The notes below the pieces were generated by a model that had not been told where the DNA came from, did no database searches, and was given only the letters and a program-made list of their open reading frames with translations. Below are positions 1-64,000 of a stretch of 64,000 bases of DNA, in pieces. This DNA is from Shinella sp. CPCC 101442 (lineage in GTDB: Bacteria; Pseudomonadota; Alphaproteobacteria; Rhizobiales; Rhizobiaceae): the NCBI RefSeq assembly GCF_024704725.1, contig NZ_JALIQS010000002.1, forward strand, positions 682,001-746,000, written 5' to 3'. The first letter of the stretch is position 1, and each line of letters begins with the position of its first letter. A program made the position numbers and the translations under genes.

Positions 1-516
1 GGCAGTCGGAAATGCAGCACGCACTCACCGAGTGACATTCGCCCGGGCATCATCAGCGACACATTGCGCGCGCAGGCCGAAGGTGAGGGCTACGCCTTGG
101 CCACCGAGGCAATTTTTCCACGAGCTCTGATTGAGGTTTACCCTCACCCCGCCTTGGTTGAGCTCGCTTGTGCGGTAGAGCGGTTGCCCTACAAGGCGCA
201 GAAGGCTCGGAAATATTGGCCGAGCATCAATGCCCAACAACGGCGAGAAAATCTTCTCTTTCAATGGCACGAAATTGTTAGTCTGCTCGAAGCCAACTTC
301 TCCGGCGTTGGGCGAATGTTGCCGCCGATCGAGCCGAAGGCGAGTGCGGTGGAGCTAAAGGCCTTTGAAGACATGCTGGATGCAATCGTCTGCTGTTGGG
401 TTGCCATCTGCGCACTTCAGGGACGCGCGATCCCATTTGGAGACGACACCTCGGCAATCTGGATTCCGACACCACTTGCCTCGATGAAAAACGCAACCCC
501 TGTTTTGGGGAAATAA
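1..516 (+). CDS. DUF429 family protein, 5' end cut by window edge
   Basis: The frame is open from base 1 and ends with TAA at 514-516, so the gene starts before the window; the first in-window start-like codon is a TTG at 64. The visible C-terminal part has the pattern of DUF429 proteins (RNase H-like fold, predicted nuclease): a segment beginning ALIEVYPHPAL followed by a YKAQKARKYWP stretch. The family function is not established. The stop codon lies inside a 13-bp palindrome (509-521). No signal peptide or membrane segment is visible in the part seen. Family assignment is from motif recognition only. Confidence 0.7.
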   Translation, partial: GSRKCSTHSPSDIRPGIISDTLRAQAEGEGYALATEAIFPRALIEVYPHPALVELACAVERLPYKAQKARKYWPSINAQQRRENLLFQWHEIVSLLEANFSGVGRMLPPIEPKASAVELKAFEDMLDAIVCCWVAICALQGRAIPFGDDTSAIWIPTPLASMKNATPVLGK

Positions 517-521
517 TTTCC
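509..521. promoter_or_regulatory. Palindrome GGAAATAATTTCC, site 1
   Basis: This is a perfect 13-bp inverted repeat centred on one base. It overlaps the stop codon of the DUF429 gene and lies 95 bp upstream of the GTG start at 616. The same core occurs at 10332, 11510 and 29881. Read on the minus strand, its flank (ATGCGGAAATTATTTCCCC) closely matches the site at 29881. It is inferred to be an operator for an unidentified regulator. Confidence 0.45.
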
Positions 522-615
522 GCATGCCGCGTCCTATCTGGACACGCTGCCTACCTGTGCGCCATCTTTGGTTACATTCAAATCGATCATCTAACGGAAA
601 GGTGGAAAGGCGAGC

Positions 616-1794
616 GTGACGGGCCACAATCACTATAGCGACTGCACCTGCGGCTGGTGCGTGAATTACGGCCGGTCAAGAGCGGCGCTTGCGGACTACA
701 CGCAGAGCTTTCGCGAGCGTGATGCTCGGCTTCTTCTAAAGCAGCACGGAGCAAATTCGTTATCGGGATGCTACGTCAACCCCAACGCACGTTGCCCTCG
801 CTGCGGCGAGCCCGTTTTCTTCTACGCGAACGCTGCGGGGAGCCGCGTCTATTTCGATGATCTCGGCCCCCCTTGGCCAAAACACCCGTGCACGGATACC
901 TCCCGCGCGTCGGTCTCGGTGGCCACCGGGCCAGTAAACCGGCTAACGCGGCGCAACAAAGGAGAAGTAAAGGAATTACTCAGCGCGTCCAGCACCGCGG
1001 GCCTCTCCAAGTTCCGGACGTTCGGCCGGCGGTACGAAGGCGAGTGGACACTTGTTGTCGTCCTAGCGGTCGACCGACGGGGCCACGAAAATAAAGTTGA
1101 GGGCGAGTTCCTGGACTCCGAGACGAATGAAGCATTCAGGTTCACCTGCCACTCGGAAATGCCGCTGTTCGAGGTCGGCGAGTTTATCAGTGTCAATGGC
1201 GATCGAATCTCGTTTGTAGAGCGAGAGACGTTGCTGCCTGTGGTGTTCACCGCGGACACATGGGTTACTCCTGCGCCGGCACGGTCAACGGTAGAGCGGC
1301 CCGCGACCATACCGCGCCCAGTCTCCCAGCCAGCTAGTAGGTCGAACCAACCGCAACTGATCCGGAAGAAGCAAAAGCCAAATAGCGCTAACGGTTCGAA
1401 GTATGACATGACCAAGGCGGAGATGGTGCATTTCAATAACAAGAAGGTCAAACTTGCTGATTTATTCGGCAAGCTGGAGTCAGTCGTAAGGACGTACGCC
1501 AGAGAAGGAACGAGAAAGCCGAGAGATGTGGCCGTCCGCCTCAACGCACAAGGCTACAGAACAGCGTCAGGCTCAAATTGGACGCCCCGTCTCGTCTATT
1601 TCTTGTTGGGCTTAATGTTCAATGACAAGCCGACAGCACCCACAGACAACGAACCGCATGGCAAGACCCGGCAACCTGCGAAACCGAGGCCAGACGCCAC
1701 TCCGATGGCAGCGTCCGGAGAGATGTCTGTAGATGAAATCGCGAGCCGTCTTTCCCGCATTGGAAGGGTTGTGAGAAGCGAATCCGCCGAGTGA
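616..1794 (+). CDS. Zinc-ribbon protein of unknown function
   Basis: A 392-residue protein starting at GTG, with an AAAGG-type ribosome site about 6 bases upstream. The N-terminus has a cysteine cluster (C10, C12, C15). A second element, CPRCGEPVFFYANAAGSR, leads into a GPPWPKHPC segment, giving a C-x2-C ... H-x-C zinc-ribbon pattern; I have the impression that this segment recurs in uncharacterised bacterial proteins. The middle is Pro/Ser rich and probably a linker. Near residues 295-335, a stretch containing LNAQGYRTASGSNWT resembles the helix-turn-helix recombinase domain of serine recombinases, but no catalytic serine domain is present. The gene is convergent with the Zorya-linked ASCH gene. 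Function unknown. Confidence 0.75.
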   Translation: MTGHNHYSDCTCGWCVNYGRSRAALADYTQSFRERDARLLLKQHGANSLSGCYVNPNARCPRCGEPVFFYANAAGSRVYFDDLGPPWPKHPCTDTSRASVSVATGPVNRLTRRNKGEVKELLSASSTAGLSKFRTFGRRYEGEWTLVVVLAVDRRGHENKVEGEFLDSETNEAFRFTCHSEMPLFEVGEFISVNGDRISFVERETLLPVVFTADTWVTPAPARSTVERPATIPRPVSQPASRSNQPQLIRKKQKPNSANGSKYDMTKAEMVHFNNKKVKLADLFGKLESVVRTYAREGTRKPRDVAVRLNAQGYRTASGSNWTPRLVYFLLGLMFNDKPTAPTDNEPHGKTRQPAKPRPDATPMAASGEMSVDEIASRLSRIGRVVRSESAE

Positions 1795-1837
1795 ACGACG
1801 AGACCATTACCATAATCAAATACAGCCTTCGGCTGAT

Positions 1838-2626
1838 TCACCTTCGGATGTGAACCCTGTACTGATAGGGTGCGCCTTCTTCGACCAGTACACGATCCCC
1901 GGGCCCAGCAGCGTTATGGCGGAAGAACGATCCTATCCAGCCCCTCGCTCGGAAAAACTTCTTCGATCCATCCAGATCGGTGACAACCAACGGACCGCCA
2001 TCCCACACGATCGATATCTCACGAGAGGCACTCTCTGATTTGTTCGAACCACCCACGGCACCCTTTGGAAATCGATCAAAAAACTCACGTAGATAAATGT
2101 GATTGTGATCGATGTTGCCTTGGGTAAGAACGCTTTCGCCGATTTGACGCCACACAGAGTCCGGGTGCGTGCCATTTGCTTCCAGGTTCATCACCGGCGC
2201 CGGCTCCGGGAGGGGTTCAGCTAGCGCTGCAATCTGATCCCTAATCGCCAAGCTTACGCTTTCGCTTAACTCGACCCAGGTCACGGCACCGTTCGGATGC
2301 TTGTAACGCACTGGTGAGGGAAGCCTTATGACGTCAGCCAGAAACCAGGGCCTGTTCCACTTACCAACAGCACCCGAGCGAATCATCTCTTCTGGAATAC
2401 GATGGTGTTCAAAAGCCTCGATCATCTCCTGCGGGCTCATAGGACCGCCGGCGCCGGCCAATCGTGCAATACCGTAGACACTCCCCATCCCTTTCCAGAT
2501 CAAGCCAAACCACCCGCGGTGGCTGGTTCCGGTGGAGCGCATCTCCCAGTCCTTCTGGCCGCTCAAGATCAAACTGATCCAAGGCGCATCGATGACCAGC
2601 CCTTTGTTCACCCAAATATCGTTCAT
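1838..2626 (-). CDS. ASCH-domain protein with B3/EcoRII-N-like C-terminal domain, linked to Zorya
   Basis: A 262-residue protein that starts 19 bp after the zorD stop on the same strand, so it is probably the last gene of the Zorya operon. Residues about 8-60 (from GLVIDAPWISLILSGQKDWE) fit an ASCH/PUA-like fold, a nucleic-acid-binding or base-reading domain. The C-terminal about 85 residues (from IYLREFFDRFPKGAVGGSNK) resemble a DNA-binding domain of the B3/EcoRII-N type, which I recall in restriction-associated proteins; this is inference. The ATG at 2626 has only a weak ribosome site, so translational coupling to zorD is possible. A short CAGCC-TTC-GGCTG hairpin in the 43-bp convergent gap to the 616 gene may act as a weak terminator. 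It is not one of the four described type I Zorya genes. Confidence 0.7.
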   Translation of the reverse strand: MNDIWVNKGLVIDAPWISLILSGQKDWEMRSTGTSHRGWFGLIWKGMGSVYGIARLAGAGGPMSPQEMIEAFEHHRIPEEMIRSGAVGKWNRPWFLADVIRLPSPVRYKHPNGAVTWVELSESVSLAIRDQIAALAEPLPEPAPVMNLEANGTHPDSVWRQIGESVLTQGNIDHNHIYLREFFDRFPKGAVGGSNKSESASREISIVWDGGPLVVTDLDGSKKFFRARGWIGSFFRHNAAGPGDRVLVEEGAPYQYRVHIRR

Positions 2627-2645
2627 GAAAATCTGCCATTCTGTA

Positions 2646-5600
2646 TCAATGGATGGGGTAAGAGCCGTCAGCTTCTTGGGGCGGCAATTCCAGCTCGTCG
2701 CGAGCGAACATGGCTTCCATAGTCTTGCCGAGGGGGTCGGCCTCCATGCCTAGCCGCTCGGTCGCCATGCCCTTCTGAAGGCCAGCAACGTCATCATCGA
2801 CGTCACCCATGGGCCAAAGTGCCGAACTGGCGAGCCGCCGTTTGCGCATCATCAAGCTTTGGAGGAGGCAGTCGAAAGACTGCTCCTGATAGCCTTCATG
2901 AATGGCCATAGGCAAATGCACTGTGACAGGTCGCGTCTGGCCAATCCGGTGTACGCGATCGTTGCACTGTTCCTCAACTGCCGGATTCCACCATCGAGAT
3001 AAGTGGATGACGTGGGTCGCCGCCGTTAGCGTCAGCCCGGTGCCTGCTGCCTTCGGACCGAGAACTAGAAGGTCGAACCCCTGGTCGTCATCCAGATGGC
3101 GCTGGAACCGGTTCACAATTGCCTGACGCTGAGGAATAGGAGTGTCGCCGTTGATGAGGTCGACTCGCGGCAGACCTAATTCACTGCGAACCAATTCAAT
3201 GAAGCGATACTGCATCTGCCTGTGCTCGATAAAGACAAGGGCGCGCTCATTATTCGCTTTGATGCGCTTCAGGATATCCATGGCAGCCTGTAGCCGCGCA
3301 GACGATACGACGAACTCATCGTTACTTGCCTTGATCTCCAGCGCCGGGTGGACGGAAACGCTGCGAATGTGATGAAGCATTTTGAGTTGCGCGCCCATGC
3401 CTCCTCGCGCAAGCTTCAGTCGGGCATCGTCATATGCCAAGGCCTGAACAACCGGCATCAGGCGGGGATGAATACGACGGGATTTGGCGGGCAGATCGGT
3501 TGCGACCGTTTCCTTCAAGCGGCGGACTGCAAGAGGCGGCGTGCCGCCACGGGGCAGAAAAACCCTGCCGTGCAGCTCGGCCATGTTGTCTTCCTCTGGC
3601 TTCGCATAGCGTTGACGGAAATCTTTGAGGCTGTCGAGCGATCCCGGTGCCAGCTGGTCCATGATTGCCCAGAGGTCAACAGTGGCATTCTCGATAGGTG
3701 TACCGGTGAGGCCAATTCGAAAATCAGCATTGATCGAACGGGCAGCAACTGCGCGGAGGCTAACAGGGTTTTTCAAGGCCTGGATTTCGTCAAAGACAAC
3801 GGCGGAAAAGGGTATGCGAGCCAGCGAATGCTGATAGTTCGTCAGCGTCGTATAGGTGGTGAGAAGCCAGTAGCGATGCGCCCGCCCCTCTGCCACGGCT
3901 TCATGCAGCGCGCCCAAGTCAAGCTTGGCCTCCCCATCGTCCGTGTCCTTTCCCTTCGCTCCCGTCAGCTTGCGTCCACCGATACTCGACCCATAGAGGC
4001 GGATCAGATGACCCAGCCCAGGCTCGTGCATGTGTCGGGCGACTTCCTGCTCCCAATTTTCGAGAAGGGATGTTGGCGCAACAACGAGAACAGGCCCTCG
4101 GCTCTGGGCTTGAGGACGAGCGATCACTTCCTTGAGCCAGGCCAGGAAAGAGATGGTTTGGAGAGTTTTGCCGAGGCCCTGTTCGTCGGCATTGAGGACG
4201 CCCGGCAATCCGACCCGCCACGCGCCAACCTGCCAGCTGAAACTCTCCTTCTGATGCCCTTTCAACGGCGTTCGAATGCCCTCGGGTAGAGTTTCCGGCA
4301 ACTCAGACATGCGCGGCCTGAGCTTAGCGAGCCATTTGAGATCGTCGTAGTTCACTTCGGTATCGAGAACGAATGGGCCCACCTTTTCTGGTTTTGCCTC
4401 ATCCTCGCCACCGTCGTCAGCGTCTCCCGACACCATCCGCTCGTCGATTAGCTGCAACATTTCCGGTCGAGCGGGGACCTCCAAATCCTCGAAGTCGACG
4501 GTCGGCCTTCCAGCCTCAATTGCTTCCTGGACGCGCTCGCGCAGGGTCTGCAGCTCGGCAGTGCCCTGCCTGTCGAGGATATCGATTAGGCGCGCGCTGA
4601 AATCTTCCGGCAGCCAGCTTGTCCCGCTATCCTCGAACTCGCCGAGACCCGGCTTTTCATACTTGACGACGCCAGTAACCCGTTCGGAAAATTCCCGGGT
4701 TTCAACAAGTACGGGACCAACCGCTGCCTCTATGGCTTCCTGCTCGGCCTGGGGCGACAAACCATCCAATTGCCCGGAAGAACGGAGCTGCGCCTCCATT
4801 GCTTCCGTTACTCGTGGCAAGGGATTACGGATGAAGGCGCGCCGCTCCTCGGGTGCTGCCTTCTGCATTTCAGCCATCACGGCAAGGGCCGGTGACGCTG
4901 ACTGTTCTACCACCACGTAACGACCAGGAGATAATCGATAGGCGGGCAGGGCCCCCCTTCCCCTCACCAATGTCTGAAATCGCTGCAGGTCTAGTCCCTG
5001 TACCTCGCTCATGGACTCGGAAACCTCGGCGGCTTCAGAAGCGCTACCATGCACCTCCAAGGTATCACCAGAGAACGGCACCACGTCGAAGTCCGCCTCC
5101 CCTTTTGGCGAGAGTGAGAAGCGGTCGACGAGACGCACCTCCAGACCGCTCAGAAAATCTGTCATCGAGATACGCGACGCCTCGTCCGAGGCTCCGCTGA
5201 CGGCACCAGGATCAAGCGCCTTGCGGAAACGTCCTAGCGCCTCCCAATCGGCGGCGTCGTTTCCATCCGGCCGGTAGGCGTCGGCGATGGCGATGGCGTC
5301 CATCATCCACATAGGAATTCGTCGCAAACCGTTTGCGGTTTCCAGAATGGCTCCAGTTCGACGTGGCATTTGCCGTTGGCCATTGCGCGACCATTCGTAC
5401 CTAAGACGGAAACCTGACGAACCGACAATTCCCTCCGCATCGGTCTTCAGCGTCATCTCTACCAAAGGCGGCAGACCGAGTACTGCGCCCGTTTCACCGC
5501 TGACGGACGCAGCGATGCGATGGGACATGACGATGCGATCAGAATCGATCGAAAGCTGTTCGCCGAGCGTGTCCGCTGCCGCCCGTAGATCGGCAATAGC

Positions 5601-5744
5601 ATAGGCCAGTGAACGTTCGTCGGGACTCAGGTTCTGAAGATCAGATTTAACACTACGGCGCACCAACCGGTGCAGTAGACCCGCGCGCTCGTTCTTTGCG
5701 GACAGAGTGATTGCATCTGGAGAGAAAGAAGCTTCCAAGTTCAT
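2646..5744 (-). CDS. zorD: Zorya protein ZorD, SNF2-type helicase/effector
   Basis: In known type I Zorya systems ZorD is the SNF2 ATPase effector that acts on invading DNA. I chose ATG 5744 (1032 residues): an AGGTG ribosome site overlapping the zorC stop codon lies about 6 bases upstream, whereas the longer frame needs a TTG at 5783 without such a site. The N-terminal about 480 residues are not recognised and end in an acidic linker. SNF2 motifs follow in order: DEQGLGKT (about 520-527), DEIQ (about 652-655), TGTPIEN (about 680-686) and NDRVHRIGQTRPV (about 928-940). Length agrees with the family (about 1000-1100). Its position directly after zorC supports the call. Confidence 0.93.
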   Translation of the reverse strand: MNLEASFSPDAITLSAKNERAGLLHRLVRRSVKSDLQNLSPDERSLAYAIADLRAAADTLGEQLSIDSDRIVMSHRIAASVSGETGAVLGLPPLVEMTLKTDAEGIVGSSGFRLRYEWSRNGQRQMPRRTGAILETANGLRRIPMWMMDAIAIADAYRPDGNDAADWEALGRFRKALDPGAVSGASDEASRISMTDFLSGLEVRLVDRFSLSPKGEADFDVVPFSGDTLEVHGSASEAAEVSESMSEVQGLDLQRFQTLVRGRGALPAYRLSPGRYVVVEQSASPALAVMAEMQKAAPEERRAFIRNPLPRVTEAMEAQLRSSGQLDGLSPQAEQEAIEAAVGPVLVETREFSERVTGVVKYEKPGLGEFEDSGTSWLPEDFSARLIDILDRQGTAELQTLRERVQEAIEAGRPTVDFEDLEVPARPEMLQLIDERMVSGDADDGGEDEAKPEKVGPFVLDTEVNYDDLKWLAKLRPRMSELPETLPEGIRTPLKGHQKESFSWQVGAWRVGLPGVLNADEQGLGKTLQTISFLAWLKEVIARPQAQSRGPVLVVAPTSLLENWEQEVARHMHEPGLGHLIRLYGSSIGGRKLTGAKGKDTDDGEAKLDLGALHEAVAEGRAHRYWLLTTYTTLTNYQHSLARIPFSAVVFDEIQALKNPVSLRAVAARSINADFRIGLTGTPIENATVDLWAIMDQLAPGSLDSLKDFRQRYAKPEEDNMAELHGRVFLPRGGTPPLAVRRLKETVATDLPAKSRRIHPRLMPVVQALAYDDARLKLARGGMGAQLKMLHHIRSVSVHPALEIKASNDEFVVSSARLQAAMDILKRIKANNERALVFIEHRQMQYRFIELVRSELGLPRVDLINGDTPIPQRQAIVNRFQRHLDDDQGFDLLVLGPKAAGTGLTLTAATHVIHLSRWWNPAVEEQCNDRVHRIGQTRPVTVHLPMAIHEGYQEQSFDCLLQSLMMRKRRLASSALWPMGDVDDDVAGLQKGMATERLGMEADPLGKTMEAMFARDELELPPQEADGSYPIH

Positions 5745-5752
5745 TTTTTCAC

Positions 5753-7060
5753 CTAGATGTGTTCCAAGACCCAACTCTGCCAATCGCCGTTGTGCGATTT
5801 CGCATTGGAGCCGGGAATGAACCTGATTGCTTCACAGTCATATCGCCACTGGTAGAGCGCAGGCGCACGCTGGTTGGACTCGTCGAAAATGTGGACCTTA
5901 TAGCTGTGAGAGCCCTCAACGACGATCTTCCTGCCGATCTTCAGTATGAGCAGTGATGTATTCGCGCGACCGTAGCCTGCCGTTTGAACGCCAAATCTCA
6001 ACGTCCCCTTACCTCCCGCCCCGCGTCGCCTTGCCTCTTTCGCGGCGGAATCGCTGAAAGCAACCCAGGCTGCATCGATACGGCCACGATCATGCAGGCC
6101 GAGCCAAAATCTCCTGCGAGGCTCCCACATGTGGCTGTCTTCCACCTCAGAGACGACATCAAGGAAGAACCGGATGTTCTCGCCCGTCAGCCAGCGCAGG
6201 ATAACCGCCATCCTGTCTTCCGGTACTGCTGACCAAACGCCGCCACGCTGGACACGAGGATCACCGTAAATGCCGATGATGTTCTCTGTCAGGTAGCGTA
6301 GGTCATCGGGCTTCGGAGAATGCTTGACCCAGTGTCCAAGCAGAGCCGAGATCGCTTCGCCGGCGCCGGTCGTCTTCGCCTCCCTGCCCTCCGGCTTCAG
6401 CCACTCGATCAGCCGCTCCATCTCCACTCGCTGATCGAGATGCGGCTCGATCTGCTTCACATAGGCTAGGTGGACGGCATTCATCAGACCAGGTGCATGA
6501 GGGCTGCGAATACCAAGCTTCTGTAGGCCGATCCAGAGATCGTCCATCAGCACCATCTGTCGCGCGACGGCATCGGCCACTGCATCGGGCGAGAGCATCT
6601 CGGGGATGGCATCGAGCATCATACGCCAGCGAGCTCCGAGACGCCCTGCCGCTGCCGACAATGCACCGGCCAATTGCCACGTATGTTCCGCCTTGGCATC
6701 AAAGCTGTCCATGTAGATGGAGAACATTCCGCCGAGAAACCCCGCCCGTGTCGAGGCGCGGGTCTCGCTGTAATAAAAATCTCGCATCTCCGCCAAATCA
6801 GGTCTAGTGCGACGATCCTCGTCGAACAACGCCCTGCCAGCGCTTGTAATCAGCGAGAGCTTCGTGTCCTCCCAGCTATTATTCTCCAGTTTGTCCCGAA
6901 CAATGGCCACGAGTTTTTCACGGTCTTTCTCGGGTGGATTGGCGACGACGTCCGGCCAACGGGATAGAATTCGCTCTGTCCTAGATGCAAGTGAGTTCAA
7001 AGCCGGCAAGGCGGGCCTGACGAACTGACGGTTCTGGGAGAGGCTCTTGCTGAGGGTCAA
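5753..7060 (-). CDS. zorC: Zorya protein ZorC, EH-signature domain
   Basis: A 435-residue protein between zorB and zorD. In type I Zorya, ZorC is thought to bind DNA and work with ZorD once the ZorAB motor signals infection. The C-terminus carries the EH-signature pattern: a Glu near 382 in VVEGSHSYKVHIFD and a His near 423 in KSHNGDWQSW. The apparent start is a TTG whose TTGA overlaps the zorB TGA stop, implying translational coupling; a later start is possible. The stop TAG overlaps the zorD ribosome site. Helical N-terminal region, no membrane segment. Confidence 0.92.
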   Translation of the reverse strand: MTLSKSLSQNRQFVRPALPALNSLASRTERILSRWPDVVANPPEKDREKLVAIVRDKLENNSWEDTKLSLITSAGRALFDEDRRTRPDLAEMRDFYYSETRASTRAGFLGGMFSIYMDSFDAKAEHTWQLAGALSAAAGRLGARWRMMLDAIPEMLSPDAVADAVARQMVLMDDLWIGLQKLGIRSPHAPGLMNAVHLAYVKQIEPHLDQRVEMERLIEWLKPEGREAKTTGAGEAISALLGHWVKHSPKPDDLRYLTENIIGIYGDPRVQRGGVWSAVPEDRMAVILRWLTGENIRFFLDVVSEVEDSHMWEPRRRFWLGLHDRGRIDAAWVAFSDSAAKEARRRGAGGKGTLRFGVQTAGYGRANTSLLILKIGRKIVVEGSHSYKVHIFDESNQRAPALYQWRYDCEAIRFIPGSNAKSHNGDWQSWVLEHI

Positions 7061-8055
7061 TTCGCGATACCCCGGGAGTTGTCTTGACTCAACGCCTGAC
7101 GAATGCGGTCGATTTCCGCCGACTGGCTAGGCGTGTACATGATGATTCGCAGGTCGACGCGGCGGTTCGTATCTCGTCCCTCCTTCGTCGAGTTGTCCTT
7201 AACCGGACGCATTTGGCCGTATCCGGCGACGGACAAAACTGGTTGATTTCGGAAGTTCAGAAAATCGACTAGCTCACCGGATTTGCCGAGAATTGTAGAA
7301 AAAGTGCTGTTTGCGCGATTAGTGGACAGGGCCAGGTTGGCCGTAAAATCCCCGGTTGAGTCGGTATGTCCTTCAATCTGCAAAGCTTCAATAATCGCAT
7401 TGCCTGGATTACATTCGGCCGTCCACTTCGAACGCGGGCCAATCGTATAGCAGGGCAAAATCTGCGATAGCCTCGTTGCGACAGTTTCCACGATTGCCCT
7501 CCGGTCGGGGCGCAACGTGGATGATCCGGTTGCAAATAGGCCGTCGCCCTGAAAGCGCAAAGCGTCGGTCTCTTCACTGATAACCACCTCGAGATCAGGA
7601 AAATCAATCTTCAGCTGATCGCGTAGAGTTTCGAGAATTCGTCGTCTCTCGATCGCCGACGTGGCTAGGTAGGCTTCCAGTGGGTCAACTTTCCGAAGCT
7701 TTTCAAGCGCCTCTCTTAGCTCTTTGATCTCGGCCTGCAGCTTCGCGATCTCAGCCTGTAACCGCTCGATCTCCACCTGCTTCCTGTTAATCTCCTCCTT
7801 GAGGTTAGCGATCATCTTCTCATGAACAGCGATGATTGTCTGCAGTCGGACTATCTCCTCTTGCCCGACATTCCTTTCTTTAATGACATCCTCATGTATA
7901 GGCCTGGGTACCGTGTCCTTTTCGCTATATTGCTGGGCGAAGTAAGCCAGCAAAAGGATGATGATGAAGAGGAAGCTGACAGTCATGTCCGTCATGGACA
8001 CAAATGCGCTCTCCTCCTCTTCCTCTTTGTAACGCGTCCGGAAACCGCCGCGCAT
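7057..8055 (-). CDS. zorB: Zorya protein ZorB, OmpA-like peptidoglycan-binding stator subunit
   Basis: A 332-residue protein of MotB type. A short cytoplasmic N-terminus with five consecutive Glu (about 11-15) leads to one membrane segment (about 24-42). Asp23 at its start corresponds to the ion-binding Asp of MotB/ZorB proteins. A long coiled-coil segment follows (about 60-125), then an OmpA-like domain with EGHTDSTGDF, LALSTNRA and GYGQMRPV motifs that should anchor the motor to peptidoglycan. The ATG start overlaps the zorA stop by one base (TGATG on the coding strand), so the two are translationally coupled and probably made in a fixed ratio. Confidence 0.95.
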   Translation of the reverse strand: MRGGFRTRYKEEEEESAFVSMTDMTVSFLFIIILLLAYFAQQYSEKDTVPRPIHEDVIKERNVGQEEIVRLQTIIAVHEKMIANLKEEINRKQVEIERLQAEIAKLQAEIKELREALEKLRKVDPLEAYLATSAIERRRILETLRDQLKIDFPDLEVVISEETDALRFQGDGLFATGSSTLRPDRRAIVETVATRLSQILPCYTIGPRSKWTAECNPGNAIIEALQIEGHTDSTGDFTANLALSTNRANSTFSTILGKSGELVDFLNFRNQPVLSVAGYGQMRPVKDNSTKEGRDTNRRVDLRIIMYTPSQSAEIDRIRQALSQDNSRGIAN

Positions 8056-10085
8056 CAGGCTCTCCGGGACTGCGGAGCGAATTGCTCGGCCTGTTCAACG
8101 ATTTCACGCATGGTGTCGAGCGCAGGATTTAGCCTTTCCTGCAGATCGCGCACGTGACCGAACATGCCCTGGACGGACTTCTCCACATTTTCCGTGTAGA
8201 GATCGAAAGCCTGGCCGAGCTTTCCATCCATTTCATCGAGGCGGTCGCCCTGCCCCTTCAGACGTTCCAGCATCACAGAGACACCGCCCAGCGCGTTCTC
8301 GATGGATTTCGCTTCCGCCTGGAGGATTTCCTTCGCAGCAGCAAGAGCAGAGGCAGCGGACCCGGCGGTCGCCTCCGCAGACCTCGATACGGTGCTCGCC
8401 GCGTGTTGCGTGCTGTCAGTAAGTTGCCGGATCGAACCTTCCATGCGATCCACGACGGCCTTCACGGGGGTGACAGCAGCCACGAGTGAGCTTGCCGCCC
8501 CATTAAAGGTACCCGCAGCCTTTTCCGAAGCATCGGCACCAGCCTTCACTCCGTCGGCCATGCGCCGCATGTCTGACGTGCCGTCATTGAGCTGCTTGAC
8601 CAGACCTTCGAACCTGTTGCCTATTTCAGCCAGAGGAGCGAGCAAGCCTGCGCCGGCTTTCTCGGAAACCTCTTCCGCGACCCGAGCAATCTCCGCGCTG
8701 GTGCGGCTGAACACGTCTGCAACGTCCTTGCCGGCATCGCCGATAGCCGAGCTCACCTGCTGACCTGCAAGTTTCATGCGTTCCTGCGCGGCTTCTGTTC
8801 CTGTTCGCGCTGCGGACTCGATCTCCTGCTTGAAGGATTCGGCCGCCTGGCGCATGTCCTCAGCCGCTGCCGACATGGCGCGCGCACCTTCGCCCGTATT
8901 ATCGCGAATGCCCTCAAGCGTACGGTTCATGACCGCAAGGAGCTTCTCGGCACCTTCGTTAAACGTCCCCCCGGTTACCTCGGCCGTATTAGTGATAGCC
9001 GCACGGAGGTCTTCCACAGCTTGGGCGACACGCTCCGTAACGCCTTCCATCTCCGAGCCTATCCGCCCCGAGCTTTGATCGAGACGGTCAGCAAGCAACC
9101 CAAGCCTTTCACCTGCATCCGAGATTTTCTGGCTAGCCTCGGTTAGCGCAATACCGATTGAATCCGTAAGCTTGTCCGAAATTCCGGACACCATATCTCC
9201 CACGCCCTCTGCGCCGAGTTTGCCCACTCGCTCTACGATCGGTGCCATTGCACCGGCGATCGAACTCTGGATTGCCGCCGGGAGCTCCTCTCTCAAGGGA
9301 CGGCCAATCTCCGCGACCAACTCCATCCCAATCAATCGGAAATGCTCCCGCTGTTCCCGGGTTGCCTTCAGCTGTTCTGTGGCAAGGGCCTCCAGACTGA
9401 TGTAGGTGAGACGCTGCTCAATGGCGGCACATAGTTCATGGATCGACTGCTCCAGTCGCCCGTAGATGCTTCTAAGAAGAATCGTGAAGACGATTGAGCA
9501 GAAAAGCCCCGTCAACGACATAATAAACTTCGCCGAGGCCACAGAAAGCAGCTGTCGCATGACACCGCTATCGATCTCTGCTCCTTGCGCCATCGTAGAG
9601 AGAGCGGCGATCAACCCCAGGAACGTCAGAAAAAGGCCAACCGAAACAAAGAGGCCGGGTACAATGCGCCAGAAGCCAACCCCAAAACCCAAGTCCTCTG
9701 GATTGAGAAACATGGACGGTCGGACGGCATTGCGAAGCACGACCTTGCCGTCTTCTTCGTGAGGTACAAGCGTCTCCTTGTACTTGTCCCACGCCGCCGC
9801 CAGTTGCCGGCGGTATTTGTTTGTGCTGCTTTCCTTGATTGAGGCGGACAGAACGTCAATGTCACGGCTGAAGTCAGCCCCCGTAGGACTGTTCTGAATT
9901 TCGCGCTTGAGCCATTGAACTGCTTTCCGGCGCTGAAAGACTTCCCGAAAGAAAGCGGCAGTAAAAATCACCAGAAGAACGACAATTCCCAGAGCGACGA
10001 TACCCGGAGCAGCCGCGTCCTTTACAAGATAATTCGCCGCGCCAAGAATCGAGGCAACGACGAAACTTCCAATTTCCTGAACCAC
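8055..10085 (-). CDS. zorA: Zorya protein ZorA, MotA/ExbB-like motor with long coiled-coil tail
   Basis: A 676-residue protein that starts the Zorya operon at GTG 10085, with a GGGATGGGA-type ribosome site. The N-terminal part has a membrane segment at about 29-47 and two more near 142-170 and 186-210, consistent with the MotA/TolQ/ExbB-like channel of ZorA. From about residue 220 to the end it is an uninterrupted Ala/Glu-rich amphipathic coiled coil, matching the long cytoplasmic tail that distinguishes type I ZorA and is thought to transmit phage-sensing at the envelope to ZorC/ZorD. It is transcribed away from the metallophosphoesterase gene, with 434 bp of shared upstream DNA. Confidence 0.95.
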   Translation of the reverse strand: MVQEIGSFVVASILGAANYLVKDAAAPGIVALGIVVLLVIFTAAFFREVFQRRKAVQWLKREIQNSPTGADFSRDIDVLSASIKESSTNKYRRQLAAAWDKYKETLVPHEEDGKVVLRNAVRPSMFLNPEDLGFGVGFWRIVPGLFVSVGLFLTFLGLIAALSTMAQGAEIDSGVMRQLLSVASAKFIMSLTGLFCSIVFTILLRSIYGRLEQSIHELCAAIEQRLTYISLEALATEQLKATREQREHFRLIGMELVAEIGRPLREELPAAIQSSIAGAMAPIVERVGKLGAEGVGDMVSGISDKLTDSIGIALTEASQKISDAGERLGLLADRLDQSSGRIGSEMEGVTERVAQAVEDLRAAITNTAEVTGGTFNEGAEKLLAVMNRTLEGIRDNTGEGARAMSAAAEDMRQAAESFKQEIESAARTGTEAAQERMKLAGQQVSSAIGDAGKDVADVFSRTSAEIARVAEEVSEKAGAGLLAPLAEIGNRFEGLVKQLNDGTSDMRRMADGVKAGADASEKAAGTFNGAASSLVAAVTPVKAVVDRMEGSIRQLTDSTQHAASTVSRSAEATAGSAASALAAAKEILQAEAKSIENALGGVSVMLERLKGQGDRLDEMDGKLGQAFDLYTENVEKSVQGMFGHVRDLQERLNPALDTMREIVEQAEQFAPQSRRA

Positions 10086-10325
10086 TTAATCCCATCCCCA
10101 ACCACTACCCATGAGCGGTAACGGATTGGAAACTATTAGAGGCACGGCCGTGCAATCAAGCACACCCAGGCGGTTTGGCCGAAACTCCACAAAATTGAAC
10201 TGCGATGTGATTTATTTTCCACAACTTGCGAAAGAGTGGCGAATCTCCGTTCGGAAGTGTGTGAGGCCGGAGATGCCCATCCGGGACGCTCGCGCAGCAA
10301 ATCTTCGGCGTCCTGCATACTGTTG

Positions 10326-10466
10326 CAATACGGAAATGATTTCCGTGTGCAGTTCTTCGCGAAACACAGCAATGAGCATCACAGGAGTTGCATTGCCCTC
10401 GTTGGGCCGATTGAATCGGCGATACCGATTCTGGGACCAATTGCATGACCAAGCTATTTACGCCGA
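10326..10466 (+). repeat. Imperfect direct repeat, copy R1 (duplicated leader)
   Basis: 141 bp matching 11504-11644 at roughly 85 percent by eye, with two compensating single-base indels. It includes palindrome site 2 at its start and a small hairpin (GAATCGG-CGATA-CCGATTC, 10413-10431). It ends with a relic of the first codons of the restriction gene (ATGACCAAGCTATTTACGCC). It appears to be a duplicated leader and gene start now stranded upstream of the phosphoesterase gene. Confidence 0.8.
10332..10344. promoter_or_regulatory. Palindrome GGAAATGATTTCC, site 2
   Basis: The inverted repeat extends to CGGAAATGATTTCCG (10331-10345). It lies in repeat R1, 101 bp before the relic ATG at 10445 and 176 bp before the TTG start at 10520. 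Same core as sites 1, 3 and 4; likely protein-binding site by inference. Confidence 0.5.
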
Positions 10467-10519
10467 TGAACTGCATAGATGATGCCAAGGCGTAATACCT
10501 AGCTAGCGAGGGTGTTCGT

Positions 10520-11464
10520 TTGCTACAAAACCATTCACATATCGACGTCATTCCCGACATTCACGCTGATCTGGATCGCCTAACAAAAACTCTCACTTAC
10601 CTCGGCTATCGGGAATCAGCTTCATGCTGGGCACATCCTGAGGGCCGAATTGTCGCCTTTCTCGGGGACTTCATTGATGGAGGGGACCAAAACTCCGTGG
10701 TGATCTCTCTCGTGCGCGCAATGCAACTGCACGGTCACGCGATAGCGATCATGGGCAATCACGAACTCAACGCGCTACTCTATCATGAGCAGGGCGAAAA
10801 TTCGGAGCGCACTAGCGACGGGTTCATGCGGGCTCACACCCTAAAGAATACCGCACAGCACGAAACGTTTCTGAAAGAATTTCCAATAGGCGCACCTCAG
10901 ACGCAAGAAGTGCTCGATTGGTTCATGACGCTGCCACTGTTTATCGACCTGCCCGGGATCAGACTGGTCCACGCATACTGGGACGATCGTCACATCGACA
11001 CTATTCGACGCCGAACCGGCGATGCGCGTTTGAAGCGAGATGATTTGCAGGAGTTGGCGTTCGAGACGGATGCCAGTCCATTCGCGGACGCGGTCCTATC
11101 CAGTCTAAAGGGGCCAGAGGCCGAGCTGCCGCACGGCCATTCTTTCACGGACATAAAAGGACATACCCGCACCGCGATCCGGCTGAAATGGTGGCAGGCA
11201 GGCGTTCGCACGTGGCGAAGCTCTGCGCTGTCCGTGCCTCGTTCAGACGACCTTCCGGATACGCCTGTGATCGAAAGTGGCGGGATCAACTTTTATGGCG
11301 CGGAGGAAAAACCTGTGTTCTTCGGGCACTACAAAATGCTCAGTCAGCCTGAACTTGCTGCACACAATGCCCTCTGCCTCGACTACATAGAAAGGCCCTG
11401 CGCGTATCGGTGGAATGGAGAGCAGTTGTTAAGTACGGACAATCTTATCCTGGTGCCCAAATAA
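10520..11464 (+). CDS. Calcineurin-like metallophosphoesterase
   Basis: A 314-residue protein. The start is TTG 10520, preceded by GAGGG about 7 bases upstream. The PPP/ApaH-type metal-binding motifs are visible in order: PDIHADLDRL (about 13-22), FLGDFIDGG (about 49-57), MGNHELNAL (about 76-84), VHAYWD (about 152-157) and FFGHYKM (about 272-278). Such enzymes hydrolyse phosphomonoesters, phosphoproteins or dinucleoside polyphosphates, and the substrate cannot be read here. It sits alone between the Zorya operon and the restriction operon. The duplicated leader (R1/R2) flanks it on both sides, suggesting it arrived as a unit or that the leader was duplicated around it. A role in defence or signalling is possible but unproven. 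Confidence 0.85.
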   Translation: MLQNHSHIDVIPDIHADLDRLTKTLTYLGYRESASCWAHPEGRIVAFLGDFIDGGDQNSVVISLVRAMQLHGHAIAIMGNHELNALLYHEQGENSERTSDGFMRAHTLKNTAQHETFLKEFPIGAPQTQEVLDWFMTLPLFIDLPGIRLVHAYWDDRHIDTIRRRTGDARLKRDDLQELAFETDASPFADAVLSSLKGPEAELPHGHSFTDIKGHTRTAIRLKWWQAGVRTWRSSALSVPRSDDLPDTPVIESGGINFYGAEEKPVFFGHYKMLSQPELAAHNALCLDYIERPCAYRWNGEQLLSTDNLILVPK

Positions 11465-11503
11465 CAACGACAAAGACGCATCCAACAGACGGTTATCGGG
11501 CTA

Positions 11504-11644
11504 CAATGCGGAAATAATTTCCGTGTGCAATTCTTTGCCAAACACAGCAATCCGCATCGTAGGAGTTGCATCACCCTCGCGGGGGCGATTGAATGGCGAT
11601 GCCGATTCTGGGACAGATTGCATGACCAAGCCATTTTACGCCGA
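11504..11644 (+). repeat. Imperfect direct repeat, copy R2 (leader and first codons of the restriction gene)
   Basis: Partner of R1 (10326-10466), 1178 bp downstream. It contains palindrome site 3, a hairpin resembling the R1 one but with a bulge (11591-11608), and the ATG at 11622 plus the first codons of the restriction gene, so this is the functional copy. Conservation of the non-coding 100 bases before the ATG suggests a leader with a role. Confidence 0.8.
11510..11522. promoter_or_regulatory. Palindrome GGAAATAATTTCC, site 3
   Basis: It extends to CGGAAATAATTTCCG (11509-11523) and lies 100 bp upstream of the restriction gene ATG at 11622, inside R2. The spacing to the start resembles that of site 1 (95 bp) and site 2 relative to the relic ATG (101 bp), supporting a shared control element for the nuclease operon. 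Confidence 0.55.
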
Positions 11645-14600
11645 GCCAATTCTTAATTCGCCATACGAAGTTCCCACGCGCCATCATGCGCTGTCCGAAA
11701 GTGGCGAGCCGCTCAATCAACCGCCCATTGAAGGCCGGCGCCGGTCGAAATACGTGGCACCCGTTCCGAAGAGCCGCAAGATCAAAGCAGATGCCAAAAA
11801 GCAGGCTACGCTTGATCTCGACCAGACCAAGGACGGCAGCAGCCACTACAACCCTACGCCGATCATCAACGAAATTCGCGGCCACATCGCGTCATGGCGC
11901 TCAATTCCCAATCCCAACGACTGGGGCGTCACGCCCGTTACCCAGCGATTGATCCAATATTGGCGAAGCGACAACTTCTCCGGCCCCCGCCCCTTCTATT
12001 GCCAGGTGGAGGCCGTAGAAACTGCGATCTGGCTTGCCGAGGTGGCGCGCAAGAACAAGCAGTACGCTCACATCTTCCGCCATCTCGAAGAAGCAAACCG
12101 AGATGCTAACCCAGAAATCTTTCGTCTTGCGCTGAAATTGGCCACCGGCGCCGGCAAGACAACCGTCATGGCCATGCTCATTGCCTGGCAAGCAATCAAT
12201 GCCGCTCGGCAGCCGAACTCCAGTTTGTTCTCGAGAGGTTTCCTCATCGTTGCGCCCGGCATCACCATCAAGGACCGACTGCGCGTACTGAAACCTTCTG
12301 ACGGCAATAGCTACTATCGCTCTCGGGAACTTGTCCCACAGGACATGATGCCCGACCTGAACAAGGCGAAGATCGAAATCGTCAACTATCACGTCTTTCA
12401 GCGGCGCAAGGCTCACGAGCTGAACGCAGTAGGTCTCCGCCTGATGAAGGGCTGGAAAGGAGAAGCAATCGAGGAACTCGAGACCGAGGGACAGATGCTT
12501 CAGCGGGCCTGCGGCGATCTCCTGCAGATGAAGAACGTCGTGGTCATCAACGACGAGGCGCACCATTGCTATCGCGAACGTCCGGGAAGCCACGAAGAAG
12601 ATGAACTGAAGGGCGAGGAAAAGGACGAAGCCAAGGAAAACAATGAAGCTGCACGGCTTTGGATTTCCGGCATCGAGGCTTTGAAGCGGAAAGTCGGCGT
12701 TCGCGCGGTCTATGATCTCTCGGCGACACCGTTCTTCTTGCGTGGATCGGGATACGAGGAAGGTACACTCTTCCCCTGGGTGGTTTCCGACTTTTCGCTC
12801 GTCGATGCTATCGAGTGCGGCATCGTCAAGCTGCCCCGCGTGCCGGTGTCGGACAATGCCGTCAATGCCGCCACCCCCGTGTTCCGCAATCTTTGGGATC
12901 ACATCGGCAAGAAGATGCCGAAGAAGGGGGCGGGCAAATCCGGCGATCTTGATCCGTTGAGCATACCTGCCGAACTGCAGACCGCGCTCTACTCGCTCTA
13001 CTCCCACTACGAGAAGGAGTTCGAGGCCTGGCAAAAGGTCGGCATCGGCGTCCCGCCGGTGTTCATCGTCGTCTGCAACAACACTGCCAGTTCGAAGCTC
13101 ATATTCGAATGGATTTCCGGCTGGGAACGGGAAGTTGAAGGTGAGCGCCAGACAAAGCACTACGGGCATCTGGAACTCTTCCGGAACTACGATGACCGCA
13201 ACGGCAATCGGCTGCCGCGCATGAACACACTGCTAATCGATTCCCAGCAACTCGAATCCGGCGAGGCGCTGGATTCCAAATTCCGCGATATGGCCGAGGC
13301 GGAAATCGAGCAGTTCCGTAGGGAGATCAAGGAACGCGAGGGTGCCGCGGCGGCCGACAAGCTCTCGGACTCAGAACTCTTGCGTGAAGTGATGAACACC
13401 GTCGGGCAGAAGGGCCGGCTCGGCGAGCAGGTGCGGTGCGTCGTCTCCGTGTCGATGTTGACGGAAGGCTGGGATGCCAACACGGTCACCCATATTCTTG
13501 GCGTTCGCGCTTTCGGTACGCAATTGCTCTGCGAGCAGGTGATCGGCCGCGGCCTGCGCCGCCAGTCCTATGAGCTGAATGACAATGGGCTGTTCAATAC
13601 CGAATACGCTGACATTCTCGGCATTCCCTTCGACTTCGCTACCGAGCCCCAAGAGGTGACGCGCACGCCGCCAAAACCGACGACGCGTGTCCATGCGCTC
13701 AAGGAGCGCAACGACCTTTCCATCCGCTTTCCGCGCGTTGCCGGCTATCGCGCCGAGCTCCCCTCCGAGAGCTTTTCGGCCAATTTCTCGGCGGACTCAG
13801 TCCTCGACCTGACGCCAGAATTGGTCGGCCCCTGTACGGTCCGTCTCGAAGGGCTGGTCGGCGAAGGCCATGACATTTCTCCGGATGCGCTCGATGACAT
13901 GCGGCCGAACACCGTCGCGACGCATCTCACCAAGAAGCTCATCGAGATGTATTTCCGTGAGCCGGATCAGGACGTTCCCTACTACCTCTATAACCAGCTC
14001 CAGCCCATTACCCGGCGCTGGATTGCCACTTGCCTGAATCTCACTGGTGGCACCAGGGCGGGCATGCTGACCTATGCCGAGCTGGCAGAGAAAGCATCCG
14101 AACTCATCTACCAAGCCATCGTCCGCAGCGCCGGTGAAGATGGGGCGAGTATCGTAAAGGCCATGCTCGATCCGTACAATCCGCACGGCTACACCGACCA
14201 CGTGTCTTTCATCACGACCAAGCAGACGCTTTGGGAGACCCGCCTTTCCCACGTGAATTACGTCGTCTGCGATAGCGATTGGGAAGCGGAATTTGCCCGC
14301 GTCGTGGAAGCGCACCCAGCTACGATCTCCTACGTGAAGAACCAGGCGCTCGGTTTCGAAGTACCCTATCGCTCAGGCAGCGTTCTGCGCCGGTATCTGC
14401 CGGACTTCATCATACAGGTCGATGACGGTCGCGGACTGGATGATCTGTTGAACCTGATCATCGAGGTCAAGGGCTTCCGAGGCCTCGATGAACAAATCAA
14501 GGCCGAGACCATGACGAACCTCTGGGTTCCCGGCGTCAACAATCTCAAGGCCTACGGCCGCTGGGCGTTTGCCGAATTTCGAAACGCCTTTGCGATGGAG

Positions 14601-14657
14601 GAGGATTACGGAAAGTTGGTCAAATCGTTTGCAGCACGCGTCGGGGAGAATGCATAG
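11622..14657 (+). CDS. Type III-like restriction helicase-nuclease (BPTD_3080-like Res)
   Basis: 1011 residues from ATG 11622; the frame stays open to 11523, but the added 33 residues fall in the duplicated non-coding leader. It is a superfamily 2 DEAD/DEAH helicase: ATGAGKT (about 174-180), DEAHH (about 311-315) and QVIGRGLRR (about 639-647). A C-terminal PD-(D/E)XK nuclease site follows: LPDFII (PD about 927-928) then EVKG (E948, K950). The N-terminus (MTKPFYAEPILNSPYEVP) and overall layout match what I recall of the BPTD_3080 restriction endonuclease family. Expected role: ATP-dependent cleavage of DNA lacking the modification placed by the methyltransferase at 17767. The stop TAG is followed directly by the ATG of the next gene. 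Confidence 0.9.
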   Translation: MTKPFYAEPILNSPYEVPTRHHALSESGEPLNQPPIEGRRRSKYVAPVPKSRKIKADAKKQATLDLDQTKDGSSHYNPTPIINEIRGHIASWRSIPNPNDWGVTPVTQRLIQYWRSDNFSGPRPFYCQVEAVETAIWLAEVARKNKQYAHIFRHLEEANRDANPEIFRLALKLATGAGKTTVMAMLIAWQAINAARQPNSSLFSRGFLIVAPGITIKDRLRVLKPSDGNSYYRSRELVPQDMMPDLNKAKIEIVNYHVFQRRKAHELNAVGLRLMKGWKGEAIEELETEGQMLQRACGDLLQMKNVVVINDEAHHCYRERPGSHEEDELKGEEKDEAKENNEAARLWISGIEALKRKVGVRAVYDLSATPFFLRGSGYEEGTLFPWVVSDFSLVDAIECGIVKLPRVPVSDNAVNAATPVFRNLWDHIGKKMPKKGAGKSGDLDPLSIPAELQTALYSLYSHYEKEFEAWQKVGIGVPPVFIVVCNNTASSKLIFEWISGWEREVEGERQTKHYGHLELFRNYDDRNGNRLPRMNTLLIDSQQLESGEALDSKFRDMAEAEIEQFRREIKEREGAAAADKLSDSELLREVMNTVGQKGRLGEQVRCVVSVSMLTEGWDANTVTHILGVRAFGTQLLCEQVIGRGLRRQSYELNDNGLFNTEYADILGIPFDFATEPQEVTRTPPKPTTRVHALKERNDLSIRFPRVAGYRAELPSESFSANFSADSVLDLTPELVGPCTVRLEGLVGEGHDISPDALDDMRPNTVATHLTKKLIEMYFREPDQDVPYYLYNQLQPITRRWIATCLNLTGGTRAGMLTYAELAEKASELIYQAIVRSAGEDGASIVKAMLDPYNPHGYTDHVSFITTKQTLWETRLSHVNYVVCDSDWEAEFARVVEAHPATISYVKNQALGFEVPYRSGSVLRRYLPDFIIQVDDGRGLDDLLNLIIEVKGFRGLDEQIKAETMTNLWVPGVNNLKAYGRWAFAEFRNAFAMEEDYGKLVKSFAARVGENA

Positions 14658-16574
14658 ATGTCGGGGTCAACGTTCAAGACAAATCCGGTCGCGCTGCAAG
14701 AATTGCTGAAGAAGTGTGACGATGGGAAGCTTCAGCTACCGGACTTCCAGCGCAGTTGGGTGTGGGATGAGGATCGGATCAAGAGCCTGATCGCATCCAT
14801 TTCGCGGGCCTTTCCGGTTGGTGCACTTATGACCCTCGAGACCGGAGGCGGTGTTAACTTCAAGCCGCGGCCTATCGAAGGCGCGCCCGAGACGGCGAGG
14901 CGAGTCGAACCCGCAGAGTTGCTCCTCGACGGCCAGCAACGAATGACGTCGCTCTATCAGGTCACGTTGCGCGGCCAAGTCGTGAAGACTATCACGCCGA
15001 AGAAACAACCCGTAGAGCGGTGGTTCTTCATCGATATCAAAAAATCGCTAGACCCTTCGGTCGATCGGGAAGAAGCGATCATCTCGGTTCCTGCGGACAA
15101 AATCGTACGTTCCGACTTCAACCGAACGATCGATCATGATTATTCCACCACCGAGCGTGAATTCGAGAACCTCGTTTTCCCTCTCTCCCGCGCCTTCGAC
15201 GGAATGGCGTGGCAGATGGAGTTCGTGACCTGGGCCAACGCCAACGGCCGCATGCAGGAGCTTTGGCCAACCGTCCAGCAGTTCTATACGGAAATCCTGG
15301 CGAACTTCACCGGTTACCATGTTCCTGTCATCGCACTCGACAAGACGACAACCAAGGAAGCTGTGTGCACGGTCTTCGAGAAGGTCAACACGGGTGGCAA
15401 GCCACTCGATGCGTTCGAGCTTGTTACAGCCATCTATGCCGCTGATGGACATGAACTTCGCAAGGACTGGTACGGCGAAGGTAGAGACAACAAGGGCCGA
15501 CACGGAATTTTCGTCAGTGCTCAGAGGCTGGCGGATGCCGAAAAGGGTATCCTGGCCAATGTGGCCAACACCGACTTTTTGCACGTGATCTCACTGTTCC
15601 ACACACGCGATCTTCGGCGCGCTGCGGTGGCTGCCACCAAGGAAGGCAAGGACCTTCCTCAAATTACGGGCAAGAGAGGAGCCCTGCTGAATCTTCCGCT
15701 CAGCGCCTACAAGAAATACGAGAAATTGGCTGAGCAGGGTTTTCTCAAGGCCGCGAAGTTCCTCTTCACACAGCGCGTCTACCGCTTGTTCGATCTGCCC
15801 TACCAAACGCAGATCATTCCGCTTGCAGCGATCCTCGCGGACATCGGCGACGCCTGGGAGCTCGAAGGCAACCGCGAGAAAATCCAGCAGTGGTACTGGT
15901 GCGGCGTTTTGGGCGAACTCTATGGGTCGGCCGTCGAAACCCGGATTGCACGCGATTTCCAGGAAGTGCCCGCTTGGCTAACCGGGGGCAAGGCCCCTGC
16001 GACAGTCTCGGAAGCCTCCTTCCGCCCAGATCGGCTAAAGACGATGCGCATGCGGCTCTCCGCGGCCTACAAAGGCGTGAACGCGCTCCTGATGAAGGGG
16101 CGCGCTCAGGACTTCCGCTCAGGTCAGGAATTCGATCACACTGTCTTCTTCGGCGAGAATGTCGACATCCATCACATCTTTCCGAAGAAGTGGTGCGAAG
16201 ACAACAAGATCAAACCGGACGTCTACGATTCCATTATCAACAAGACGCCACTTTCCTATCGCACGAACCGCATCATTGGCGGCGTTGCGCCCTCCGCGTA
16301 TCTGGCAAAACTCGAGAATGGCAGCGCCGAGGCGACACCCGTCGATCCTGTTCGTCTGAATGGTTTCTTGGCCTCGCACCTGATCGATCCGACGCTCCTT
16401 CGCACAAACGAATTCACGGCCTTCATGGAGGCTCGTCAGCAAGCGCTACTTAGCCTGATTGCGCAGGCAATGGGCAAGCAGGTGGAAATGCCGAGCGCAG
16501 CAGTGGATCAGGAATATTCCGACGAACTCGATGAGGACGAGGCGGAAGCGGAATTTACGATGGCAGCGGAATAA
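14658..16574 (+). CDS. DUF262/HNH (GmrSD-like) nuclease
   Basis: 638 residues, starting at the base after the Res stop. The N-terminal DUF262 (GmrS-type NTPase/nuclease) has PDFQRSWVWDEDRIKSL (about 28-44), the characteristic DGQQR (91-95) and FEKVNTGG (240-247). The C-terminus has an HNH-type site of GmrD/DUF1524 style: VDIHHIFPKKW (about 502-512) and NKTPLSYRTNR (about 528-538). GmrSD enzymes are type IV systems cutting modified, often glucosylated, phage DNA. Here the protein is co-transcribed with a modification methyltransferase, so it may extend protection to phages whose DNA modification blocks Res. The last about 25 residues are strongly acidic. That functional link is inference. Confidence 0.88.
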   Translation: MSGSTFKTNPVALQELLKKCDDGKLQLPDFQRSWVWDEDRIKSLIASISRAFPVGALMTLETGGGVNFKPRPIEGAPETARRVEPAELLLDGQQRMTSLYQVTLRGQVVKTITPKKQPVERWFFIDIKKSLDPSVDREEAIISVPADKIVRSDFNRTIDHDYSTTEREFENLVFPLSRAFDGMAWQMEFVTWANANGRMQELWPTVQQFYTEILANFTGYHVPVIALDKTTTKEAVCTVFEKVNTGGKPLDAFELVTAIYAADGHELRKDWYGEGRDNKGRHGIFVSAQRLADAEKGILANVANTDFLHVISLFHTRDLRRAAVAATKEGKDLPQITGKRGALLNLPLSAYKKYEKLAEQGFLKAAKFLFTQRVYRLFDLPYQTQIIPLAAILADIGDAWELEGNREKIQQWYWCGVLGELYGSAVETRIARDFQEVPAWLTGGKAPATVSEASFRPDRLKTMRMRLSAAYKGVNALLMKGRAQDFRSGQEFDHTVFFGENVDIHHIFPKKWCEDNKIKPDVYDSIINKTPLSYRTNRIIGGVAPSAYLAKLENGSAEATPVDPVRLNGFLASHLIDPTLLRTNEFTAFMEARQQALLSLIAQAMGKQVEMPSAAVDQEYSDELDEDEAEAEFTMAAE

Positions 16575-16602
16575 GACAAGCCGGTGGAGATTAGTGGCTG
16601 AA

Positions 16603-17352
16603 ATGCGGGATAAATCGCTGATCTACTGGGCAACCATCGAGCATCACCGCTGGTGGCTCTGCCATGATCAAGTGTATCTGAACCTGCTTGCAAAGGAGGG
16701 GCAGCTTTCCCCATGGATAGTTCGATTGATTGCCAAAGCGTACGGGGTCAATCGCGGTATTCCCCGTGCGACGGATACTGGCCCAAGCGATCCTGCAGCA
16801 ACTGCAATCGCTGATGCTTTAGGCAACGCTGCACAACAATTCTCCGGCACACTTCCCCAGCGCTTTTCGGTTTGCGTCAACATATTGCGGCAACTGCCGC
16901 CCGGGATTCGGGGGGCCGAATCCGCAACCCCGAAGTTCGTTTCCGGGACAACGAAGCTCATGTGGTTTCTCAAGCCCGCAGGATGGACGATGTTTGATAG
17001 CTTTGCTGCCAACGCGCTCGGTATCGCGCGAGGAAAGAGCTCAGATCGCGCCCGTCTTTTCTACGCGGCACTAGAGAAGCAAGGTTTTGCTCAGAAATCA
17101 GAGGCGGGCAATGCGGTAATTCGGGCTTCAGGAATTCCCGAGCTCTACGCCGAACGTGTGATCGACAAGTACTTGTGGCTGGCCGGGTGCACGCAACAAA
17201 CTCGAGAAAAAGCCAAGGCCATTTGTGAAGCCTACCTCCAGGGCTTGCCGTCCAAACACGCGGAAGACCTTCAAGCGCTTGCGTCTGCTCTAGCGAATTT
17301 GCTCGGCGAAAATCCGTTCTCTGAAAACGGAGGCGAACCTTATGCGACCTGA
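16603..17352 (+). CDS. Unknown protein of the nuclease operon
   Basis: 249 residues from ATG 16603, with GGAG at 16586-16589; a GTG at 16594 is an alternative with tighter spacing. I do not recognise the family. It looks soluble and mainly helical. The most conspicuous segment is SGTTKLMWFLKPAGWTMFDS (about 116-135), with Lys/Trp/Asp residues that could form an active or binding site. No membrane segment, zinc cluster or P-loop is seen. Its stop overlaps the start of the next gene (17342), so it is translated as part of the operon and probably works with the restriction proteins. Confidence 0.75.
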   Translation: MRDKSLIYWATIEHHRWWLCHDQVYLNLLAKEGQLSPWIVRLIAKAYGVNRGIPRATDTGPSDPAATAIADALGNAAQQFSGTLPQRFSVCVNILRQLPPGIRGAESATPKFVSGTTKLMWFLKPAGWTMFDSFAANALGIARGKSSDRARLFYAALEKQGFAQKSEAGNAVIRASGIPELYAERVIDKYLWLAGCTQQTREKAKAICEAYLQGLPSKHAEDLQALASALANLLGENPFSENGGEPYAT

Positions 17353-17767
17353 GCCGCCGGCAGAGTGGACTAGAGCGGCTGTCGACGCAGCGCGCACCTT
17401 GAAGGCCCAAACGCGGTGGGATGCCAAGGAATGGCTGAAATCAACAAACGGGCGAAAAACGACGCGGAGTATCTATGCCATCCTGCAGCATGACCCCAAT
17501 CACGAGGACCCGTTTGGTGTCTACGTGGGGCATACCCATCACAGGCCGTTCGAGCGATATGCCGAGCACAGGAAAGGTGAAGGGTTCGCAGACGTACAGA
17601 AATTCCATGTTCGTCTTCTCCCGGAACTCTATCAGCATCTCAACCCAATGAAACCTGCCGAAGCCAAGGAAATGGAAAAGGCCCTCTGTGCCGCGCTACG
17701 GAGCGCAGGTATTGGATGGGTCACGATGGGCAGCAAGCGTCGCGCCTCAAAGGAGAAGAAACAATAA
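17342..17767 (+). CDS. Small GIY-YIG-like nuclease domain protein
   Basis: 141 residues; ATG 17342 overlaps the upstream stop by 11 bases. The core fits a divergent GIY-YIG fold: SIYAIL (43-48) in place of GIY, GVYVGHT (59-65) in place of YIG, an Arg/His region RPFERYAEH (68-76), and a later Glu in KEMEKAL (about 109-115) as possible metal ligand. GIY-YIG nucleases make single- or double-strand cuts and occur in restriction enzymes and homing endonucleases. The stop TAA shares one base with the next ATG (TAATG). The fold call rests on motif spacing; catalysis is unproven. Confidence 0.65.
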   Translation: MRPEPPAEWTRAAVDAARTLKAQTRWDAKEWLKSTNGRKTTRSIYAILQHDPNHEDPFGVYVGHTHHRPFERYAEHRKGEGFADVQKFHVRLLPELYQHLNPMKPAEAKEMEKALCAALRSAGIGWVTMGSKRRASKEKKQ

Positions 17768-20715
17768 TGGCCAAGACCCCGCGCGAAAAAGACGTCTCCA
17801 CCCTCACCCACGGCCAGGCGGTGCGGCTGAACAACCCGACGGCTGAGATGGCGTCGCTCTACGAGCAGCAGGTGGAAATGCTGGGCGATGGCGGACGCGA
17901 GATGCGGATTCCGCGTGACCGGCCGCTGGCGCATGGCGAGGAGCGGGATCGGGACATGGACCGCGATCCGCAGGTCATCTGGAATGGCGTGAAGATCAAG
18001 ATCACGCATGCGCAGATGAAGAAGCTGGCCGAGACCGGCGAGATCGAGATCGGCGACGCCCAGCTCGTCTGGCGCGGCAAGGACCGGCAGGATTGGTCCG
18101 ATCTCGTTGTCAACGCGCCGCCGCTCTATATCCAGGAAAAGGTGCATCCCAAGGCGATCATCGACGATCTCAAGCGCCGCACCAACAAGGCCCGCGAGGA
18201 GAAGTCGGACGCGCCTGACCTCTTCGCCGATTTTAACGGCATTGCCGATCCAGAGGCGCGCGCAGAATTCTACCAGCACACCAAACATTGGCAGAACCGC
18301 ATGATCCTCGGCGACTCGCTACAGGTGATGGCGAGCCTCGCCGAGCGGGAGGAGATGCGCGGCAAGGTGCAGTGCATCTTCTTTGACCCGCCTTATGGCA
18401 TCAAGTTCAATTCGAACTGGCAGGTCTCGACCATGAGTCGGGACGTGAAGGACGGGAAGAAGGAGGACGTCAGCCGCGAGCCGGAACAGGTGAAGGCCTT
18501 CCGCGACACATGGAAGGACGGCATCCACTCCTACCTCACCTATTTGCGCGAAAGGTTGATGGTCGCGCGGGAGCTTCTCACCGAAAGCGGTTCCATCTTC
18601 GTTCAGATCGGCGACGAGAATGTTCATCGCGTCCGTGCGTTGATGGATGAGGTATTTGGAGAAACGAACTTTGTTAGTCAGATAGCCTTCACCAAAGGGG
18701 CAGTCGGGTTGGGTGCTACCGGGCGGCTAGCTGCCAGGTTGGATTACTTACTATGGTTCAGCAAAAGCGGTCAGCCCAAATATCGTCAACTCTATGACCT
18801 GAAAGATGCTCAGGAGGACCCGAACTTCAATTGGGTACTTCTGCATAATGGGCAATTGGTGCGTCGATCTCAAGCCAGCGAAGTCGAGCTAAGAAATTCA
18901 AAGTTCGCGCAAGACGTTTCTCTCACAAAGCCAGGCCCAGGAGCAAAGTATGAGATTGAATTTGAAGGAAAGATGTTCAACTCTGGTGCCCGGTGGTGGG
19001 GAACACCTAAGGCGCAGTTGGCGCGGGCTATAAGATCAGGACGAATTATCCGGATTGGAAACTCGCTTCGCCACTTGAGGCTCTTAGAAGAATCTGGGTT
19101 AACGGCCCACGGCAATCTCTGGGCTGGATTCATCGGTCAAAATGCTCCGGTATATGTCGTTCAAACTAACACCCAAATTGTTGAGCGATGCATTTTGATG
19201 ACCACCGACCCTGGTGACATCGTATTCGACCCTACCTGCGGCTCTGGCACGTCTGCATATGTTTCGGAGCAGTGGGGGCGAAGGTGGATCACTACGGATA
19301 CTTCCCGTGTAGCGCTAGCGTTGGCTCGTACACGTCTCATGGCCGCAACTTACCCTTATTACCTACTCTTGGATTCCCAAGGAGGTCGAGCTAAAGAACA
19401 GGCCGTATCTGGCAAGATATTGGCTGACACGCCAATAATAAGTGATGTTCGGCAAGGTTTCGTGTACGAGCGCGCACCGCAGATTACGCTCAAAAGCATC
19501 GCTAACAATGCCGAGATCGATGTAATCTGGGAAAAGTGGCAGGAGGTGCTGGAACCGCTGCGCCGTCAGCTCAACGATGCACTTTCCACTGACTTCGAGG
19601 AATGGGATATCCCTCGCGATCTCGACGCTTGGCTGGATGGCAAGGACGGCCAAGCCAAGGCGCATCTCGTGACCGAAAAGGTGCGCAAGCTGCACGTCGG
19701 TTGGTGGGAAGGCCGGATCGCCCGGCAGAAGGAGATCGACGCCTCGATCGCCCGGGCCGCCGATGTCGCACTGCTCTATGACCGCCCTTATGAGGACAAG
19801 ACCAAGGTACGCGTCGCCGGGCCCTTCACGGTCGAGAGCCTGTCGCCGCATCGCGTCGTCGCCGCTCGCGAGGACACGCTGGGCGCGGAGCTATCCGCAT
19901 CCGGCGCGATCACGTCGCGCGCCTCGACCCCCGGCAACATGCCGGAAGCCGATTTCGGCGAGATGGTGCTCGCGCATCTGCGCAGCGCCGGCGTTCACCA
20001 GCAGGAGAAGCGCGACACGATCCACTTCAGCTCCATCGAGCCGTGGCCGGGGAACTATATCGCCGCCGAGGGCCGCTATGCCGATGGCGGCGCGGTGGAA
20101 AAGCGCGCGGCGATCCTGATCGGCCCGGAATTCGGCACGCTGACCCGCAGCCAGATCACCGCGTCCGCCCGCGAGGCCTCCGACGCCCGCTTCGACGTGC
20201 TGATCGCCTGCGCCTTCAATTTCGACGCCCAGGCGACTGACCTCAACCGGCTCGGCCCACTCGCCATCCTGAAGGCACGCATGAACCCCGACCTGCACAT
20301 GGCCGAGGACCTGAAGAACACCGGAAAGGGCAACCTCTTCGTCGTCTTCGGTGAGCCGGACGTCGAAATCCTCAATGCGCCCAGCGGCGAGATCAGGGTG
20401 AAGGTCCACGGCGTCGATGTCTTCGACCCCTCCACCGGCGAAATCCGCTCCGACGACGTCAAGGGCATCGCCGCCTGGTTCATCGACACCGATTACGACG
20501 AGGAGAGCTTCTTCATCCGCCACGCCTACTTCCTCGGCGCGAACGATCCCTACAAGTCGCTGAAGACCGCGCTGAAGGCGGAAATCGATCCAGATGCGTG
20601 GGAGACGCTTTATGCCGACACGTCGCGGCCGTTCGCTCGGCCGAGCACGGGGAGGATCGCGGTGAAGGTGATCAACCACTTCGGCGACGAGGTGTTGAAG
20701 GTGTTTGGGGTTTAG
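17767..20715 (+). CDS. Mod-type site-specific DNA methyltransferase
   Basis: 982 residues from ATG 17767, coupled to the previous stop. Motif order is that of beta-class N6-adenine/N4-cytosine methyltransferases: catalytic DPPYGIKFNSNW (from residue 207) precedes the AdoMet-binding DPTCGSGT (488-495), with the target-recognition region between them. About 450 further C-terminal residues are unlike classical Mod. It should protect host DNA from the Res encoded at 11622. Codon use changes sharply inside the gene: from about 18640 to 19500 it is AT-richer, with many TTG, TTA, ATA and AGA codons, while both flanks are GC-rich. This points to replacement of the recognition segment by recombination. 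Confidence 0.92.
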   Translation: MAKTPREKDVSTLTHGQAVRLNNPTAEMASLYEQQVEMLGDGGREMRIPRDRPLAHGEERDRDMDRDPQVIWNGVKIKITHAQMKKLAETGEIEIGDAQLVWRGKDRQDWSDLVVNAPPLYIQEKVHPKAIIDDLKRRTNKAREEKSDAPDLFADFNGIADPEARAEFYQHTKHWQNRMILGDSLQVMASLAEREEMRGKVQCIFFDPPYGIKFNSNWQVSTMSRDVKDGKKEDVSREPEQVKAFRDTWKDGIHSYLTYLRERLMVARELLTESGSIFVQIGDENVHRVRALMDEVFGETNFVSQIAFTKGAVGLGATGRLAARLDYLLWFSKSGQPKYRQLYDLKDAQEDPNFNWVLLHNGQLVRRSQASEVELRNSKFAQDVSLTKPGPGAKYEIEFEGKMFNSGARWWGTPKAQLARAIRSGRIIRIGNSLRHLRLLEESGLTAHGNLWAGFIGQNAPVYVVQTNTQIVERCILMTTDPGDIVFDPTCGSGTSAYVSEQWGRRWITTDTSRVALALARTRLMAATYPYYLLLDSQGGRAKEQAVSGKILADTPIISDVRQGFVYERAPQITLKSIANNAEIDVIWEKWQEVLEPLRRQLNDALSTDFEEWDIPRDLDAWLDGKDGQAKAHLVTEKVRKLHVGWWEGRIARQKEIDASIARAADVALLYDRPYEDKTKVRVAGPFTVESLSPHRVVAAREDTLGAELSASGAITSRASTPGNMPEADFGEMVLAHLRSAGVHQQEKRDTIHFSSIEPWPGNYIAAEGRYADGGAVEKRAAILIGPEFGTLTRSQITASAREASDARFDVLIACAFNFDAQATDLNRLGPLAILKARMNPDLHMAEDLKNTGKGNLFVVFGEPDVEILNAPSGEIRVKVHGVDVFDPSTGEIRSDDVKGIAAWFIDTDYDEESFFIRHAYFLGANDPYKSLKTALKAEIDPDAWETLYADTSRPFARPSTGRIAVKVINHFGDEVLKVFGV

Positions 20716-20717
20716 GT

Positions 20718-21530
20718 ATGGCCGAACCTATGCTGCCGTTTGAAGACCTGCGGATAGAGCTTCCCGACTACGTGAAAGAGGATGGCTCTGTCGCCTCCCA
20801 ACCATTCTCAAAATCCAGCCATACGTTTTTTCGCCGCGAAACTCTGAAAAGCGATGGCGAAGGCGTCGGTCTCCGCACGGATTATTTCAAGCAACATCTG
20901 GTGGCGATTTTCGAGAAGATCGGTCGTCCGGTCCCCTATCGTTTCACGGATCATCTCGGACGCAATCGCTCCATGGATGGCGGCTGCCTGAAGTTTGTCG
21001 GGCCTGATGGCCAGGACATCGCCGAGTTCGTGGAGTTGGGCGGATACATCGTTGCAGCCACCCCGAAACCAGCGCTTGTCGCACAATATGGCACGACCAA
21101 CCCGGCAGCGACTGATATCGAGCAATTGGAGAAAGACGGCAGTCTAAGCGTGACGGAACGCAAACAGCTGATAGATGCTCGACTTGGCCAAGGCAACTTC
21201 CGAAAGCAAGTGCTGGCATCTTGGCAAGACCGATGTGCGGTAACATCTTGCGAACTCTCCGTCGTTCTCAGAGCTTCGCACATCCTTCCGTGGCGGGATG
21301 CAGACAATGCCGAAAGGCTGGACCCGGAGAATGGCTTGCCGCTGATTGCAACGCTTGACGCGTTGTTTGATGCCGGCTTGATCTCGTTCTCCGACGACGG
21401 GCGGCTACTTTGCAGCTCTAGCTTGAAGGAATACCCTGACCTCGTGTCGCCAGGCTTGAAACTGCCGAGGTCTCCAAGCCCTAAGATGCGGACCTATCTC
21501 GACCGGCATCGCCGGCAACATGGATTTTGA
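20718..21530 (+). CDS. HNH endonuclease
   Basis: 270 residues from ATG 20718, two bases after the methyltransferase stop. The N-terminal about 150 residues are unassigned and may recognise DNA or a modified base. The C-terminal part has an HNH site: CAVTSC, then ASHILPW, then ENGLPLIATLDALFDAGLI, all within about 174-230. This pattern is common in restriction-type HNH enzymes. It overlaps the next gene by 11 bases. The substrate is unknown; being downstream of Mod and near GmrSD-like and Res genes, it is likely another nuclease arm of the same system. Confidence 0.85.
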   Translation: MAEPMLPFEDLRIELPDYVKEDGSVASQPFSKSSHTFFRRETLKSDGEGVGLRTDYFKQHLVAIFEKIGRPVPYRFTDHLGRNRSMDGGCLKFVGPDGQDIAEFVELGGYIVAATPKPALVAQYGTTNPAATDIEQLEKDGSLSVTERKQLIDARLGQGNFRKQVLASWQDRCAVTSCELSVVLRASHILPWRDADNAERLDPENGLPLIATLDALFDAGLISFSDDGRLLCSSSLKEYPDLVSPGLKLPRSPSPKMRTYLDRHRRQHGF

Positions 21531-22404
21531 TGATGGGCATCGCTGGAAAATCCAACATGTCATGGTCGGAACAGCGATGAGCAATGCTCCCTACAACGGA
21601 TATTCCTGGCAGCAGCGAGCACGCATCATTCCCGCCTATCGCAAGCTAACGGGAAAGCATGCGCCGTTCGAAGGTGAGGCCTGCGCCATGTGTAGCGATC
21701 CGAACCGACCGCCAGGAGAATGGCATTCGGAGGACTATTCCGAACCTTTCAGCTTCCAGCCGCCGCAATCATTCCCGCTTTGCAAACCCTGCCACACGCG
21801 GCTCCACAAGCGCTTCAAAGCCCCACGTGGTGAATGGCAACTCTTCTGCCACCATCTCGAAGCTGGTGGCTATGGCGCGGAGTTCGTAAATCTCCATGAT
21901 CTTGCCGAGCGGCGAGCACTGTGCGAACGGGTTGCATCCGGTGCTCCTATTGTATTCTCCCGCATTCGGCCGAAAGAGCCCGGGCCACACTGGTGGCAGA
22001 ATCTGACTCTCGATCCGGAATCTCTCGTAGCACCCTGGGCTCGACCACGCCCGTTGCGTCCCAGACCGGATCGCGACGCGTTCCTGGGAGCTTTCAAGGC
22101 TGTCGATCTCTCCGATCGCGAAATCACGTTGCTTCGCATTCATGCTGCATCGCCGCGCCGCACGGCAACAATGCGAACCCTTGCCCGTGAAGGACTGGCA
22201 AGCGATAGCTATCAGGCAGCTAACAGCGCTTATGGCGGACTTGCGAGAAGGTTGACGTCGCTTCTCGATTGGGAACCCGACTTGCGCGAGGATAAATCGC
22301 CTTTCTGGATGAGCGTCCTGGCCGAAGGCTGGACTCCTCCCGGACGCGAATTCGAATTGACAATGGTGCCATCGGCAGCGATGGCGGTGAGAGAGTTGAA
22401 ATGA
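21520..22404 (+). CDS. HNH-like zinc-binding protein
   Basis: 294 residues from ATG 21520 (in-frame ATGs at 21561 and 21576 are alternatives). Residues about 45-95 contain CAMC, then WHSEDY, then LCKPCHTRLHKRF, a four-cysteine zinc site with His residues reminiscent of HNH nucleases. The C-terminal half has a helical segment (from DREITLLRIHAASPRR to YGGLARRLTSLL) similar in style to a domain I have seen fused to HNH and 5-methylcytosine-dependent proteins; this is recognition without a search. Overlaps on both sides place it firmly in the operon. It may be a second HNH nuclease or a DNA-reading partner of the first. Confidence 0.7.
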   Translation: MDFDDGHRWKIQHVMVGTAMSNAPYNGYSWQQRARIIPAYRKLTGKHAPFEGEACAMCSDPNRPPGEWHSEDYSEPFSFQPPQSFPLCKPCHTRLHKRFKAPRGEWQLFCHHLEAGGYGAEFVNLHDLAERRALCERVASGAPIVFSRIRPKEPGPHWWQNLTLDPESLVAPWARPRPLRPRPDRDAFLGAFKAVDLSDREITLLRIHAASPRRTATMRTLAREGLASDSYQAANSAYGGLARRLTSLLDWEPDLREDKSPFWMSVLAEGWTPPGREFELTMVPSAAMAVRELK

Positions 22405-24500
22405 CCACCATACTCGCCGACAGCTTTACCGCATCCTTGGCCAAGCTGAGCAATGACGAACAGAAGCAGGTGAAGCTGACGGCGTTCGATCTGCAGACCG
22501 ATCCGAATCGGCCAGGCCTGCAGTTCCACAGGATCGATGCGTCCAAGGACCCGAACTTCTGGTCGGTGCGGGTCAATCGCGATCTCCGGATCATCATCCA
22601 CAAGACCGGCGACAGCGTCATGCTTGCCTACGTCGACCACCACGACGACGCCTACAAGTGGGCAGAACGACGGAGAATCGAGACCCATCCGCGCACAGGT
22701 GCACTTCAGATCGTCGAAGTGCGTGAACGGGTCGAAGAGATCGTGATCCAGCCGGCGCCGGCGCGACAGCCAGAGTTGCCGTTCCTCGTTCAGGCAACGC
22801 CATCGGCTTCTGCTTTGCCGCTGTTTTCAAGACTGTCAACCGACGACGCATTGTCGATCGGGGTCCCCGAGGACTGGATCAAGGATGTCCTCGGTGCAAG
22901 CGAAGACAAATTCTTCACGCTTGCTAATCATCTACCCCAGGAAGCAGCCGAGGCTTTGCTGGAATATGCGGCAACGGGTGTCCTCAGTAAGCCGACTCCG
23001 CCGGCTACCTCCGATCCTTATAGCCATCCCGATGCTCAACGGCGGTTTCGTATTCTGGAAGGGCATGAGGAGCTGGCGGCGGCGCTCGACCAGCCATTCG
23101 AGAAATGGGCAGTCTTCCTTCATCCATCGCAGAAGGCGTTGGTGGATCGAGACTTCTCCGGACCGGTGCGCGTGGTCGGCTCGGCCGGCACCGGAAAGAC
23201 CGTGGTCGCCTTGCACCGCGCCGCTCGCATTCTCCGCAACGAGCCTCAGGCGAAGCTGCTCTTGACGACCTTCTCGGAGCCGCTTGCCGCCGCGCTGAAG
23301 CGCAAGCTTGGCGTGCTCCTTGCCGACACCCCCTCTCTCGCCGACAGGGTGACCATATCGTCCTTCGAACAAGCGGCAGCTGACCTGTTCGCGCTCATGA
23401 CGGGTCGGAAGGCCTATCTGGTCAGTCGGGAGAAACTGAGGGCACTTATCACCGACGCGGCGAATGCTGGCAGCATGACGAAATACACGCCGCAGTTCCT
23501 GAATTCCGAGTGGGAGCACGTCATCGACGCCTGGCAAATCGATAGCGCCGAAACCTATGCAACTGTGCCGCGGATGGGGCGTAAGAATCGACTTGGTGCG
23601 AAACAGCGCGATGAACTCTGGACAGTGTTCGCGGATGTTCGCAGGCAATTGCGCGAAAAGGCGCTGTTGACCGCTGCCGACCTGTTCACTGTGGTTACCG
23701 ACCACTTCCGGGACCGCGCAGACAGGCCCTATACGCATGTAGTCGTCGATGAAGCCCAGGACCTCGGCGTCGCCGAACTGCGGTTCCTGAACGCCATTGT
23801 GCCCAACCGACCGGACTCGCTTTTCTTCGCCGGGGACATCGGCCAGCGCATCTTCCAGCAGCCATTTTCCTGGAAGGGGCTGGGTACTGACGTGCGTGGG
23901 CGGTCGTTCACGCTCAAGATCAACTATCGCACCTCGCATCAGATTAGAAGGATGGCGGACAGGCTGCTTCCCGAAAGCATCCGGGACGTCGACGGTGAGG
24001 AGGATCAGCGCAAGGGTACGGTATCAGTCTTCGATGGCGTTGATCCTGTTATCGTCGTCGCACCGACAATCGAGGAGGAAGCTGCGGCGGCCTCGCAATT
24101 CCTCCGCAACCTTTTGGAACAGGGAATAAGTCCCAACGAGATCGGCATCTTCTGCCGATCGAACGACCAGATCGCTCGTGCATCGAAGGTCGCCGAACTG
24201 GCAGCCGTCGGCACAGTTTCATCGCTCGCCGGGCGAGGCCCCGAAGAGGCAGTGCTCATCGGTACGATGCATCTAGCAAAAGGTTTGGAATTCCGTGCTG
24301 TCTTGATCGTCGCCTGCGATGAAGGGGTCCTGCCGCTGGCGGCGCGGATCAACGACGTCTCCGACGAGTTCGAGTTGGACGAAGTCGTGGCGACAGAGCG
24401 ACAATTGCTCTACGTCGCCGCAACCCGCGCCCGGGACCATCTCTTCGTCTCCGCGGTTGGGCCCGGTTCAGAGTTCCTGGAGGACTTGCTTCACGTTTGA
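22401..24500 (+). CDS. UvrD-type helicase with N-terminal ParE/RelE-like domain
   Basis: 699 residues; the start overlaps the previous stop by 4 bases. Residues 1 to about 75 look like a RelE/ParE fold (segment GLQFHRIDASKDPNFWSVRV and a following RDLRIIIH). The rest is a superfamily 1A helicase: GSAGTGKT (260-267), DEAQD (450-454), an INYRTSHQIRR motif, GTMHLAKGLEF and LLYVAATRARDHLFV near the end. Such enzymes unwind or process DNA ends. As last gene of the nuclease operon it may process cut phage DNA; the toxin-like domain may be a structural or RNA-binding element. The operon appears to end here; the next gene is convergent. Confidence 0.85.
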   Translation: MTTILADSFTASLAKLSNDEQKQVKLTAFDLQTDPNRPGLQFHRIDASKDPNFWSVRVNRDLRIIIHKTGDSVMLAYVDHHDDAYKWAERRRIETHPRTGALQIVEVRERVEEIVIQPAPARQPELPFLVQATPSASALPLFSRLSTDDALSIGVPEDWIKDVLGASEDKFFTLANHLPQEAAEALLEYAATGVLSKPTPPATSDPYSHPDAQRRFRILEGHEELAAALDQPFEKWAVFLHPSQKALVDRDFSGPVRVVGSAGTGKTVVALHRAARILRNEPQAKLLLTTFSEPLAAALKRKLGVLLADTPSLADRVTISSFEQAAADLFALMTGRKAYLVSREKLRALITDAANAGSMTKYTPQFLNSEWEHVIDAWQIDSAETYATVPRMGRKNRLGAKQRDELWTVFADVRRQLREKALLTAADLFTVVTDHFRDRADRPYTHVVVDEAQDLGVAELRFLNAIVPNRPDSLFFAGDIGQRIFQQPFSWKGLGTDVRGRSFTLKINYRTSHQIRRMADRLLPESIRDVDGEEDQRKGTVSVFDGVDPVIVVAPTIEEEAAAASQFLRNLLEQGISPNEIGIFCRSNDQIARASKVAELAAVGTVSSLAGRGPEEAVLIGTMHLAKGLEFRAVLIVACDEGVLPLAARINDVSDEFELDEVVATERQLLYVAATRARDHLFVSAVGPGSEFLEDLLHV

Positions 24501-24651
24501 TCGGATTGTCTCCGCCCGCGATTCCTCTGCAAACGCCGTGATCGGGAGTAATGGGGGGAAGACGTTGGGCAATAAAGGAACGCCGTTTGCGGGAGGATGC
24601 TGCAAGCCTTCAGGGGAAGCGAACTGACATCGCGGCACCGCGCCATCAACG

Positions 24652-24987
24652 TCATGGCTGGCAGACCGTAGGCTGAGACTTGAGATGCCATTTAGGCCGG
24701 AACGGAAACAGGCCATCCGAGTACCGATCGGCCAGCTCCTCGAAGACATCCTCGCTTTCGCGGACATCGAAGCCCTGGCGTTCCAGCTCGCCGACGATGG
24801 CTTCGCTGAGCTTATCGAGGGCGAGCCGCGCATCTTCTCGTCCCTGAGCGGCCGTGATCATCTGCCAGAGCAGCACCCTCGCGAAATCGTCGCGAGACGG
24901 CCGACGTCGGACCTTGGCCGCATCCCTCACTCGCTGCTGCCGGGCGACCTGTTCTGCATTGCGTTGTTTCTTCGATTTCCGGGGCAT
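24652..24987 (-). CDS. Small conserved-type hypothetical protein
   Basis: 111 residues from ATG 24987, with a good AAGGAGA ribosome site 6-7 bases upstream. The N-terminus is very basic (MPRKSKKQRNAEQVARQQR). The rest is a helical, charged region with an ELERQGFDVRESEDVFEELA segment. No family recognised; basic tail plus helices could mean nucleic-acid binding. It is transcribed towards the UvrD gene, so it is not part of the nuclease operon. It lies in a mostly non-coding stretch before the split FtsH cluster. Confidence 0.6.
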   Translation of the reverse strand: MPRKSKKQRNAEQVARQQRVRDAAKVRRRPSRDDFARVLLWQMITAAQGREDARLALDKLSEAIVGELERQGFDVRESEDVFEELADRYSDGLFPFRPKWHLKSQPTVCQP

Positions 24988-25639
24988 TGCCTGTCTCCTT
25001 GTTTTGGAGCCTCAGCCTCGGTGCCGGCCATGCAAGGGACAAGCGTCGTCTGCCTATGTTGACATTTCGGACAGGGAGGGCTGGCTCGTCTCCAATCGTC
25101 AGCCAGACGGCTTCGGCCTGCAAACGCGGTTTGCCGGAATCACCGATTGGGACTTTGGCAACGAGAGAACTGGAACAGGAATCGCGGAAGGGTAAATTGA
25201 GATGATGTGTTTCGAGTTGCCCGGAACGTAGACCAAGGCATGGTACTTTGATCTGACGGGAGTTGATTTACAGACGATTTGATCCGGCTTGACGCGCTTT
25301 GTCGCCACGTTGAGATGCTGGCTTCGGGGGTGGAAAGCATCACAACTTTCGACAACGTACCCTGAGGCCTGTCCAGCCAACTCTTTGGCTAGATTGTGGT
25401 GAGGCATCGAGGGTTCACTCCATGCGCCTCGTCATCGTCCTCTTGCAGCCGACGCCACCTTCGACGGCTGCCGATTGCGGGTCACCCGAACTCGTCCCAA
25501 CGGTGCCGGTACCGGGGCGGAAATCGAACGGCCGCAGATCGCAATCGATTTCCGCGATGTTGGAATCGGCATTCGGGAACTAGGAATCGGAGTGGCGCCG
25601 GTCGGAATCGCGGTTTCGGAGCCGCCCCGTTGGTTTTCG
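24988..25639. other. Gene-poor region with tandem 21-bp repeats
   Basis: About 650 bp between the small gene and the M41 peptidase stop. No open frame is convincing; a 102-codon minus-strand frame (25099-25407) has a plausible GGAG but no recognisable features. The region contains the 21-bp repeat array (25520-25624) and an 11-bp inverted repeat GCGGAAATCGA / TCGATTTCCGC (25517-25527 and 25545-25555). It could hold a replication, partition or regulatory locus of the island. Confidence 0.5.
25520..25624 (+). repeat. Five tandem 21-bp iteron-like units
   Basis: Units start at 25520, 25541, 25562, 25583 and 25604, exactly 21 bp apart, each opening with a form of GGAATCG (GAAATCG, GCAATCG, then three exact). 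The rest of each unit is degenerate. The last three contain GAATC, a GANTC site for CcrM. In the plus frame the units read as seven-residue blocks beginning E/A/G-I, so a decayed repetitive coding sequence is the alternative. Confidence 0.6.
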
Positions 25640-26389
25640 TCAGGTCGGTGGACCAGAGGACGCCTTGAGCAGGCGCGTGATCTCCTCGCCCGTCATGACC
25701 CCGACATCCTTCAACCGCGTAGCGATCGCGATCAGCGCGTCTCGCCGGTTCTCCAGCAGATTTCGGGCCATCGCTTCGGCTTCCATCAGGCGACTGTTGA
25801 CCCGATCCGCGAGCTGCCGGTCGAGACTGAGCTCGTTGATGCTTCCCGCCACGGACCTATAGAGCAACGGCTGATGATCGGAGAAGCCGAGCCGAGTCTC
25901 GGCGGCAACCGCATGTGCCGTTGCCTTGGCCAGATCGCTGTCATCGTATCCACCTGCCCCGGCCACCGCCTCGCCAAAGATCAACAACTCCGCCGTCCGC
26001 CCGGCCAGCATGCAGGCGATGGTTCTCATCAACCAGTCCTGCGTCTGCTGCGACTGGTTATTCTGCCGGCTGACCACCCGCCCCATTCCTCCGATCCCGA
26101 TGCTTGCGGTGACGACCTCGGCGATTTCGGTGTTACAGAACGCGATGGCATGACCGGCTTCATGAATGGCAGTACGCCAGCGCACATCGTCGGAGAGTTT
26201 CACCTGGCCGGCCAGCAAGGCATGCTCAAGATCGCCCCAGGTCAGCGACCGCTGTTGTCGTCTGGTTTTCCGACGAACGTCACGAACAAGTCGTTCGATG
26301 TCGGCTCCGGTGCTGCCGGTTGCCAGCAAGGCCAGCCGTCGAAGATCAGGGGACTGTGCTGTTGCGATCGTGCGGATCGGCTCAGACAT
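25640..26389 (-). CDS. M41 (FtsH-type) peptidase, separate from its ATPase
   Basis: 249 residues from ATG 26389, with an AGAGGAG ribosome site about 8 bases upstream. It overlaps the end of the ATPase gene by 8 bases. Residues about 15-45 (GSTGADIERLVRDVRR) look like the second half of the AAA+ lid of FtsH. Then comes the zinc protease: HEAGH (76-80), and a later Asp in DDSDLAKAT that corresponds to the third zinc ligand of FtsH. No membrane segment. So an FtsH-like protease has been divided between two genes, and the product must assemble with the ATPase upstream. Substrate unknown. Confidence 0.85.
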   Translation of the reverse strand: MSEPIRTIATAQSPDLRRLALLATGSTGADIERLVRDVRRKTRRQQRSLTWGDLEHALLAGQVKLSDDVRWRTAIHEAGHAIAFCNTEIAEVVTASIGIGGMGRVVSRQNNQSQQTQDWLMRTIACMLAGRTAELLIFGEAVAGAGGYDDSDLAKATAHAVAAETRLGFSDHQPLLYRSVAGSINELSLDRQLADRVNSRLMEAEAMARNLLENRRDALIAIATRLKDVGVMTGEEITRLLKASSGPPT

Positions 26390-28415
26390 TGTGGGGAGCT
26401 CCTCTGTTGGATTGGTCGATGACATTGGCATCATGTCCGACAAAGACTTGGCGCTGCCGTGTCGCTTCGATCGTTTTGGGGCTACCAGACGGCGTAGACG
26501 CCAACACACCAGCCAGATCGTCACCGAGATGGTGGGCGAGGATGCCGGCCAGCGCCTCCGTATCCGGCAGGGGGATGGCGACATGCTTTTCAAGACGCCC
26601 GGATCGCAACAGGGCCGGATCGATCTTTTCGGGGAGGTTTGTCGCCGCAACGACGATCACGCCATCGGTCTTCGAGGCTCCATCGAGAAGCTCAAGCAGC
26701 CGGTTGATCAGCGAGCACCAGTAGTCATCATGCTGCTCGCGTCGACTTGCTGATCGGCTTCCGATGTTATCGATTTCATCGATGAATAGGATGACCGGAG
26801 CATTTTCCCGGGCCATCTCGAAGGCCTTGGACATGCGCTTGAGGACGTCACCGAGATAACCGGGCTCAAGCCAGGACGCCACGGACGTCACCAGCAGCGG
26901 AACCTGCAAACTATTGCAGAGTGCGCGCGCATAGGTCGTCTTGCCGGTGCCGGGCGGTCCCGATAGGATCAGTTTCGTACTCATCTCGCTCCAGTCCAGC
27001 CCACCGTCGCGCCAGAGCTGAAGGTCTGCCTTGAGGTCGAGCGCCCAATCCTGTGCCTCGTCATAACCCGAGAGTGTCTCGACCCGTAGCTGACGCAGCT
27101 GGCTGTGTTCCGGATTGACAGGATCAACGGATATGCCTCCGTCCTCCTTCCCAGATGCCTCCGTCGCCTTTTCCGGCTGAACGACATCGATCCCATCCAC
27201 GGATTTGGGTGGGTCATCACCGTCCTTGATCAAGAAACGGCTCTTGACCTTCGGCCGCCCCGACCGATCGCTGCCACGCCCGGAGCCGCGGCCGTCGTCA
27301 TCGTCATCGCCCGACTTGTCGGAGGAGCGTGCCCGTTCGCCGAGGACTTCGAGGATCGACAGGATGTGTTCGAGACCACGTCCAGGGCGAACGGCCAGTG
27401 CTAGCGCATCGATCGAGAGACCCTCAAGATCAAGCGCCATCCTCTCCATTTGCCGCAGCGACTGCTTCGGTGCGATACCGCAACATGTCTGCAGGAGTTC
27501 AGCCATCAGCTCATGATCGAGACCACCGCTCTCGAGCACGAGATCGGCCGTCATGGACACAAAGGGCGGAAGCGCGGTCTTTGTCTCATCGGCAAGAACT
27601 ACGGGCGCTGACTGCTCCAGCAGAACATCCACGAGGAACCGGCTCAACGACCGCTCGACTGCCTTCGGCACATCTGATCCGGCCAGTGTCTTGATCGTCT
27701 TGCGGGTCTTTCGTCGGCGACGATCACCGTAGCCGTCCGAGAGCGGGCTGCTGCGATGGACGTCTTCAAGCTTGGTCCAGTAAGGAATGATCAGGCCGTC
27801 CTCGAGCATGAGACCGAAGCGGCGTTCGAAACGGCCAACCGGCGCTTTGATCAGCACGAAGGCTCCAGGGGTTAGAAGGACGGCTGACAGCGCCGACAGG
27901 TCGGGAACGCTTGAACCAACCGCACGGGCAACCAGCAGAGCAACAGCGACATGGGCGACGCTCGGCGGAGCAAGCTGCTCGCGAAGCAGCGCCAGGAATT
28001 CGCTGGACGCCGATGGTGCATCAGAAGCGCTCGATGCAGCGACGGGTCCCGATTTCGAGCGGCGGCCTGCGGCACGGTCTTCCCGATCGTTCCTGCCTTT
28101 CGCGGCGGAACGAACGGTTCCATGGGGCGGTTCTCCAGGAAGGTCATGGATCAGCACGTCGATTGTCGTCGTCCTGTATGGCGCTTTCCCGAGACGTCGC
28201 ATGATTTCCGCGCGCGCCTTGACCGGATCGACGTCGAGCAATCGCAAGGATTGCTGCGGAACCCGCCAGACCGTGCCCGTCGTCTCATCCCCAGCGACGA
28301 TGAAGTCCGCCTCCAACAATCCGACGACTGAGGCGCGCTCGTAAAGATCGAGGATGGCCAGCCGGCGGATGCGCGCAAGCAGGTAGCGCGTGATACGATC
28401 AGTCAGGGTTTCCAT
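26382..28415 (-). CDS. FtsH-like AAA+ ATPase, partner of the M41 peptidase
   Basis: 677 residues from ATG 28415, with GGAGGAAGG upstream; the start shares one base with the previous stop (TGATG). The first about 440 residues are not recognised and include an acidic/basic low-complexity linker (DDDDDGRGSGRGSDRSGR) and no membrane helices. The AAA+ core follows: LSGPPGTGKTTYARAL (about 482-497), LFIDEIDNIGSRS (about 540-552), and AATNLPEKIDPALLRSGRLE with sensor and arginine-finger regions. The usual AAA+ lid is cut short and continues in the peptidase gene. Expected role: ATP-driven unfolding for the partner protease. Confidence 0.88.
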   Translation of the reverse strand: METLTDRITRYLLARIRRLAILDLYERASVVGLLEADFIVAGDETTGTVWRVPQQSLRLLDVDPVKARAEIMRRLGKAPYRTTTIDVLIHDLPGEPPHGTVRSAAKGRNDREDRAAGRRSKSGPVAASSASDAPSASSEFLALLREQLAPPSVAHVAVALLVARAVGSSVPDLSALSAVLLTPGAFVLIKAPVGRFERRFGLMLEDGLIIPYWTKLEDVHRSSPLSDGYGDRRRRKTRKTIKTLAGSDVPKAVERSLSRFLVDVLLEQSAPVVLADETKTALPPFVSMTADLVLESGGLDHELMAELLQTCCGIAPKQSLRQMERMALDLEGLSIDALALAVRPGRGLEHILSILEVLGERARSSDKSGDDDDDGRGSGRGSDRSGRPKVKSRFLIKDGDDPPKSVDGIDVVQPEKATEASGKEDGGISVDPVNPEHSQLRQLRVETLSGYDEAQDWALDLKADLQLWRDGGLDWSEMSTKLILSGPPGTGKTTYARALCNSLQVPLLVTSVASWLEPGYLGDVLKRMSKAFEMARENAPVILFIDEIDNIGSRSASRREQHDDYWCSLINRLLELLDGASKTDGVIVVAATNLPEKIDPALLRSGRLEKHVAIPLPDTEALAGILAHHLGDDLAGVLASTPSGSPKTIEATRQRQVFVGHDANVIDQSNRGAPHNV

Positions 28416-28834
28416 CACACGCCTTCCTCCGTTCCATGAATACCGCGAGGTGTCGGCATCCCATCGACGGCCAACAGCTTGCGATTGCCCTCGAGCCAGT
28501 CGCGTAACATCAGCGCCGTCGGATCGCGGGCCGCACACAGAGTGAGGAGTTGCTCACGGAAGATTTTCGGGACGCTGGTCATGGCGATACCCTTGCGCCT
28601 GACAAAGCCGATCACGACCTGGGTGACGATTGCCGGATCGGGCAAGGCAGCGGGCGTTGCCGCGCACATGGCCATGGCCTGAGGAATGGCTTGTGACATG
28701 GAAGTCACCGCGCAGCTCGTCGCCTCTTGCAACTTCGCCAGTCGCTTCAGCCGGCTGGATGGCTTCGGCGTCGAAGGCATCTTGTGCGCAGGGTTGTTGG
28801 GGAAAGGGATCACGTTGGAAGGGTGTCGGCTCAT
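28415..28834 (-). CDS. Unknown small protein of the split FtsH operon
   Basis: 139 residues from ATG 28834, with GGAGA about 6 bases upstream. The N-terminal about 30 residues are polar and basic with a PFPNNPAHK segment; the remainder is helical, with an Ala/Met-rich middle. No known motif seen. The stop overlaps the ATPase start by one base, so translation is coupled and the protein likely acts with the ATPase-protease, for example as an adaptor or substrate (inference). Confidence 0.7.
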   Translation of the reverse strand: MSRHPSNVIPFPNNPAHKMPSTPKPSSRLKRLAKLQEATSCAVTSMSQAIPQAMAMCAATPAALPDPAIVTQVVIGFVRRKGIAMTSVPKIFREQLLTLCAARDPTALMLRDWLEGNRKLLAVDGMPTPRGIHGTEEGV

Positions 28835-28915
28835 GACAGACGTCTCCTGTCGCCGAACAGGAGGGTTCGGCGCGAACGAATGGAACAGAATGCGGAAAGG
28901 AGCGTCGCGGGCCGG

Positions 28916-29818
28916 TCAGCCCGTGCCGGTCCGTGGAATACGGGCAAAGCCGACACGGACTTGGCCACGACCGGCGGGCTGATGGACCTCTGTGATCGAG
29001 CCGGCGTCGCAAGTCTCGCTTCCGTTGGCGTCTGCGATGTCCGCCGAGGCACCCCAGCGACCCGGCTCCTTAGGCCCGGCAATGGAATTCCGAGCCAGTT
29101 TCCAGTTCTCGTCGATCCGGCCATGGAAGCGTTCGCGCAGCATGCCGATCGCCTTCCCCGCACCGCCGACCTCTACGAGATGATCAAGATCGCTCAGCGG
29201 CCAGACGCCGCCAGCAACGTCGGCGCGCTGGTTTTCCGCGTTAAGGATGACGACGCGGACTTCTTCGGCCACCAGCCGATGATGGTCGCGGTAGAGGAGA
29301 TCGGGAACGACGAGCGCCGCCGCCAGCATGCGGCTCTTCAGCTCGTTGATCCGCGACACTTCGTATGAGCCGAGGCTGCGCTTGACGTCGATAACGTGGG
29401 CGAGCTTGGTATTCCGGTTCACGACGATCAGGTCCGGCGTATACGTTTTGCGCCCGCCGGTGTCGGCGTCAAGCGTCAGCGATCGAAAGTGTTTCGGATC
29501 GTTTTTCTCGACCAGCTCGAGCGCGGTCTTCGTGACCGGCAGCCGCAGATTTTGCGTCAGCACCACGAGGTCCGGGTTCAGGTCGGCGATGATACCGATG
29601 CCGCGCTCGAGCAGCCTCCCTTCCTGGATGGGAATGGCGCGCAGGATTGCCGCGGCTTCAGAGACACCGCCGGCAAGCGCCTTGGAAAGAGCGACGGCGG
29701 AGAAGGGCTGCGACGAAAGTTCGTCGATGAGGACGTCGAAACGGGACTGAAGGGTGTCGAGATCGACGGCATGCGGATAGGCTGGCGCGCCAGGCGCACC
29801 GGAAAGAATGGTCGTCAT
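28916..29818 (-). CDS. Probable PD-(D/E)XK nuclease-fold protein, first gene of the split FtsH operon
   Basis: 300 residues from ATG 29818, with AGGAG ahead. Around residues 130-155 there is YTPDLIVVNRN followed by HVIDVKRSLGSYE, matching the PD ... (D/E)-x-K pattern of restriction-type nucleases with D-V-K as the catalytic pair. The rest is not recognised. An 81-bp gap separates it from the next gene, so one transcript is likely. Palindrome site 4 lies 63 bp upstream and may control the operon. A nuclease co-expressed with an ATP-dependent protease would suit a defence or island-maintenance role, but that is inference. Confidence 0.65.
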   Translation of the reverse strand: MTTILSGAPGAPAYPHAVDLDTLQSRFDVLIDELSSQPFSAVALSKALAGGVSEAAAILRAIPIQEGRLLERGIGIIADLNPDLVVLTQNLRLPVTKTALELVEKNDPKHFRSLTLDADTGGRKTYTPDLIVVNRNTKLAHVIDVKRSLGSYEVSRINELKSRMLAAALVVPDLLYRDHHRLVAEEVRVVILNAENQRADVAGGVWPLSDLDHLVEVGGAGKAIGMLRERFHGRIDENWKLARNSIAGPKEPGRWGASADIADANGSETCDAGSITEVHQPAGRGQVRVGFARIPRTGTG

Positions 29819-29880
29819 GATATTGCTCCTGTTGACGGAGGCGACCGGCCGGCAAACTTCAGGCGCACGGCGTCCGATGC

Positions 29881-29893
29881 GGAAATGATTTCC
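29881..29893. promoter_or_regulatory. Palindrome GGAAATGATTTCC, site 4
   Basis: Perfect 13-bp palindrome 63 bp upstream of the ATG at 29818. The flanks ATGC on the left and CCC on the right are shared with site 1 (minus reading). It places this operon in the same possible regulon as the nuclease operon. Confidence 0.5.
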
Positions 29894-29953
29894 CCGTCCG
29901 GTGGCCGGCTGGCTTCAAACGAAGCCGTGTCCGAAGTCAGGGATGATCAACCG

Positions 29954-30094
29954 TTAGAATCTGTCGAGTGCCAGTCCGAAGGCGCACGGGATCGCGAAGC
30001 ACGCCAACCGGCGCCGCGGCGACGCACGATCGTCAACAGGATCAGGAGACGAGAAAGCTTCCCGTTCGGAGGCGAAGCAGATATGGGTCGACAT
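29954..30094 (-). CDS. Possible 46-residue protein
   Basis: ATG 30094 has AAGGA about 10 bases upstream. The product is Ser/Pro/Arg-rich with an RASPRRRLACFAIPCAFGLAL stretch near the end. There is no known family and no strong coding signature. It lies in a 535-bp gap (29819-30353) that otherwise shows only palindrome site 4 and a terminator. It may be spurious. Confidence 0.25.
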   Translation of the reverse strand: MSTHICFASEREAFSSPDPVDDRASPRRRLACFAIPCAFGLALDRF

Positions 30095-30301
30095 AGCCCA
30101 ATTCCTTAGAACACAAGGTTGCGGGTCAGGCCCTCGTTCGGTGTTCCACCACCGGCGGGGGCCGCTAAGTGTCTGCAGATATTCGTTTTCTGCTGACCCT
30201 GTCGACTTAGCCCGGAGAATTGTGTCCGGCAAGCCGGCAAGAACACTTCCGGAACGACAGAGCTCCGGTATGGTTAACGGGACACGCGGCGACCAGCGGA
30301 C

Positions 30302-30326
30302 AAAAAATAGCCCCGCGCGAGCGGGG
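30302..30326 (-). terminator. Rho-independent terminator of the DUF3102-like gene
   Basis: The stem CCCCGC-GCGA-GCGGGG (30311-30326) is followed on the minus strand by CTATTTTTTG. It lies 28 bp past the stop of the gene ending at 30354. Confidence 0.8.
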
Positions 30327-30353
30327 CCATGGGTGTCGTCTTTGCCGGGATCG

Positions 30354-31442
30354 TTACGCCGCGACCGCCGAGGGTACGGAACGGCGCTCCCGGGATTTTC
30401 CGACCGATGACGCCTGCGCGATCATCCCATTGAACACGCTGTTGATGCGAGCCAGCGTCGCCTCTTCTCCCCTTTGCACCCGGTCGCTGGCCTCTGCCGG
30501 TTCCTGTGACGCAAGGTCATCACCCGCATCGGCGCTCTCTATTTCCTCCTCCGTCGAGGTAAGCGCCTCCCCATGGACCACGAAGCGTAACGCCGGAATG
30601 ACTTCGTCCTGAAGCCAGCTGACAAACTCGGTCCGATCCGGCCAGTCGTCAGCGCCGCCCATACGGTGAAGCAATGCCTGTACCGTGCGCCATGCGCTGC
30701 CTTCGGGCAGACGCGCAGGCCGCCAGTTCACATGTGAAACCATTTCCACCTTCATCGGCGCGGCGATGCTGTTGAGAAGATCGTGGGCGTGACGGCAATC
30801 GTACACAATCGCATCCTGGAGCAGCCCCTTCTTCACCGCCCTGCCTCTGGCGATCGGCTCCATGGCCTTCTCAACTCGCTTGAGGACTGCGGACATTAGC
30901 CCGTGGAACTCAGTAACGTCCTGCGTGATCTTCAACTCGGCAGCCTTACGCAAGCCGGCGAGGCCGCCAACATTGAGAGCATCGTTGGTGGTAGCGACCT
31001 TTCGCTTTGCCTCGACGCCCACCGTCGCCTTGACCTGAGCCACAGTCAGTTGTTCGCCAGCCTCGATCGCCGAGATGACCCGTTCGACCTCCGGCTGTTC
31101 GGCGTAGGCCAGCACGAACAGGACCGTCGGAGCAACCGCCGCTGCCTCGAGCCGCTCTTTATAGTCCGCCAGGTTCGCCTGGACTGCCATGTAGTTGCGG
31201 CCGGTCTTCGGCGTGAACTTGCACACCGCCTTTATCCATGCGCCCAGCGCCTTGTCCGGGAGAATGGACTTTGCGCGCACGAGGTAGCCGCCGATCTCGA
31301 AGGCCTGCGCTGTCGTCCGGCGTCCGAGCGACTGGAACGCGTCCCGTAGCCACTTCAGTTCGTCCTCCTGGGCAGGGGTGATGGTCGGCCCCGGCTTGGT
31401 CTGGGCAACAGCCTCCCTCTTCTTATGGGTGTATTTTGCCAT
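30354..31442 (-). CDS. DUF3102-like protein
   Basis: 362 residues from ATG 31442, with GGAGA about 9 bases upstream. Residues about 30-100 (RTTAQAFEIGGYLVRAKSIL ... WIKAVCKFTPKTGRNYMAV) fit the DUF3102 pattern, a helical domain found in phage and plasmid proteins that includes an HTH-like element related to ParB/KorB-type DNA-binding proteins. The remaining part is unassigned and its end is charged. Located beside the integrase with its own terminator, it may be a DNA-binding regulator or maintenance factor of the island (inference). Confidence 0.65.
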   Translation of the reverse strand: MAKYTHKKREAVAQTKPGPTITPAQEDELKWLRDAFQSLGRRTTAQAFEIGGYLVRAKSILPDKALGAWIKAVCKFTPKTGRNYMAVQANLADYKERLEAAAVAPTVLFVLAYAEQPEVERVISAIEAGEQLTVAQVKATVGVEAKRKVATTNDALNVGGLAGLRKAAELKITQDVTEFHGLMSAVLKRVEKAMEPIARGRAVKKGLLQDAIVYDCRHAHDLLNSIAAPMKVEMVSHVNWRPARLPEGSAWRTVQALLHRMGGADDWPDRTEFVSWLQDEVIPALRFVVHGEALTSTEEEIESADAGDDLASQEPAEASDRVQRGEEATLARINSVFNGMIAQASSVGKSRERRSVPSAVAA

Positions 31443-31687
31443 TCGTTTCTTGTCTCCGTTTTCATCCGGTCTTCATCAGCGACCGTGAGATAATGGTGAC
31501 ACGAATTTCAAAAACGCGTTACAACCGAGATTACTAACATTCTGTAATTTAAAGATTTTTCTCTATATATAAGAGTTTTCCGCCATTTGCCGCGCTGGAT
31601 TCCTCAATGAATTCAACGCGGCGAAATTTTTTAGTTCGCATTTTAATTGCGTGATTACTAATTCAATTTTTGATTGATTCAAATCTC
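31443..31687. other. AT-rich intergenic region next to the integrase
   Basis: 245 bp, visibly AT-rich, between the integrase stop and the start of the DUF3102-like gene. It must carry that gene's promoter. It contains a TATATATA run (about 31563-31571) and an imperfect inverted repeat (31589-31602 with 31609-31622) followed by a T-run on the plus strand. No gene or known RNA recognised. Confidence 0.5.
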
Positions 31688-33745
31688 TCACGTCGCAGTT
31701 TTCTTGGTTCGTGCCGGTCGGGAAGAATGCGTCAGGACTGACTCGATCGGTCGGATCGGATGAGCTTTCAAATGCGCGGTCGGTAAAGGCAATGTTGACA
31801 GTGCATCGGCCATGACACGCAGCCGCGCCGGATCGGTGTAACGTCCCTCATTCACACCCTCGTTGGTGTGCCCCAGGATGTCCTTTCGGTACTCCTCCCG
31901 AATGCCGGCCTGCTTCATTTCATTGTTGCACCAATGGCGCAGCGAATGCAGGACCTTCCCATCATCCTTGGCCTTGGGCAGCGCTGTCGATCGTATTTTT
32001 TGCCAGCTGTCATCAAACACGTCCCCCATCGGCGTCGTAGGGGATGCAGCCTTCAGTTCGGGGAACAACAGGACGTGACCGCGATTGCGAAGCTCATCGA
32101 CGTATTCAAGGAACCCGAGGCGAAGCAGCTCTGGGTGGATGGGCACGCGCCGCTTCGATTGAGCGTTTTTCAGCTTGCGGACGGAGTTTTCCTCAATGCG
32201 GATGCACGGAAGCTCAAAATGGGTCTCGACCTCATCGAGGAGCAAGCCACACATCTCTTCACGACGAGTTCCGACGTAGATCGCCAGCAACGGAACCCAA
32301 TAGGCCGCGTCATGGAAGATTTCGTCTCCGCCGCCGAAGCGCTCGTCGAAGTTACTCGACCCCTCCCACACTGGCAGCGAGAAAATGGTCTGCAGTTCCT
32401 CGGTTGAGAAACGTCCACGCTCGTTTCTGACGTCGCCCTTCCTTTTGGTTCGCAGGCCGGAAACGCCCTCGAAATTCCCGAATGGAAATCCGGCGTGTTT
32501 GCAGATGTCCACGATGTTGCCCATTTGGGTCATGTAGCGATTTATCGTCGCGGGCGACAAGCCAACCTCCTCGGGCGGCAACGTCGTGGCACGAGCCAGA
32601 AGTTCGCTCAGGGGCATGACATGGTCGTTCGGCGACTTTCCGTGATTTTTCGGCATCTTGAATAGCATGCTTCGGAATTCCGAGATGTTTCGCTGCCTCA
32701 ATCGTGCCGGCTGGTCGTGTCCGACGAATCGAACCAACAACTTGGCAATACTCACGTGTTGCTTAATCATCTTGTGTCGCCATTCTTTGGTTGCGACCCG
32801 TTCCTCCGCTGCCAGTTGGACGATTTCGACAAGTCCCTTGTCCGAATCCTGCAGTTCCAGTTCCGCTTCATCCTCATCGTCGAGATCGAATTCATCCTCG
32901 GTTTCAACCGGAGGGGCGGCAACCGCGATCGTACGAACCGATGCAGGCACCTTATCAAGAGGTGTGTTAGGTTGCGAAAACGACGGTACCGTTCGACTTC
33001 CAAACGGCGCTACCGACGTTCGCTGCGATATGGATTGAGACGAAGCAACGTGCGATACAGCCGTCGCTGCGGCATCGCCGACAAGCGCCGCATTCAGGAG
33101 GGCAATATCATCAGGTCGGACGCCGGACCATCGCCGTTCGGTATTGAGCAACGCTGCCGACATACCACGCAAGCAAAGCTGCTCTGCTTGGAGGATGTGC
33201 GTTTCCACCGGCGCGATGTTGTGGTCCTTGAGGATAGCCTCCAACTGCCGGCGACCGATTTGGCCAAATCCATTGGAACTGAGGAACCCCATTGTCTCAC
33301 GAACGCCGTGGATCATCTCGTCATCAAGTCCGGCAGCGCGCATTTGGCGCTCTTCGTCGGGACCAACCCTTGCATTAATCCCTTGGGCGGCGAACAGGCG
33401 CAACGCCCAGCCGCTCTGAATTTCCGTTAACCGCTTACTTGCTGCGTCGACGCCTGTTCTGGAACCGGCCGCCATCATCGCATCCAGATGGAAGCTGTGC
33501 TGCTTGGCGGCATGTATGAGGATTTTCTTTGCGTCTTCCGGCGATATCATCTTTTGTCTCAGGCTGGGCAGGAGACGATGGCTTGCAAGCGTCACCTCCG
33601 GAGCGACGACCCGCGCCCGTTCCAGTTCCTTGGTGTGCAGGCTGATTTCGAGCCTCACCCAAGCATGGACACCTGTTCCAAGTGGTAAACGCCGTCGCCA
33701 CCAGTAGACCGAACCGCGCTTGTAGACGTGTTGAATCGTTGCCAT
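31688..33745 (-). CDS. Tyrosine recombinase (integrase) of the island
   Basis: 685 residues, larger than usual integrases (about 400). The catalytic set is complete in the C-terminal third: Arg in GTRREEMCGL, Lys in NAQSKRRVPIHPELL, HSLRHW, then LGHTNEG with the nucleophile Tyr in EGRYTDP. The N-terminal half includes the arm-binding type start (YKRGSVYWWRRRLP) and a long middle region with an acidic run (EDEFDLDDEDEAELEL) not typical of phage integrases. The gene start is 166 bp from the tRNA-Gln 3' end, with the four GACAG repeats in between. No excisionase is recognised nearby. Confidence 0.92.
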   Translation of the reverse strand: MATIQHVYKRGSVYWWRRRLPLGTGVHAWVRLEISLHTKELERARVVAPEVTLASHRLLPSLRQKMISPEDAKKILIHAAKQHSFHLDAMMAAGSRTGVDAASKRLTEIQSGWALRLFAAQGINARVGPDEERQMRAAGLDDEMIHGVRETMGFLSSNGFGQIGRRQLEAILKDHNIAPVETHILQAEQLCLRGMSAALLNTERRWSGVRPDDIALLNAALVGDAAATAVSHVASSQSISQRTSVAPFGSRTVPSFSQPNTPLDKVPASVRTIAVAAPPVETEDEFDLDDEDEAELELQDSDKGLVEIVQLAAEERVATKEWRHKMIKQHVSIAKLLVRFVGHDQPARLRQRNISEFRSMLFKMPKNHGKSPNDHVMPLSELLARATTLPPEEVGLSPATINRYMTQMGNIVDICKHAGFPFGNFEGVSGLRTKRKGDVRNERGRFSTEELQTIFSLPVWEGSSNFDERFGGGDEIFHDAAYWVPLLAIYVGTRREEMCGLLLDEVETHFELPCIRIEENSVRKLKNAQSKRRVPIHPELLRLGFLEYVDELRNRGHVLLFPELKAASPTTPMGDVFDDSWQKIRSTALPKAKDDGKVLHSLRHWCNNEMKQAGIREEYRKDILGHTNEGVNEGRYTDPARLRVMADALSTLPLPTAHLKAHPIRPIESVLTHSSRPARTKKTAT

Positions 33746-33791
33746 GCTAAACCCTTTCCTAAGAGGGTGAGCAGGACCTGGGTCGCCTTCC

Positions 33792-33843
33792 CGTGAGACA
33801 GCTGTGTACGACAGTCGTGTAAGACAGTCCGGTACGACAGTGC
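33792..33843 (+). repeat. Four tandem 13-bp GACAG units at the island junction
   Basis: GACAG occurs at 33797, 33810, 33823 and 33836, exactly 13 bp apart. The three right-hand units share a longer consensus close to TGTACGACAGTCG. They lie between the integrase start and the tRNA 3' end, where arm-type binding sites for an integrase or its regulator are expected. Confidence 0.7.
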
Positions 33844-33911
33844 CTCGAATTCGATTCCCAGCTAACTCGGACGTGCTGAGAAACCGTGATTATGGCTTGA
33901 AAAGAGAAACT

Positions 33912-33986
33912 TGGCTGGGGCGCCAGGATTCGAACCTGGGAATGCCGGTACCAAAAACCGGTGCCTTACCGCTTGGCGACGCCCCA
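33912..33986 (-). tRNA. tRNA-Gln (anticodon UUG)
   Basis: The minus-strand sequence starts TGGGGCGTCGCCAAGCGGTA and ends GCGCCCCAGCCA with an encoded CCA. The acceptor stem TGGGGCG pairs with CGCCCCA. The anticodon loop reads TTTTGGT with TTG as anticodon, and the T-loop GGTTCGAATCC is intact. The 3' end faces the integrase, so the gene was used as integration site and restored by the island end. Confidence 0.97.
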
Positions 33987-34204
33987 ACATGGCGGGAGCC
34001 TGATTAGCAAAGGGCGCGGGGGTGGACAATGGTTATTCTGCCTTCTGCAACTAAATTCTCGCCGCCTCGCGGATTTGGTGGGCAAGGCTGCTTGGTGCTT
34101 GGCAGGCGGAACGGTGGCGGATAGGGTCGCTCTATCACCGTCTTTGGGTGGCCTGCGGCCTGTTTGACAGGCCGGCGGACCCGCCGTTCTCACAAGGAGC
34201 CATG

Positions 34205-34501
34205 ATGTCCAAGTTTCACGCCCGTCCGCCGGCCGTGCCCACCGTTCTGCTCGACGATGCCGTCGTGCGGGTCACGCGCTGGGATTTCGAGCCGGGCGCC
34301 GATACCGGCCATCATGTGCATGGGCTCGGTTATGTCGTCGTGCCGATGACCGATTGCGACTTCCTGATCGAGGAGGAGACGGGCGAGCGGCGCGTGCACA
34401 GCAAGACGGGCGCCGTCTATCGGCGCGAGGCGGGCGTGGCGCACAATGTCGTCAATGGCGGCGACAAGCCGATGAGCTTTATCGAAATCGAATACAAGTG
34501 A
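34205..34501 (+). CDS. Small cupin-domain protein
   Basis: 98 residues. Two ATGs stand side by side (34202 and 34205); the second has the better distance from AAGGAG. The single-domain cupin shows the metal-ligand style motif GADTGHHVHGLGYVVV and a later GVAHNVVNGG. The function of such small cupins varies. It overlaps the MBL-fold gene by 4 bases (GTGA), so the two are co-translated. First core gene right of the tRNA. Confidence 0.8.
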   Translation: MSKFHARPPAVPTVLLDDAVVRVTRWDFEPGADTGHHVHGLGYVVVPMTDCDFLIEEETGERRVHSKTGAVYRREAGVAHNVVNGGDKPMSFIEIEYK

Positions 34502-35445
34502 CGATCGTGTCCAGTGCACCGCAAAACGAAGCTCCGCGCTTCGATCTCGAATTCAAGCCATCCTATGGCGAGGCGGTGCCCGTCGCGCCGCGTGTCCAGC
34601 GCATCACGGTCAACAATCCGAGCCCCTTCACCTTTCACGGCACCAACAGCTACATCGTCGGCGACAGGTCGGTGGCCGTCATCGACCCCGGCCCCGAGGA
34701 CGAGGCGCATTTCGCGGCGCTGATGCGCGCGCTTGCCGGGCGCGAAGTGACGCATATCGCCGTCAGCCACACGCATCGCGACCATTCTCCCCTCGCCCGC
34801 CGACTGAAGGCGGAAACGGGCGCCATCATCGTCGCAGAAGGCCCGCACCGTGCGGCGCGGCCGTTGCACGAAGGCGAAAGCAACCCTTTCGCCGAAAGCT
34901 CGGACATGGACTTCGCGCCCGATATCGCGCTTGGCCATGGCGAGCGCGTGGCGGGCGACGGCTGGTCGCTGACCGCGCTTCTGACGCCCGGCCACACCGC
35001 CAACCACGCCGCTTTCGCGCTTGACGGAGAGGACGGCATTGTCTTTTCGGCCGACCATGTCATGGCCTGGGCGACGACCATCGTCGCACCGCCGGATGGC
35101 GCCATGGCGGACTACATGGCCTCGCTGGAACGACTGCTTGAGCGCGACGACCGCATTTATTTTCCCGGCCACGGCGGCCCGGTCCTCGAGCCGGCCTCGT
35201 TCCTGCGCGGGCTTCGGACCCACCGACGCATGCGCGAACGGGCGGTACGCGAACGCATCCGCGCAGGCGACCGGCTGATCGCAGACATGGTGAAGGTCAT
35301 CTACCGCGAGACCGACCCGCGCCTGCACGGCGCGGCGGCGCTCTCGGTTCTGGCGCATCTGGAGGATCTATTGGCACGCGGCGAGGTGGTGACCGAAGGG
35401 CCGCCCTCGCTGAACGGGCTCTATTTCCCGGCGCCGGGCGCTTAA
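34498..35445 (+). CDS. MBL-fold metallo-hydrolase (LACTB2-like)
   Basis: About 315 residues from GTG 34498 overlapping the cupin stop; GTG 34507 is an alternative. The zinc-binding signature SHTHRDHSPLARRL is clear, followed by LLTPGHTANH, FSADHVMAW and YFPGHGGPV. The layout with a C-terminal helical region (HRRMRERAVRERI) matches the MBL-fold group that includes LACTB2, members of which act as ribonucleases or thioester hydrolases. The substrate here is unknown. The stop overlaps that of the convergent DUF1499 gene. Confidence 0.88.
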   Translation: MTIVSSAPQNEAPRFDLEFKPSYGEAVPVAPRVQRITVNNPSPFTFHGTNSYIVGDRSVAVIDPGPEDEAHFAALMRALAGREVTHIAVSHTHRDHSPLARRLKAETGAIIVAEGPHRAARPLHEGESNPFAESSDMDFAPDIALGHGERVAGDGWSLTALLTPGHTANHAAFALDGEDGIVFSADHVMAWATTIVAPPDGAMADYMASLERLLERDDRIYFPGHGGPVLEPASFLRGLRTHRRMRERAVRERIRAGDRLIADMVKVIYRETDPRLHGAAALSVLAHLEDLLARGEVVTEGPPSLNGLYFPAPGA

Positions 35446-36353
35446 TCTCCGGCAATGCCGAGCAGTTCGGCGTCGAGCGCCTTCAGGTAGCCCTCGACCA
35501 GGCCGGCACCGATGCCAAGGTCGTGCGGCCCGTAGCGCGAGGCGGCCCGCATGTCGACCAGCGTCGTCTCGGCCTCTTCGCGCAGGCGAATGACCACATC
35601 GAAGCGAAAGCCGAAAATGGGCGAGCGCCATTCGCCCTGCAACAGCACGTCGCCCGGACCACCGATATGCGGCAAGGTCGGCATGGCTCCGGGACGGGTC
35701 TCGGGGATCGGCACGTCGCCAAGGTCTTCCTGGCTTTTGGCCACCTTGCTGGGATCGACGACGAGGTCCTCGAGATCCGCCAGGATATTGTCGAGGCCGG
35801 CTTCGCCGGTAATGGTGATGCCATAGGCGGTGGCGACCTTGCGTGCACCTTCGTAGACGCGGTCGAGCGCGCCCTCGTAACGCCGGCCGGAAAGGGCCGG
35901 ATAGGCTTCGAGCTGTACCTCGCGATCATGCGCCGTCACCACGCTGACGCGGGGTAGCCAGTCCTGCCGGGCAGCGGGTTCGACAAGCCAGGGCGGCGGA
36001 GCGAGCGTATCCGTCGTCACATCGTAGAGCGGCGGCCGGTAGAAATAGGCGTAGGCCGCAGCACCCGAAATGCCGAGCGGCAGCAGCGAGAAAAGCAGCG
36101 CCGTCAGCGCCGCCTTGCCGCCCCGCGCGCCAGCCTGCCAGAGCCGGGCAAGGCCGATCGCCGCGAGCAGAACGGCAAGGGCGGCCATGGTCGCGGCAAT
36201 ACCGGCAAGCACCAAGAAATGCGGCGTGGTCAGCGGGCCGAAGCGATGCGACAGCACGGCGGCAAGGAATAGGACGCAGGAAAACAGCGCAAGCCGCCGC
36301 GCCCAGTGCGCCGCATGGGAAACGGGCCGTTCGTACTGGATCGTGATCGCCAT
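35442..36353 (-). CDS. DUF1499 membrane protein
   Basis: 303 residues from ATG 36353. An in-frame ATG at 36471 with an AAGGT site would add 39 residues and cannot be excluded. Three hydrophobic segments lie in the first 120 residues (about 20-40, 47-70, 82-108). A DUF1499 domain follows (from VSVVTAHDREVQLEAYPAL to the C-terminus). Function unknown; probably inner membrane with the domain outside the cytoplasm. Confidence 0.8.
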   Translation of the reverse strand: MAITIQYERPVSHAAHWARRLALFSCVLFLAAVLSHRFGPLTTPHFLVLAGIAATMAALAVLLAAIGLARLWQAGARGGKAALTALLFSLLPLGISGAAAYAYFYRPPLYDVTTDTLAPPPWLVEPAARQDWLPRVSVVTAHDREVQLEAYPALSGRRYEGALDRVYEGARKVATAYGITITGEAGLDNILADLEDLVVDPSKVAKSQEDLGDVPIPETRPGAMPTLPHIGGPGDVLLQGEWRSPIFGFRFDVVIRLREEAETTLVDMRAASRYGPHDLGIGAGLVEGYLKALDAELLGIAGD

Positions 36354-36602
36354 GGCTTCATCCGATATCTCTGCGACGTCGCTGCCGCTCCCCTTTCCTA
36401 AAGCAGGAAGGCGGCTTTTTCCATCGGCGTCGTGCCCGGCAATATCGGCGGCTTTCCGGTTCGACGACATGAAAGACCTTGCGTGCCGTAAATTTGCCAC
36501 GCTCGTTAACGAGTTTTCATGAACGGGGGTAATGGATCTTTGCCGCGCGTGCGAACGTTGGACAGCATCGCACGTCGCCGGAACAGCTTGAGGAGCAAGA
36601 CG

Positions 36603-36983
36603 ATGTTGCCGACGCAGACTGCCGCCGACACACCTGTCGCCATCACGACTGGCGAGCCCGCCCTTCCTCTGGAGCTTCTCGAACTCGAATTGTCGCTCGA
36701 CGGTTTCTCGGGAAACGAGGCCGGCTTTGCCGAGGCCGTGCGCACCGCCGCAAGCCAGCTTGGCGGGGACTATCTCTTCGATCTGCCGGCTTCCGGCCTC
36801 GCGGAAGATTGCCTGCGCATTGCCGCGCTGCGCGTGCCGAAGGGCGACGAGGGCACCTTGAGCGTGGTCTTCGCGCTGCTTAACACCGAGGGATCGGGCA
36901 TCCGCGTGGAGAATCCGGATGAGAAAACCCAGGACCTGAAGCGCTTCGCCGACGCCTTCGTCGATGTGCTGCAACGCATATGA
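36603..36983 (+). CDS. Hypothetical protein
   Basis: 126 residues from ATG 36603, with GAGGAG about 8 bases upstream. Soluble and acidic, with an LPLELLELELSLDG segment and a C-terminal LKRFADAFVDVLQRI helix. No family recognised. Divergent from the DUF1499 gene with 249 bp between. Confidence 0.65.
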   Translation: MLPTQTAADTPVAITTGEPALPLELLELELSLDGFSGNEAGFAEAVRTAASQLGGDYLFDLPASGLAEDCLRIAALRVPKGDEGTLSVVFALLNTEGSGIRVENPDEKTQDLKRFADAFVDVLQRI

Positions 36984-37107
36984 GGCCCCTCCTCCGGACG
37001 GCGCAATCCAGAATGGGCGATCACGTCAGTGGTGAACGCAAATGCGCTGTACACTGTCGAGCGACTTGAGTTAGTTCTGTCGCATAACAGTTTTTCGGAG
37101 CTCCCCC

Positions 37108-37365
37108 ATGTCGAAGATGCTGATTCGCCTGGCCGCCCTTGCCGCGACCGCGCTTTTCCTCGCCGGCTGCCAGACGGCCGCGGAGGTGCGCGCCAACGAC
37201 GAAGGCAAGTGCCGCGCCTATGGCTTCCGCCCGAACACCGATGCCTTCGCCGAATGCCTCCAGCGTATCGATCTCGACCGCCGGGCCGCTTTCCGCGCCA
37301 CGCGCATGGAGCCGTTCATGTGGAACCAGCCGGTGGTGATCTACGCGCGTCCCCGCCGACACTGA
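37108..37365 (+). CDS. Small lipoprotein
   Basis: 85 residues. The signal peptide ends in a lipobox (LFLAGC, Cys about 17), giving a mature outer- or inner-membrane lipoprotein of about 69 residues. Two further cysteines (CRAYGF and AECLQRID) could form a disulfide in the periplasm. Function unknown. The ppdK gene converges from the right with 12 bp between stops. Confidence 0.8.
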   Translation: MSKMLIRLAALAATALFLAGCQTAAEVRANDEGKCRAYGFRPNTDAFAECLQRIDLDRRAAFRATRMEPFMWNQPVVIYARPRRH

Positions 37366-37377
37366 TCCCCTGACATA

Positions 37378-40044
<2,667 letters not shown>

Positions 40045-40160
40045 CGACGCCTCCCCAAATGCGTTTTCTCAATCTACAGGAACTGCATCCCTTTGAAAAC
40101 GCGGCACGATAGGAATTTTGCTGCACTGCGTCAAAATTGCGACGGCGACGCAACATTATC

Positions 40161-40194
40161 AAAGAAAAATATAGGGCCGCGCCCCTTGCGGGGC
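40161..40194 (-). terminator. Likely terminator after the small membrane-protein gene
   Basis: The stem GCCCC-TTGC-GGGGC (40181-40194) is followed on the minus strand, after a short GC run, by TATATTTTTCTTT. It lies between the gene ending at 40223 and the ppdK start. Confidence 0.55.
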
Positions 40195-40222
40195 AACGGC
40201 CTGATCAAGGTTCGTCGCGACC

Positions 40223-40369
40223 TCAGTTTCCTTCGATGGAAAGCCCCTGTTCATCCACCCTGATCTCGACACCGTCAGGCTTCTTCTCCTGCTGGTAGGC
40301 ATAGTAGGAAAATCCGACCACCACGACGATGAGGGCGCCGATGACCATGTAAAGTGCGTCTCTGCTCAC
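40223..40369 (-). CDS. Small single-pass membrane protein
   Basis: 48 residues from GTG 40369, with GGGGA about 7 bases upstream; the longer open frame has no support. One membrane segment (MVIGALIVVVVGFSYYAY, about 8-25) is followed by a charged tail with DGVEIRVDEQGLSIEG. No function known; probably a conserved small inner-membrane protein. Confidence 0.6.
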   Translation of the reverse strand: MSRDALYMVIGALIVVVVGFSYYAYQQEKKPDGVEIRVDEQGLSIEGN

Positions 40370-40448
40370 TGATTGATCCCCGATTGCATGTCTCGCCCGC
40401 GAAAACGCGCAGGCGCCGGTCAATGCGTCAGAGCGGGTTTTGTTCCCG

Positions 40449-43400
40449 TCAGGAGGCTTCGCGCAATTGCTCGGCCGTCTGCAGGTCGACGGAGACGAGC
40501 TGCGACACACCTTGCTCGGCCATGGTGACGCCGAAGAGACGGTTCATGCGCGCCATGGTGATGGGATTGTGGGTGATGATGATGAAGCGGGTCTCGGTGG
40601 AGGCCGCCATCTCGTCCATCAGGTTGCAGTAGCGCTCGACATTGTGGTCGTCGAGCGGCGCATCCACCTCGTCCAGCACGCAGATCGGCGCCGGATTGGT
40701 GAGGAAGACGGCGAAGATGAGCGCCATGGCCGTCAGCGCCTGCTCGCCGCCGGACAGCAGCGTCATCGTCTGCGGCTTCTTGCCGGGCGGCCGGGCGAGG
40801 ATTTCGAGGCCGGCGTCCAGCGGGTCGTCGCTCTCGATCAGCTGAAGCTCCGCCGTGCCGCCGCCGAAGAGGTGGGTGAAGAGGCGCTGGAACTGCACGT
40901 TGACCACGTCGAAGGCCGCGAGCAACCGTTCGCGGCCTTCGCGGTTGAGGCTCTGGATGGCCGAACGCAGCTTGCGGATCGCCTCGATGATATCCTCACG
41001 CTCGGCGACGAGGGCATCGAGCTTGTCGGTCAGTTCCTTCTGCTCCTCCTCGGCGCGCAGGTTTACCGCGCCCAGACGCTCGCGCTCGATCTTCAGGCGG
41101 TCGAGTTCGCGTTCACGCTCACGCGGATCGGGCAGCGGGGCATCGACAGGGTGGCCGGTGAGACGCAACGCCTCGTGCGGCGCGCAGGACAGCGCTTCGC
41201 GGATGCGCGTCTCGCCCTCGACACGGCGTTCGCGGGCGGAGACGAGGCGCTCTTCCGCGCGGCCCCTGATCTCACGGGATTCGGCGAGCTGCGAAAGAGC
41301 GGTGGCAGCGCTGCGGTCGGCCTCGCGCTGGCGGTTTTCCGCGTCCTGAAGCGCGTCGGCGGCTTCGCGACGGGCGGCTTCGGCATTGGTGAGACCGGTC
41401 AGCAGCTCGCGGCGCTTTTCCTCGATCTCGTCGGGCGCTTCCGCGAGCTCTTCCATCTCCTCACGAGCTTCCGCCTCGCGCTCGCGCAGCGTCGCAATAT
41501 GGTTTTCGGCACTGGCGGCGCGGGTCTTCCAGGTCTCGCGCTCGGCGGAAATCGCCATCAGCCGGCGGCGGCGGTCGGCCATTTCGCGGGCAAGGCCGTC
41601 ATGGGCGGCGCGCGCTTCGGCGAGCGTCGCGCGATCCGTCGCGACATCCATCGTATGGGTGCGCAGGCGCAAATCCAGATCGGCGAGATCGGGGGCATCT
41701 TCCAACGCACCACGGGCGTCTTCGAGGGATTGCGACGCTTCCTCGACCTGGGCCTCGACCTGCGCGCGCGTTTCCGACAATACGGCGCGGCGGCGAATGA
41801 GGTCGCCGGCGGCGCGTTCGGCGGCTTCCAGCGCCTCGCGGGCTTCAGCAAGCGTGCGGGCGGCGGTTCGCTGCGTTTCGCGGGCGGCCTGCTGGCGCTG
41901 TGTTTGCGCGCGGATCGTCTCGCCGGCCCGGGCAAGATCGGCTTCGGCGTCGGCGAGCCCTGCACGGGCGTCTTCCAGTCCGGTTTCGAGTTCGGCGAGG
42001 CGATTTTTCTGTTCGAGCCGAAGCGCCGCGGCACTCGGCGCATCGGCGCCGGTGACGTGGCCATCCCAACGGAAGACCGCGCCGTCGCGCGTGACGAGCC
42101 GCTGACCGGGCTTCAGCTGTGGCAGCAGGATCAGCGCCTCATCGACACTACCGGCGATGCCGATCTGGGCGAGACGGCGGTGCAGAACTTTTGGCGCACG
42201 AACATGGCTGATCAGGGCGGGCACGCCACTCGGGGGGGTCGGGTCGCCGGAGCCGTCGCCGGAAAGCCGCCAATGCACGGGGGCATCGCTGTCTTCAGAG
42301 GAATCGAGATCATCGCCAAGCGCCGCGCCAAGTGCGGTCTCATAACCACGGTCGACATCGACATCCTCGACGACAGGCGCAAACGAGCCGCCGGCGGCAC
42401 CGGCCTCGAGCATGCGACGGATGGTGCGCGCTTCCGTCTCGATGCCGGCAAGGCGCGCGCGCGCGGTATCGACAGGGCCGCGCAGGGCTGATTCGGCGAA
42501 GCGCGCCTCCTCCAGCGCCTCCTCGACGGCGACGAGCATCTCGCCAGCCGCTTCCAAAGCCTCTTCGGCCGACTGAACATTGGCGCGGCGCTCTTCCGGA
42601 TCGGGCAGCGCGTTGATGCGCGCATCCATCTCGTCCAGTTCGCGCGCCTGTGCATCAAGCTGCTGACCGAGACGAAGATAGCGCTCCGAGAGGTCGCGGA
42701 TCGCCTTTTCGAGCTGGTTGCGAGCGGCCGAGGCTTCCGCGCGTTCGGCCGTGACGGTGGCAAGTGCCGCTTCGCTTTCGGAAAGCTTCGCTGCGGCCTC
42801 GTCCATCGTTTCGCGGGCGGTTTCGGCGCGCTCGTCAGCCTCGGCGAGAATTTCGCCGATCTCCTCCTCCTCCGCCGTCAATCGATCCAGCACCGCGGCG
42901 TTGTCGGCCACCATGCGCTCCTCGCGAACGATATCCTCGGCAAGCTGCGCGAGACGGCGGGCCAGTTCGTCGCGGCGGCGCAGCAGACGGGCGGAATCCT
43001 CTTCGAGCTGCGCGCGGGCGATCTGCAAACGCTGCAGCACGGCGGCGAGCTTCGCCTCGTTCTCGCGCAGTTCCGGCAGTTTCAGGCTGGCGACGGCCTG
43101 GTCCTTGGCGGCCTGCATCTGCGCATTCGCGCGCTCCGCGACGATCGACGTCGCCTGATTGAGCTGGCTTTCCGCCTCGCCTTCGGCCTCCTTGGCCTGT
43201 ACCCAGCGGATATGCAGCAGCATCGCCTCGTGGCGGCGGATGTCGGCAGAGAGCATCTTGAAGCGGTTCGCCTGGCGCGACTGGCGCTTCAGGCTCTCGA
43301 TCTGGCTTTCGAGCTGCGAGGTGACGTCCTCGAGCCGCTCGAGATTGGTTTCGGCCGCGCGCAGGCGCAACTCCGCCTCGTGACGGCGGGAATGCAGGCC

Positions 43401-43913
43401 GGAAATGCCGGCCGCCTCTTCGAGCAGCTGGCGGCGCGCCTGCGGCTTGGCCTGGATAAGTTCGCCGATGCGGCCCTGCCCCACCATGGAGGGCGAGCGC
43501 GCGCCGGTCGAAGCGTCTGCGAACAGCAGCTGCACGTCCTTGGCGCGCGCCTCCTTGCCGTTGATGCGGTACACCGAACCGTTCTCGCGCTCGATGCGGC
43601 GCGTGACCTGGATCTCGTCCTGATCGTTGAAGGCGGCCGGCGCGGTGCGATCGGCATTGTCGAGATAGAGGCCGACTTCGGCGGTGTTTCTCGCGGGGCG
43701 ATTGCCGGAGCCGGAGAAGATCACGTCGTCCATGCCGGACGCGCGCATGTTCTTGTACGAATTCTCCCCCATCACCCAGCGCAACGCCTCGACGAGGTTC
43801 GACTTGCCGCAGCCATTCGGCCCGACGACGCCGGTCAGGCCCCGTTCGATGACGAATTCCGAGGGCTCTACGAAGGACTTGAAGCCGAGCAGCCGCAGCT
43901 TGGTGAACTTCAT
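40449..43913 (-). CDS. smc: Chromosome segregation protein SMC
   Basis: 1154 residues from ATG 43913 (MKFTKLRLLGFKSFVEP), the usual SMC length. The N-terminal Walker A is GPNGCGKSN. Two long coiled coils flank a hinge (around GSVDEALILLPQLKPGQRLV). The C-terminus has the ABC signature LSGGEQALTAMALIFAVF and Walker B with ICVLDEVDAPLDD. It compacts and separates sister chromosomes, normally with ScpA/ScpB encoded elsewhere. It follows the DsbA-like gene on the same strand, but a strong terminator lies between. Confidence 0.97.
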   Translation of the reverse strand: MKFTKLRLLGFKSFVEPSEFVIERGLTGVVGPNGCGKSNLVEALRWVMGENSYKNMRASGMDDVIFSGSGNRPARNTAEVGLYLDNADRTAPAAFNDQDEIQVTRRIERENGSVYRINGKEARAKDVQLLFADASTGARSPSMVGQGRIGELIQAKPQARRQLLEEAAGISGLHSRRHEAELRLRAAETNLERLEDVTSQLESQIESLKRQSRQANRFKMLSADIRRHEAMLLHIRWVQAKEAEGEAESQLNQATSIVAERANAQMQAAKDQAVASLKLPELRENEAKLAAVLQRLQIARAQLEEDSARLLRRRDELARRLAQLAEDIVREERMVADNAAVLDRLTAEEEEIGEILAEADERAETARETMDEAAAKLSESEAALATVTAERAEASAARNQLEKAIRDLSERYLRLGQQLDAQARELDEMDARINALPDPEERRANVQSAEEALEAAGEMLVAVEEALEEARFAESALRGPVDTARARLAGIETEARTIRRMLEAGAAGGSFAPVVEDVDVDRGYETALGAALGDDLDSSEDSDAPVHWRLSGDGSGDPTPPSGVPALISHVRAPKVLHRRLAQIGIAGSVDEALILLPQLKPGQRLVTRDGAVFRWDGHVTGADAPSAAALRLEQKNRLAELETGLEDARAGLADAEADLARAGETIRAQTQRQQAARETQRTAARTLAEAREALEAAERAAGDLIRRRAVLSETRAQVEAQVEEASQSLEDARGALEDAPDLADLDLRLRTHTMDVATDRATLAEARAAHDGLAREMADRRRRLMAISAERETWKTRAASAENHIATLREREAEAREEMEELAEAPDEIEEKRRELLTGLTNAEAARREAADALQDAENRQREADRSAATALSQLAESREIRGRAEERLVSARERRVEGETRIREALSCAPHEALRLTGHPVDAPLPDPRERERELDRLKIERERLGAVNLRAEEEQKELTDKLDALVAEREDIIEAIRKLRSAIQSLNREGRERLLAAFDVVNVQFQRLFTHLFGGGTAELQLIESDDPLDAGLEILARPPGKKPQTMTLLSGGEQALTAMALIFAVFLTNPAPICVLDEVDAPLDDHNVERYCNLMDEMAASTETRFIIITHNPITMARMNRLFGVTMAEQGVSQLVSVDLQTAEQLREAS

Positions 43914-43939
43914 GCGTTCACCTGCCCCGCAACGCAAAA

Positions 43940-43970
43940 AGCGGGCGCACGGCTCCCGCCGTCGCCCGCT
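43940..43970 (-). terminator. Terminator of the DsbA-like gene
   Basis: The stem arms AGCGGGCG (43940-43947) and CGCCCGCT (43963-43970) are followed on the minus strand by a TTTTT run. It lies between the DsbA-like gene and smc. Confidence 0.8.
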
Positions 43971-43988
43971 TCACAGCTGGTCGAAAGA

Positions 43989-44882
43989 TCAGAGAAGGCT
44001 GTCGATGAGGGCCGACATGGAGTCAACCGACATGTCTCCCGAATAGCGCTTGCCGTTGATCAGGAAGGTCGGGGTCGCCGCGACGCCGAAGTCCTTGGCA
44101 CCGCGCTCGCGTACCGCGTTCACATCATCCAGAAGCTTCTGGTTCGTCAAGCAGGCCTGGAAGCTCTCCTGTGTAAAACCGGCAAGTTTGGACATCTGCA
44201 ACAGCGCTTCACGGCCATCCTGTGCGGCGGCCCAGGTTTCCTGCTGCTTCATCAGCATGGAAATCATCGGGTAATACTGCGCGGCTTCGGTGAGCTTCGT
44301 CGGGTCCTGCGGGTTGCAGCGCGCCAGCATGAAGGCGGCGGCAGCACGCGGGTCGAAGGGGAATTCGCGGACGATGAAGCGAGCCTTGCCGCTATCGACA
44401 TATTTCGCCTTGATCGCATCGAAGGTGTTGTTGTGGAACGCCGCGCAATGCGGGCAGGTCGTCGACATATATTCGACGATCGTGACCGGCGCATTCGCCT
44501 CGCCGAGCACCATGTCCGGCAGCGCGCCGGGCTTCAGCACCTCCGCCATGTCGACATCGCCTTCAGACGTGGGCACTTCGGCGGCCTTGGCCTCAACGGC
44601 AGGCGTCTGGGCGGTTTCGGTCGTCGTGGTGGTGGTCGCAGCCGTACCGGTCGCCGTGCTCGATTCCGTGGTGGTCGTCGTCGGCGTCGTGGCGGTCTCG
44701 GTCGTCGTGCCCGTGGAGGTGGCCGGGGTCGAGCTTGCGCTTTCGGTCGTCGTCTGGCTGGTCTCGGGAGCCTTTGCGGTCTCCTTCTTCTCGTCGCTGC
44801 AGGCGGCCAGCGTCACGGCAAGGGCCGCAACGGCGACGCCGGAGAAGAGGCGCTTCATCAGGCTCATTTCGGAAAGGGACAT
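43989..44882 (-). CDS. DsbA-family thioredoxin-like lipoprotein
   Basis: 297 residues from ATG 44882, with GGAGAG upstream. A signal peptide ends in a lipobox-like LAAC (Cys about 28). A Thr-dominated low-complexity linker of about 60 residues follows. Then comes a DsbA/thioredoxin fold with the active site TCPHCAAFH and the cis-Pro loop VAATPTFLINGK. It should act in the periplasm, tethered to the membrane, as a disulfide oxidoreductase. The neighbours (smc, DUF721, mutY) do not reveal its substrates. Confidence 0.88.
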   Translation of the reverse strand: MSLSEMSLMKRLFSGVAVAALAVTLAACSDEKKETAKAPETSQTTTESASSTPATSTGTTTETATTPTTTTTESSTATGTAATTTTTTETAQTPAVEAKAAEVPTSEGDVDMAEVLKPGALPDMVLGEANAPVTIVEYMSTTCPHCAAFHNNTFDAIKAKYVDSGKARFIVREFPFDPRAAAAFMLARCNPQDPTKLTEAAQYYPMISMLMKQQETWAAAQDGREALLQMSKLAGFTQESFQACLTNQKLLDDVNAVRERGAKDFGVAATPTFLINGKRYSGDMSVDSMSALIDSLL

Positions 44883-45074
44883 GGTCTCTCCTGTGGGAAG
44901 GAATGGGAATCGAAATCTCTTGGCGCAATTCCGGGCGAAAACCGCTGACACACGTCCGGATTTGCTCTCGGCTCACCCGTTATACCTGCTTTGGGGCGGG
45001 AACAAGCGGAGTTAAGGCTAGTAACTTCAAAGAATTGTGACCGTTCGATGGTTGTGAGGGCAGGCGTTTGCCCT

Positions 45075-45590
45075 TCATTTGCGCCGGCCGAGCACCGCCG
45101 TGCCGAGCCGCTTCAGCGCCGCCTTCAGGGCATCGCCCTCGATGCCTTCGACGAGATGATCGAGATGCTGCGCGGCGGCTCCGGTCAGCGGACGCGGCTT
45201 CGGCCGCCGGTTGCTCTGGACGCTCACGGGCTTCTGCACGATCTTGATCTGGCTGACTGCGGGGAAACCGAAGAAGCCATTGATGCGCTGAATGATCTCG
45301 CCCTGCTGATGGCTGAGGAAGAGCGCGCGGGCGCCCTCGCAGGCGATCGTCAGCACGCCCGGCTGGTAGCCGCCACCCTCGCCGGCCATTTCGGAGGCGC
45401 GGCGCGGCCAGGCGATGCGCTCCGGCCGGGTGCATTCGGCGAATTCCGCACCGGCGATTTCGTCCCACGAACCGAGCAGCATCGTGTTGATGCCGGCGCG
45501 CTTGGCCAGCACCGGATCGATGAGGCCGTTTGCCACTTCGCTGATCTGGACGATGCCGCGCCACGGCTTTTTCTGGGCCTTGTTGTTCAC
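45075..45590 (-). CDS. DUF721 protein, DciA-like
   Basis: 171 residues from GTG 45590, with AGGGG about 6 bases upstream. The DUF721 core (about 40-115) carries SWDEIAGAEFAECTRPERI and LTIACEGARALFL. This family includes DciA, the helicase loader used by bacteria lacking DnaC. A KIVQKPV segment and a C-terminal helix follow. Alphaproteobacteria normally lack dnaC, so a loader role fits, though this divergent form could differ. Divergent from mutY (104 bp between). Confidence 0.82.
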   Translation of the reverse strand: MNNKAQKKPWRGIVQISEVANGLIDPVLAKRAGINTMLLGSWDEIAGAEFAECTRPERIAWPRRASEMAGEGGGYQPGVLTIACEGARALFLSHQQGEIIQRINGFFGFPAVSQIKIVQKPVSVQSNRRPKPRPLTGAAAQHLDHLVEGIEGDALKAALKRLGTAVLGRRK

Positions 45591-45694
45591 GTTTTACCCC
45601 TGGCGGGAAAATATTCCTGTTTTGTCCGCGAAGCACTTGAAGATCGCGGATCACTCCGCCAGTTATAGGCCCTTCGATCCCGTTCAGGCAAATC

Positions 45695-46789
45695 ATGACC
45701 CAAGCCCACCGGACCATGGCGCCCGCCGACCTTATCCTCGCCTGGTACGACAAGCACCACCGCGACCTGCCCTGGCGCGTGAGCCCGCCGATGGCGGCGG
45801 CCGGGGTCAGACCCGATCCCTATCGCATCTGGCTGTCGGAAGTCATGCTGCAGCAGACGACCGTGCAGGCGGTGAAATCCTATTTCGCGCTCTTCACCTC
45901 CCGCTGGCCAACTGTCACGGACCTCGCAAGGGCCGACAACGAGGATGTGATGAAATCCTGGGCGGGGCTCGGCTACTATGCCCGCGCGCGCAATCTCAAG
46001 AAATGCGCCGAAGCGGTCGCTTTCGAGCATGGCGGCATCTTTCCCGATACGGAAGACGGGCTGAAGGCCCTGCCGGGCATCGGCGACTATACCGCCGCAG
46101 CCATAGCGGCCATCGCCTTCAACCGCAGGAGCGCCGTGCTCGACGGCAATGTCGAGCGCGTCATCTCGCGCCTCCATGCCATCGAAACGCCGCTTCCGGC
46201 GGCGAAACCCGAAATGCGCGCTTTGGTGGCGGCGATGACGCCGGAAGACCGGCCGGGCGACTTCGCTCAGGCGATGATGGATCTCGGCGCCACGATATGC
46301 ACGCCGCGCCGGCCGGCCTGCGCGCTCTGTCCGCTCAATGCGGACTGTCGCGTGCTCGGCCGCGACGATCCCGAACTTTTCCCGCGCAAGGCCGCGAAGA
46401 AGGAAAAGCCGGTGCGCCTGGGCGCCGCCTTCGTGGCCGAGGACGAGGACGGCGCGGTATTCTTGCGCAAGCGTATCGAAAGCGGCCTTCTCGGCGGCAT
46501 GACGGAGGTGCCGGGCAGTCCCTGGACGGCGCGCGTGGACGGCGAGACGGGAACGATCGCCGCCCCCTTCCCGGCCGACTGGCAGCCCTCCGGCACCGTC
46601 ACCCATGTCTTCACGCATTTCGAGTTGCGCCTCTCCGTCTACCGTTCCATGGTGCCGCGCGGCATGGAAACGTGCGGCGGCTGGTGGCAGCCGAAGGCGA
46701 CCCTCGACGGCGAGGCGCTGCCGACCGTCATGAAGAAGGCAATTAAACAGGCCATACCCGACGCATTCGAAAAGACGAGGAAAGCATGA
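45695..46789 (+). CDS. mutY: Adenine DNA glycosylase MutY
   Basis: 364 residues. It removes adenine mispaired with 8-oxoguanine. The HhH-GPD core has SEVMLQQTTVQAV, the HhH loop LPGIGDYTAAAIAAIAF and the catalytic Asp region. The four-cysteine iron-sulfur ligand set is present (C-x6-C-x2-C-x5-C within CTPRRPACALCPLNADC). The C-terminal NUDIX-like domain (from FVAEDEDGAVFLRKR) checks for 8-oxoguanine. ATG 45695. The stop overlaps the start of the HAD gene (ATGA). Confidence 0.96.
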   Translation: MTQAHRTMAPADLILAWYDKHHRDLPWRVSPPMAAAGVRPDPYRIWLSEVMLQQTTVQAVKSYFALFTSRWPTVTDLARADNEDVMKSWAGLGYYARARNLKKCAEAVAFEHGGIFPDTEDGLKALPGIGDYTAAAIAAIAFNRRSAVLDGNVERVISRLHAIETPLPAAKPEMRALVAAMTPEDRPGDFAQAMMDLGATICTPRRPACALCPLNADCRVLGRDDPELFPRKAAKKEKPVRLGAAFVAEDEDGAVFLRKRIESGLLGGMTEVPGSPWTARVDGETGTIAAPFPADWQPSGTVTHVFTHFELRLSVYRSMVPRGMETCGGWWQPKATLDGEALPTVMKKAIKQAIPDAFEKTRKA

Positions 46790-47403
46790 CCAGCATCGAA
46801 ATCCGACACATCGTTTTCGACATCGGCCGGGTGCTGATCCATTACGATCCGCATATTCCCTTCGCCCGCCTGATCCCCGACGATGCCGAGCGCAACTGGT
46901 TCTTCACCAATGTCTGCACGCACGACTGGAACCTGGAGCAGGACCGTGGCCGCACGTGGGAAGATGCCGAGGCGTTGCTGATCGAGACGCATCCCGACCG
47001 GGTCGAGCATATCCGCGCCTTCCGCAAACACTGGCCCGAAATGGTCTCGCATGCCTATGTCGAGAGCGTCGCGATCATGGAGACGCTGATCAAGGAAGGC
47101 CGCGACGTGACGATGCTGACGAACTTCGCGGCAGACACCTTCAAGGAAGCGCGCAAACTCTTCCCCTTCCTCGACATGCCGCGCGGCGTGACGGTGTCGG
47201 GCGAAATAGGCCTGATCAAGCCGGACCTTGCGATCTACGAAAAACACAGAAGCGATTTCGGCCTCTCGCCCGCCCACACGCTGTTCATCGACGATGCACC
47301 GGCGAATGTCGAGGGTGCGCGGCTGGCCGGCTGGAATGCCGTCCTGTTCACCGATCCGGAAAAACTGAAGAGCGATCTGGCAGCGCACGGCATCGCGCTC
47401 TGA
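46786..47403 (+). CDS. HAD-family hydrolase
   Basis: 205 residues, co-translated with mutY through a 4-base overlap. HAD motifs: a degenerate motif I VFDIGRVLIHYD (nucleophile Asp, but Gly where a second Asp is common, as in the epoxide hydrolase/haloacid dehalogenase-like branch), motif II MLTNF, motif III Lys in IGLIKPDLAIY, and motif IV LFIDDAPANVEGA. The small phosphatase or dehalogenase substrate is unknown. Ends just before a strong terminator. Confidence 0.88.
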   Translation: MTSIEIRHIVFDIGRVLIHYDPHIPFARLIPDDAERNWFFTNVCTHDWNLEQDRGRTWEDAEALLIETHPDRVEHIRAFRKHWPEMVSHAYVESVAIMETLIKEGRDVTMLTNFAADTFKEARKLFPFLDMPRGVTVSGEIGLIKPDLAIYEKHRSDFGLSPAHTLFIDDAPANVEGARLAGWNAVLFTDPEKLKSDLAAHGIAL

Positions 47404-47425
47404 CCTGGAGGCGCAACCGATAAAC

Positions 47426-47464
47426 CGAAACGCCCGGAGCCTTTGGGGGCTCCGGGCGTTTTCG
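47426..47464. terminator. Terminator after mutY-HAD operon
   Basis: GAAACGCCCGGAGCC pairs with GGCTCCGGGCGTTTTC around a TTTGGG loop and ends in a T-run. The remaining 285 bp up to the ccrM stop (47465-47749) show no gene. Confidence 0.88.
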
Positions 47465-47749
47465 CATTTCCGGGACTGAAGGTACAAAAACCGGAAAAGC
47501 GATATCCTGCCTGCCGGGCCGGTTGATCGGCCATGGCTTTTCACAACGATTTCCGTTGCTTGGCCTGATGTATTTGCTGGATCACAGTAAGCGCCTGATG
47601 GTTAACATCACCTGAATCGGATGCGTGGAAGTTTGGGAGCCGCGTGTCGAAAGGCATGGGCGTCCGCCCCTTCCAAAACAGCCACAGCCCCCGGTGCAGG
47701 GAACACCGGAGGCCGCAGCTGGAGGAACGGGTATGTGGGCGTCGCCGGC

Positions 47750-48925
<1,176 letters not shown>

Positions 48926-49147
48926 TTATGGTTACCGAAGATGGTTACCAAAGACTGAAGAGCGAGCGAAATTCGTCTTATTTTTGCGAATGTTACATTC
49001 CGTACAAGGTCGCGCCGCATCCCATCGTCCCGACAAAAAACGCAGCCATCACCCCCAATTGGAGGGCTGTGGCTCTGTGCAGAACAGGATATCAAGTTCC
49101 CTGACGGACATCGTCTCACAGCACTCTCCTGACCATAGGAAACCGGC

Positions 49148-52100
49148 ATGGCCACCTTCGAAGGCAAATCCATTCGCGACATCATCGAAGGCACCGATGC
49201 CAACGACTTCATTTACGGTTGGGGCGGCGATGATGACCTCTATGGACTCGGCGGCGACGACAGGATCGATGGCGGTGCCGGCAATGACAGGATTTTTGGC
49301 GGGATATGGAGGGACACTCTCCTCGGCGGCTCCGGCGACGACACGATCGATGGCGGCGACCATAGCGACCAGCTCTTCGGCGGAAGCGGCAACGACATCC
49401 TGAAAGGCGGCGGCGACGACGATTATGTTGCAGGCGGTAACGGCAGCGACACGATCGATGGGGGCACCGGTGACGACAATCTCTACGGCGACACGGGACA
49501 AGACACCATCTTCGGCGGAAGCGGAACCGACAAAATCAAGGGCGGTTCGGGCCAGGACACGATCAAGGGCGGAGACGGCGACGACCTGATCATAGGGGAC
49601 GAGGGCTTTCTCAACACCCAGCTTGGCCTCGCGCCTCACGTCAAAGGCCTCGACGATATCCTCGACGGTGGAGACGGCGATGATCGCATCGCCGGCGAAT
49701 TCGGCAATGACACGATCACCGGCGGTGCCGGCAACGACTATCTCGCCGGTGGCAGCGGCAGCGACACCATCGATGGCGGCGACGGCAACGACCATATCGA
49801 GGGCGCCTTTGTCGAGACGATCTGGGACGATCTGACGGAAGGCTACAGCGAGGGCATCGCACCCAACAATAACGACGTCCTGAGGGGCGGCGCAGGCGAT
49901 GACTTCATCAACAGCGGCGGCGACGGCGGCAACGACATTCTGGACGGCGGTAGCGGCAAGGACGAGCTCCAGGGCGGCAATGGCAACGACACCCTGATCG
50001 GCGGCAGCGGCGACGATAAACTGAGCGGGTATGACGGCGGCGACATCCTCGAAGGCGGCACCGGAGCCGATACCATGGATGGCGAAGACGGTTACGACTT
50101 CGCATCCTACCGCAACGCGACCAAGGCGGTGACGGTTGATCTCACCAATTTCGACTACAACACGGGCGAGGCCACCGGCGATCTTCACATCTCCGTCGAG
50201 GGCCTGATCGGGTCGCGCTTCAACGACAGGCTCGTCGGCTACAACAGCGCAAACACGCTCGAAGGCGGAGCCGGAGCGGACACGCTGATCGGGGATGTGC
50301 TTCTCGGGGGCAAGCCTGTCTGGGGCGAAAGCTCCGATACGGCCGCCTACACCCTGGCAAGCACAAAGGTGACCGCCAGCCTCGCTTCCCCTTCCAAGAA
50401 CACCGGGGATGCGAAGGGAGACAAGTACATCTCGATCGAGAACCTGACCGGTAGCCGGTTTGCGGACGTGTTGATCGGTGACGGCAAGAACAACGTCCTG
50501 ACGGGCGGCGCGGGCAGCGACAAGCTCGACGGCGGCAACGGAAACGACACAGCGTCCTATTTCAACGCCCTTTCCGGCGTGACGGCCAGCCTGATGGCAC
50601 CCTCCGGAAACCGCGGCGACGCGAAAGGAGACAGCTATACCGCAATCGAAAATCTCGTCGGCTCGGATTTTGCCGACAGACTGACCGGTAACAACGGCGC
50701 CAATGTCCTTGACGGCGGCGGCGGCGACGACTGGTTCGACGGCGGTGCGGGCGACGACCGCCTTATCGGAGGCGCAGGCAATGACACGGTTGCCTATGGC
50801 ACCGCGACGGCGGCCGTTCTGGTCAATCTTGTCGCAGCCTCCAAAAACACCGGCGTCGCCAAGGGCGACACCTATTCCTCGATCGAAAACGCTGTCGGCA
50901 GCCGCTTCAACGACACGTTGATCGGGACATCCCGCGGCAACATCCTTGTCGGCGGTCGTGGTGCGGACAGGCTCGACGGTGGGGCGGGATCCGACACGGC
51001 ATCCTATGAGAATGCCGCCAAGGCCGTGATTGCAAACCTCACCTCGCCGTCCAAGAACACGGGCGACGCCAAGGGCGACAGCTACCATTCGATCGAGAAC
51101 CTGACGGGCTCGGCCTTCGCCGACACCCTGACCGGCGATAAAGGCGACAACGTCCTGACCGGCGGCGCCGGCGCCGACAGGCTGAATGGCGGCGATGGAC
51201 AAGACATCGCATCCTATTCGACGGCGGCGAAGGCTCTCACCGTCAATCTCGGCGCGCTCACCAAGAATACCGGCGACGCCAAGGGCGACACCTATATCTC
51301 GATCGAAACGATCAGGGGATCGAGCTTCAACGACAAGCTGATCGGCAGCAGCGCGGGGAACGACCTGCGGGGCGGCGATGGAAACGACAGCATTTCCGGT
51401 GGTGGTGGCAACGACCGGCTCGATGGCGAGAACGGCGACGACACCCTCAAGGGTGGCGACGGCAACGATACGCTGATCGGCGCCGCCGGTGTCGACAGGC
51501 TGGACGGCGGGGCGGGAAAAGATACGGCTTCCTATGAGACCGCCGGCAGAGGGGTGACGGCCCAGCTGGGATCGCCGCAGTACAATAGCGGCGATGCCTA
51601 TGGGGACAGCTACAGGTCGATCGAGAACATCACCGGGTCGAAGTTCGGCGACACCCTGAAAGGCGACGACGCCGACAACACCCTTTCCGGCGGCAAAGGT
51701 TACGATACGCTGATCGGCGGCTACGGCAATGATCGCGTCATCGGCGGCGAAGGCAACGACATCCTGTCCGGCAATAACGGGATCGACGAATTCCTGTTCA
51801 ACACGCGCTTTTCCTCCGCCGGAACAGACACGCTGACGGACATGAGATTCTTCTACGTGGACGGTGAAGATGAAGTCGCCAAGGACATCATCCTGCTCGA
51901 TCACGACATCTTCACGAAGCTCGGCCCCGTCGGCACCCTGTCGGAAGAGGCGCTGTCGATCAACTCGATCAGCGAAGCCACCTCCGCCAGCGACCGGATC
52001 ATCTACAACTACATGAACGGCTGGCTGACCTATGACAGCAACGGCAGCAAGGCGGGCGGGACCATCGTGCATTTCGCAACGGTCACCACCTATCTGGAAG

Positions 52101-52156
52101 AAGAGGAAAAGCCGTGGAGCTTCGTGCCTGAGCACACCCAGTTCCAGATCGTCTGA
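49148..52156 (+). CDS. Large RTX calcium-binding repeat protein
   Basis: 1002 residues with AGGAAA ahead of ATG 49148 and no signal peptide, as expected for type I secretion. The first about 300 residues are almost continuous nonapeptide repeats (GGxGxDxLx form, e.g. GGSGDDTIDGG). From about 50098 to 51640 the protein is built of about seven modules of 70-100 residues, each with a DTASY-type start, a NTGDAKGDSY-like loop and SIENLTGSRFADVLIG, followed by one or two RTX repeats. The end (from about 51800) lacks repeats and probably contains the secretion signal. No transporter genes are seen here. Likely an extracellular or surface protein; no enzymatic domain recognised. Confidence 0.9.
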   Translation: MATFEGKSIRDIIEGTDANDFIYGWGGDDDLYGLGGDDRIDGGAGNDRIFGGIWRDTLLGGSGDDTIDGGDHSDQLFGGSGNDILKGGGDDDYVAGGNGSDTIDGGTGDDNLYGDTGQDTIFGGSGTDKIKGGSGQDTIKGGDGDDLIIGDEGFLNTQLGLAPHVKGLDDILDGGDGDDRIAGEFGNDTITGGAGNDYLAGGSGSDTIDGGDGNDHIEGAFVETIWDDLTEGYSEGIAPNNNDVLRGGAGDDFINSGGDGGNDILDGGSGKDELQGGNGNDTLIGGSGDDKLSGYDGGDILEGGTGADTMDGEDGYDFASYRNATKAVTVDLTNFDYNTGEATGDLHISVEGLIGSRFNDRLVGYNSANTLEGGAGADTLIGDVLLGGKPVWGESSDTAAYTLASTKVTASLASPSKNTGDAKGDKYISIENLTGSRFADVLIGDGKNNVLTGGAGSDKLDGGNGNDTASYFNALSGVTASLMAPSGNRGDAKGDSYTAIENLVGSDFADRLTGNNGANVLDGGGGDDWFDGGAGDDRLIGGAGNDTVAYGTATAAVLVNLVAASKNTGVAKGDTYSSIENAVGSRFNDTLIGTSRGNILVGGRGADRLDGGAGSDTASYENAAKAVIANLTSPSKNTGDAKGDSYHSIENLTGSAFADTLTGDKGDNVLTGGAGADRLNGGDGQDIASYSTAAKALTVNLGALTKNTGDAKGDTYISIETIRGSSFNDKLIGSSAGNDLRGGDGNDSISGGGGNDRLDGENGDDTLKGGDGNDTLIGAAGVDRLDGGAGKDTASYETAGRGVTAQLGSPQYNSGDAYGDSYRSIENITGSKFGDTLKGDDADNTLSGGKGYDTLIGGYGNDRVIGGEGNDILSGNNGIDEFLFNTRFSSAGTDTLTDMRFFYVDGEDEVAKDIILLDHDIFTKLGPVGTLSEEALSINSISEATSASDRIIYNYMNGWLTYDSNGSKAGGTIVHFATVTTYLEEEEKPWSFVPEHTQFQIV

Positions 52157-52317
52157 CCGGCACGGGCCTTGATGGCCGGGCTGCAGCGGTGCGGCCCTTC
52201 CAGGCAAACTTCGCGGCCGCGAATATCCGCCCTCTCCCGCACGTTTCCCGATGGAGACTGTTTTGGCCTTGCCGACGGGAACGGCCGGGTTTTCCGCGAA
52301 ACCGAGGAGGAAAAGCC

Positions 52318-53991
52318 TTGCGACTGAAAGCCGCCTTCCTGCTTCTGGCGGGGCTTCTTGCCGCCACACAGACGATTGCCGCCGACAAGACGATGATCGT
52401 GCTCGATGCCTCCGGTTCCATGTGGGGACAGATAGACGGGCGCGCCAAGATCGACATCGCCCGCGAGACGCTGGGCACCGTGCTGAAATCCGTGCCGGTG
52501 GGCACCGAACTCGGCCTGATGGTCTACGGCCACCGCGAGAAGGGGTCGTGCAGCGATATCGAGCTTGCCGTGCCGCCCGGCGCCGGTACGGAAAACGCGA
52601 TCACCGCCTTCGTCAACAGTCTCAACCCGAAGGGCAAGACGCCGATCACCCAGTCCGTCCAGCAGGCGGCGGATATCCTGAAATACACCGAGGACAAGGC
52701 GACGGTCGTTCTCGTCACCGACGGTCTCGAAACCTGCGAGGCGGACCCTTGCGCACTGGCCTCGGCGCTGGAGAGCAAGGGGGTCGACTTCACCACCCAC
52801 GTCGTCGGCTTCGGCCTGACGGAAGAGGAAGGCAAGCAGGTCGCCTGCCTTGCCGAAAATACCGGCGGCAAATATTTCCAGGCCACCGACGCCGCGCAAC
52901 TCGTCGCTGCGCTGACGGAGACAGTAGCGGAAGCGCCGATGGCCAAGCCCAAGCAGGAAGAGGTGGCGGTGGCCGAACCGGAACCCACGCCGGCGATCGA
53001 GTTCAACACAGAGCTGGACAGCGTGCTCTCCGAGGGGGGCCCTTCGCTTGGCGACAACGACAACGTCTTCTGGCAGATCTACAGGGCGGATGCGAATGGC
53101 GCACCGGCCGGCGACACCGTGGAGACCCAGTACAAGGGCAAATATTCCGGCAACTACCCGGCGGGCAAGTATGTTGCCGTGGCCACGCTGCAGAGTTCGA
53201 TCAAGCGCGAAATCCCCTTCGAGGTCAAAGAGGGCGAGGTCGCAAAACCCTTCGTCAACTTCGATGCCGGCCTGGTCGTCGTCACACCGAAGCGCACGCC
53301 GCAGGATGCCGAAGCCGATGGCAACGCATCTGTCGAAATCGCTTTCGGCGATTACTCCACGACCTACTACGGCTTAGCGAAATTCTATGCCTCCGCCGGC
53401 GAGGTGAAGGTGAACGGTGCCATCGGCCCCTCCAAGACGTCCGAGACGTTTTCGGTGAAGGCTGGTGAAACGGTCGAGCGCGATCTCGTCATCGGCTCCG
53501 GCATCGTGCTCAACAAGGCCGTCTATGCGGAAGGCGGGCCAGAGGTTGATTCCGGCAATGTGTTCTTCGAAGTCGTCGAGGCCAAGAAGAGCATCGACGG
53601 CACACGCAAGAGCGTCACCTATAGCTACGGCACCGGCACGAAGCTCGACGTGCCGACCGGCGATCTCGTGCTGACGGCGAAGCTCGGCTCGGCAACCGGC
53701 GAGGTTCCAATCAGCCTCAAGGCCGGCGAAATGAAGGAGGTCGTCGTCAACCTCAATGCCGGCGTACTGGCTATCAGCGCGCCCGGCGCAAACTTCATCG
53801 AAATCCTCAGCGCCACGAAGGACATCCAGGGCAACCAGAAATCCATGTCCAACAACTTCGGCGTCGAATGGCAGGACACGCTGCCGCCCGGTGACTATGT
53901 GGTGCGCGTCAAATACGAGGGCGACACGGCACCGAAGGAAGGCAAGGCGACGGTCAAGGCCGGGGAGCGTTCGGAAATCACGGTGCAGTAA
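52318..53991 (+). CDS. Exported VWA-domain protein
   Basis: 557 residues from TTG 52318, which has a strong GAGGAGG site; the upstream extension lacks a better start. A signal peptide (about 1-23, ending TIAA) is followed by a von Willebrand A domain with the MIDAS motif VLDASGSMWGQ and later TPITQSV and VTDGLETCEADPC. The C-terminal two thirds are beta-type repeats with recurrent GNVFFEV/DNVFWQI and APAGDTV-like segments. Probably a periplasmic or cell-surface metal-dependent adhesion/scaffold protein. Separated from the RTX gene by 161 bp. Confidence 0.88.
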   Translation: MRLKAAFLLLAGLLAATQTIAADKTMIVLDASGSMWGQIDGRAKIDIARETLGTVLKSVPVGTELGLMVYGHREKGSCSDIELAVPPGAGTENAITAFVNSLNPKGKTPITQSVQQAADILKYTEDKATVVLVTDGLETCEADPCALASALESKGVDFTTHVVGFGLTEEEGKQVACLAENTGGKYFQATDAAQLVAALTETVAEAPMAKPKQEEVAVAEPEPTPAIEFNTELDSVLSEGGPSLGDNDNVFWQIYRADANGAPAGDTVETQYKGKYSGNYPAGKYVAVATLQSSIKREIPFEVKEGEVAKPFVNFDAGLVVVTPKRTPQDAEADGNASVEIAFGDYSTTYYGLAKFYASAGEVKVNGAIGPSKTSETFSVKAGETVERDLVIGSGIVLNKAVYAEGGPEVDSGNVFFEVVEAKKSIDGTRKSVTYSYGTGTKLDVPTGDLVLTAKLGSATGEVPISLKAGEMKEVVVNLNAGVLAISAPGANFIEILSATKDIQGNQKSMSNNFGVEWQDTLPPGDYVVRVKYEGDTAPKEGKATVKAGERSEITVQ

Positions 53992-54001
53992 AACCCGCTG
54001 G

Positions 54002-54030
54002 AACGGCCCGCGCTACAGGCGGGCCGTTTC
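54002..54030. terminator. Bidirectional terminator between VWA and ABM genes
   Basis: AACGGCCCGC (54002-54011) pairs with GCGGGCCGTT (54019-54028) in the 40-bp convergent gap, with T-rich edges on the plus strand. Confidence 0.75.
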
Positions 54031-54031
54031 C

Positions 54032-54379
54032 TCACGCCGCGTGAAAACTCCGGCTGTCTTCCGGCGCCTCGTCGCGGTCATTCAACCCATAATCCCTCAC
54101 GACATTCGCGATGCGCAGCCGATAGGCGTCGAACACGCCGCCGCGGCCGAGCGCCTGGGCGGCGCGGTGCTCTTCCGTCGTCCGCCATGCCTTCACCGCC
54201 GTCTCGTCGCGCCAGAAGGAGAGCGAGAGCAGGCGCGTCGGATCGGTGAGGCTGCGGAAGCGCTCGATGGAACGGAAGCCGTCGATATCGTCGAGAAGCG
54301 GGCGCAGGTCCCTTGCGGTGTCGAGATAGAGGTCCATGCGGCCGGGTGCCGGCACCACTTCGAAGATGACGGCGATCAT
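54032..54379 (-). CDS. Antibiotic-biosynthesis-monooxygenase (ABM)-fold protein
   Basis: 115 residues from ATG 54379. The dimeric alpha/beta-barrel pattern of ABM proteins is visible: [13 protein letters not shown], a [20 protein letters not shown] strand region, and [18 protein letters not shown]. It starts inside the stop of the NIPSNAP gene (4-base overlap), so the two related-fold proteins are made together. Substrate unknown. Confidence 0.85.
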
Positions 54380-54705
54380 GGTGCAATCCCCGGCGCATGC
54401 GGCAGGGAAACGTTCTTCAGGAAGATGCGGTCCTCCTTCAGGATGAAGCGCTCCTTGCGCGCGAAGTCGTAGTTCTCCCGCCCGAGCGGATCGATGGCGA
54501 GCCGGGCGCGATAGGCCTCGTAGGCGGCAAGGCTTTCGATGTTGTAGACGCCGTAGGCCGTGGTGGACGAGCCTTCGTGCGGGCCGAAATAGCCGATGAG
54601 ATCGGCGCCGCAGCGCGGGATTGCCTGGCCCCAGTTCTGCGCATAGGTGGCGAAGGCATCCCTGCGGAAGGGGTCGATTTCGTAGCGGATGAAGCAGGTG
54701 ATCAT
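54376..54705 (-). CDS. NIPSNAP-family protein
   Basis: 109 residues from ATG 54705. The NIPSNAP/ABM-like ferredoxin fold starts [18 protein letters not shown] and has a [20 protein letters not shown] segment. Function of bacterial NIPSNAP proteins is not defined. It heads a two-gene operon with the ABM gene and is divergent from an ArsR-type regulator that probably controls it. Confidence 0.85.
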
Positions 54706-54779
54706 CGTCGTCTCCTTGTTTTCACGATGCCCCCTTCTCCCACATTGCCATGCGCGAATGCTTCGGCTACCATCGAACT

Positions 54780-55457
54780 ATGAAAGAAGGACCGGATATT
54801 TCCCAGATCGGCGCGCTGATCGGCGATCCCGCCCGCGCCAACATGTTGACCGCCTTGATGGGCGGCCAGGCGTTGACGGCGACCGAACTTGCCGGCGCGG
54901 CCGGCATCACGTTGCAGACGGCCAGCTCCCACCTGTCGAAACTCGAGACCGGTGGCCTGCTGGTCCAGCGCAAACAGGGACGGCACCGCTATTTTGCGCT
55001 CGCCGACGACGAGGTCGGCCTGCTCCTCGAAAACATCATGGGCTTTGCCGCCAATCGCGGCCTCATGCGCACCCGTCCCGGCCCGAAGGACCCGGCCTTG
55101 CGCAAGGCGCGTGTCTGCTACAACCACCTGGCCGGCGATTTCGGCGTGCGCATGCTGGACCGGCTGGTGGCCGACGGCGACGTGACGCTCGATGGCGAGG
55201 AGGCCGACCTGACGGAGCGCGGCGAGGCCCGCATTGCCGCCCTCGACATCGACGTGTCGGCCCTCAAGGCCCAGCGCCGGCCGGTCTGCCGCACCTGCCT
55301 CGACTGGAGCGAACGGCGCTCGCATCTTGCGGGCTCTCTCGGCGAGGCGCTGCTGACCCGCTTCATCGCCGATGGCTGGGCCAAGCGTGAGCCCGACAGC
55401 CGCGCCATCCGCTTCACGCCCGAGGGCGAGCGTCGTTTCATGGCGTTGTTTCCGTAA
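54780..55457 (+). CDS. ArsR-family transcriptional regulator
   Basis: 225 residues from ATG 54780; ATG 54750 would add 10. The winged helix-turn-helix lies at about 10-85 (IGDPARANMLTALMGGQALT, then TLQTASSHLSKLETGGLL). The long C-terminal half has CRTCLDW and a final RFTPEGERRFMALFP, an arrangement of the larger ArsR-like regulators rather than small metal sensors. The CRTC pair could sense metal or oxidation. The 74-bp divergent gap to the NIPSNAP gene suggests it regulates that operon and itself. Confidence 0.87.
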   Translation: MKEGPDISQIGALIGDPARANMLTALMGGQALTATELAGAAGITLQTASSHLSKLETGGLLVQRKQGRHRYFALADDEVGLLLENIMGFAANRGLMRTRPGPKDPALRKARVCYNHLAGDFGVRMLDRLVADGDVTLDGEEADLTERGEARIAALDIDVSALKAQRRPVCRTCLDWSERRSHLAGSLGEALLTRFIADGWAKREPDSRAIRFTPEGERRFMALFP

Positions 55458-55468
55458 AGCACGACAAG

Positions 55469-55495
55469 GGGCGGCCCGAGAGCCGCCCTGGATTT
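55469..55495 (+). terminator. Terminator after the ArsR gene
   Basis: GGGCGGC (55469-55475) pairs with GCCGCCC (55482-55488), followed by GGATTTT. It lies between convergent stops at 55457 and 55515. Confidence 0.7.
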
Positions 55496-55514
55496 TCCGC
55501 AACACGATATCGGG

Positions 55515-56978
55515 CTACAGGAGGAAATAGCCTTTCTGCATGGTGAAGGCATCGTCGAGATGGATGGTGAAATCCGCCTTCCCGTCGCCGTTCACGTCGC
55601 CGGAGACATAAGTATCCGAGGCTCGCCTGTCGTAGATCAACTGCCCGGCCTTGCCGGTAAAATCGCCCTCGGCGGCGACGAAGGTGAAGGCCTGGTTGCC
55701 GGCGACCTTGGTGTTGGCGTCGATGACGGAGAGGTCGATGCGATCGGCGCTGGTGAAGTCGTGGATCGTATCCCGGCCGCTCGATGCCACGGTCGAGTCC
55801 TTGATCGACCTGAAGACGAAGGTGTCCCTGGCAGCACCGCCAAAGAGATCGTCGGCGCCACGGCCGCCATTGATCGTGTCCTGGCCACCGCCACCGGAAA
55901 TGGTGTCGTTTCCGTCCTTGCCGCTCAGCACGTTCGCCACTCCGTTGCCGCGCATGACGTTGCCGCCGGCATTGCCCGTGCCACTGATCGAACCGCTGCC
56001 GGTCAGCGTGAGGTTCTCCTGGGAATCACCAAGGCGCCAGCTGACGGAGGCCTCCACCCTGTCCGTGCCGGAATCGGCATAGTCGAAGCGGAAAGCATCG
56101 TTCCTGTTGTCGATGACGTAGGTATCGTTGCCGGCGCCGCAGTCGAATGTGTCGGCACCCGTGCCGCCATTCAGGGTGTCGTTGCCGACACCGCCCTCCA
56201 TGCTGTCGTTTCCCGCGCCGCCGGAAAGATAGTCGTTGCCCGCGCCACCGGTCATGCGGTCATCGCCGGCCCCGCCGTAGAGGTAATCCTTGCCGTCGGC
56301 CTGCGCGCCGAGATCGGCCCCGTCAAGGATGTCGTCGCCGGCACCGCCAAAGAGGATATCGGAGCCATCACCGCCGGCCATGTCGTCGTCCCCGCCGCCG
56401 CCGCGCAAGGTATCCGAGCCGGCCTCGCCATAGAGTTCGTCGATACCCTCCCCGCCATGGAGGCGGTCATCGCCCGTGCCGCCGTAGAGATGGTTCATCG
56501 ACTGCGCGGCGTATGTCTTGTCCTTGATATCCGCCCAGAGGATATCGTTTCCGGAACCGCCATGGAGGCTGTCGCCACCGATACCGCCAACCAGTAGGTC
56601 GTTGCCGGCATCGCCATAGAGCTGGTCATGACCACCCTGCCCGTAGATCTTGTCGGCGCCGTTTCCGCCATAGAGCGTATCGGAGCCGCCGTGCGAGTTG
56701 TACTGCCAGTTCGGTTCGTCGGTGCCCGTATCGCCGAAGATACGGTCATCGCCATCGCCGCCATAGGCGACATCGCCTTCCGTGGTTTCCGTCGGGTCCT
56801 GGTAGATGTCGCCGAAAATGGTGTCGTTGCCGCCGTAGCCGCGGATCGCGCCCTCTTGGAACGCGCTGTCGGAATCCACATGATTGTCGTAGGTTCCGTC
56901 ACCCAGGACGCGCGCCGTGCCCCACAGCATGTCATTGCCGCTCGTGCCCGTGATATTGCCATTCGGATCTCTTGCCAT
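55515..56978 (-). CDS. RTX calcium-binding protein with serralysin-type C-terminal domain
   Basis: 487 residues from ATG 56978, with AGGAG upstream; no N-terminal signal. Residues 10 to about 285 are mostly RTX nonapeptide repeats (e.g. GGSGNDILWAD, GGAGNDYLSGGAGNDSMEGG). A non-repeat beta block (about 290-345) and more repeats follow. The final about 90 residues (IHDFTSADRIDLSVIDAN to TIHLDDAFTMQKGYFLL) match the C-terminal domain of serralysin-like M10 proteins that carries the type I secretion signal. There is no protease domain. Extracellular function unknown. Confidence 0.88.
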   Translation of the reverse strand: MARDPNGNITGTSGNDMLWGTARVLGDGTYDNHVDSDSAFQEGAIRGYGGNDTIFGDIYQDPTETTEGDVAYGGDGDDRIFGDTGTDEPNWQYNSHGGSDTLYGGNGADKIYGQGGHDQLYGDAGNDLLVGGIGGDSLHGGSGNDILWADIKDKTYAAQSMNHLYGGTGDDRLHGGEGIDELYGEAGSDTLRGGGGDDDMAGGDGSDILFGGAGDDILDGADLGAQADGKDYLYGGAGDDRMTGGAGNDYLSGGAGNDSMEGGVGNDTLNGGTGADTFDCGAGNDTYVIDNRNDAFRFDYADSGTDRVEASVSWRLGDSQENLTLTGSGSISGTGNAGGNVMRGNGVANVLSGKDGNDTISGGGGQDTINGGRGADDLFGGAARDTFVFRSIKDSTVASSGRDTIHDFTSADRIDLSVIDANTKVAGNQAFTFVAAEGDFTGKAGQLIYDRRASDTYVSGDVNGDGKADFTIHLDDAFTMQKGYFLL

Positions 56979-57218
56979 TTCGATCTCCTGACGGAACCGT
57001 TGCACCAATCCCCTGCACTATAGGGCCACGCGACGACGCCCCTGTTCCTCAGGTAACAGCGCGTGGCGGCAAAATGCAACGCGACCTTGCGCATTCCCTC
57101 AACACAGGGTCGCAGCACGCCAGCCCTGCCAATCTGGCAATTGTCGCCTCCGGCCCTTTCGTGTAGGGAAGCCCCGCTTGCCGGGCGTATCGCTGCCCCC
57201 CAAAGGAAAGACGACGAC

Positions 57219-57908
57219 ATGGACGGTTTCGACCTCATCATTTTCGACTGCGACGGCGTTCTGGTCGATTCGGAAATCATCGCGGCGGAGGTGGAATCCC
57301 GCCTTCTGACGGAGGCCGGCTATCCGATCGGCGTCGAGGAGATGGGCGAGCGCTTCGCCGGCATGACCTGGCAGAACATCCTGCTGACGATCGAGCGGGA
57401 AGCCTCCATTCCGCTCTCGGCCTCGCTGCTCGACAAGTCGGAAAAGCTGCTCGATGCGCGCCTCGCCGCCGAGGTGAAGATCATCGACGGCGTCAAGTCG
57501 ATGCTGTCGCGCATCCGCAAGCCCTACTGCATCTGCTCCAACTCGGCGTCGCACCGCCTCGACATGATGCTCTCGAAGGTCGGCCTCAAGCAGGTCTTCG
57601 CCCCGCATATCTATTCCGCCAAGGATCTCGGCCCGGACCGCGTCAAGCCGAAGCCGGATATCTTCCTGCACGGCGCAAAGCAGTTCAAGGCCGATCCCGC
57701 CCGCACGCTGGTCATCGAGGATTCGGTGCATGGCATTGCCGGTGCCCGGGCCGCCGGCATGCGCGTCGTCGGCTTCACCGGCGCCTCGCACACCTATCCC
57801 TCCCATGCCGACCGGTTGACGGAAGCCGGCGCCGAGACCGTGATCTCGCGCATGAGCGAACTGCCCGAGGTCATCGCAGCGCTTGCGGAATGGCAGGAAG
57901 CGATCTGA
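57219..57908 (+). CDS. HAD-superfamily phosphatase (beta-phosphoglucomutase-like)
   Basis: 229 residues from ATG 57219, with AAAGGAAA ahead. HAD motifs are complete: IIFDCDGVLVDSE (nucleophile and acid/base Asp), CICSNSASHR, KPKPDIFLHGA (Lys) and LVIEDSVHGIAGARAAGM. The cap fits the phosphoglycolate phosphatase/beta-phosphoglucomutase subgroup. It dephosphorylates a small metabolite, identity unknown. Followed by a perfect terminator hairpin. Confidence 0.9.
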   Translation: MDGFDLIIFDCDGVLVDSEIIAAEVESRLLTEAGYPIGVEEMGERFAGMTWQNILLTIEREASIPLSASLLDKSEKLLDARLAAEVKIIDGVKSMLSRIRKPYCICSNSASHRLDMMLSKVGLKQVFAPHIYSAKDLGPDRVKPKPDIFLHGAKQFKADPARTLVIEDSVHGIAGARAAGMRVVGFTGASHTYPSHADRLTEAGAETVISRMSELPEVIAALAEWQEAI

Positions 57909-57926
57909 ATTTTCATGCACGCAAAA

Positions 57927-57964
57927 CGAAAAGGCCGCGGAAGCTATCTTCCGCGGCCTTTTCG
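57927..57964. terminator. Strong bidirectional terminator
   Basis: A perfect 17-bp inverted repeat CGAAAAGGCCGCGGAAG / CTTCCGCGGCCTTTTCG with a four-base loop. It lies between convergent stops at 57908 and 57983, with T-runs on both strands. Confidence 0.95.
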
Positions 57965-57982
57965 CTGAATGGGTGAAGCCGG

Positions 57983-58546
57983 TTACTTCGTGTTGTACGG
58001 GCCCTCGTCGAAACCGACAAAAGCGCGCACGAAGCCACCCGAGCCGCCGGGAATGGCGACATTGTCCTTGGTGAAGACGAACTGCGCCGTACCCTCGGCC
58101 GGAATGTTGACCGGGAACTGCACGAGATCGGAAAAGAGCGTGTTGTTGCCATCGGCGGCGGCGACGCGGATCGGCACATTGACCGTGCCGCCGGCAGTGC
58201 CGGCCGGGCCGACGACGATGCGGCCCTGCACCATCACCGTCATGACGAGCTGGCTTTCGTTGATCACGCAACGGCGCGTCGTTTCGGCAAGCGTCACCTG
58301 ATAGAGCAGTTTCGACGGGTCGTCCTTGGCGCCCTTGGCAAAGCGGCGCAGCACGGCCGTGCCGTCGCGCAGATAGACCTGCGGGCACGCGCCCTGCACG
58401 ACGGCGCCCTGCGTCTGCTGGACGGCCGGCTGCGTGCCGGTGCCCGATGTATCGCTGGAGACGCCGAGATCGGCGGGCTTGTCCGTCTGGTTGCAGCCGG
58501 CAACGATGGCGAGAAGGGAGATGCCGAGAAAGCGGCGGATCGTCAT
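57983..58546 (-). CDS. Lipoprotein of unknown function
   Basis: 187 residues from ATG 58546. The signal peptide has a lipobox (IVAGC, Cys about 18). A short Ser/Thr/Gln linker is followed by a beta-rich domain with CPQVYLRDGTAVLRRF and RRCVINESQLVMTVMVQGRI. Two later cysteines may form a disulfide. Probably outer-membrane anchored. No characterised family is recognised. Confidence 0.8.
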   Translation of the reverse strand: MTIRRFLGISLLAIVAGCNQTDKPADLGVSSDTSGTGTQPAVQQTQGAVVQGACPQVYLRDGTAVLRRFAKGAKDDPSKLLYQVTLAETTRRCVINESQLVMTVMVQGRIVVGPAGTAGGTVNVPIRVAAADGNNTLFSDLVQFPVNIPAEGTAQFVFTKDNVAIPGGSGGFVRAFVGFDEGPYNTK

Positions 58547-58874
58547 TGCAAACACGTTACTTTTACCCCTGCGATCAGGCCCCGCCCCCGGCGCCAAGCC
58601 TTTCGGAACTCGTTTTACGGGCCTTTTCACGACCCTAGGCGATGGTCTATAGCAGCGACGCGGCGAAAAATCGATTGTCGAATGAACCCGCCCGCAGAAT
58701 TTCGGAAAGGCTCGTTTTCGAACGGGCAGTACGCAAAGGCATTGCCACGATCTGCCGCAAAGAGACCTGCGGCAAGCGTGGCCTTTCGGGTAAGGTCGGA
58801 AGGACGATGGCAGCACAGCGACCGAACGACCGGTGGAGGATTTTCTCCACAGCCCCCAACCATTCCAAGGACCT
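58547..58874. other. Divergent intergenic region before thrC
   Basis: About 330 bp with no supported gene. Must hold promoters for the lipoprotein (minus) and thrC (plus). The thrC-frame extension upstream of 58875 looks non-coding. Confidence 0.5.
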
Positions 58875-60278
58875 GTGAACGTGGATTATGTTTCGACGCG
58901 GGGCGAGGCCCCTTCCCTCGGCTTCTCCGATGCGCTTCTGGCGGGGCTTGCCCGCGATGGCGGCCTCTATGTGCCGCGCGAATGGCCGACCTTCTCGAAG
59001 AAGGACATCCGGGCGTTGCGCGGAAAATCCTACGAGGAGATCGCCTTCACCGTTCTCTCGCCCTTCGTCGAGGGTGACATTCCGGCCGACAAGTTCCGCG
59101 CGATGATCGACGAGGCCTATGCCACGTTCCGTCATCCGGCGATCGCGCCGCTCGTGCAGATCGGCCCGAATTCGTTCGTCGTGGAGCTGTTCCACGGCAC
59201 GACGCTCGCCTTCAAGGACGTCGCGATGCAGTTGCTCGCCCGCCTGATGGACCATGCGCTGGCCGTACGCGGCGAACGCGCCACCATCGTCGGCGCCACC
59301 TCGGGCGATACGGGCGGTGCCGCCATCGACGCCTTTGCCGGTCGCGAGCGCACCGATATCTTCATCCTCTTCCCCGAGGGCAAGGTCTCGCCGGTGCAGC
59401 AGCGCCAGATGACGACCTCCAGGGAAAAGAACGTCCACGCGCTCGCCATCAAGGGCAATTTCGACGACTGCCAGAACCTCGTGAAGGCGATGTTCAACGA
59501 CACGAAGTTCCGCGACGGCATGAAGCTTTCGGGCGTCAACTCGATCAACTGGGCGCGCATCATGGCCCAGATCGTCTATTACTTCACGACGGCGGTGGCG
59601 CTGGGCGGCCCCGACCGGAAAATCTCCTTCACCGTGCCGACGGGCAATTTCGGCGATATCTTCGCCGGCTACGCCGCCAAGCGCATGGGCCTGCCGATCG
59701 ACAAGCTGGTCATCGCCACCAACGAGAACGACATCCTCGCCCGCACGATGAAGACCGGCCGTTACGAGATGAAGGGCGTGAAGGCCACCACCTCGCCCTC
59801 GATGGACATCCAGATCTCCTCGAACTTCGAGCGCCTGCTGTTCGAAGCCTATGACCGCGATGCGGGTGCGGTGCGCCGCGCGATGGAAAGCCTCAAGCAA
59901 TCGGGCGCCTTCGAGATCGAGGACAAGGCGCTGAAAGCGATCCGGAAAAAATTCCGGGCCGGCCGCGCCACGGAAAAAGAGGTCGCCAAGACCATCAAGA
60001 CGACGCTTGCCGACACGGGCTACCTGCTCGATCCGCATTCGGCGATCGGCGTCTTCGTTGCCGCAAAGCACGAGAAGCCAGGCGCTCCGATGGTGACGCT
60101 CGCCACCGCGCATCCGGCAAAATTCCCCGCCGCAGTAAAATCGGCGTGCGGTATTGACCCGGCGCTTCCGCCGTGGCTTGCTGACCTCATGCAAAGGGAG
60201 GAGCGGTTTGACGTCCTGAGCGCTGAGCTCGACGTCGTGGAAGCCTTCATCGGCGACCACTCGCGAATCCGGGTCTAG
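58875..60278 (+). CDS. thrC: Threonine synthase
   Basis: 467 residues from GTG 58875, with AAGGA just upstream. This start gives the usual N-terminus (VDYVSTRGEAPSLGFSDALL) and length. A PLP enzyme converting O-phosphohomoserine to threonine. Markers: HGTTLAFKDVAMQLLARL with the PLP-binding Lys, GATSGDTGGAAIDAF for substrate phosphate, VPTGNFGDIFAGYAAKRMG, and STSPSMDIQ-like TTSPSMDIQISSNFERLL. First gene of a probable thrC-M16 peptidase pair. Confidence 0.97.
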   Translation: MNVDYVSTRGEAPSLGFSDALLAGLARDGGLYVPREWPTFSKKDIRALRGKSYEEIAFTVLSPFVEGDIPADKFRAMIDEAYATFRHPAIAPLVQIGPNSFVVELFHGTTLAFKDVAMQLLARLMDHALAVRGERATIVGATSGDTGGAAIDAFAGRERTDIFILFPEGKVSPVQQRQMTTSREKNVHALAIKGNFDDCQNLVKAMFNDTKFRDGMKLSGVNSINWARIMAQIVYYFTTAVALGGPDRKISFTVPTGNFGDIFAGYAAKRMGLPIDKLVIATNENDILARTMKTGRYEMKGVKATTSPSMDIQISSNFERLLFEAYDRDAGAVRRAMESLKQSGAFEIEDKALKAIRKKFRAGRATEKEVAKTIKTTLADTGYLLDPHSAIGVFVAAKHEKPGAPMVTLATAHPAKFPAAVKSACGIDPALPPWLADLMQREERFDVLSAELDVVEAFIGDHSRIRV

Positions 60279-60380
60279 GGCGACGCCGGGAGCGGTTCGC
60301 GCCCGGCATTGCGTGTTTACAGGGAGGGCCTTTCCGGTTTCCCGCGGGCGACGGAAAGGCTGAAAACGCAGAAAGTGCGC

Positions 60381-61676
60381 ATGATGAAAGTTGAGTGCAC
60401 CCGGCTTCCGTCCGGGTTGACCGTGGTGACCGAAAACATGCCCCATCTCGAGAGCGTCGCTCTCGGCGTATGGATCAAGTCGGGGTCGCGAAACGAAACC
60501 GCGGACGAGCACGGCATCGCCCACCTTCTCGAACACATGGCCTTCAAGGGCACCGAGCGCCGCTCCGCCCGCCAGATCGCCGAGGAAATCGAAAATGTCG
60601 GCGGCGAAGTCAACGCCGCCACCTCGACGGAAACCACCTCCTACTACGCCCGCGTGCTGAAGGACCATGTCCCGCTCGCCGTCGACATCCTCGCCGACAT
60701 CCTGACGGAATCCGTCTTCGACGACGAAGAGCTTAGGCGCGAAAAGCACGTCATCCTGCAGGAGATCGGCGCTGCAAACGACACGCCCGACGACGTGGTC
60801 TTCGACAAGTTCTCCGAAGTCGCCTATCGCGAGCAGATCATCGGCCGCGCCATCCTCGGCACGCCGGATTCGGTGCTGTCCTTCTCGCCCGGCGAAATCC
60901 GCAGCTATCTCGATCGCAACTACACGACGGACCGCATGTTCGTCGTGGCGGCCGGCGCCGTGAACCACGACGAATTCGTCCGCCAGGTCGAGGACCGCTT
61001 TTCGACATTGCCGACCGCGCCGAAAATCTCGCCCGTGTTCGAGCCCGCCCGCTACACCGGCGGCGACATTCGCGAGACGCGCGACCTGATGGATGCGCAG
61101 GTTCTGCTCGGCTTCGAGGGCAAGGCCTATCACGCGCGCGATTTCTACTGTTCGCAGATCCTCGCCAACATCCTCGGCGGCGGCATGTCCTCGCGCCTCT
61201 TCCAGGAAGTGCGCGAGCATCGCGGCCTGTGCTACTCGATCTACGCTTTCCACTGGGGCTTTTCCGATACCGGCATTTTCGGCATCCATGCCGCAACCGG
61301 CGGCGAGAACCTGCCGGAACTGATGCCTGTCATCTTCGATGAACTGAAGAAGTCGTCGGAAACCATCCACCAGCAGGAAATCGAGCGCGCCCGCGCGCAA
61401 ATCCGCGCGCAGCTTCTGATGGGCCAGGAAAGCCCTGCCGCCCGTGCCGGCCAGATCGCCCGCCAGATGATGCTCTACGGCCGCCCGATCCCCAACGAGG
61501 AGCTGATGGAGCGCCTGCAGGGCATCACCATCGAGCGCCTGACCGACCTCGCCGGTCGCCTGTTCTTCGACACGGTGCCGACGATCTCCGCCATCGGTCC
61601 GCTGGAACACCTCGTTTCCACCGGCGACATTGCACGCTCGCTGTCGCGCGGCACCATCGATCGCGCGGCGAGCTGA
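60381..61676 (+). CDS. M16-family zinc peptidase (mitochondrial-processing-type)
   Basis: 431 residues from ATG 60381 (adjacent ATG 60384), a typical one-chain bacterial MPP-like peptidase. The inverted zinc motif HLLEHMAFKG (HxxEH) lies near residue 50, with the third ligand Glu expected in the REKHVILQEIGAANDTPDD region. The C-terminal half contains the R/Y motif area MSSRLFQEVREHRGLCYSIY. No export signal, so probably cytoplasmic. About 100 bp after thrC, an order familiar from rhizobia. Confidence 0.93.
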   Translation: MMKVECTRLPSGLTVVTENMPHLESVALGVWIKSGSRNETADEHGIAHLLEHMAFKGTERRSARQIAEEIENVGGEVNAATSTETTSYYARVLKDHVPLAVDILADILTESVFDDEELRREKHVILQEIGAANDTPDDVVFDKFSEVAYREQIIGRAILGTPDSVLSFSPGEIRSYLDRNYTTDRMFVVAAGAVNHDEFVRQVEDRFSTLPTAPKISPVFEPARYTGGDIRETRDLMDAQVLLGFEGKAYHARDFYCSQILANILGGGMSSRLFQEVREHRGLCYSIYAFHWGFSDTGIFGIHAATGGENLPELMPVIFDELKKSSETIHQQEIERARAQIRAQLLMGQESPAARAGQIARQMMLYGRPIPNEELMERLQGITIERLTDLAGRLFFDTVPTISAIGPLEHLVSTGDIARSLSRGTIDRAAS

Positions 61677-61745
61677 GCTGCCCATCGCCCTGGCGGCCGA
61701 CCTTCGGCCGTCAGGCGGGAAATCCCGGTTCTCCGGCAGGCCGGT

Positions 61746-62066
61746 TCAAAGATGCGGAGGCACCTTCACCTTCAGCAGTTCGACGAGTGCCGGGTCCATG
61801 AAAGCGTAGTCATCGGGAATATCCAGACAGATCAGCCGCTTGCCCTTGAGGGACGAGCGGTATCCGGCCTGTATCTTGCTGCGATGGGCTTTCTCCATCA
61901 CAAACACGATATCAGCCCATTCGATCTCTTCCGACGACAGCGGGTTTTCCGCGTCATTGTTCGTGCCGGCCGACGACGTCTCGATCCCCGGCCAATCGGC
62001 GAAAACCTGTTCGGCGGTCGGGCTGCGGAGCCTGTTCTGGCTGCATATGAAGAGAACGTTTTTCAC
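61746..62066 (-). CDS. Low-molecular-weight phosphotyrosine phosphatase-like protein
   Basis: 106 residues from GTG 62066. The start VKNVLFICSQNRLRSPTAEQ resembles the phosphatase P-loop, but the loop reads CSQNRLRS rather than CxGNxCRS, with the second Cys replaced by Leu; the catalytic Cys and Arg are present. The later DIPDDYAFMDP could supply the Asp general acid. The family has several small orphan proteins like this; activity uncertain. Confidence 0.82.
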   Translation of the reverse strand: MKNVLFICSQNRLRSPTAEQVFADWPGIETSSAGTNNDAENPLSSEEIEWADIVFVMEKAHRSKIQAGYRSSLKGKRLICLDIPDDYAFMDPALVELLKVKVPPHL

Positions 62067-62139
62067 GATAGCGCTTTTCCGAAATCCAAGCGTGCGTGAT
62101 AGCAGCGGGACGAGAGTGCGTCGACAAAGACGCACATGT

Positions 62140-62175
62140 TCCACTCAAAAAACAAAACCCGCCTTGCGGCGGGTT
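62140..62175 (-). terminator. Terminator downstream of the DUF1127 gene
   Basis: AACCCGCC (62156-62163) pairs with GGCGGGTT (62168-62175). On the minus strand it is followed by TTGTTTTTTGAG. Confidence 0.8.
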
Positions 62176-62295
62176 GCTTGGTCGGGATCTGGGAGGAGGA
62201 TCCCGACGGGTATCAGGGATGACCGGGCTGGCGCTGCCGCATCGGGCGCGCCGATGTCATCCCTCGTAGCGCGGGGCGCTTGCCCCGGAGCCGTA

Positions 62296-62445
62296 TCAGC
62301 CGAAAACGACCATGCCCTTGACGGCAGCCTGGATGTTCGAGCGGGAGATGCCGAGGTCCTGCAGGGCGCGGTCATCGAGGGCGCCGAGTTCACGGACGGC
62401 GCGGCGTTCAGCGGCATTCTTCTTGAGCTTTGCGAAGATGTTCAT
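62296..62445 (-). CDS. DUF1127 small protein
   Basis: 49 residues from ATG 62445 to a TGA at 62298-62296, with AAAGGA upstream. Sequence features typical of DUF1127 are present: a short amphipathic start (MNIFAKLKKNAAERR), then LGALDDRALQDLGISRSNIQ. DUF1127 proteins in Agrobacterium and relatives are small arginine-rich type proteins linked to phosphate and RNA regulation. This one ends KGMVVFG. A terminator lies about 120 bp downstream. Confidence 0.88.
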   Translation of the reverse strand: MNIFAKLKKNAAERRAVRELGALDDRALQDLGISRSNIQAAVKGMVVFG

Positions 62446-62607
62446 GGGTCAGGTCCTTTGGATTTGCTTGGTGTGTTTCTCTTGCGTTGATCAATAGATA
62501 GTCGACCCCTTGCTCAAAGAAAATGCATATGCTTACACCGCAGGCATGCGGCTTTTGCATAGCACCAAAACCAGACCATTTTCGCGCGATAGTGGCTGCC
62601 TGCCAGA

Positions 62608-62700
62608 CTATTCCAGGTCGTCCTGCACGAAGACGTCGGTGACGTGGATATCCGTCGTCTCCAGCCGTCCCGGACCGAGATTGACGAATTTGTGCGGCAT
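62608..62700 (-). pseudogene. Remnant of a cupin-domain gene (C-terminal end only)
   Basis: A 30-codon frame starting MPHKFVNLGPGRLETTDIHV and ending with TAG reads like the last strand region of a single-domain cupin (PHKFVNLGPG is a common ending pattern). The sequence before it continues in another frame (ending VSGPAN), suggesting frame damage and loss of the rest. No intact gene is present in 62446-62856. Confidence 0.45.
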
Positions 62701-62856
62701 TGGCCGGTCCGGACACAACCGGCCGCCACGGCCACCAGCCTGTGTCACCCACGATGAATGGCGCTCACCCTGCCGGACAATAGAGACCCATCATAGGGAT
62801 GGCGATGCAGCGGCGGCCCTCCCACTTTGCGGTCGAGGCGACCGACGTCTGGCGTG

Positions 62857-63381
62857 TCACGCTTCAAGCGGCCGGCGGGTTCGATTGCGCCACGCCGTCA
62901 CAATCCTTTCGACAGTGACATCTTCCGGCTCGCTGGTATCCACCGTCAGGTCGTAGGTGCAATAGTCATGGGTCTTCAGGTGAAAGACCGCCTCGCCGAC
63001 CCTTCGATCGCTGCGTTGCAGTTCTCTCCGCTCCAGTTCCGCGACCGGCGCATGCACCCCTACCCAGAACACATCCAGCGGTGCCAGCAAGCGGTGCAGG
63101 CTTTCAGCCCAGCTCTCTTCCTCCACGATATGTTCGACGAGCAGGTCATTGCCAGCTTCGGCAAAAGATAAGATGGAGCGGTGAAATCCATCGAAAAACC
63201 GGGCACGCTCAAAACCATGCCGACGTGCATCACGCTTGATCGTGCGAAATCCCGCATCGGCCAGCTGGTCGGACGCATAATAGCAGAACGGCTCGGGCAG
63301 CGCCGTCCGCAGCGCCTTTGCCAATGTCGATTTCCCTGAACTGGATGTGCCATTCAGCAGGATGATCCGACCAGCTTCCAT
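62857..63381 (-). CDS. Chloramphenicol phosphotransferase-like P-loop kinase
   Basis: 174 residues from ATG 63381. The P-loop NGTSSSGKSTLAKAL lies at about 10-24. An acidic segment ILSFAEAGNDLLVEHIVEE and the following DVFWVGVHAPVAELERRE fit the CPT family, which phosphorylates small hydroxylated compounds. A C-terminal VDTSEPEDVTVERIV segment is shared by these kinases. Whether it confers resistance here is unknown; many homologues have other substrates. Confidence 0.87.
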   Translation of the reverse strand: MEAGRIILLNGTSSSGKSTLAKALRTALPEPFCYYASDQLADAGFRTIKRDARRHGFERARFFDGFHRSILSFAEAGNDLLVEHIVEEESWAESLHRLLAPLDVFWVGVHAPVAELERRELQRSDRRVGEAVFHLKTHDYCTYDLTVDTSEPEDVTVERIVTAWRNRTRRPLEA

Positions 63382-63622
63382 ACAAATTCTCTCGTGCTTC
63401 TACCGCCGACACAGCGAAGATTTTTACAGGATACTTCCCCGTCAGGCCACCGTCACCCCAATCTCAGGCCGCCGACCGAAATGCGGCGGTATCCGCAGGC
63501 ATGACCGCATCTGGCGCAAAGCAACGACCCGTCCGCCTCCACCATCCCATTTGACGCCATCGCGCCTCTCGGAATACTCTCATGCAAAGATGCGCTTTTG
63601 GGCGAACCGGGCGGAGGAATGG

Positions 63623-64000
63623 ATGACACGGTCGGTTTTTCGGTTTCTGTCCCGGCAGCCCGACACTGTGGAACTCGTCAGCGACCGGCATCTGCTTCGC
63701 CTTCCGCGCTTCCACGACTACAGGCAATGGTATCAGCTCCGCTCCGAAAGCCGGCGGTTCCTCGAACCCTGGGAGCCGACCTGGCGCAGCGACGAGTTGA
63801 CGGAAAGTTCCTTCCGGGCGCGCGTTCTCAGAAATGAACAGGAATTTTCATCCGGCCAGGCCGTGCCGCTGCTCGTCTTCGAACGGGCCGAAAAGACGCT
63901 GCTCGGCGGTCTCACCGTCGGCTATATCAGGCGCGGCGCGGCGCAATGCTGCATGATCGGCTACTGGATGGGCGAACGTCATGCCGGCCACGGGCACATG
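63623..64000 (+). CDS. GNAT (RimJ/RimL-type) acetyltransferase, 3' end cut by window edge
   Basis: ATG 63623 has GGAGG 5 bases upstream; the frame is open to base 64000 (126 codons seen). The N-terminus (MTRSVFRFLSRQPDTVELVS) and FLEPWEPTWRSDELTESSFR are typical of RimJ-like N-acetyltransferases. The acetyl-CoA site should begin at MIGYWMGERHAGHGHM, where the window stops. It follows the thrC-M16 pair on the same strand after the opposing small genes. Confidence 0.85.
   Translation, partial: MTRSVFRFLSRQPDTVELVSDRHLLRLPRFHDYRQWYQLRSESRRFLEPWEPTWRSDELTESSFRARVLRNEQEFSSGQAVPLLVFERAEKTLLGGLTVGYIRRGAAQCCMIGYWMGERHAGHGHM

Follow-up and report, generated by a model that had tools for sequence, protein, structure and literature searches.

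A probable three-protein restriction-modification core of type III-like character, with two cargo pockets, in Shinella sp. CPCC 101442

Introduction

In type III restriction-modification systems, such as EcoP15I and members of the BPTD_3080 family (NF046055), Res carries Walker A, DEAH and PD-(D/E)XK motifs and is partnered by a β-class Mod with a DPPY motif and a variable target region. Type III enzymes need two sites in inverse orientation to cleave, and they methylate a single strand. The locus described here shares these features but differs in that Res precedes Mod, Mod is about 980 aa long, a third core gene encodes a RelE-UvrD protein, and cargo lies between the core genes. Murray et al. 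(2021; PMC8259958), represented here by excerpts, as are the other cited sources, described type III systems with an additional gene for an SF2 helicase-like ATPase 5′ of mod. In both, mod and res are consistently accompanied by a third gene of helicase type, but here it encodes an SF1 UvrD helicase with a RelE domain and lies at the 3′ end; the excerpts of that paper do not mention cargo pockets.

ARMADA type II ends, after its methylase gene, with armD, whose product is a UvrD (GajB-like) helicase with an N-terminal RelE-like domain, an arrangement also found here; its partners are BrxHII-like, PglX-like and YprA-like, whereas here they are type III Res and Mod (excerpts of a preprint, PMC12458937). 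According to the same excerpts, deletion of armD or mutation of its Walker A lysine abolishes defense, and a Walker B mutant loses activity only partly. BREX loci can embed auxiliary or backup effectors, including the GmrSD-like BrxU, and resemble the present locus in that a methylation-based system has type IV and HNH nucleases within its core operon or next to it; unlike it, they have a BREX rather than a type III core, and the cargo here lies in two pockets whose limits are the start and stop codons of core genes (PMC12839542, PMC12707154). PrrC in the EcoprrI locus is likewise a second-line effector gene within a restriction operon, but as a single effector in a type IC system (PMC12707154). 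No paper describing a Res-Mod-RelE/UvrD unit was recognized in the open-licence PMC literature, as sampled in excerpts and therefore weak evidence of absence, and the term "BPTD_3080" does not occur in the literature searched. This agrees with the first-pass annotation, which knew of no described system with this exact gene set, although related BPTD_3080 loci exist.

Results

The window analyzed is a 64,000-nt stretch in which eight + strand ORFs span positions 11622–24500. All eight closely packed genes of the first-pass annotation were found, and the recomputed junctions match its distances, including the single 28-bp gap before the gene for a protein of no recognized family: in gene order they are 0, +28, −11, −1, +2, −11 and −4 bp, so that six of the seven are tight (≤11 bp). 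A promoter and terminator scan gave counts not above those of shuffled sequence (3 versus 3.5 and 11 versus 13.9). A complete Zorya I set (2646–10085, − strand), missed earlier, adjoins the operon in divergent orientation; ZorABCD only neighbors the eight-gene operon and is not within it. An AAA gene lies in the right flank.

The first gene (11622–14657, + strand) encodes Res, which scores 1273 bits against NCBIfam NF046055 (BPTD_3080; cut-off 800) and contains the SF2 ATPase motifs Walker A (GAGKT) and DEAH as well as a PD-(D/E)XK motif (PDF...EVK), as in type III enzymes. Pfam ResIII matches at 37 bits and RE_endonuc at 16 bits, the latter under its cut-off; PADLOC REase_III models give 26 bits or less, and a PDB sequence search returned no match up to E 0.01. 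Mod (17767–20715, + strand) scores 1127 bits against PADLOC MTase_III PDLC03632 and 104 bits against Pfam N6_N4_Mtase. It has DPPY at residue 224 and DPTCGSG at 505, i.e., motif IV before motif I as in a type III-like β-class methyltransferase, with an exchangeable target region. The earlier description of a defense-type operon with Res and Mod is thus upheld.

The eighth gene (22401–24500, + strand; PF00580/PF13361) encodes the proposed ParE/RelE-UvrD fusion, an ArmD-like SF1 helicase. Two UvrD matches (69 and 78 bits) and the motifs GTGKT, DEAQD, NYRT and AATRAR bear out the helicase, and the RelE part corresponds to a sub-threshold N-terminal HigB/RelE match of 18 bits in Pfam. RelE-UvrD is, by sequence, a distant homologue of ArmD as excerpted from the ARMADA type II preprint (PMC12458937), being 30–38% identical over 98–99% of its length to proteins of loci L070–L072 (L numbers denote collected loci), which were called ARMADA-like by gene order and size rather than by a family test. 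The cargo-free genes might then be ARMADA-like themselves, with helicases doing most of the restriction and Res/Mod merely replacing the ARMADA helicase/methylase module, and in both cases a methylase and helicase set is succeeded by a protein of ArmD type. This reading is highly improbable given that Res retains its PD-(D/E)XK motif and that no ORF of the window operon encodes a giant helicase. No BrxH, PglX or YprA/DrmA-type match for the eight proteins stood among those listed by Pfam or PADLOC, the PADLOC lists covering the best 25 of 45 matches for Mod and the best 25 of 40 for RelE-UvrD.

Three genes occupy the Res-Mod interval (pocket A). The first (14658–16574, + strand) encodes a candidate single-chain type IV-like nuclease, in keeping with the GmrSD-like protein proposed earlier. 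DGQQR is a mark of the DUF262 family, and the protein has this motif in an N-terminal DUF262 domain (GmrSD_N, PF03235, 100 bits), as in type IV enzymes of the GmrSD kind, which cut only modified DNA. Its HHIFPK motif is of HNH type, yet no GmrSD_C profile matched at E ≤ 0.1; the closest PADLOC model is PDC-M55C (80 bits), and the PDB gave no sequence match up to E 0.01. The second protein (16603–17352, + strand) matched no Pfam, PADLOC or NCBIfam family and no PDB sequence up to E 10, and its single-sequence model had a mean pLDDT of 43 and was therefore not usable for a fold search. Relatives occur in L003 and L068 and also on two Rhizobium plasmids examined, away from Res/Mod. The third (17342–17767, + strand) is a probable GIY-YIG-like nuclease: a GVYVG motif is present, but the window protein matches no Pfam GIY-YIG profile, its sole match to E 0.1 being a sub-threshold Cas9-WED hit (17 bits). 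A Caballeronia relative, 44% identical over 69 residues, scores 14.6 bits against GIY-YIG PF01541, under the cut-off of 22.6. The PDB search with the window protein gave no match up to E 10, and no viral-contig relatives of this gene or the preceding one were found.

Pocket B, between Mod and RelE-UvrD, holds two genes. The HNH enzyme anticipated earlier (HNHa; 20718–21530, + strand) matches HNH_2 (PF13391) at 41 bits, and 5 of 50 loci have a member of its family in pocket B. The supposed HNH-like zinc protein (HNHb; 21520–22404, + strand) has only the C-x2-C ... C-x2-C pair at residue 55, with no Pfam, PADLOC or NCBIfam match and no PDB sequence match up to E 10; a relative lies in pocket B of L108.

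Res, Mod and RelE-UvrD occur in the same order in 50 loci, the window included; these are not a random sample, since Res or RelE-UvrD of the window served as the query in collecting them, and 26 more loci with a partial core were excluded. ORFs were called mechanically, gene presence being a tblastn match anywhere in a locus. L006 and L108 are one locus, entered among the 50 as L108; L006 is one of eight rows with little room. Of 397 genomes sampled from the window's order, 17 had Res and RelE-UvrD, 10 Res only and 10 RelE-UvrD only (Fisher p 2e-16). Across the 38 loci with full-length single ORFs for all three core proteins (the set also used for motifs and for the pairwise target-region identities below), correlations of divergence were 0.92 for Res and Mod outside its target region (Mod-core), 0.93 for Res and UvrD and 0.90 for Mod-core and UvrD, each reached in 0 of 500 permutations. 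This co-divergence is why RelE-UvrD looks, from sequence, like the third core part of a BPTD_3080-type, type III-like unit, a status of the eighth gene that the first-pass annotation had missed. The protein is present in 32 of 38 testable Res-selected loci; its absence from the other 6 means that Res/Mod may work without it. In six loci of a divergent BPTD_3080 clade (Res 31–33% identical), Mod precedes Res, and no RelE-UvrD matched at E 1e-60. RelE-UvrD is also present in stretches lacking Res/Mod (L098, L099 and L100), in ARMADA-like loci, and in 2 of 21 genomes of the genus, counting the window's own.

The other five genes behave differently from the core. Among the 50 core loci, DUF262 occurs in 14, the HNHa family in 5, the family-less pocket A protein in 3, and GIY and HNHb in 2 each; Rhizobium altiplani (L003) has six of the eight genes. 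An integrated defense complex of eight or more genes, its nucleases dependent on Res/Mod, would fit the tight, overlapping junctions of the window and the single stretch, 1621–18690, that is 96% identical to L003 and covers Res, all three genes of pocket A and the 5′ portion of Mod; pocket A can therefore be inherited with the core. We nevertheless judge such a complex very unlikely. The full set of eight is present in 1 of the 50 loci, the window itself, and the pockets are empty in 7, for example in the cargo-free cores L077 and L084 and the plasmid locus L114. DUF262 homologues of 62–68% identity reside on plasmids without a Res match, and between the window and L109 DUF262 has been replaced (64% identity) while Res remains 97% identical. 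The earlier view of the eight genes as one system, judged by the co-occurrence criterion for refutation that the first-pass annotation set itself, is accordingly abandoned; compared across loci, they are a conserved three-gene restriction core, found again in many bacteria, with five exchangeable genes in two pockets.

In other loci the pockets hold TIR/SLOG, NYN, PD-(D/E)XK, DUF3800, RhuM, SNase or another GmrSD-like gene, and a related locus without RelE-UvrD carries CBASS. A census of pocket ORFs of at least 100 aa (L006 excluded from its 44 loci) counted 96 on the + strand and 13 on the − strand, some of them products of mechanical calling that overlap Mod in another frame; the 96 form 57 clusters, 37 of them singletons. 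In a Pfam scan of 47 pocket proteins, from which one L085 ORF was excluded as a piece of a broken Mod, 21 scored above cut-off, 7 had sub-threshold matches only and 19 had none, so that a description as defense cargo holds for part of them only. The pocket edges fall on core start and stop codons: DNA similarity to L003, L109 and L068 ends at the Mod stop and restarts at 22401, the RelE-UvrD start codon.

An ordinary defense island, in which genes have piled up by chance without dedicated pockets and RelE-UvrD has no functional link to Res/Mod, is unlikely on this evidence. The adjoining Zorya I set, the varied neighborhoods beyond the core and the occurrence of DUF262 and RelE-UvrD elsewhere would all suit it; the order and co-divergence of the core, the codon-level pocket edges and the 96:13 strand bias within the pockets would not.

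Fragments of core genes were sought and found in places. Pocket B of L108 and L010, as well as L019, contains 5′ fragments of RelE, and a 29-aa stretch upstream of Mod in L021, 59% identical to a Mod N-terminus, is possibly a scar; short matches of this kind also occur in pocket A of L031 and L068. Apparent Mod N-terminal duplicates in pocket A of L004, L108 and L087 proved to be an artefact of an over-extended L134 ORF in another frame. An apparent Res C-terminal duplicate in L074 was also discarded, the Res ORF overrunning its usual end so that the query was not Res.

The Mod target-recognition region (18691–19152, + strand) has no DNA match in L003, and its flanks are 96% and 83% identical. 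Residues 351–500 of the 999-aa Mod ORF share only 14–48% identity with all six close relatives, a divergence in every relative examined that had been overlooked, and in all 11 pairs with Res at least 90% identical the region is 21–42% identical. Its distances correlate neither closely with those of Res (r 0.02; 180 of 500 permutations) nor with those of Mod-core (r 0.13; 25 of 500). The window and L003 differ in target region and pocket B and share pocket A, as do L125 and L127. These two pairs could be taken to mean that the genes in the pockets serve as restriction partners for a particular Mod specificity and move with the target region. Such matching is most improbable, and the permutation test largely refutes it: over 54 Mods (L006 and L108, which have the same Mod, both included, and some Mods split into two ORFs), target identity was 0.297 with a shared pocket B family and 0.293 without, a value as high being reached in 758 of 2000 permutations. 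Moreover, L127 and L138 have 100% identical pocket B sequences and 32% identical target regions (the L138 Mod, split in two ORFs, was aligned in pieces), and L125 and L132, whose target regions are 82% identical, carry different cargo. Judged by these alignments, the target region turns over separately from both pockets.

Discussion

The locus is probably a restriction-modification unit of type III-like character in which three proteins form the core and two pockets take up cargo. Comparison of the loci shows that the three predicted core genes retain their linkage and order and diverge in step, and that the two pockets between them receive unrelated genes, many of them apparently of defense type. 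We infer the functions of core and cargo from sequence. Mod would methylate one strand of an asymmetric site picked by its target region, and Mod-Res would cleave foreign DNA without the mark. RelE-UvrD would be a dedicated third component that translocates along DNA or unwinds it when Res cuts or thereafter, and its RelE-like domain may bear a nuclease or toxin function. Cargo genes may be expressed from the core transcript, their products acting independently as a second line of defense. For the window this would mean a DUF262/HNH protein directed against modified DNA that Res/Mod fails to stop, with the GIY-YIG-like and HNH proteins as nucleases in reserve. The cargo could also be passive passengers. 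The target region and each of the two pockets are swapped separately, apparently via recombination in the conserved core genes.

A broader proposal, about as likely as not, is that this tripartite type III system serves as a carrier whose two insertion pockets, fixed at codon level in the operon, gather and express entire foreign defense systems, with its own specificity swapped independently by recombination. The cargo examples under that proposal are type IV nucleases, Thoeris-like TIR sets and, in the related locus, CBASS.

Collectively, these comparisons resolve an apparent heap of genes into an architecture that can be tested. The cargo-free three-gene core occurs naturally (L077, L084 and L114), which makes it possible to examine on its own what an ArmD-type helicase contributes to type III restriction. 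The pockets supply a rule for defense-gene discovery, namely to inspect the Res-Mod and Mod-RelE/UvrD intervals, and the uncoupling of the target region from the rest of the unit provides a natural set for the study of specificity exchange.

A Type III-Like Restriction Locus: A Three-Gene Core with Two Cargo Pockets

The first-pass annotation described an eight-gene operon at 11622-24500, and both the eight ORFs (+ strand) and their spacing were borne out, with junctions of 0, +28, -11, -1, +2, -11, and -4 bp from 5' to 3'. Profile searches assigned Res (NF046055, 1273 bits; cut-off 800), the DUF262 protein (GmrSD_N, 100 bits), Mod (PDLC03632, 1127 bits), HNHa (HNH_2, 41 bits), and RelE-UvrD (UvrD, 69 and 78 bits; RelE/HigB, sub-threshold at 18 bits). 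The GIY-YIG-like protein was assigned by motif only (a relative scored 14.6 bits, below the cut-off), as was HNHb (zinc/HNH motif only), and profile searches returned no family match for the gene following DUF262. The operon arrangement stands; its reading as a single eight-gene system does not. The locus is a three-gene type III-like core (Res, Mod, and RelE-UvrD) with two cargo pockets, A between Res and Mod and B between Mod and RelE-UvrD. No published description of such a core with two pockets was found in the open-access papers searched.

Loci gathered via Res, via RelE-UvrD, from plasmids, and as genome stretches gave 95 that were core-positive, or 91 once near-identical ones were merged. 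Res, Mod, and RelE-UvrD lie in this order on one strand in 50 of the 91; one (L014) has a deviating order, six have Res and Mod without RelE-UvrD despite at least 4.5 kb of room, eight have less room than 4.5 kb, and 26 hold part of the core only. Among the Res-selected loci with Mod (n = 44), 31 were full, one had another order, six lacked RelE-UvrD, and six were short of room, with RelE-UvrD present in 32/38 testable loci. In a 397-genome sample of the order, Res was found in 27, RelE-UvrD in 27, and both in 17 (Fisher p = 2e-16). Six loci examined from the 10 genomes that have Res but not RelE-UvrD belong to a divergent clade, in which Res is 31-33% identical to the window protein and Mod lies upstream of Res. 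Pairwise distances among Res, Mod without its exchangeable target region, and RelE-UvrD correlate at r = 0.90-0.93 (38 loci; 0/500 permutations each), so RelE-UvrD and Mod are tied to Res equally tightly. Rhizobium rhizogenes (L002; L109 in extended form) and R. altiplani (L003) have near relatives of the locus, and their 97-98% identity in Res suggests recent horizontal transfer. RelE-UvrD also has a match in a plasmid record of Shinella zoogloeoides. Eighteen IMG/VR contigs (L124-L141) encode RelE-UvrD, with Res and Mod adjoining in 12; the unit may be carried by prophages or satellites, or these contigs may be misassigned.

Pocket Contents

Pocket A measures at least 700 bp in 34/50 full-core loci and pocket B in 23/50, and both are at most 230 bp in seven. 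ORFs of at least 100 aa in the pockets number 96 on the core strand, forming 57 clusters (37 singletons), and 13 on the opposite strand, counts that include some spurious ORFs or other-frame overlaps with the end of Mod. A Pfam scan of 47 pocket proteins placed 21 above the cut-off, seven had weaker matches only, and 19 had none. DUF262/GmrSD_N is present in 14/50 loci by tblastn (as a pocket-A ORF in 13), and a different GmrSD occupies pocket B of L075. Other families include REase-ARP/PD-(D/E)XK (L002), PDDEXK_4 (L006), Bro-N, NYN, DUF3800, RhuM, SNase, HNH_2, DUF3644, and a metallo-beta-lactamase fold, with KilA-N in L030, outside the 50. Pocket B of L010 encodes a SLOG protein alongside three ThsB-type TIR proteins (PADLOC, 218-247 bits). 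On a Methylomagnum plasmid (L115, also outside the 50), BPTD_3080-type Res and Mod (Res 47% identical) occur without RelE-UvrD, and genes for a CBASS cyclase (553 bits) and a phospholipase effector (343 bits) immediately follow Mod at 17666-20174.

DUF262 mostly tracks Res (r = 0.78; 13 loci, without permutation test), and was replaced in L109 (64% identity, vs. 97% for Res). Plasmids of Sphingomonas, Sphingobium, Sphingopyxis, and Paenarthrobacter carry near relatives of it (62-68%); because these plasmids are absent from the 34 plasmids with a Res match, and the Paenarthrobacter relative is surrounded by IS3 transposases, DUF262 looks like a stand-alone gene captured at this locus. Relatives of the gene that follows it are distant from Res/Mod on the two Rhizobium plasmids examined.

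Other genes were observed around the core. A complete type I Zorya system lies at 2646-10085 (- strand), divergent from the operon (PADLOC bits: ZorA 1022, ZorB 405, ZorC 642, and ZorD 1364); the four genes adjoin the core in L002 and L003 at 95-100% identity, and more distant Zorya-like genes occur in L078, L082, and L085. A calcineurin-like phosphoesterase gene (10520-11464, + strand; Metallophos, 40 bits) immediately 5' of Res is possibly cotranscribed with it; L003 has a copy at 95%, and the other loci compared had no match. An AAA+ gene (26382-28538, - strand; IetA-like C-terminal domain, 78 bits) is followed by an overlapping 336-aa ORF (25640-26650) that by eye looks like an FtsH-type peptidase. 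On an R. leguminosarum plasmid (L113), genes annotated as Shedu nuclease and DarT flank the core at 8954-10111 and 22003-23166.

Exchange of the Target Region and Pocket Edges

Mod residues 351-500 of the six closest relatives are 14-48% identical to those of the window, vs. 72-100% for residues 101-300 and 80-86% for residues 501-550. The target region was 21-42% identical in 11/11 locus pairs with Res at least 90% identical (median for all pairs of 38 loci, 28%). Its distances do not track those of Res (r = 0.02; 180/500 permutations as high) and weakly correlated with the rest of Mod (r = 0.13; 25/500). Cargo and target region are uncoupled, since mean target-region identity was 0.297 in 27 pairs with a common pocket-B family vs. 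0.293 in 1394 others, and 758/2000 permutations reached the observed mean.

Window and L003 DNA are 96% identical at 1621-18690, without similarity across the target region, and 83% identical at 19153-20714; pocket B is again without similarity, and 85% similarity resumes at 22401, the RelE-UvrD start codon. Against L109 and L068, similarity ends at 20716 and returns at 22401, and downstream of pocket A it returns at 17767, the Mod start codon (L109), or 17754 (L068). Pocket B of an Arenimonas MAG (L108) contains a 69-aa 5' relE-uvrD fragment that matches the full copy at 77% DNA identity across 194 bp, and that of L010 a decayed 31-aa 5' fragment. In Methylomicrobium sp. wino1 (L019), truncated relE 5' ends lie beside cargo; a full RelE-UvrD copy was not found in that genome. 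These fragments fit cargo arrival by recombination at relE-uvrD, and partial duplication followed by decay is a possible alternative.

Proposed Roles of Core and Cargo

The RelE-like part of RelE-UvrD is well conserved (R57, R63, H67, Y77, H80, H81, D82, and Y85 at ≥95%), and all four tested UvrD motifs were found. Relatives (30-38% identity) come last in loci that combine an N-6 methylase with giant DEAD/DEAH helicases, as seen in Thermus, in Haematobacter, and on an E. coli plasmid carrying the giant helicase. For ArmD, the RelE-like and UvrD protein of ARMADA type II, the cited account reports that gene deletion or Walker A mutation abolished defense and that Walker B mutation did so only in part (PMC12458937). 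Murray et al. describe type III systems with another third gene, an SF2 ATPase 5' of mod (PMC8259958), from which RelE-UvrD differs in family and place. Their table lists B. pertussis with an m4C motif, and our guess is that this entry is the BPTD_3080 system.

The comparisons establish the presence, order, conservation, and exchange of these genes, and a division of labor can be proposed from them. Mod and Res would perform type III restriction, with RelE-UvrD as a dedicated helicase working at or after cleavage. The cargo would supply second-line effectors, DUF262/HNH probably being directed at modified DNA. This proposed role shares its logic with BREX, where embedded GmrSD, HNH, and other nucleases are argued to be auxiliary and backup effectors (PMC12839542), and with BrxU and PrrC, for which the same second-line logic is reported (PMC12707154).
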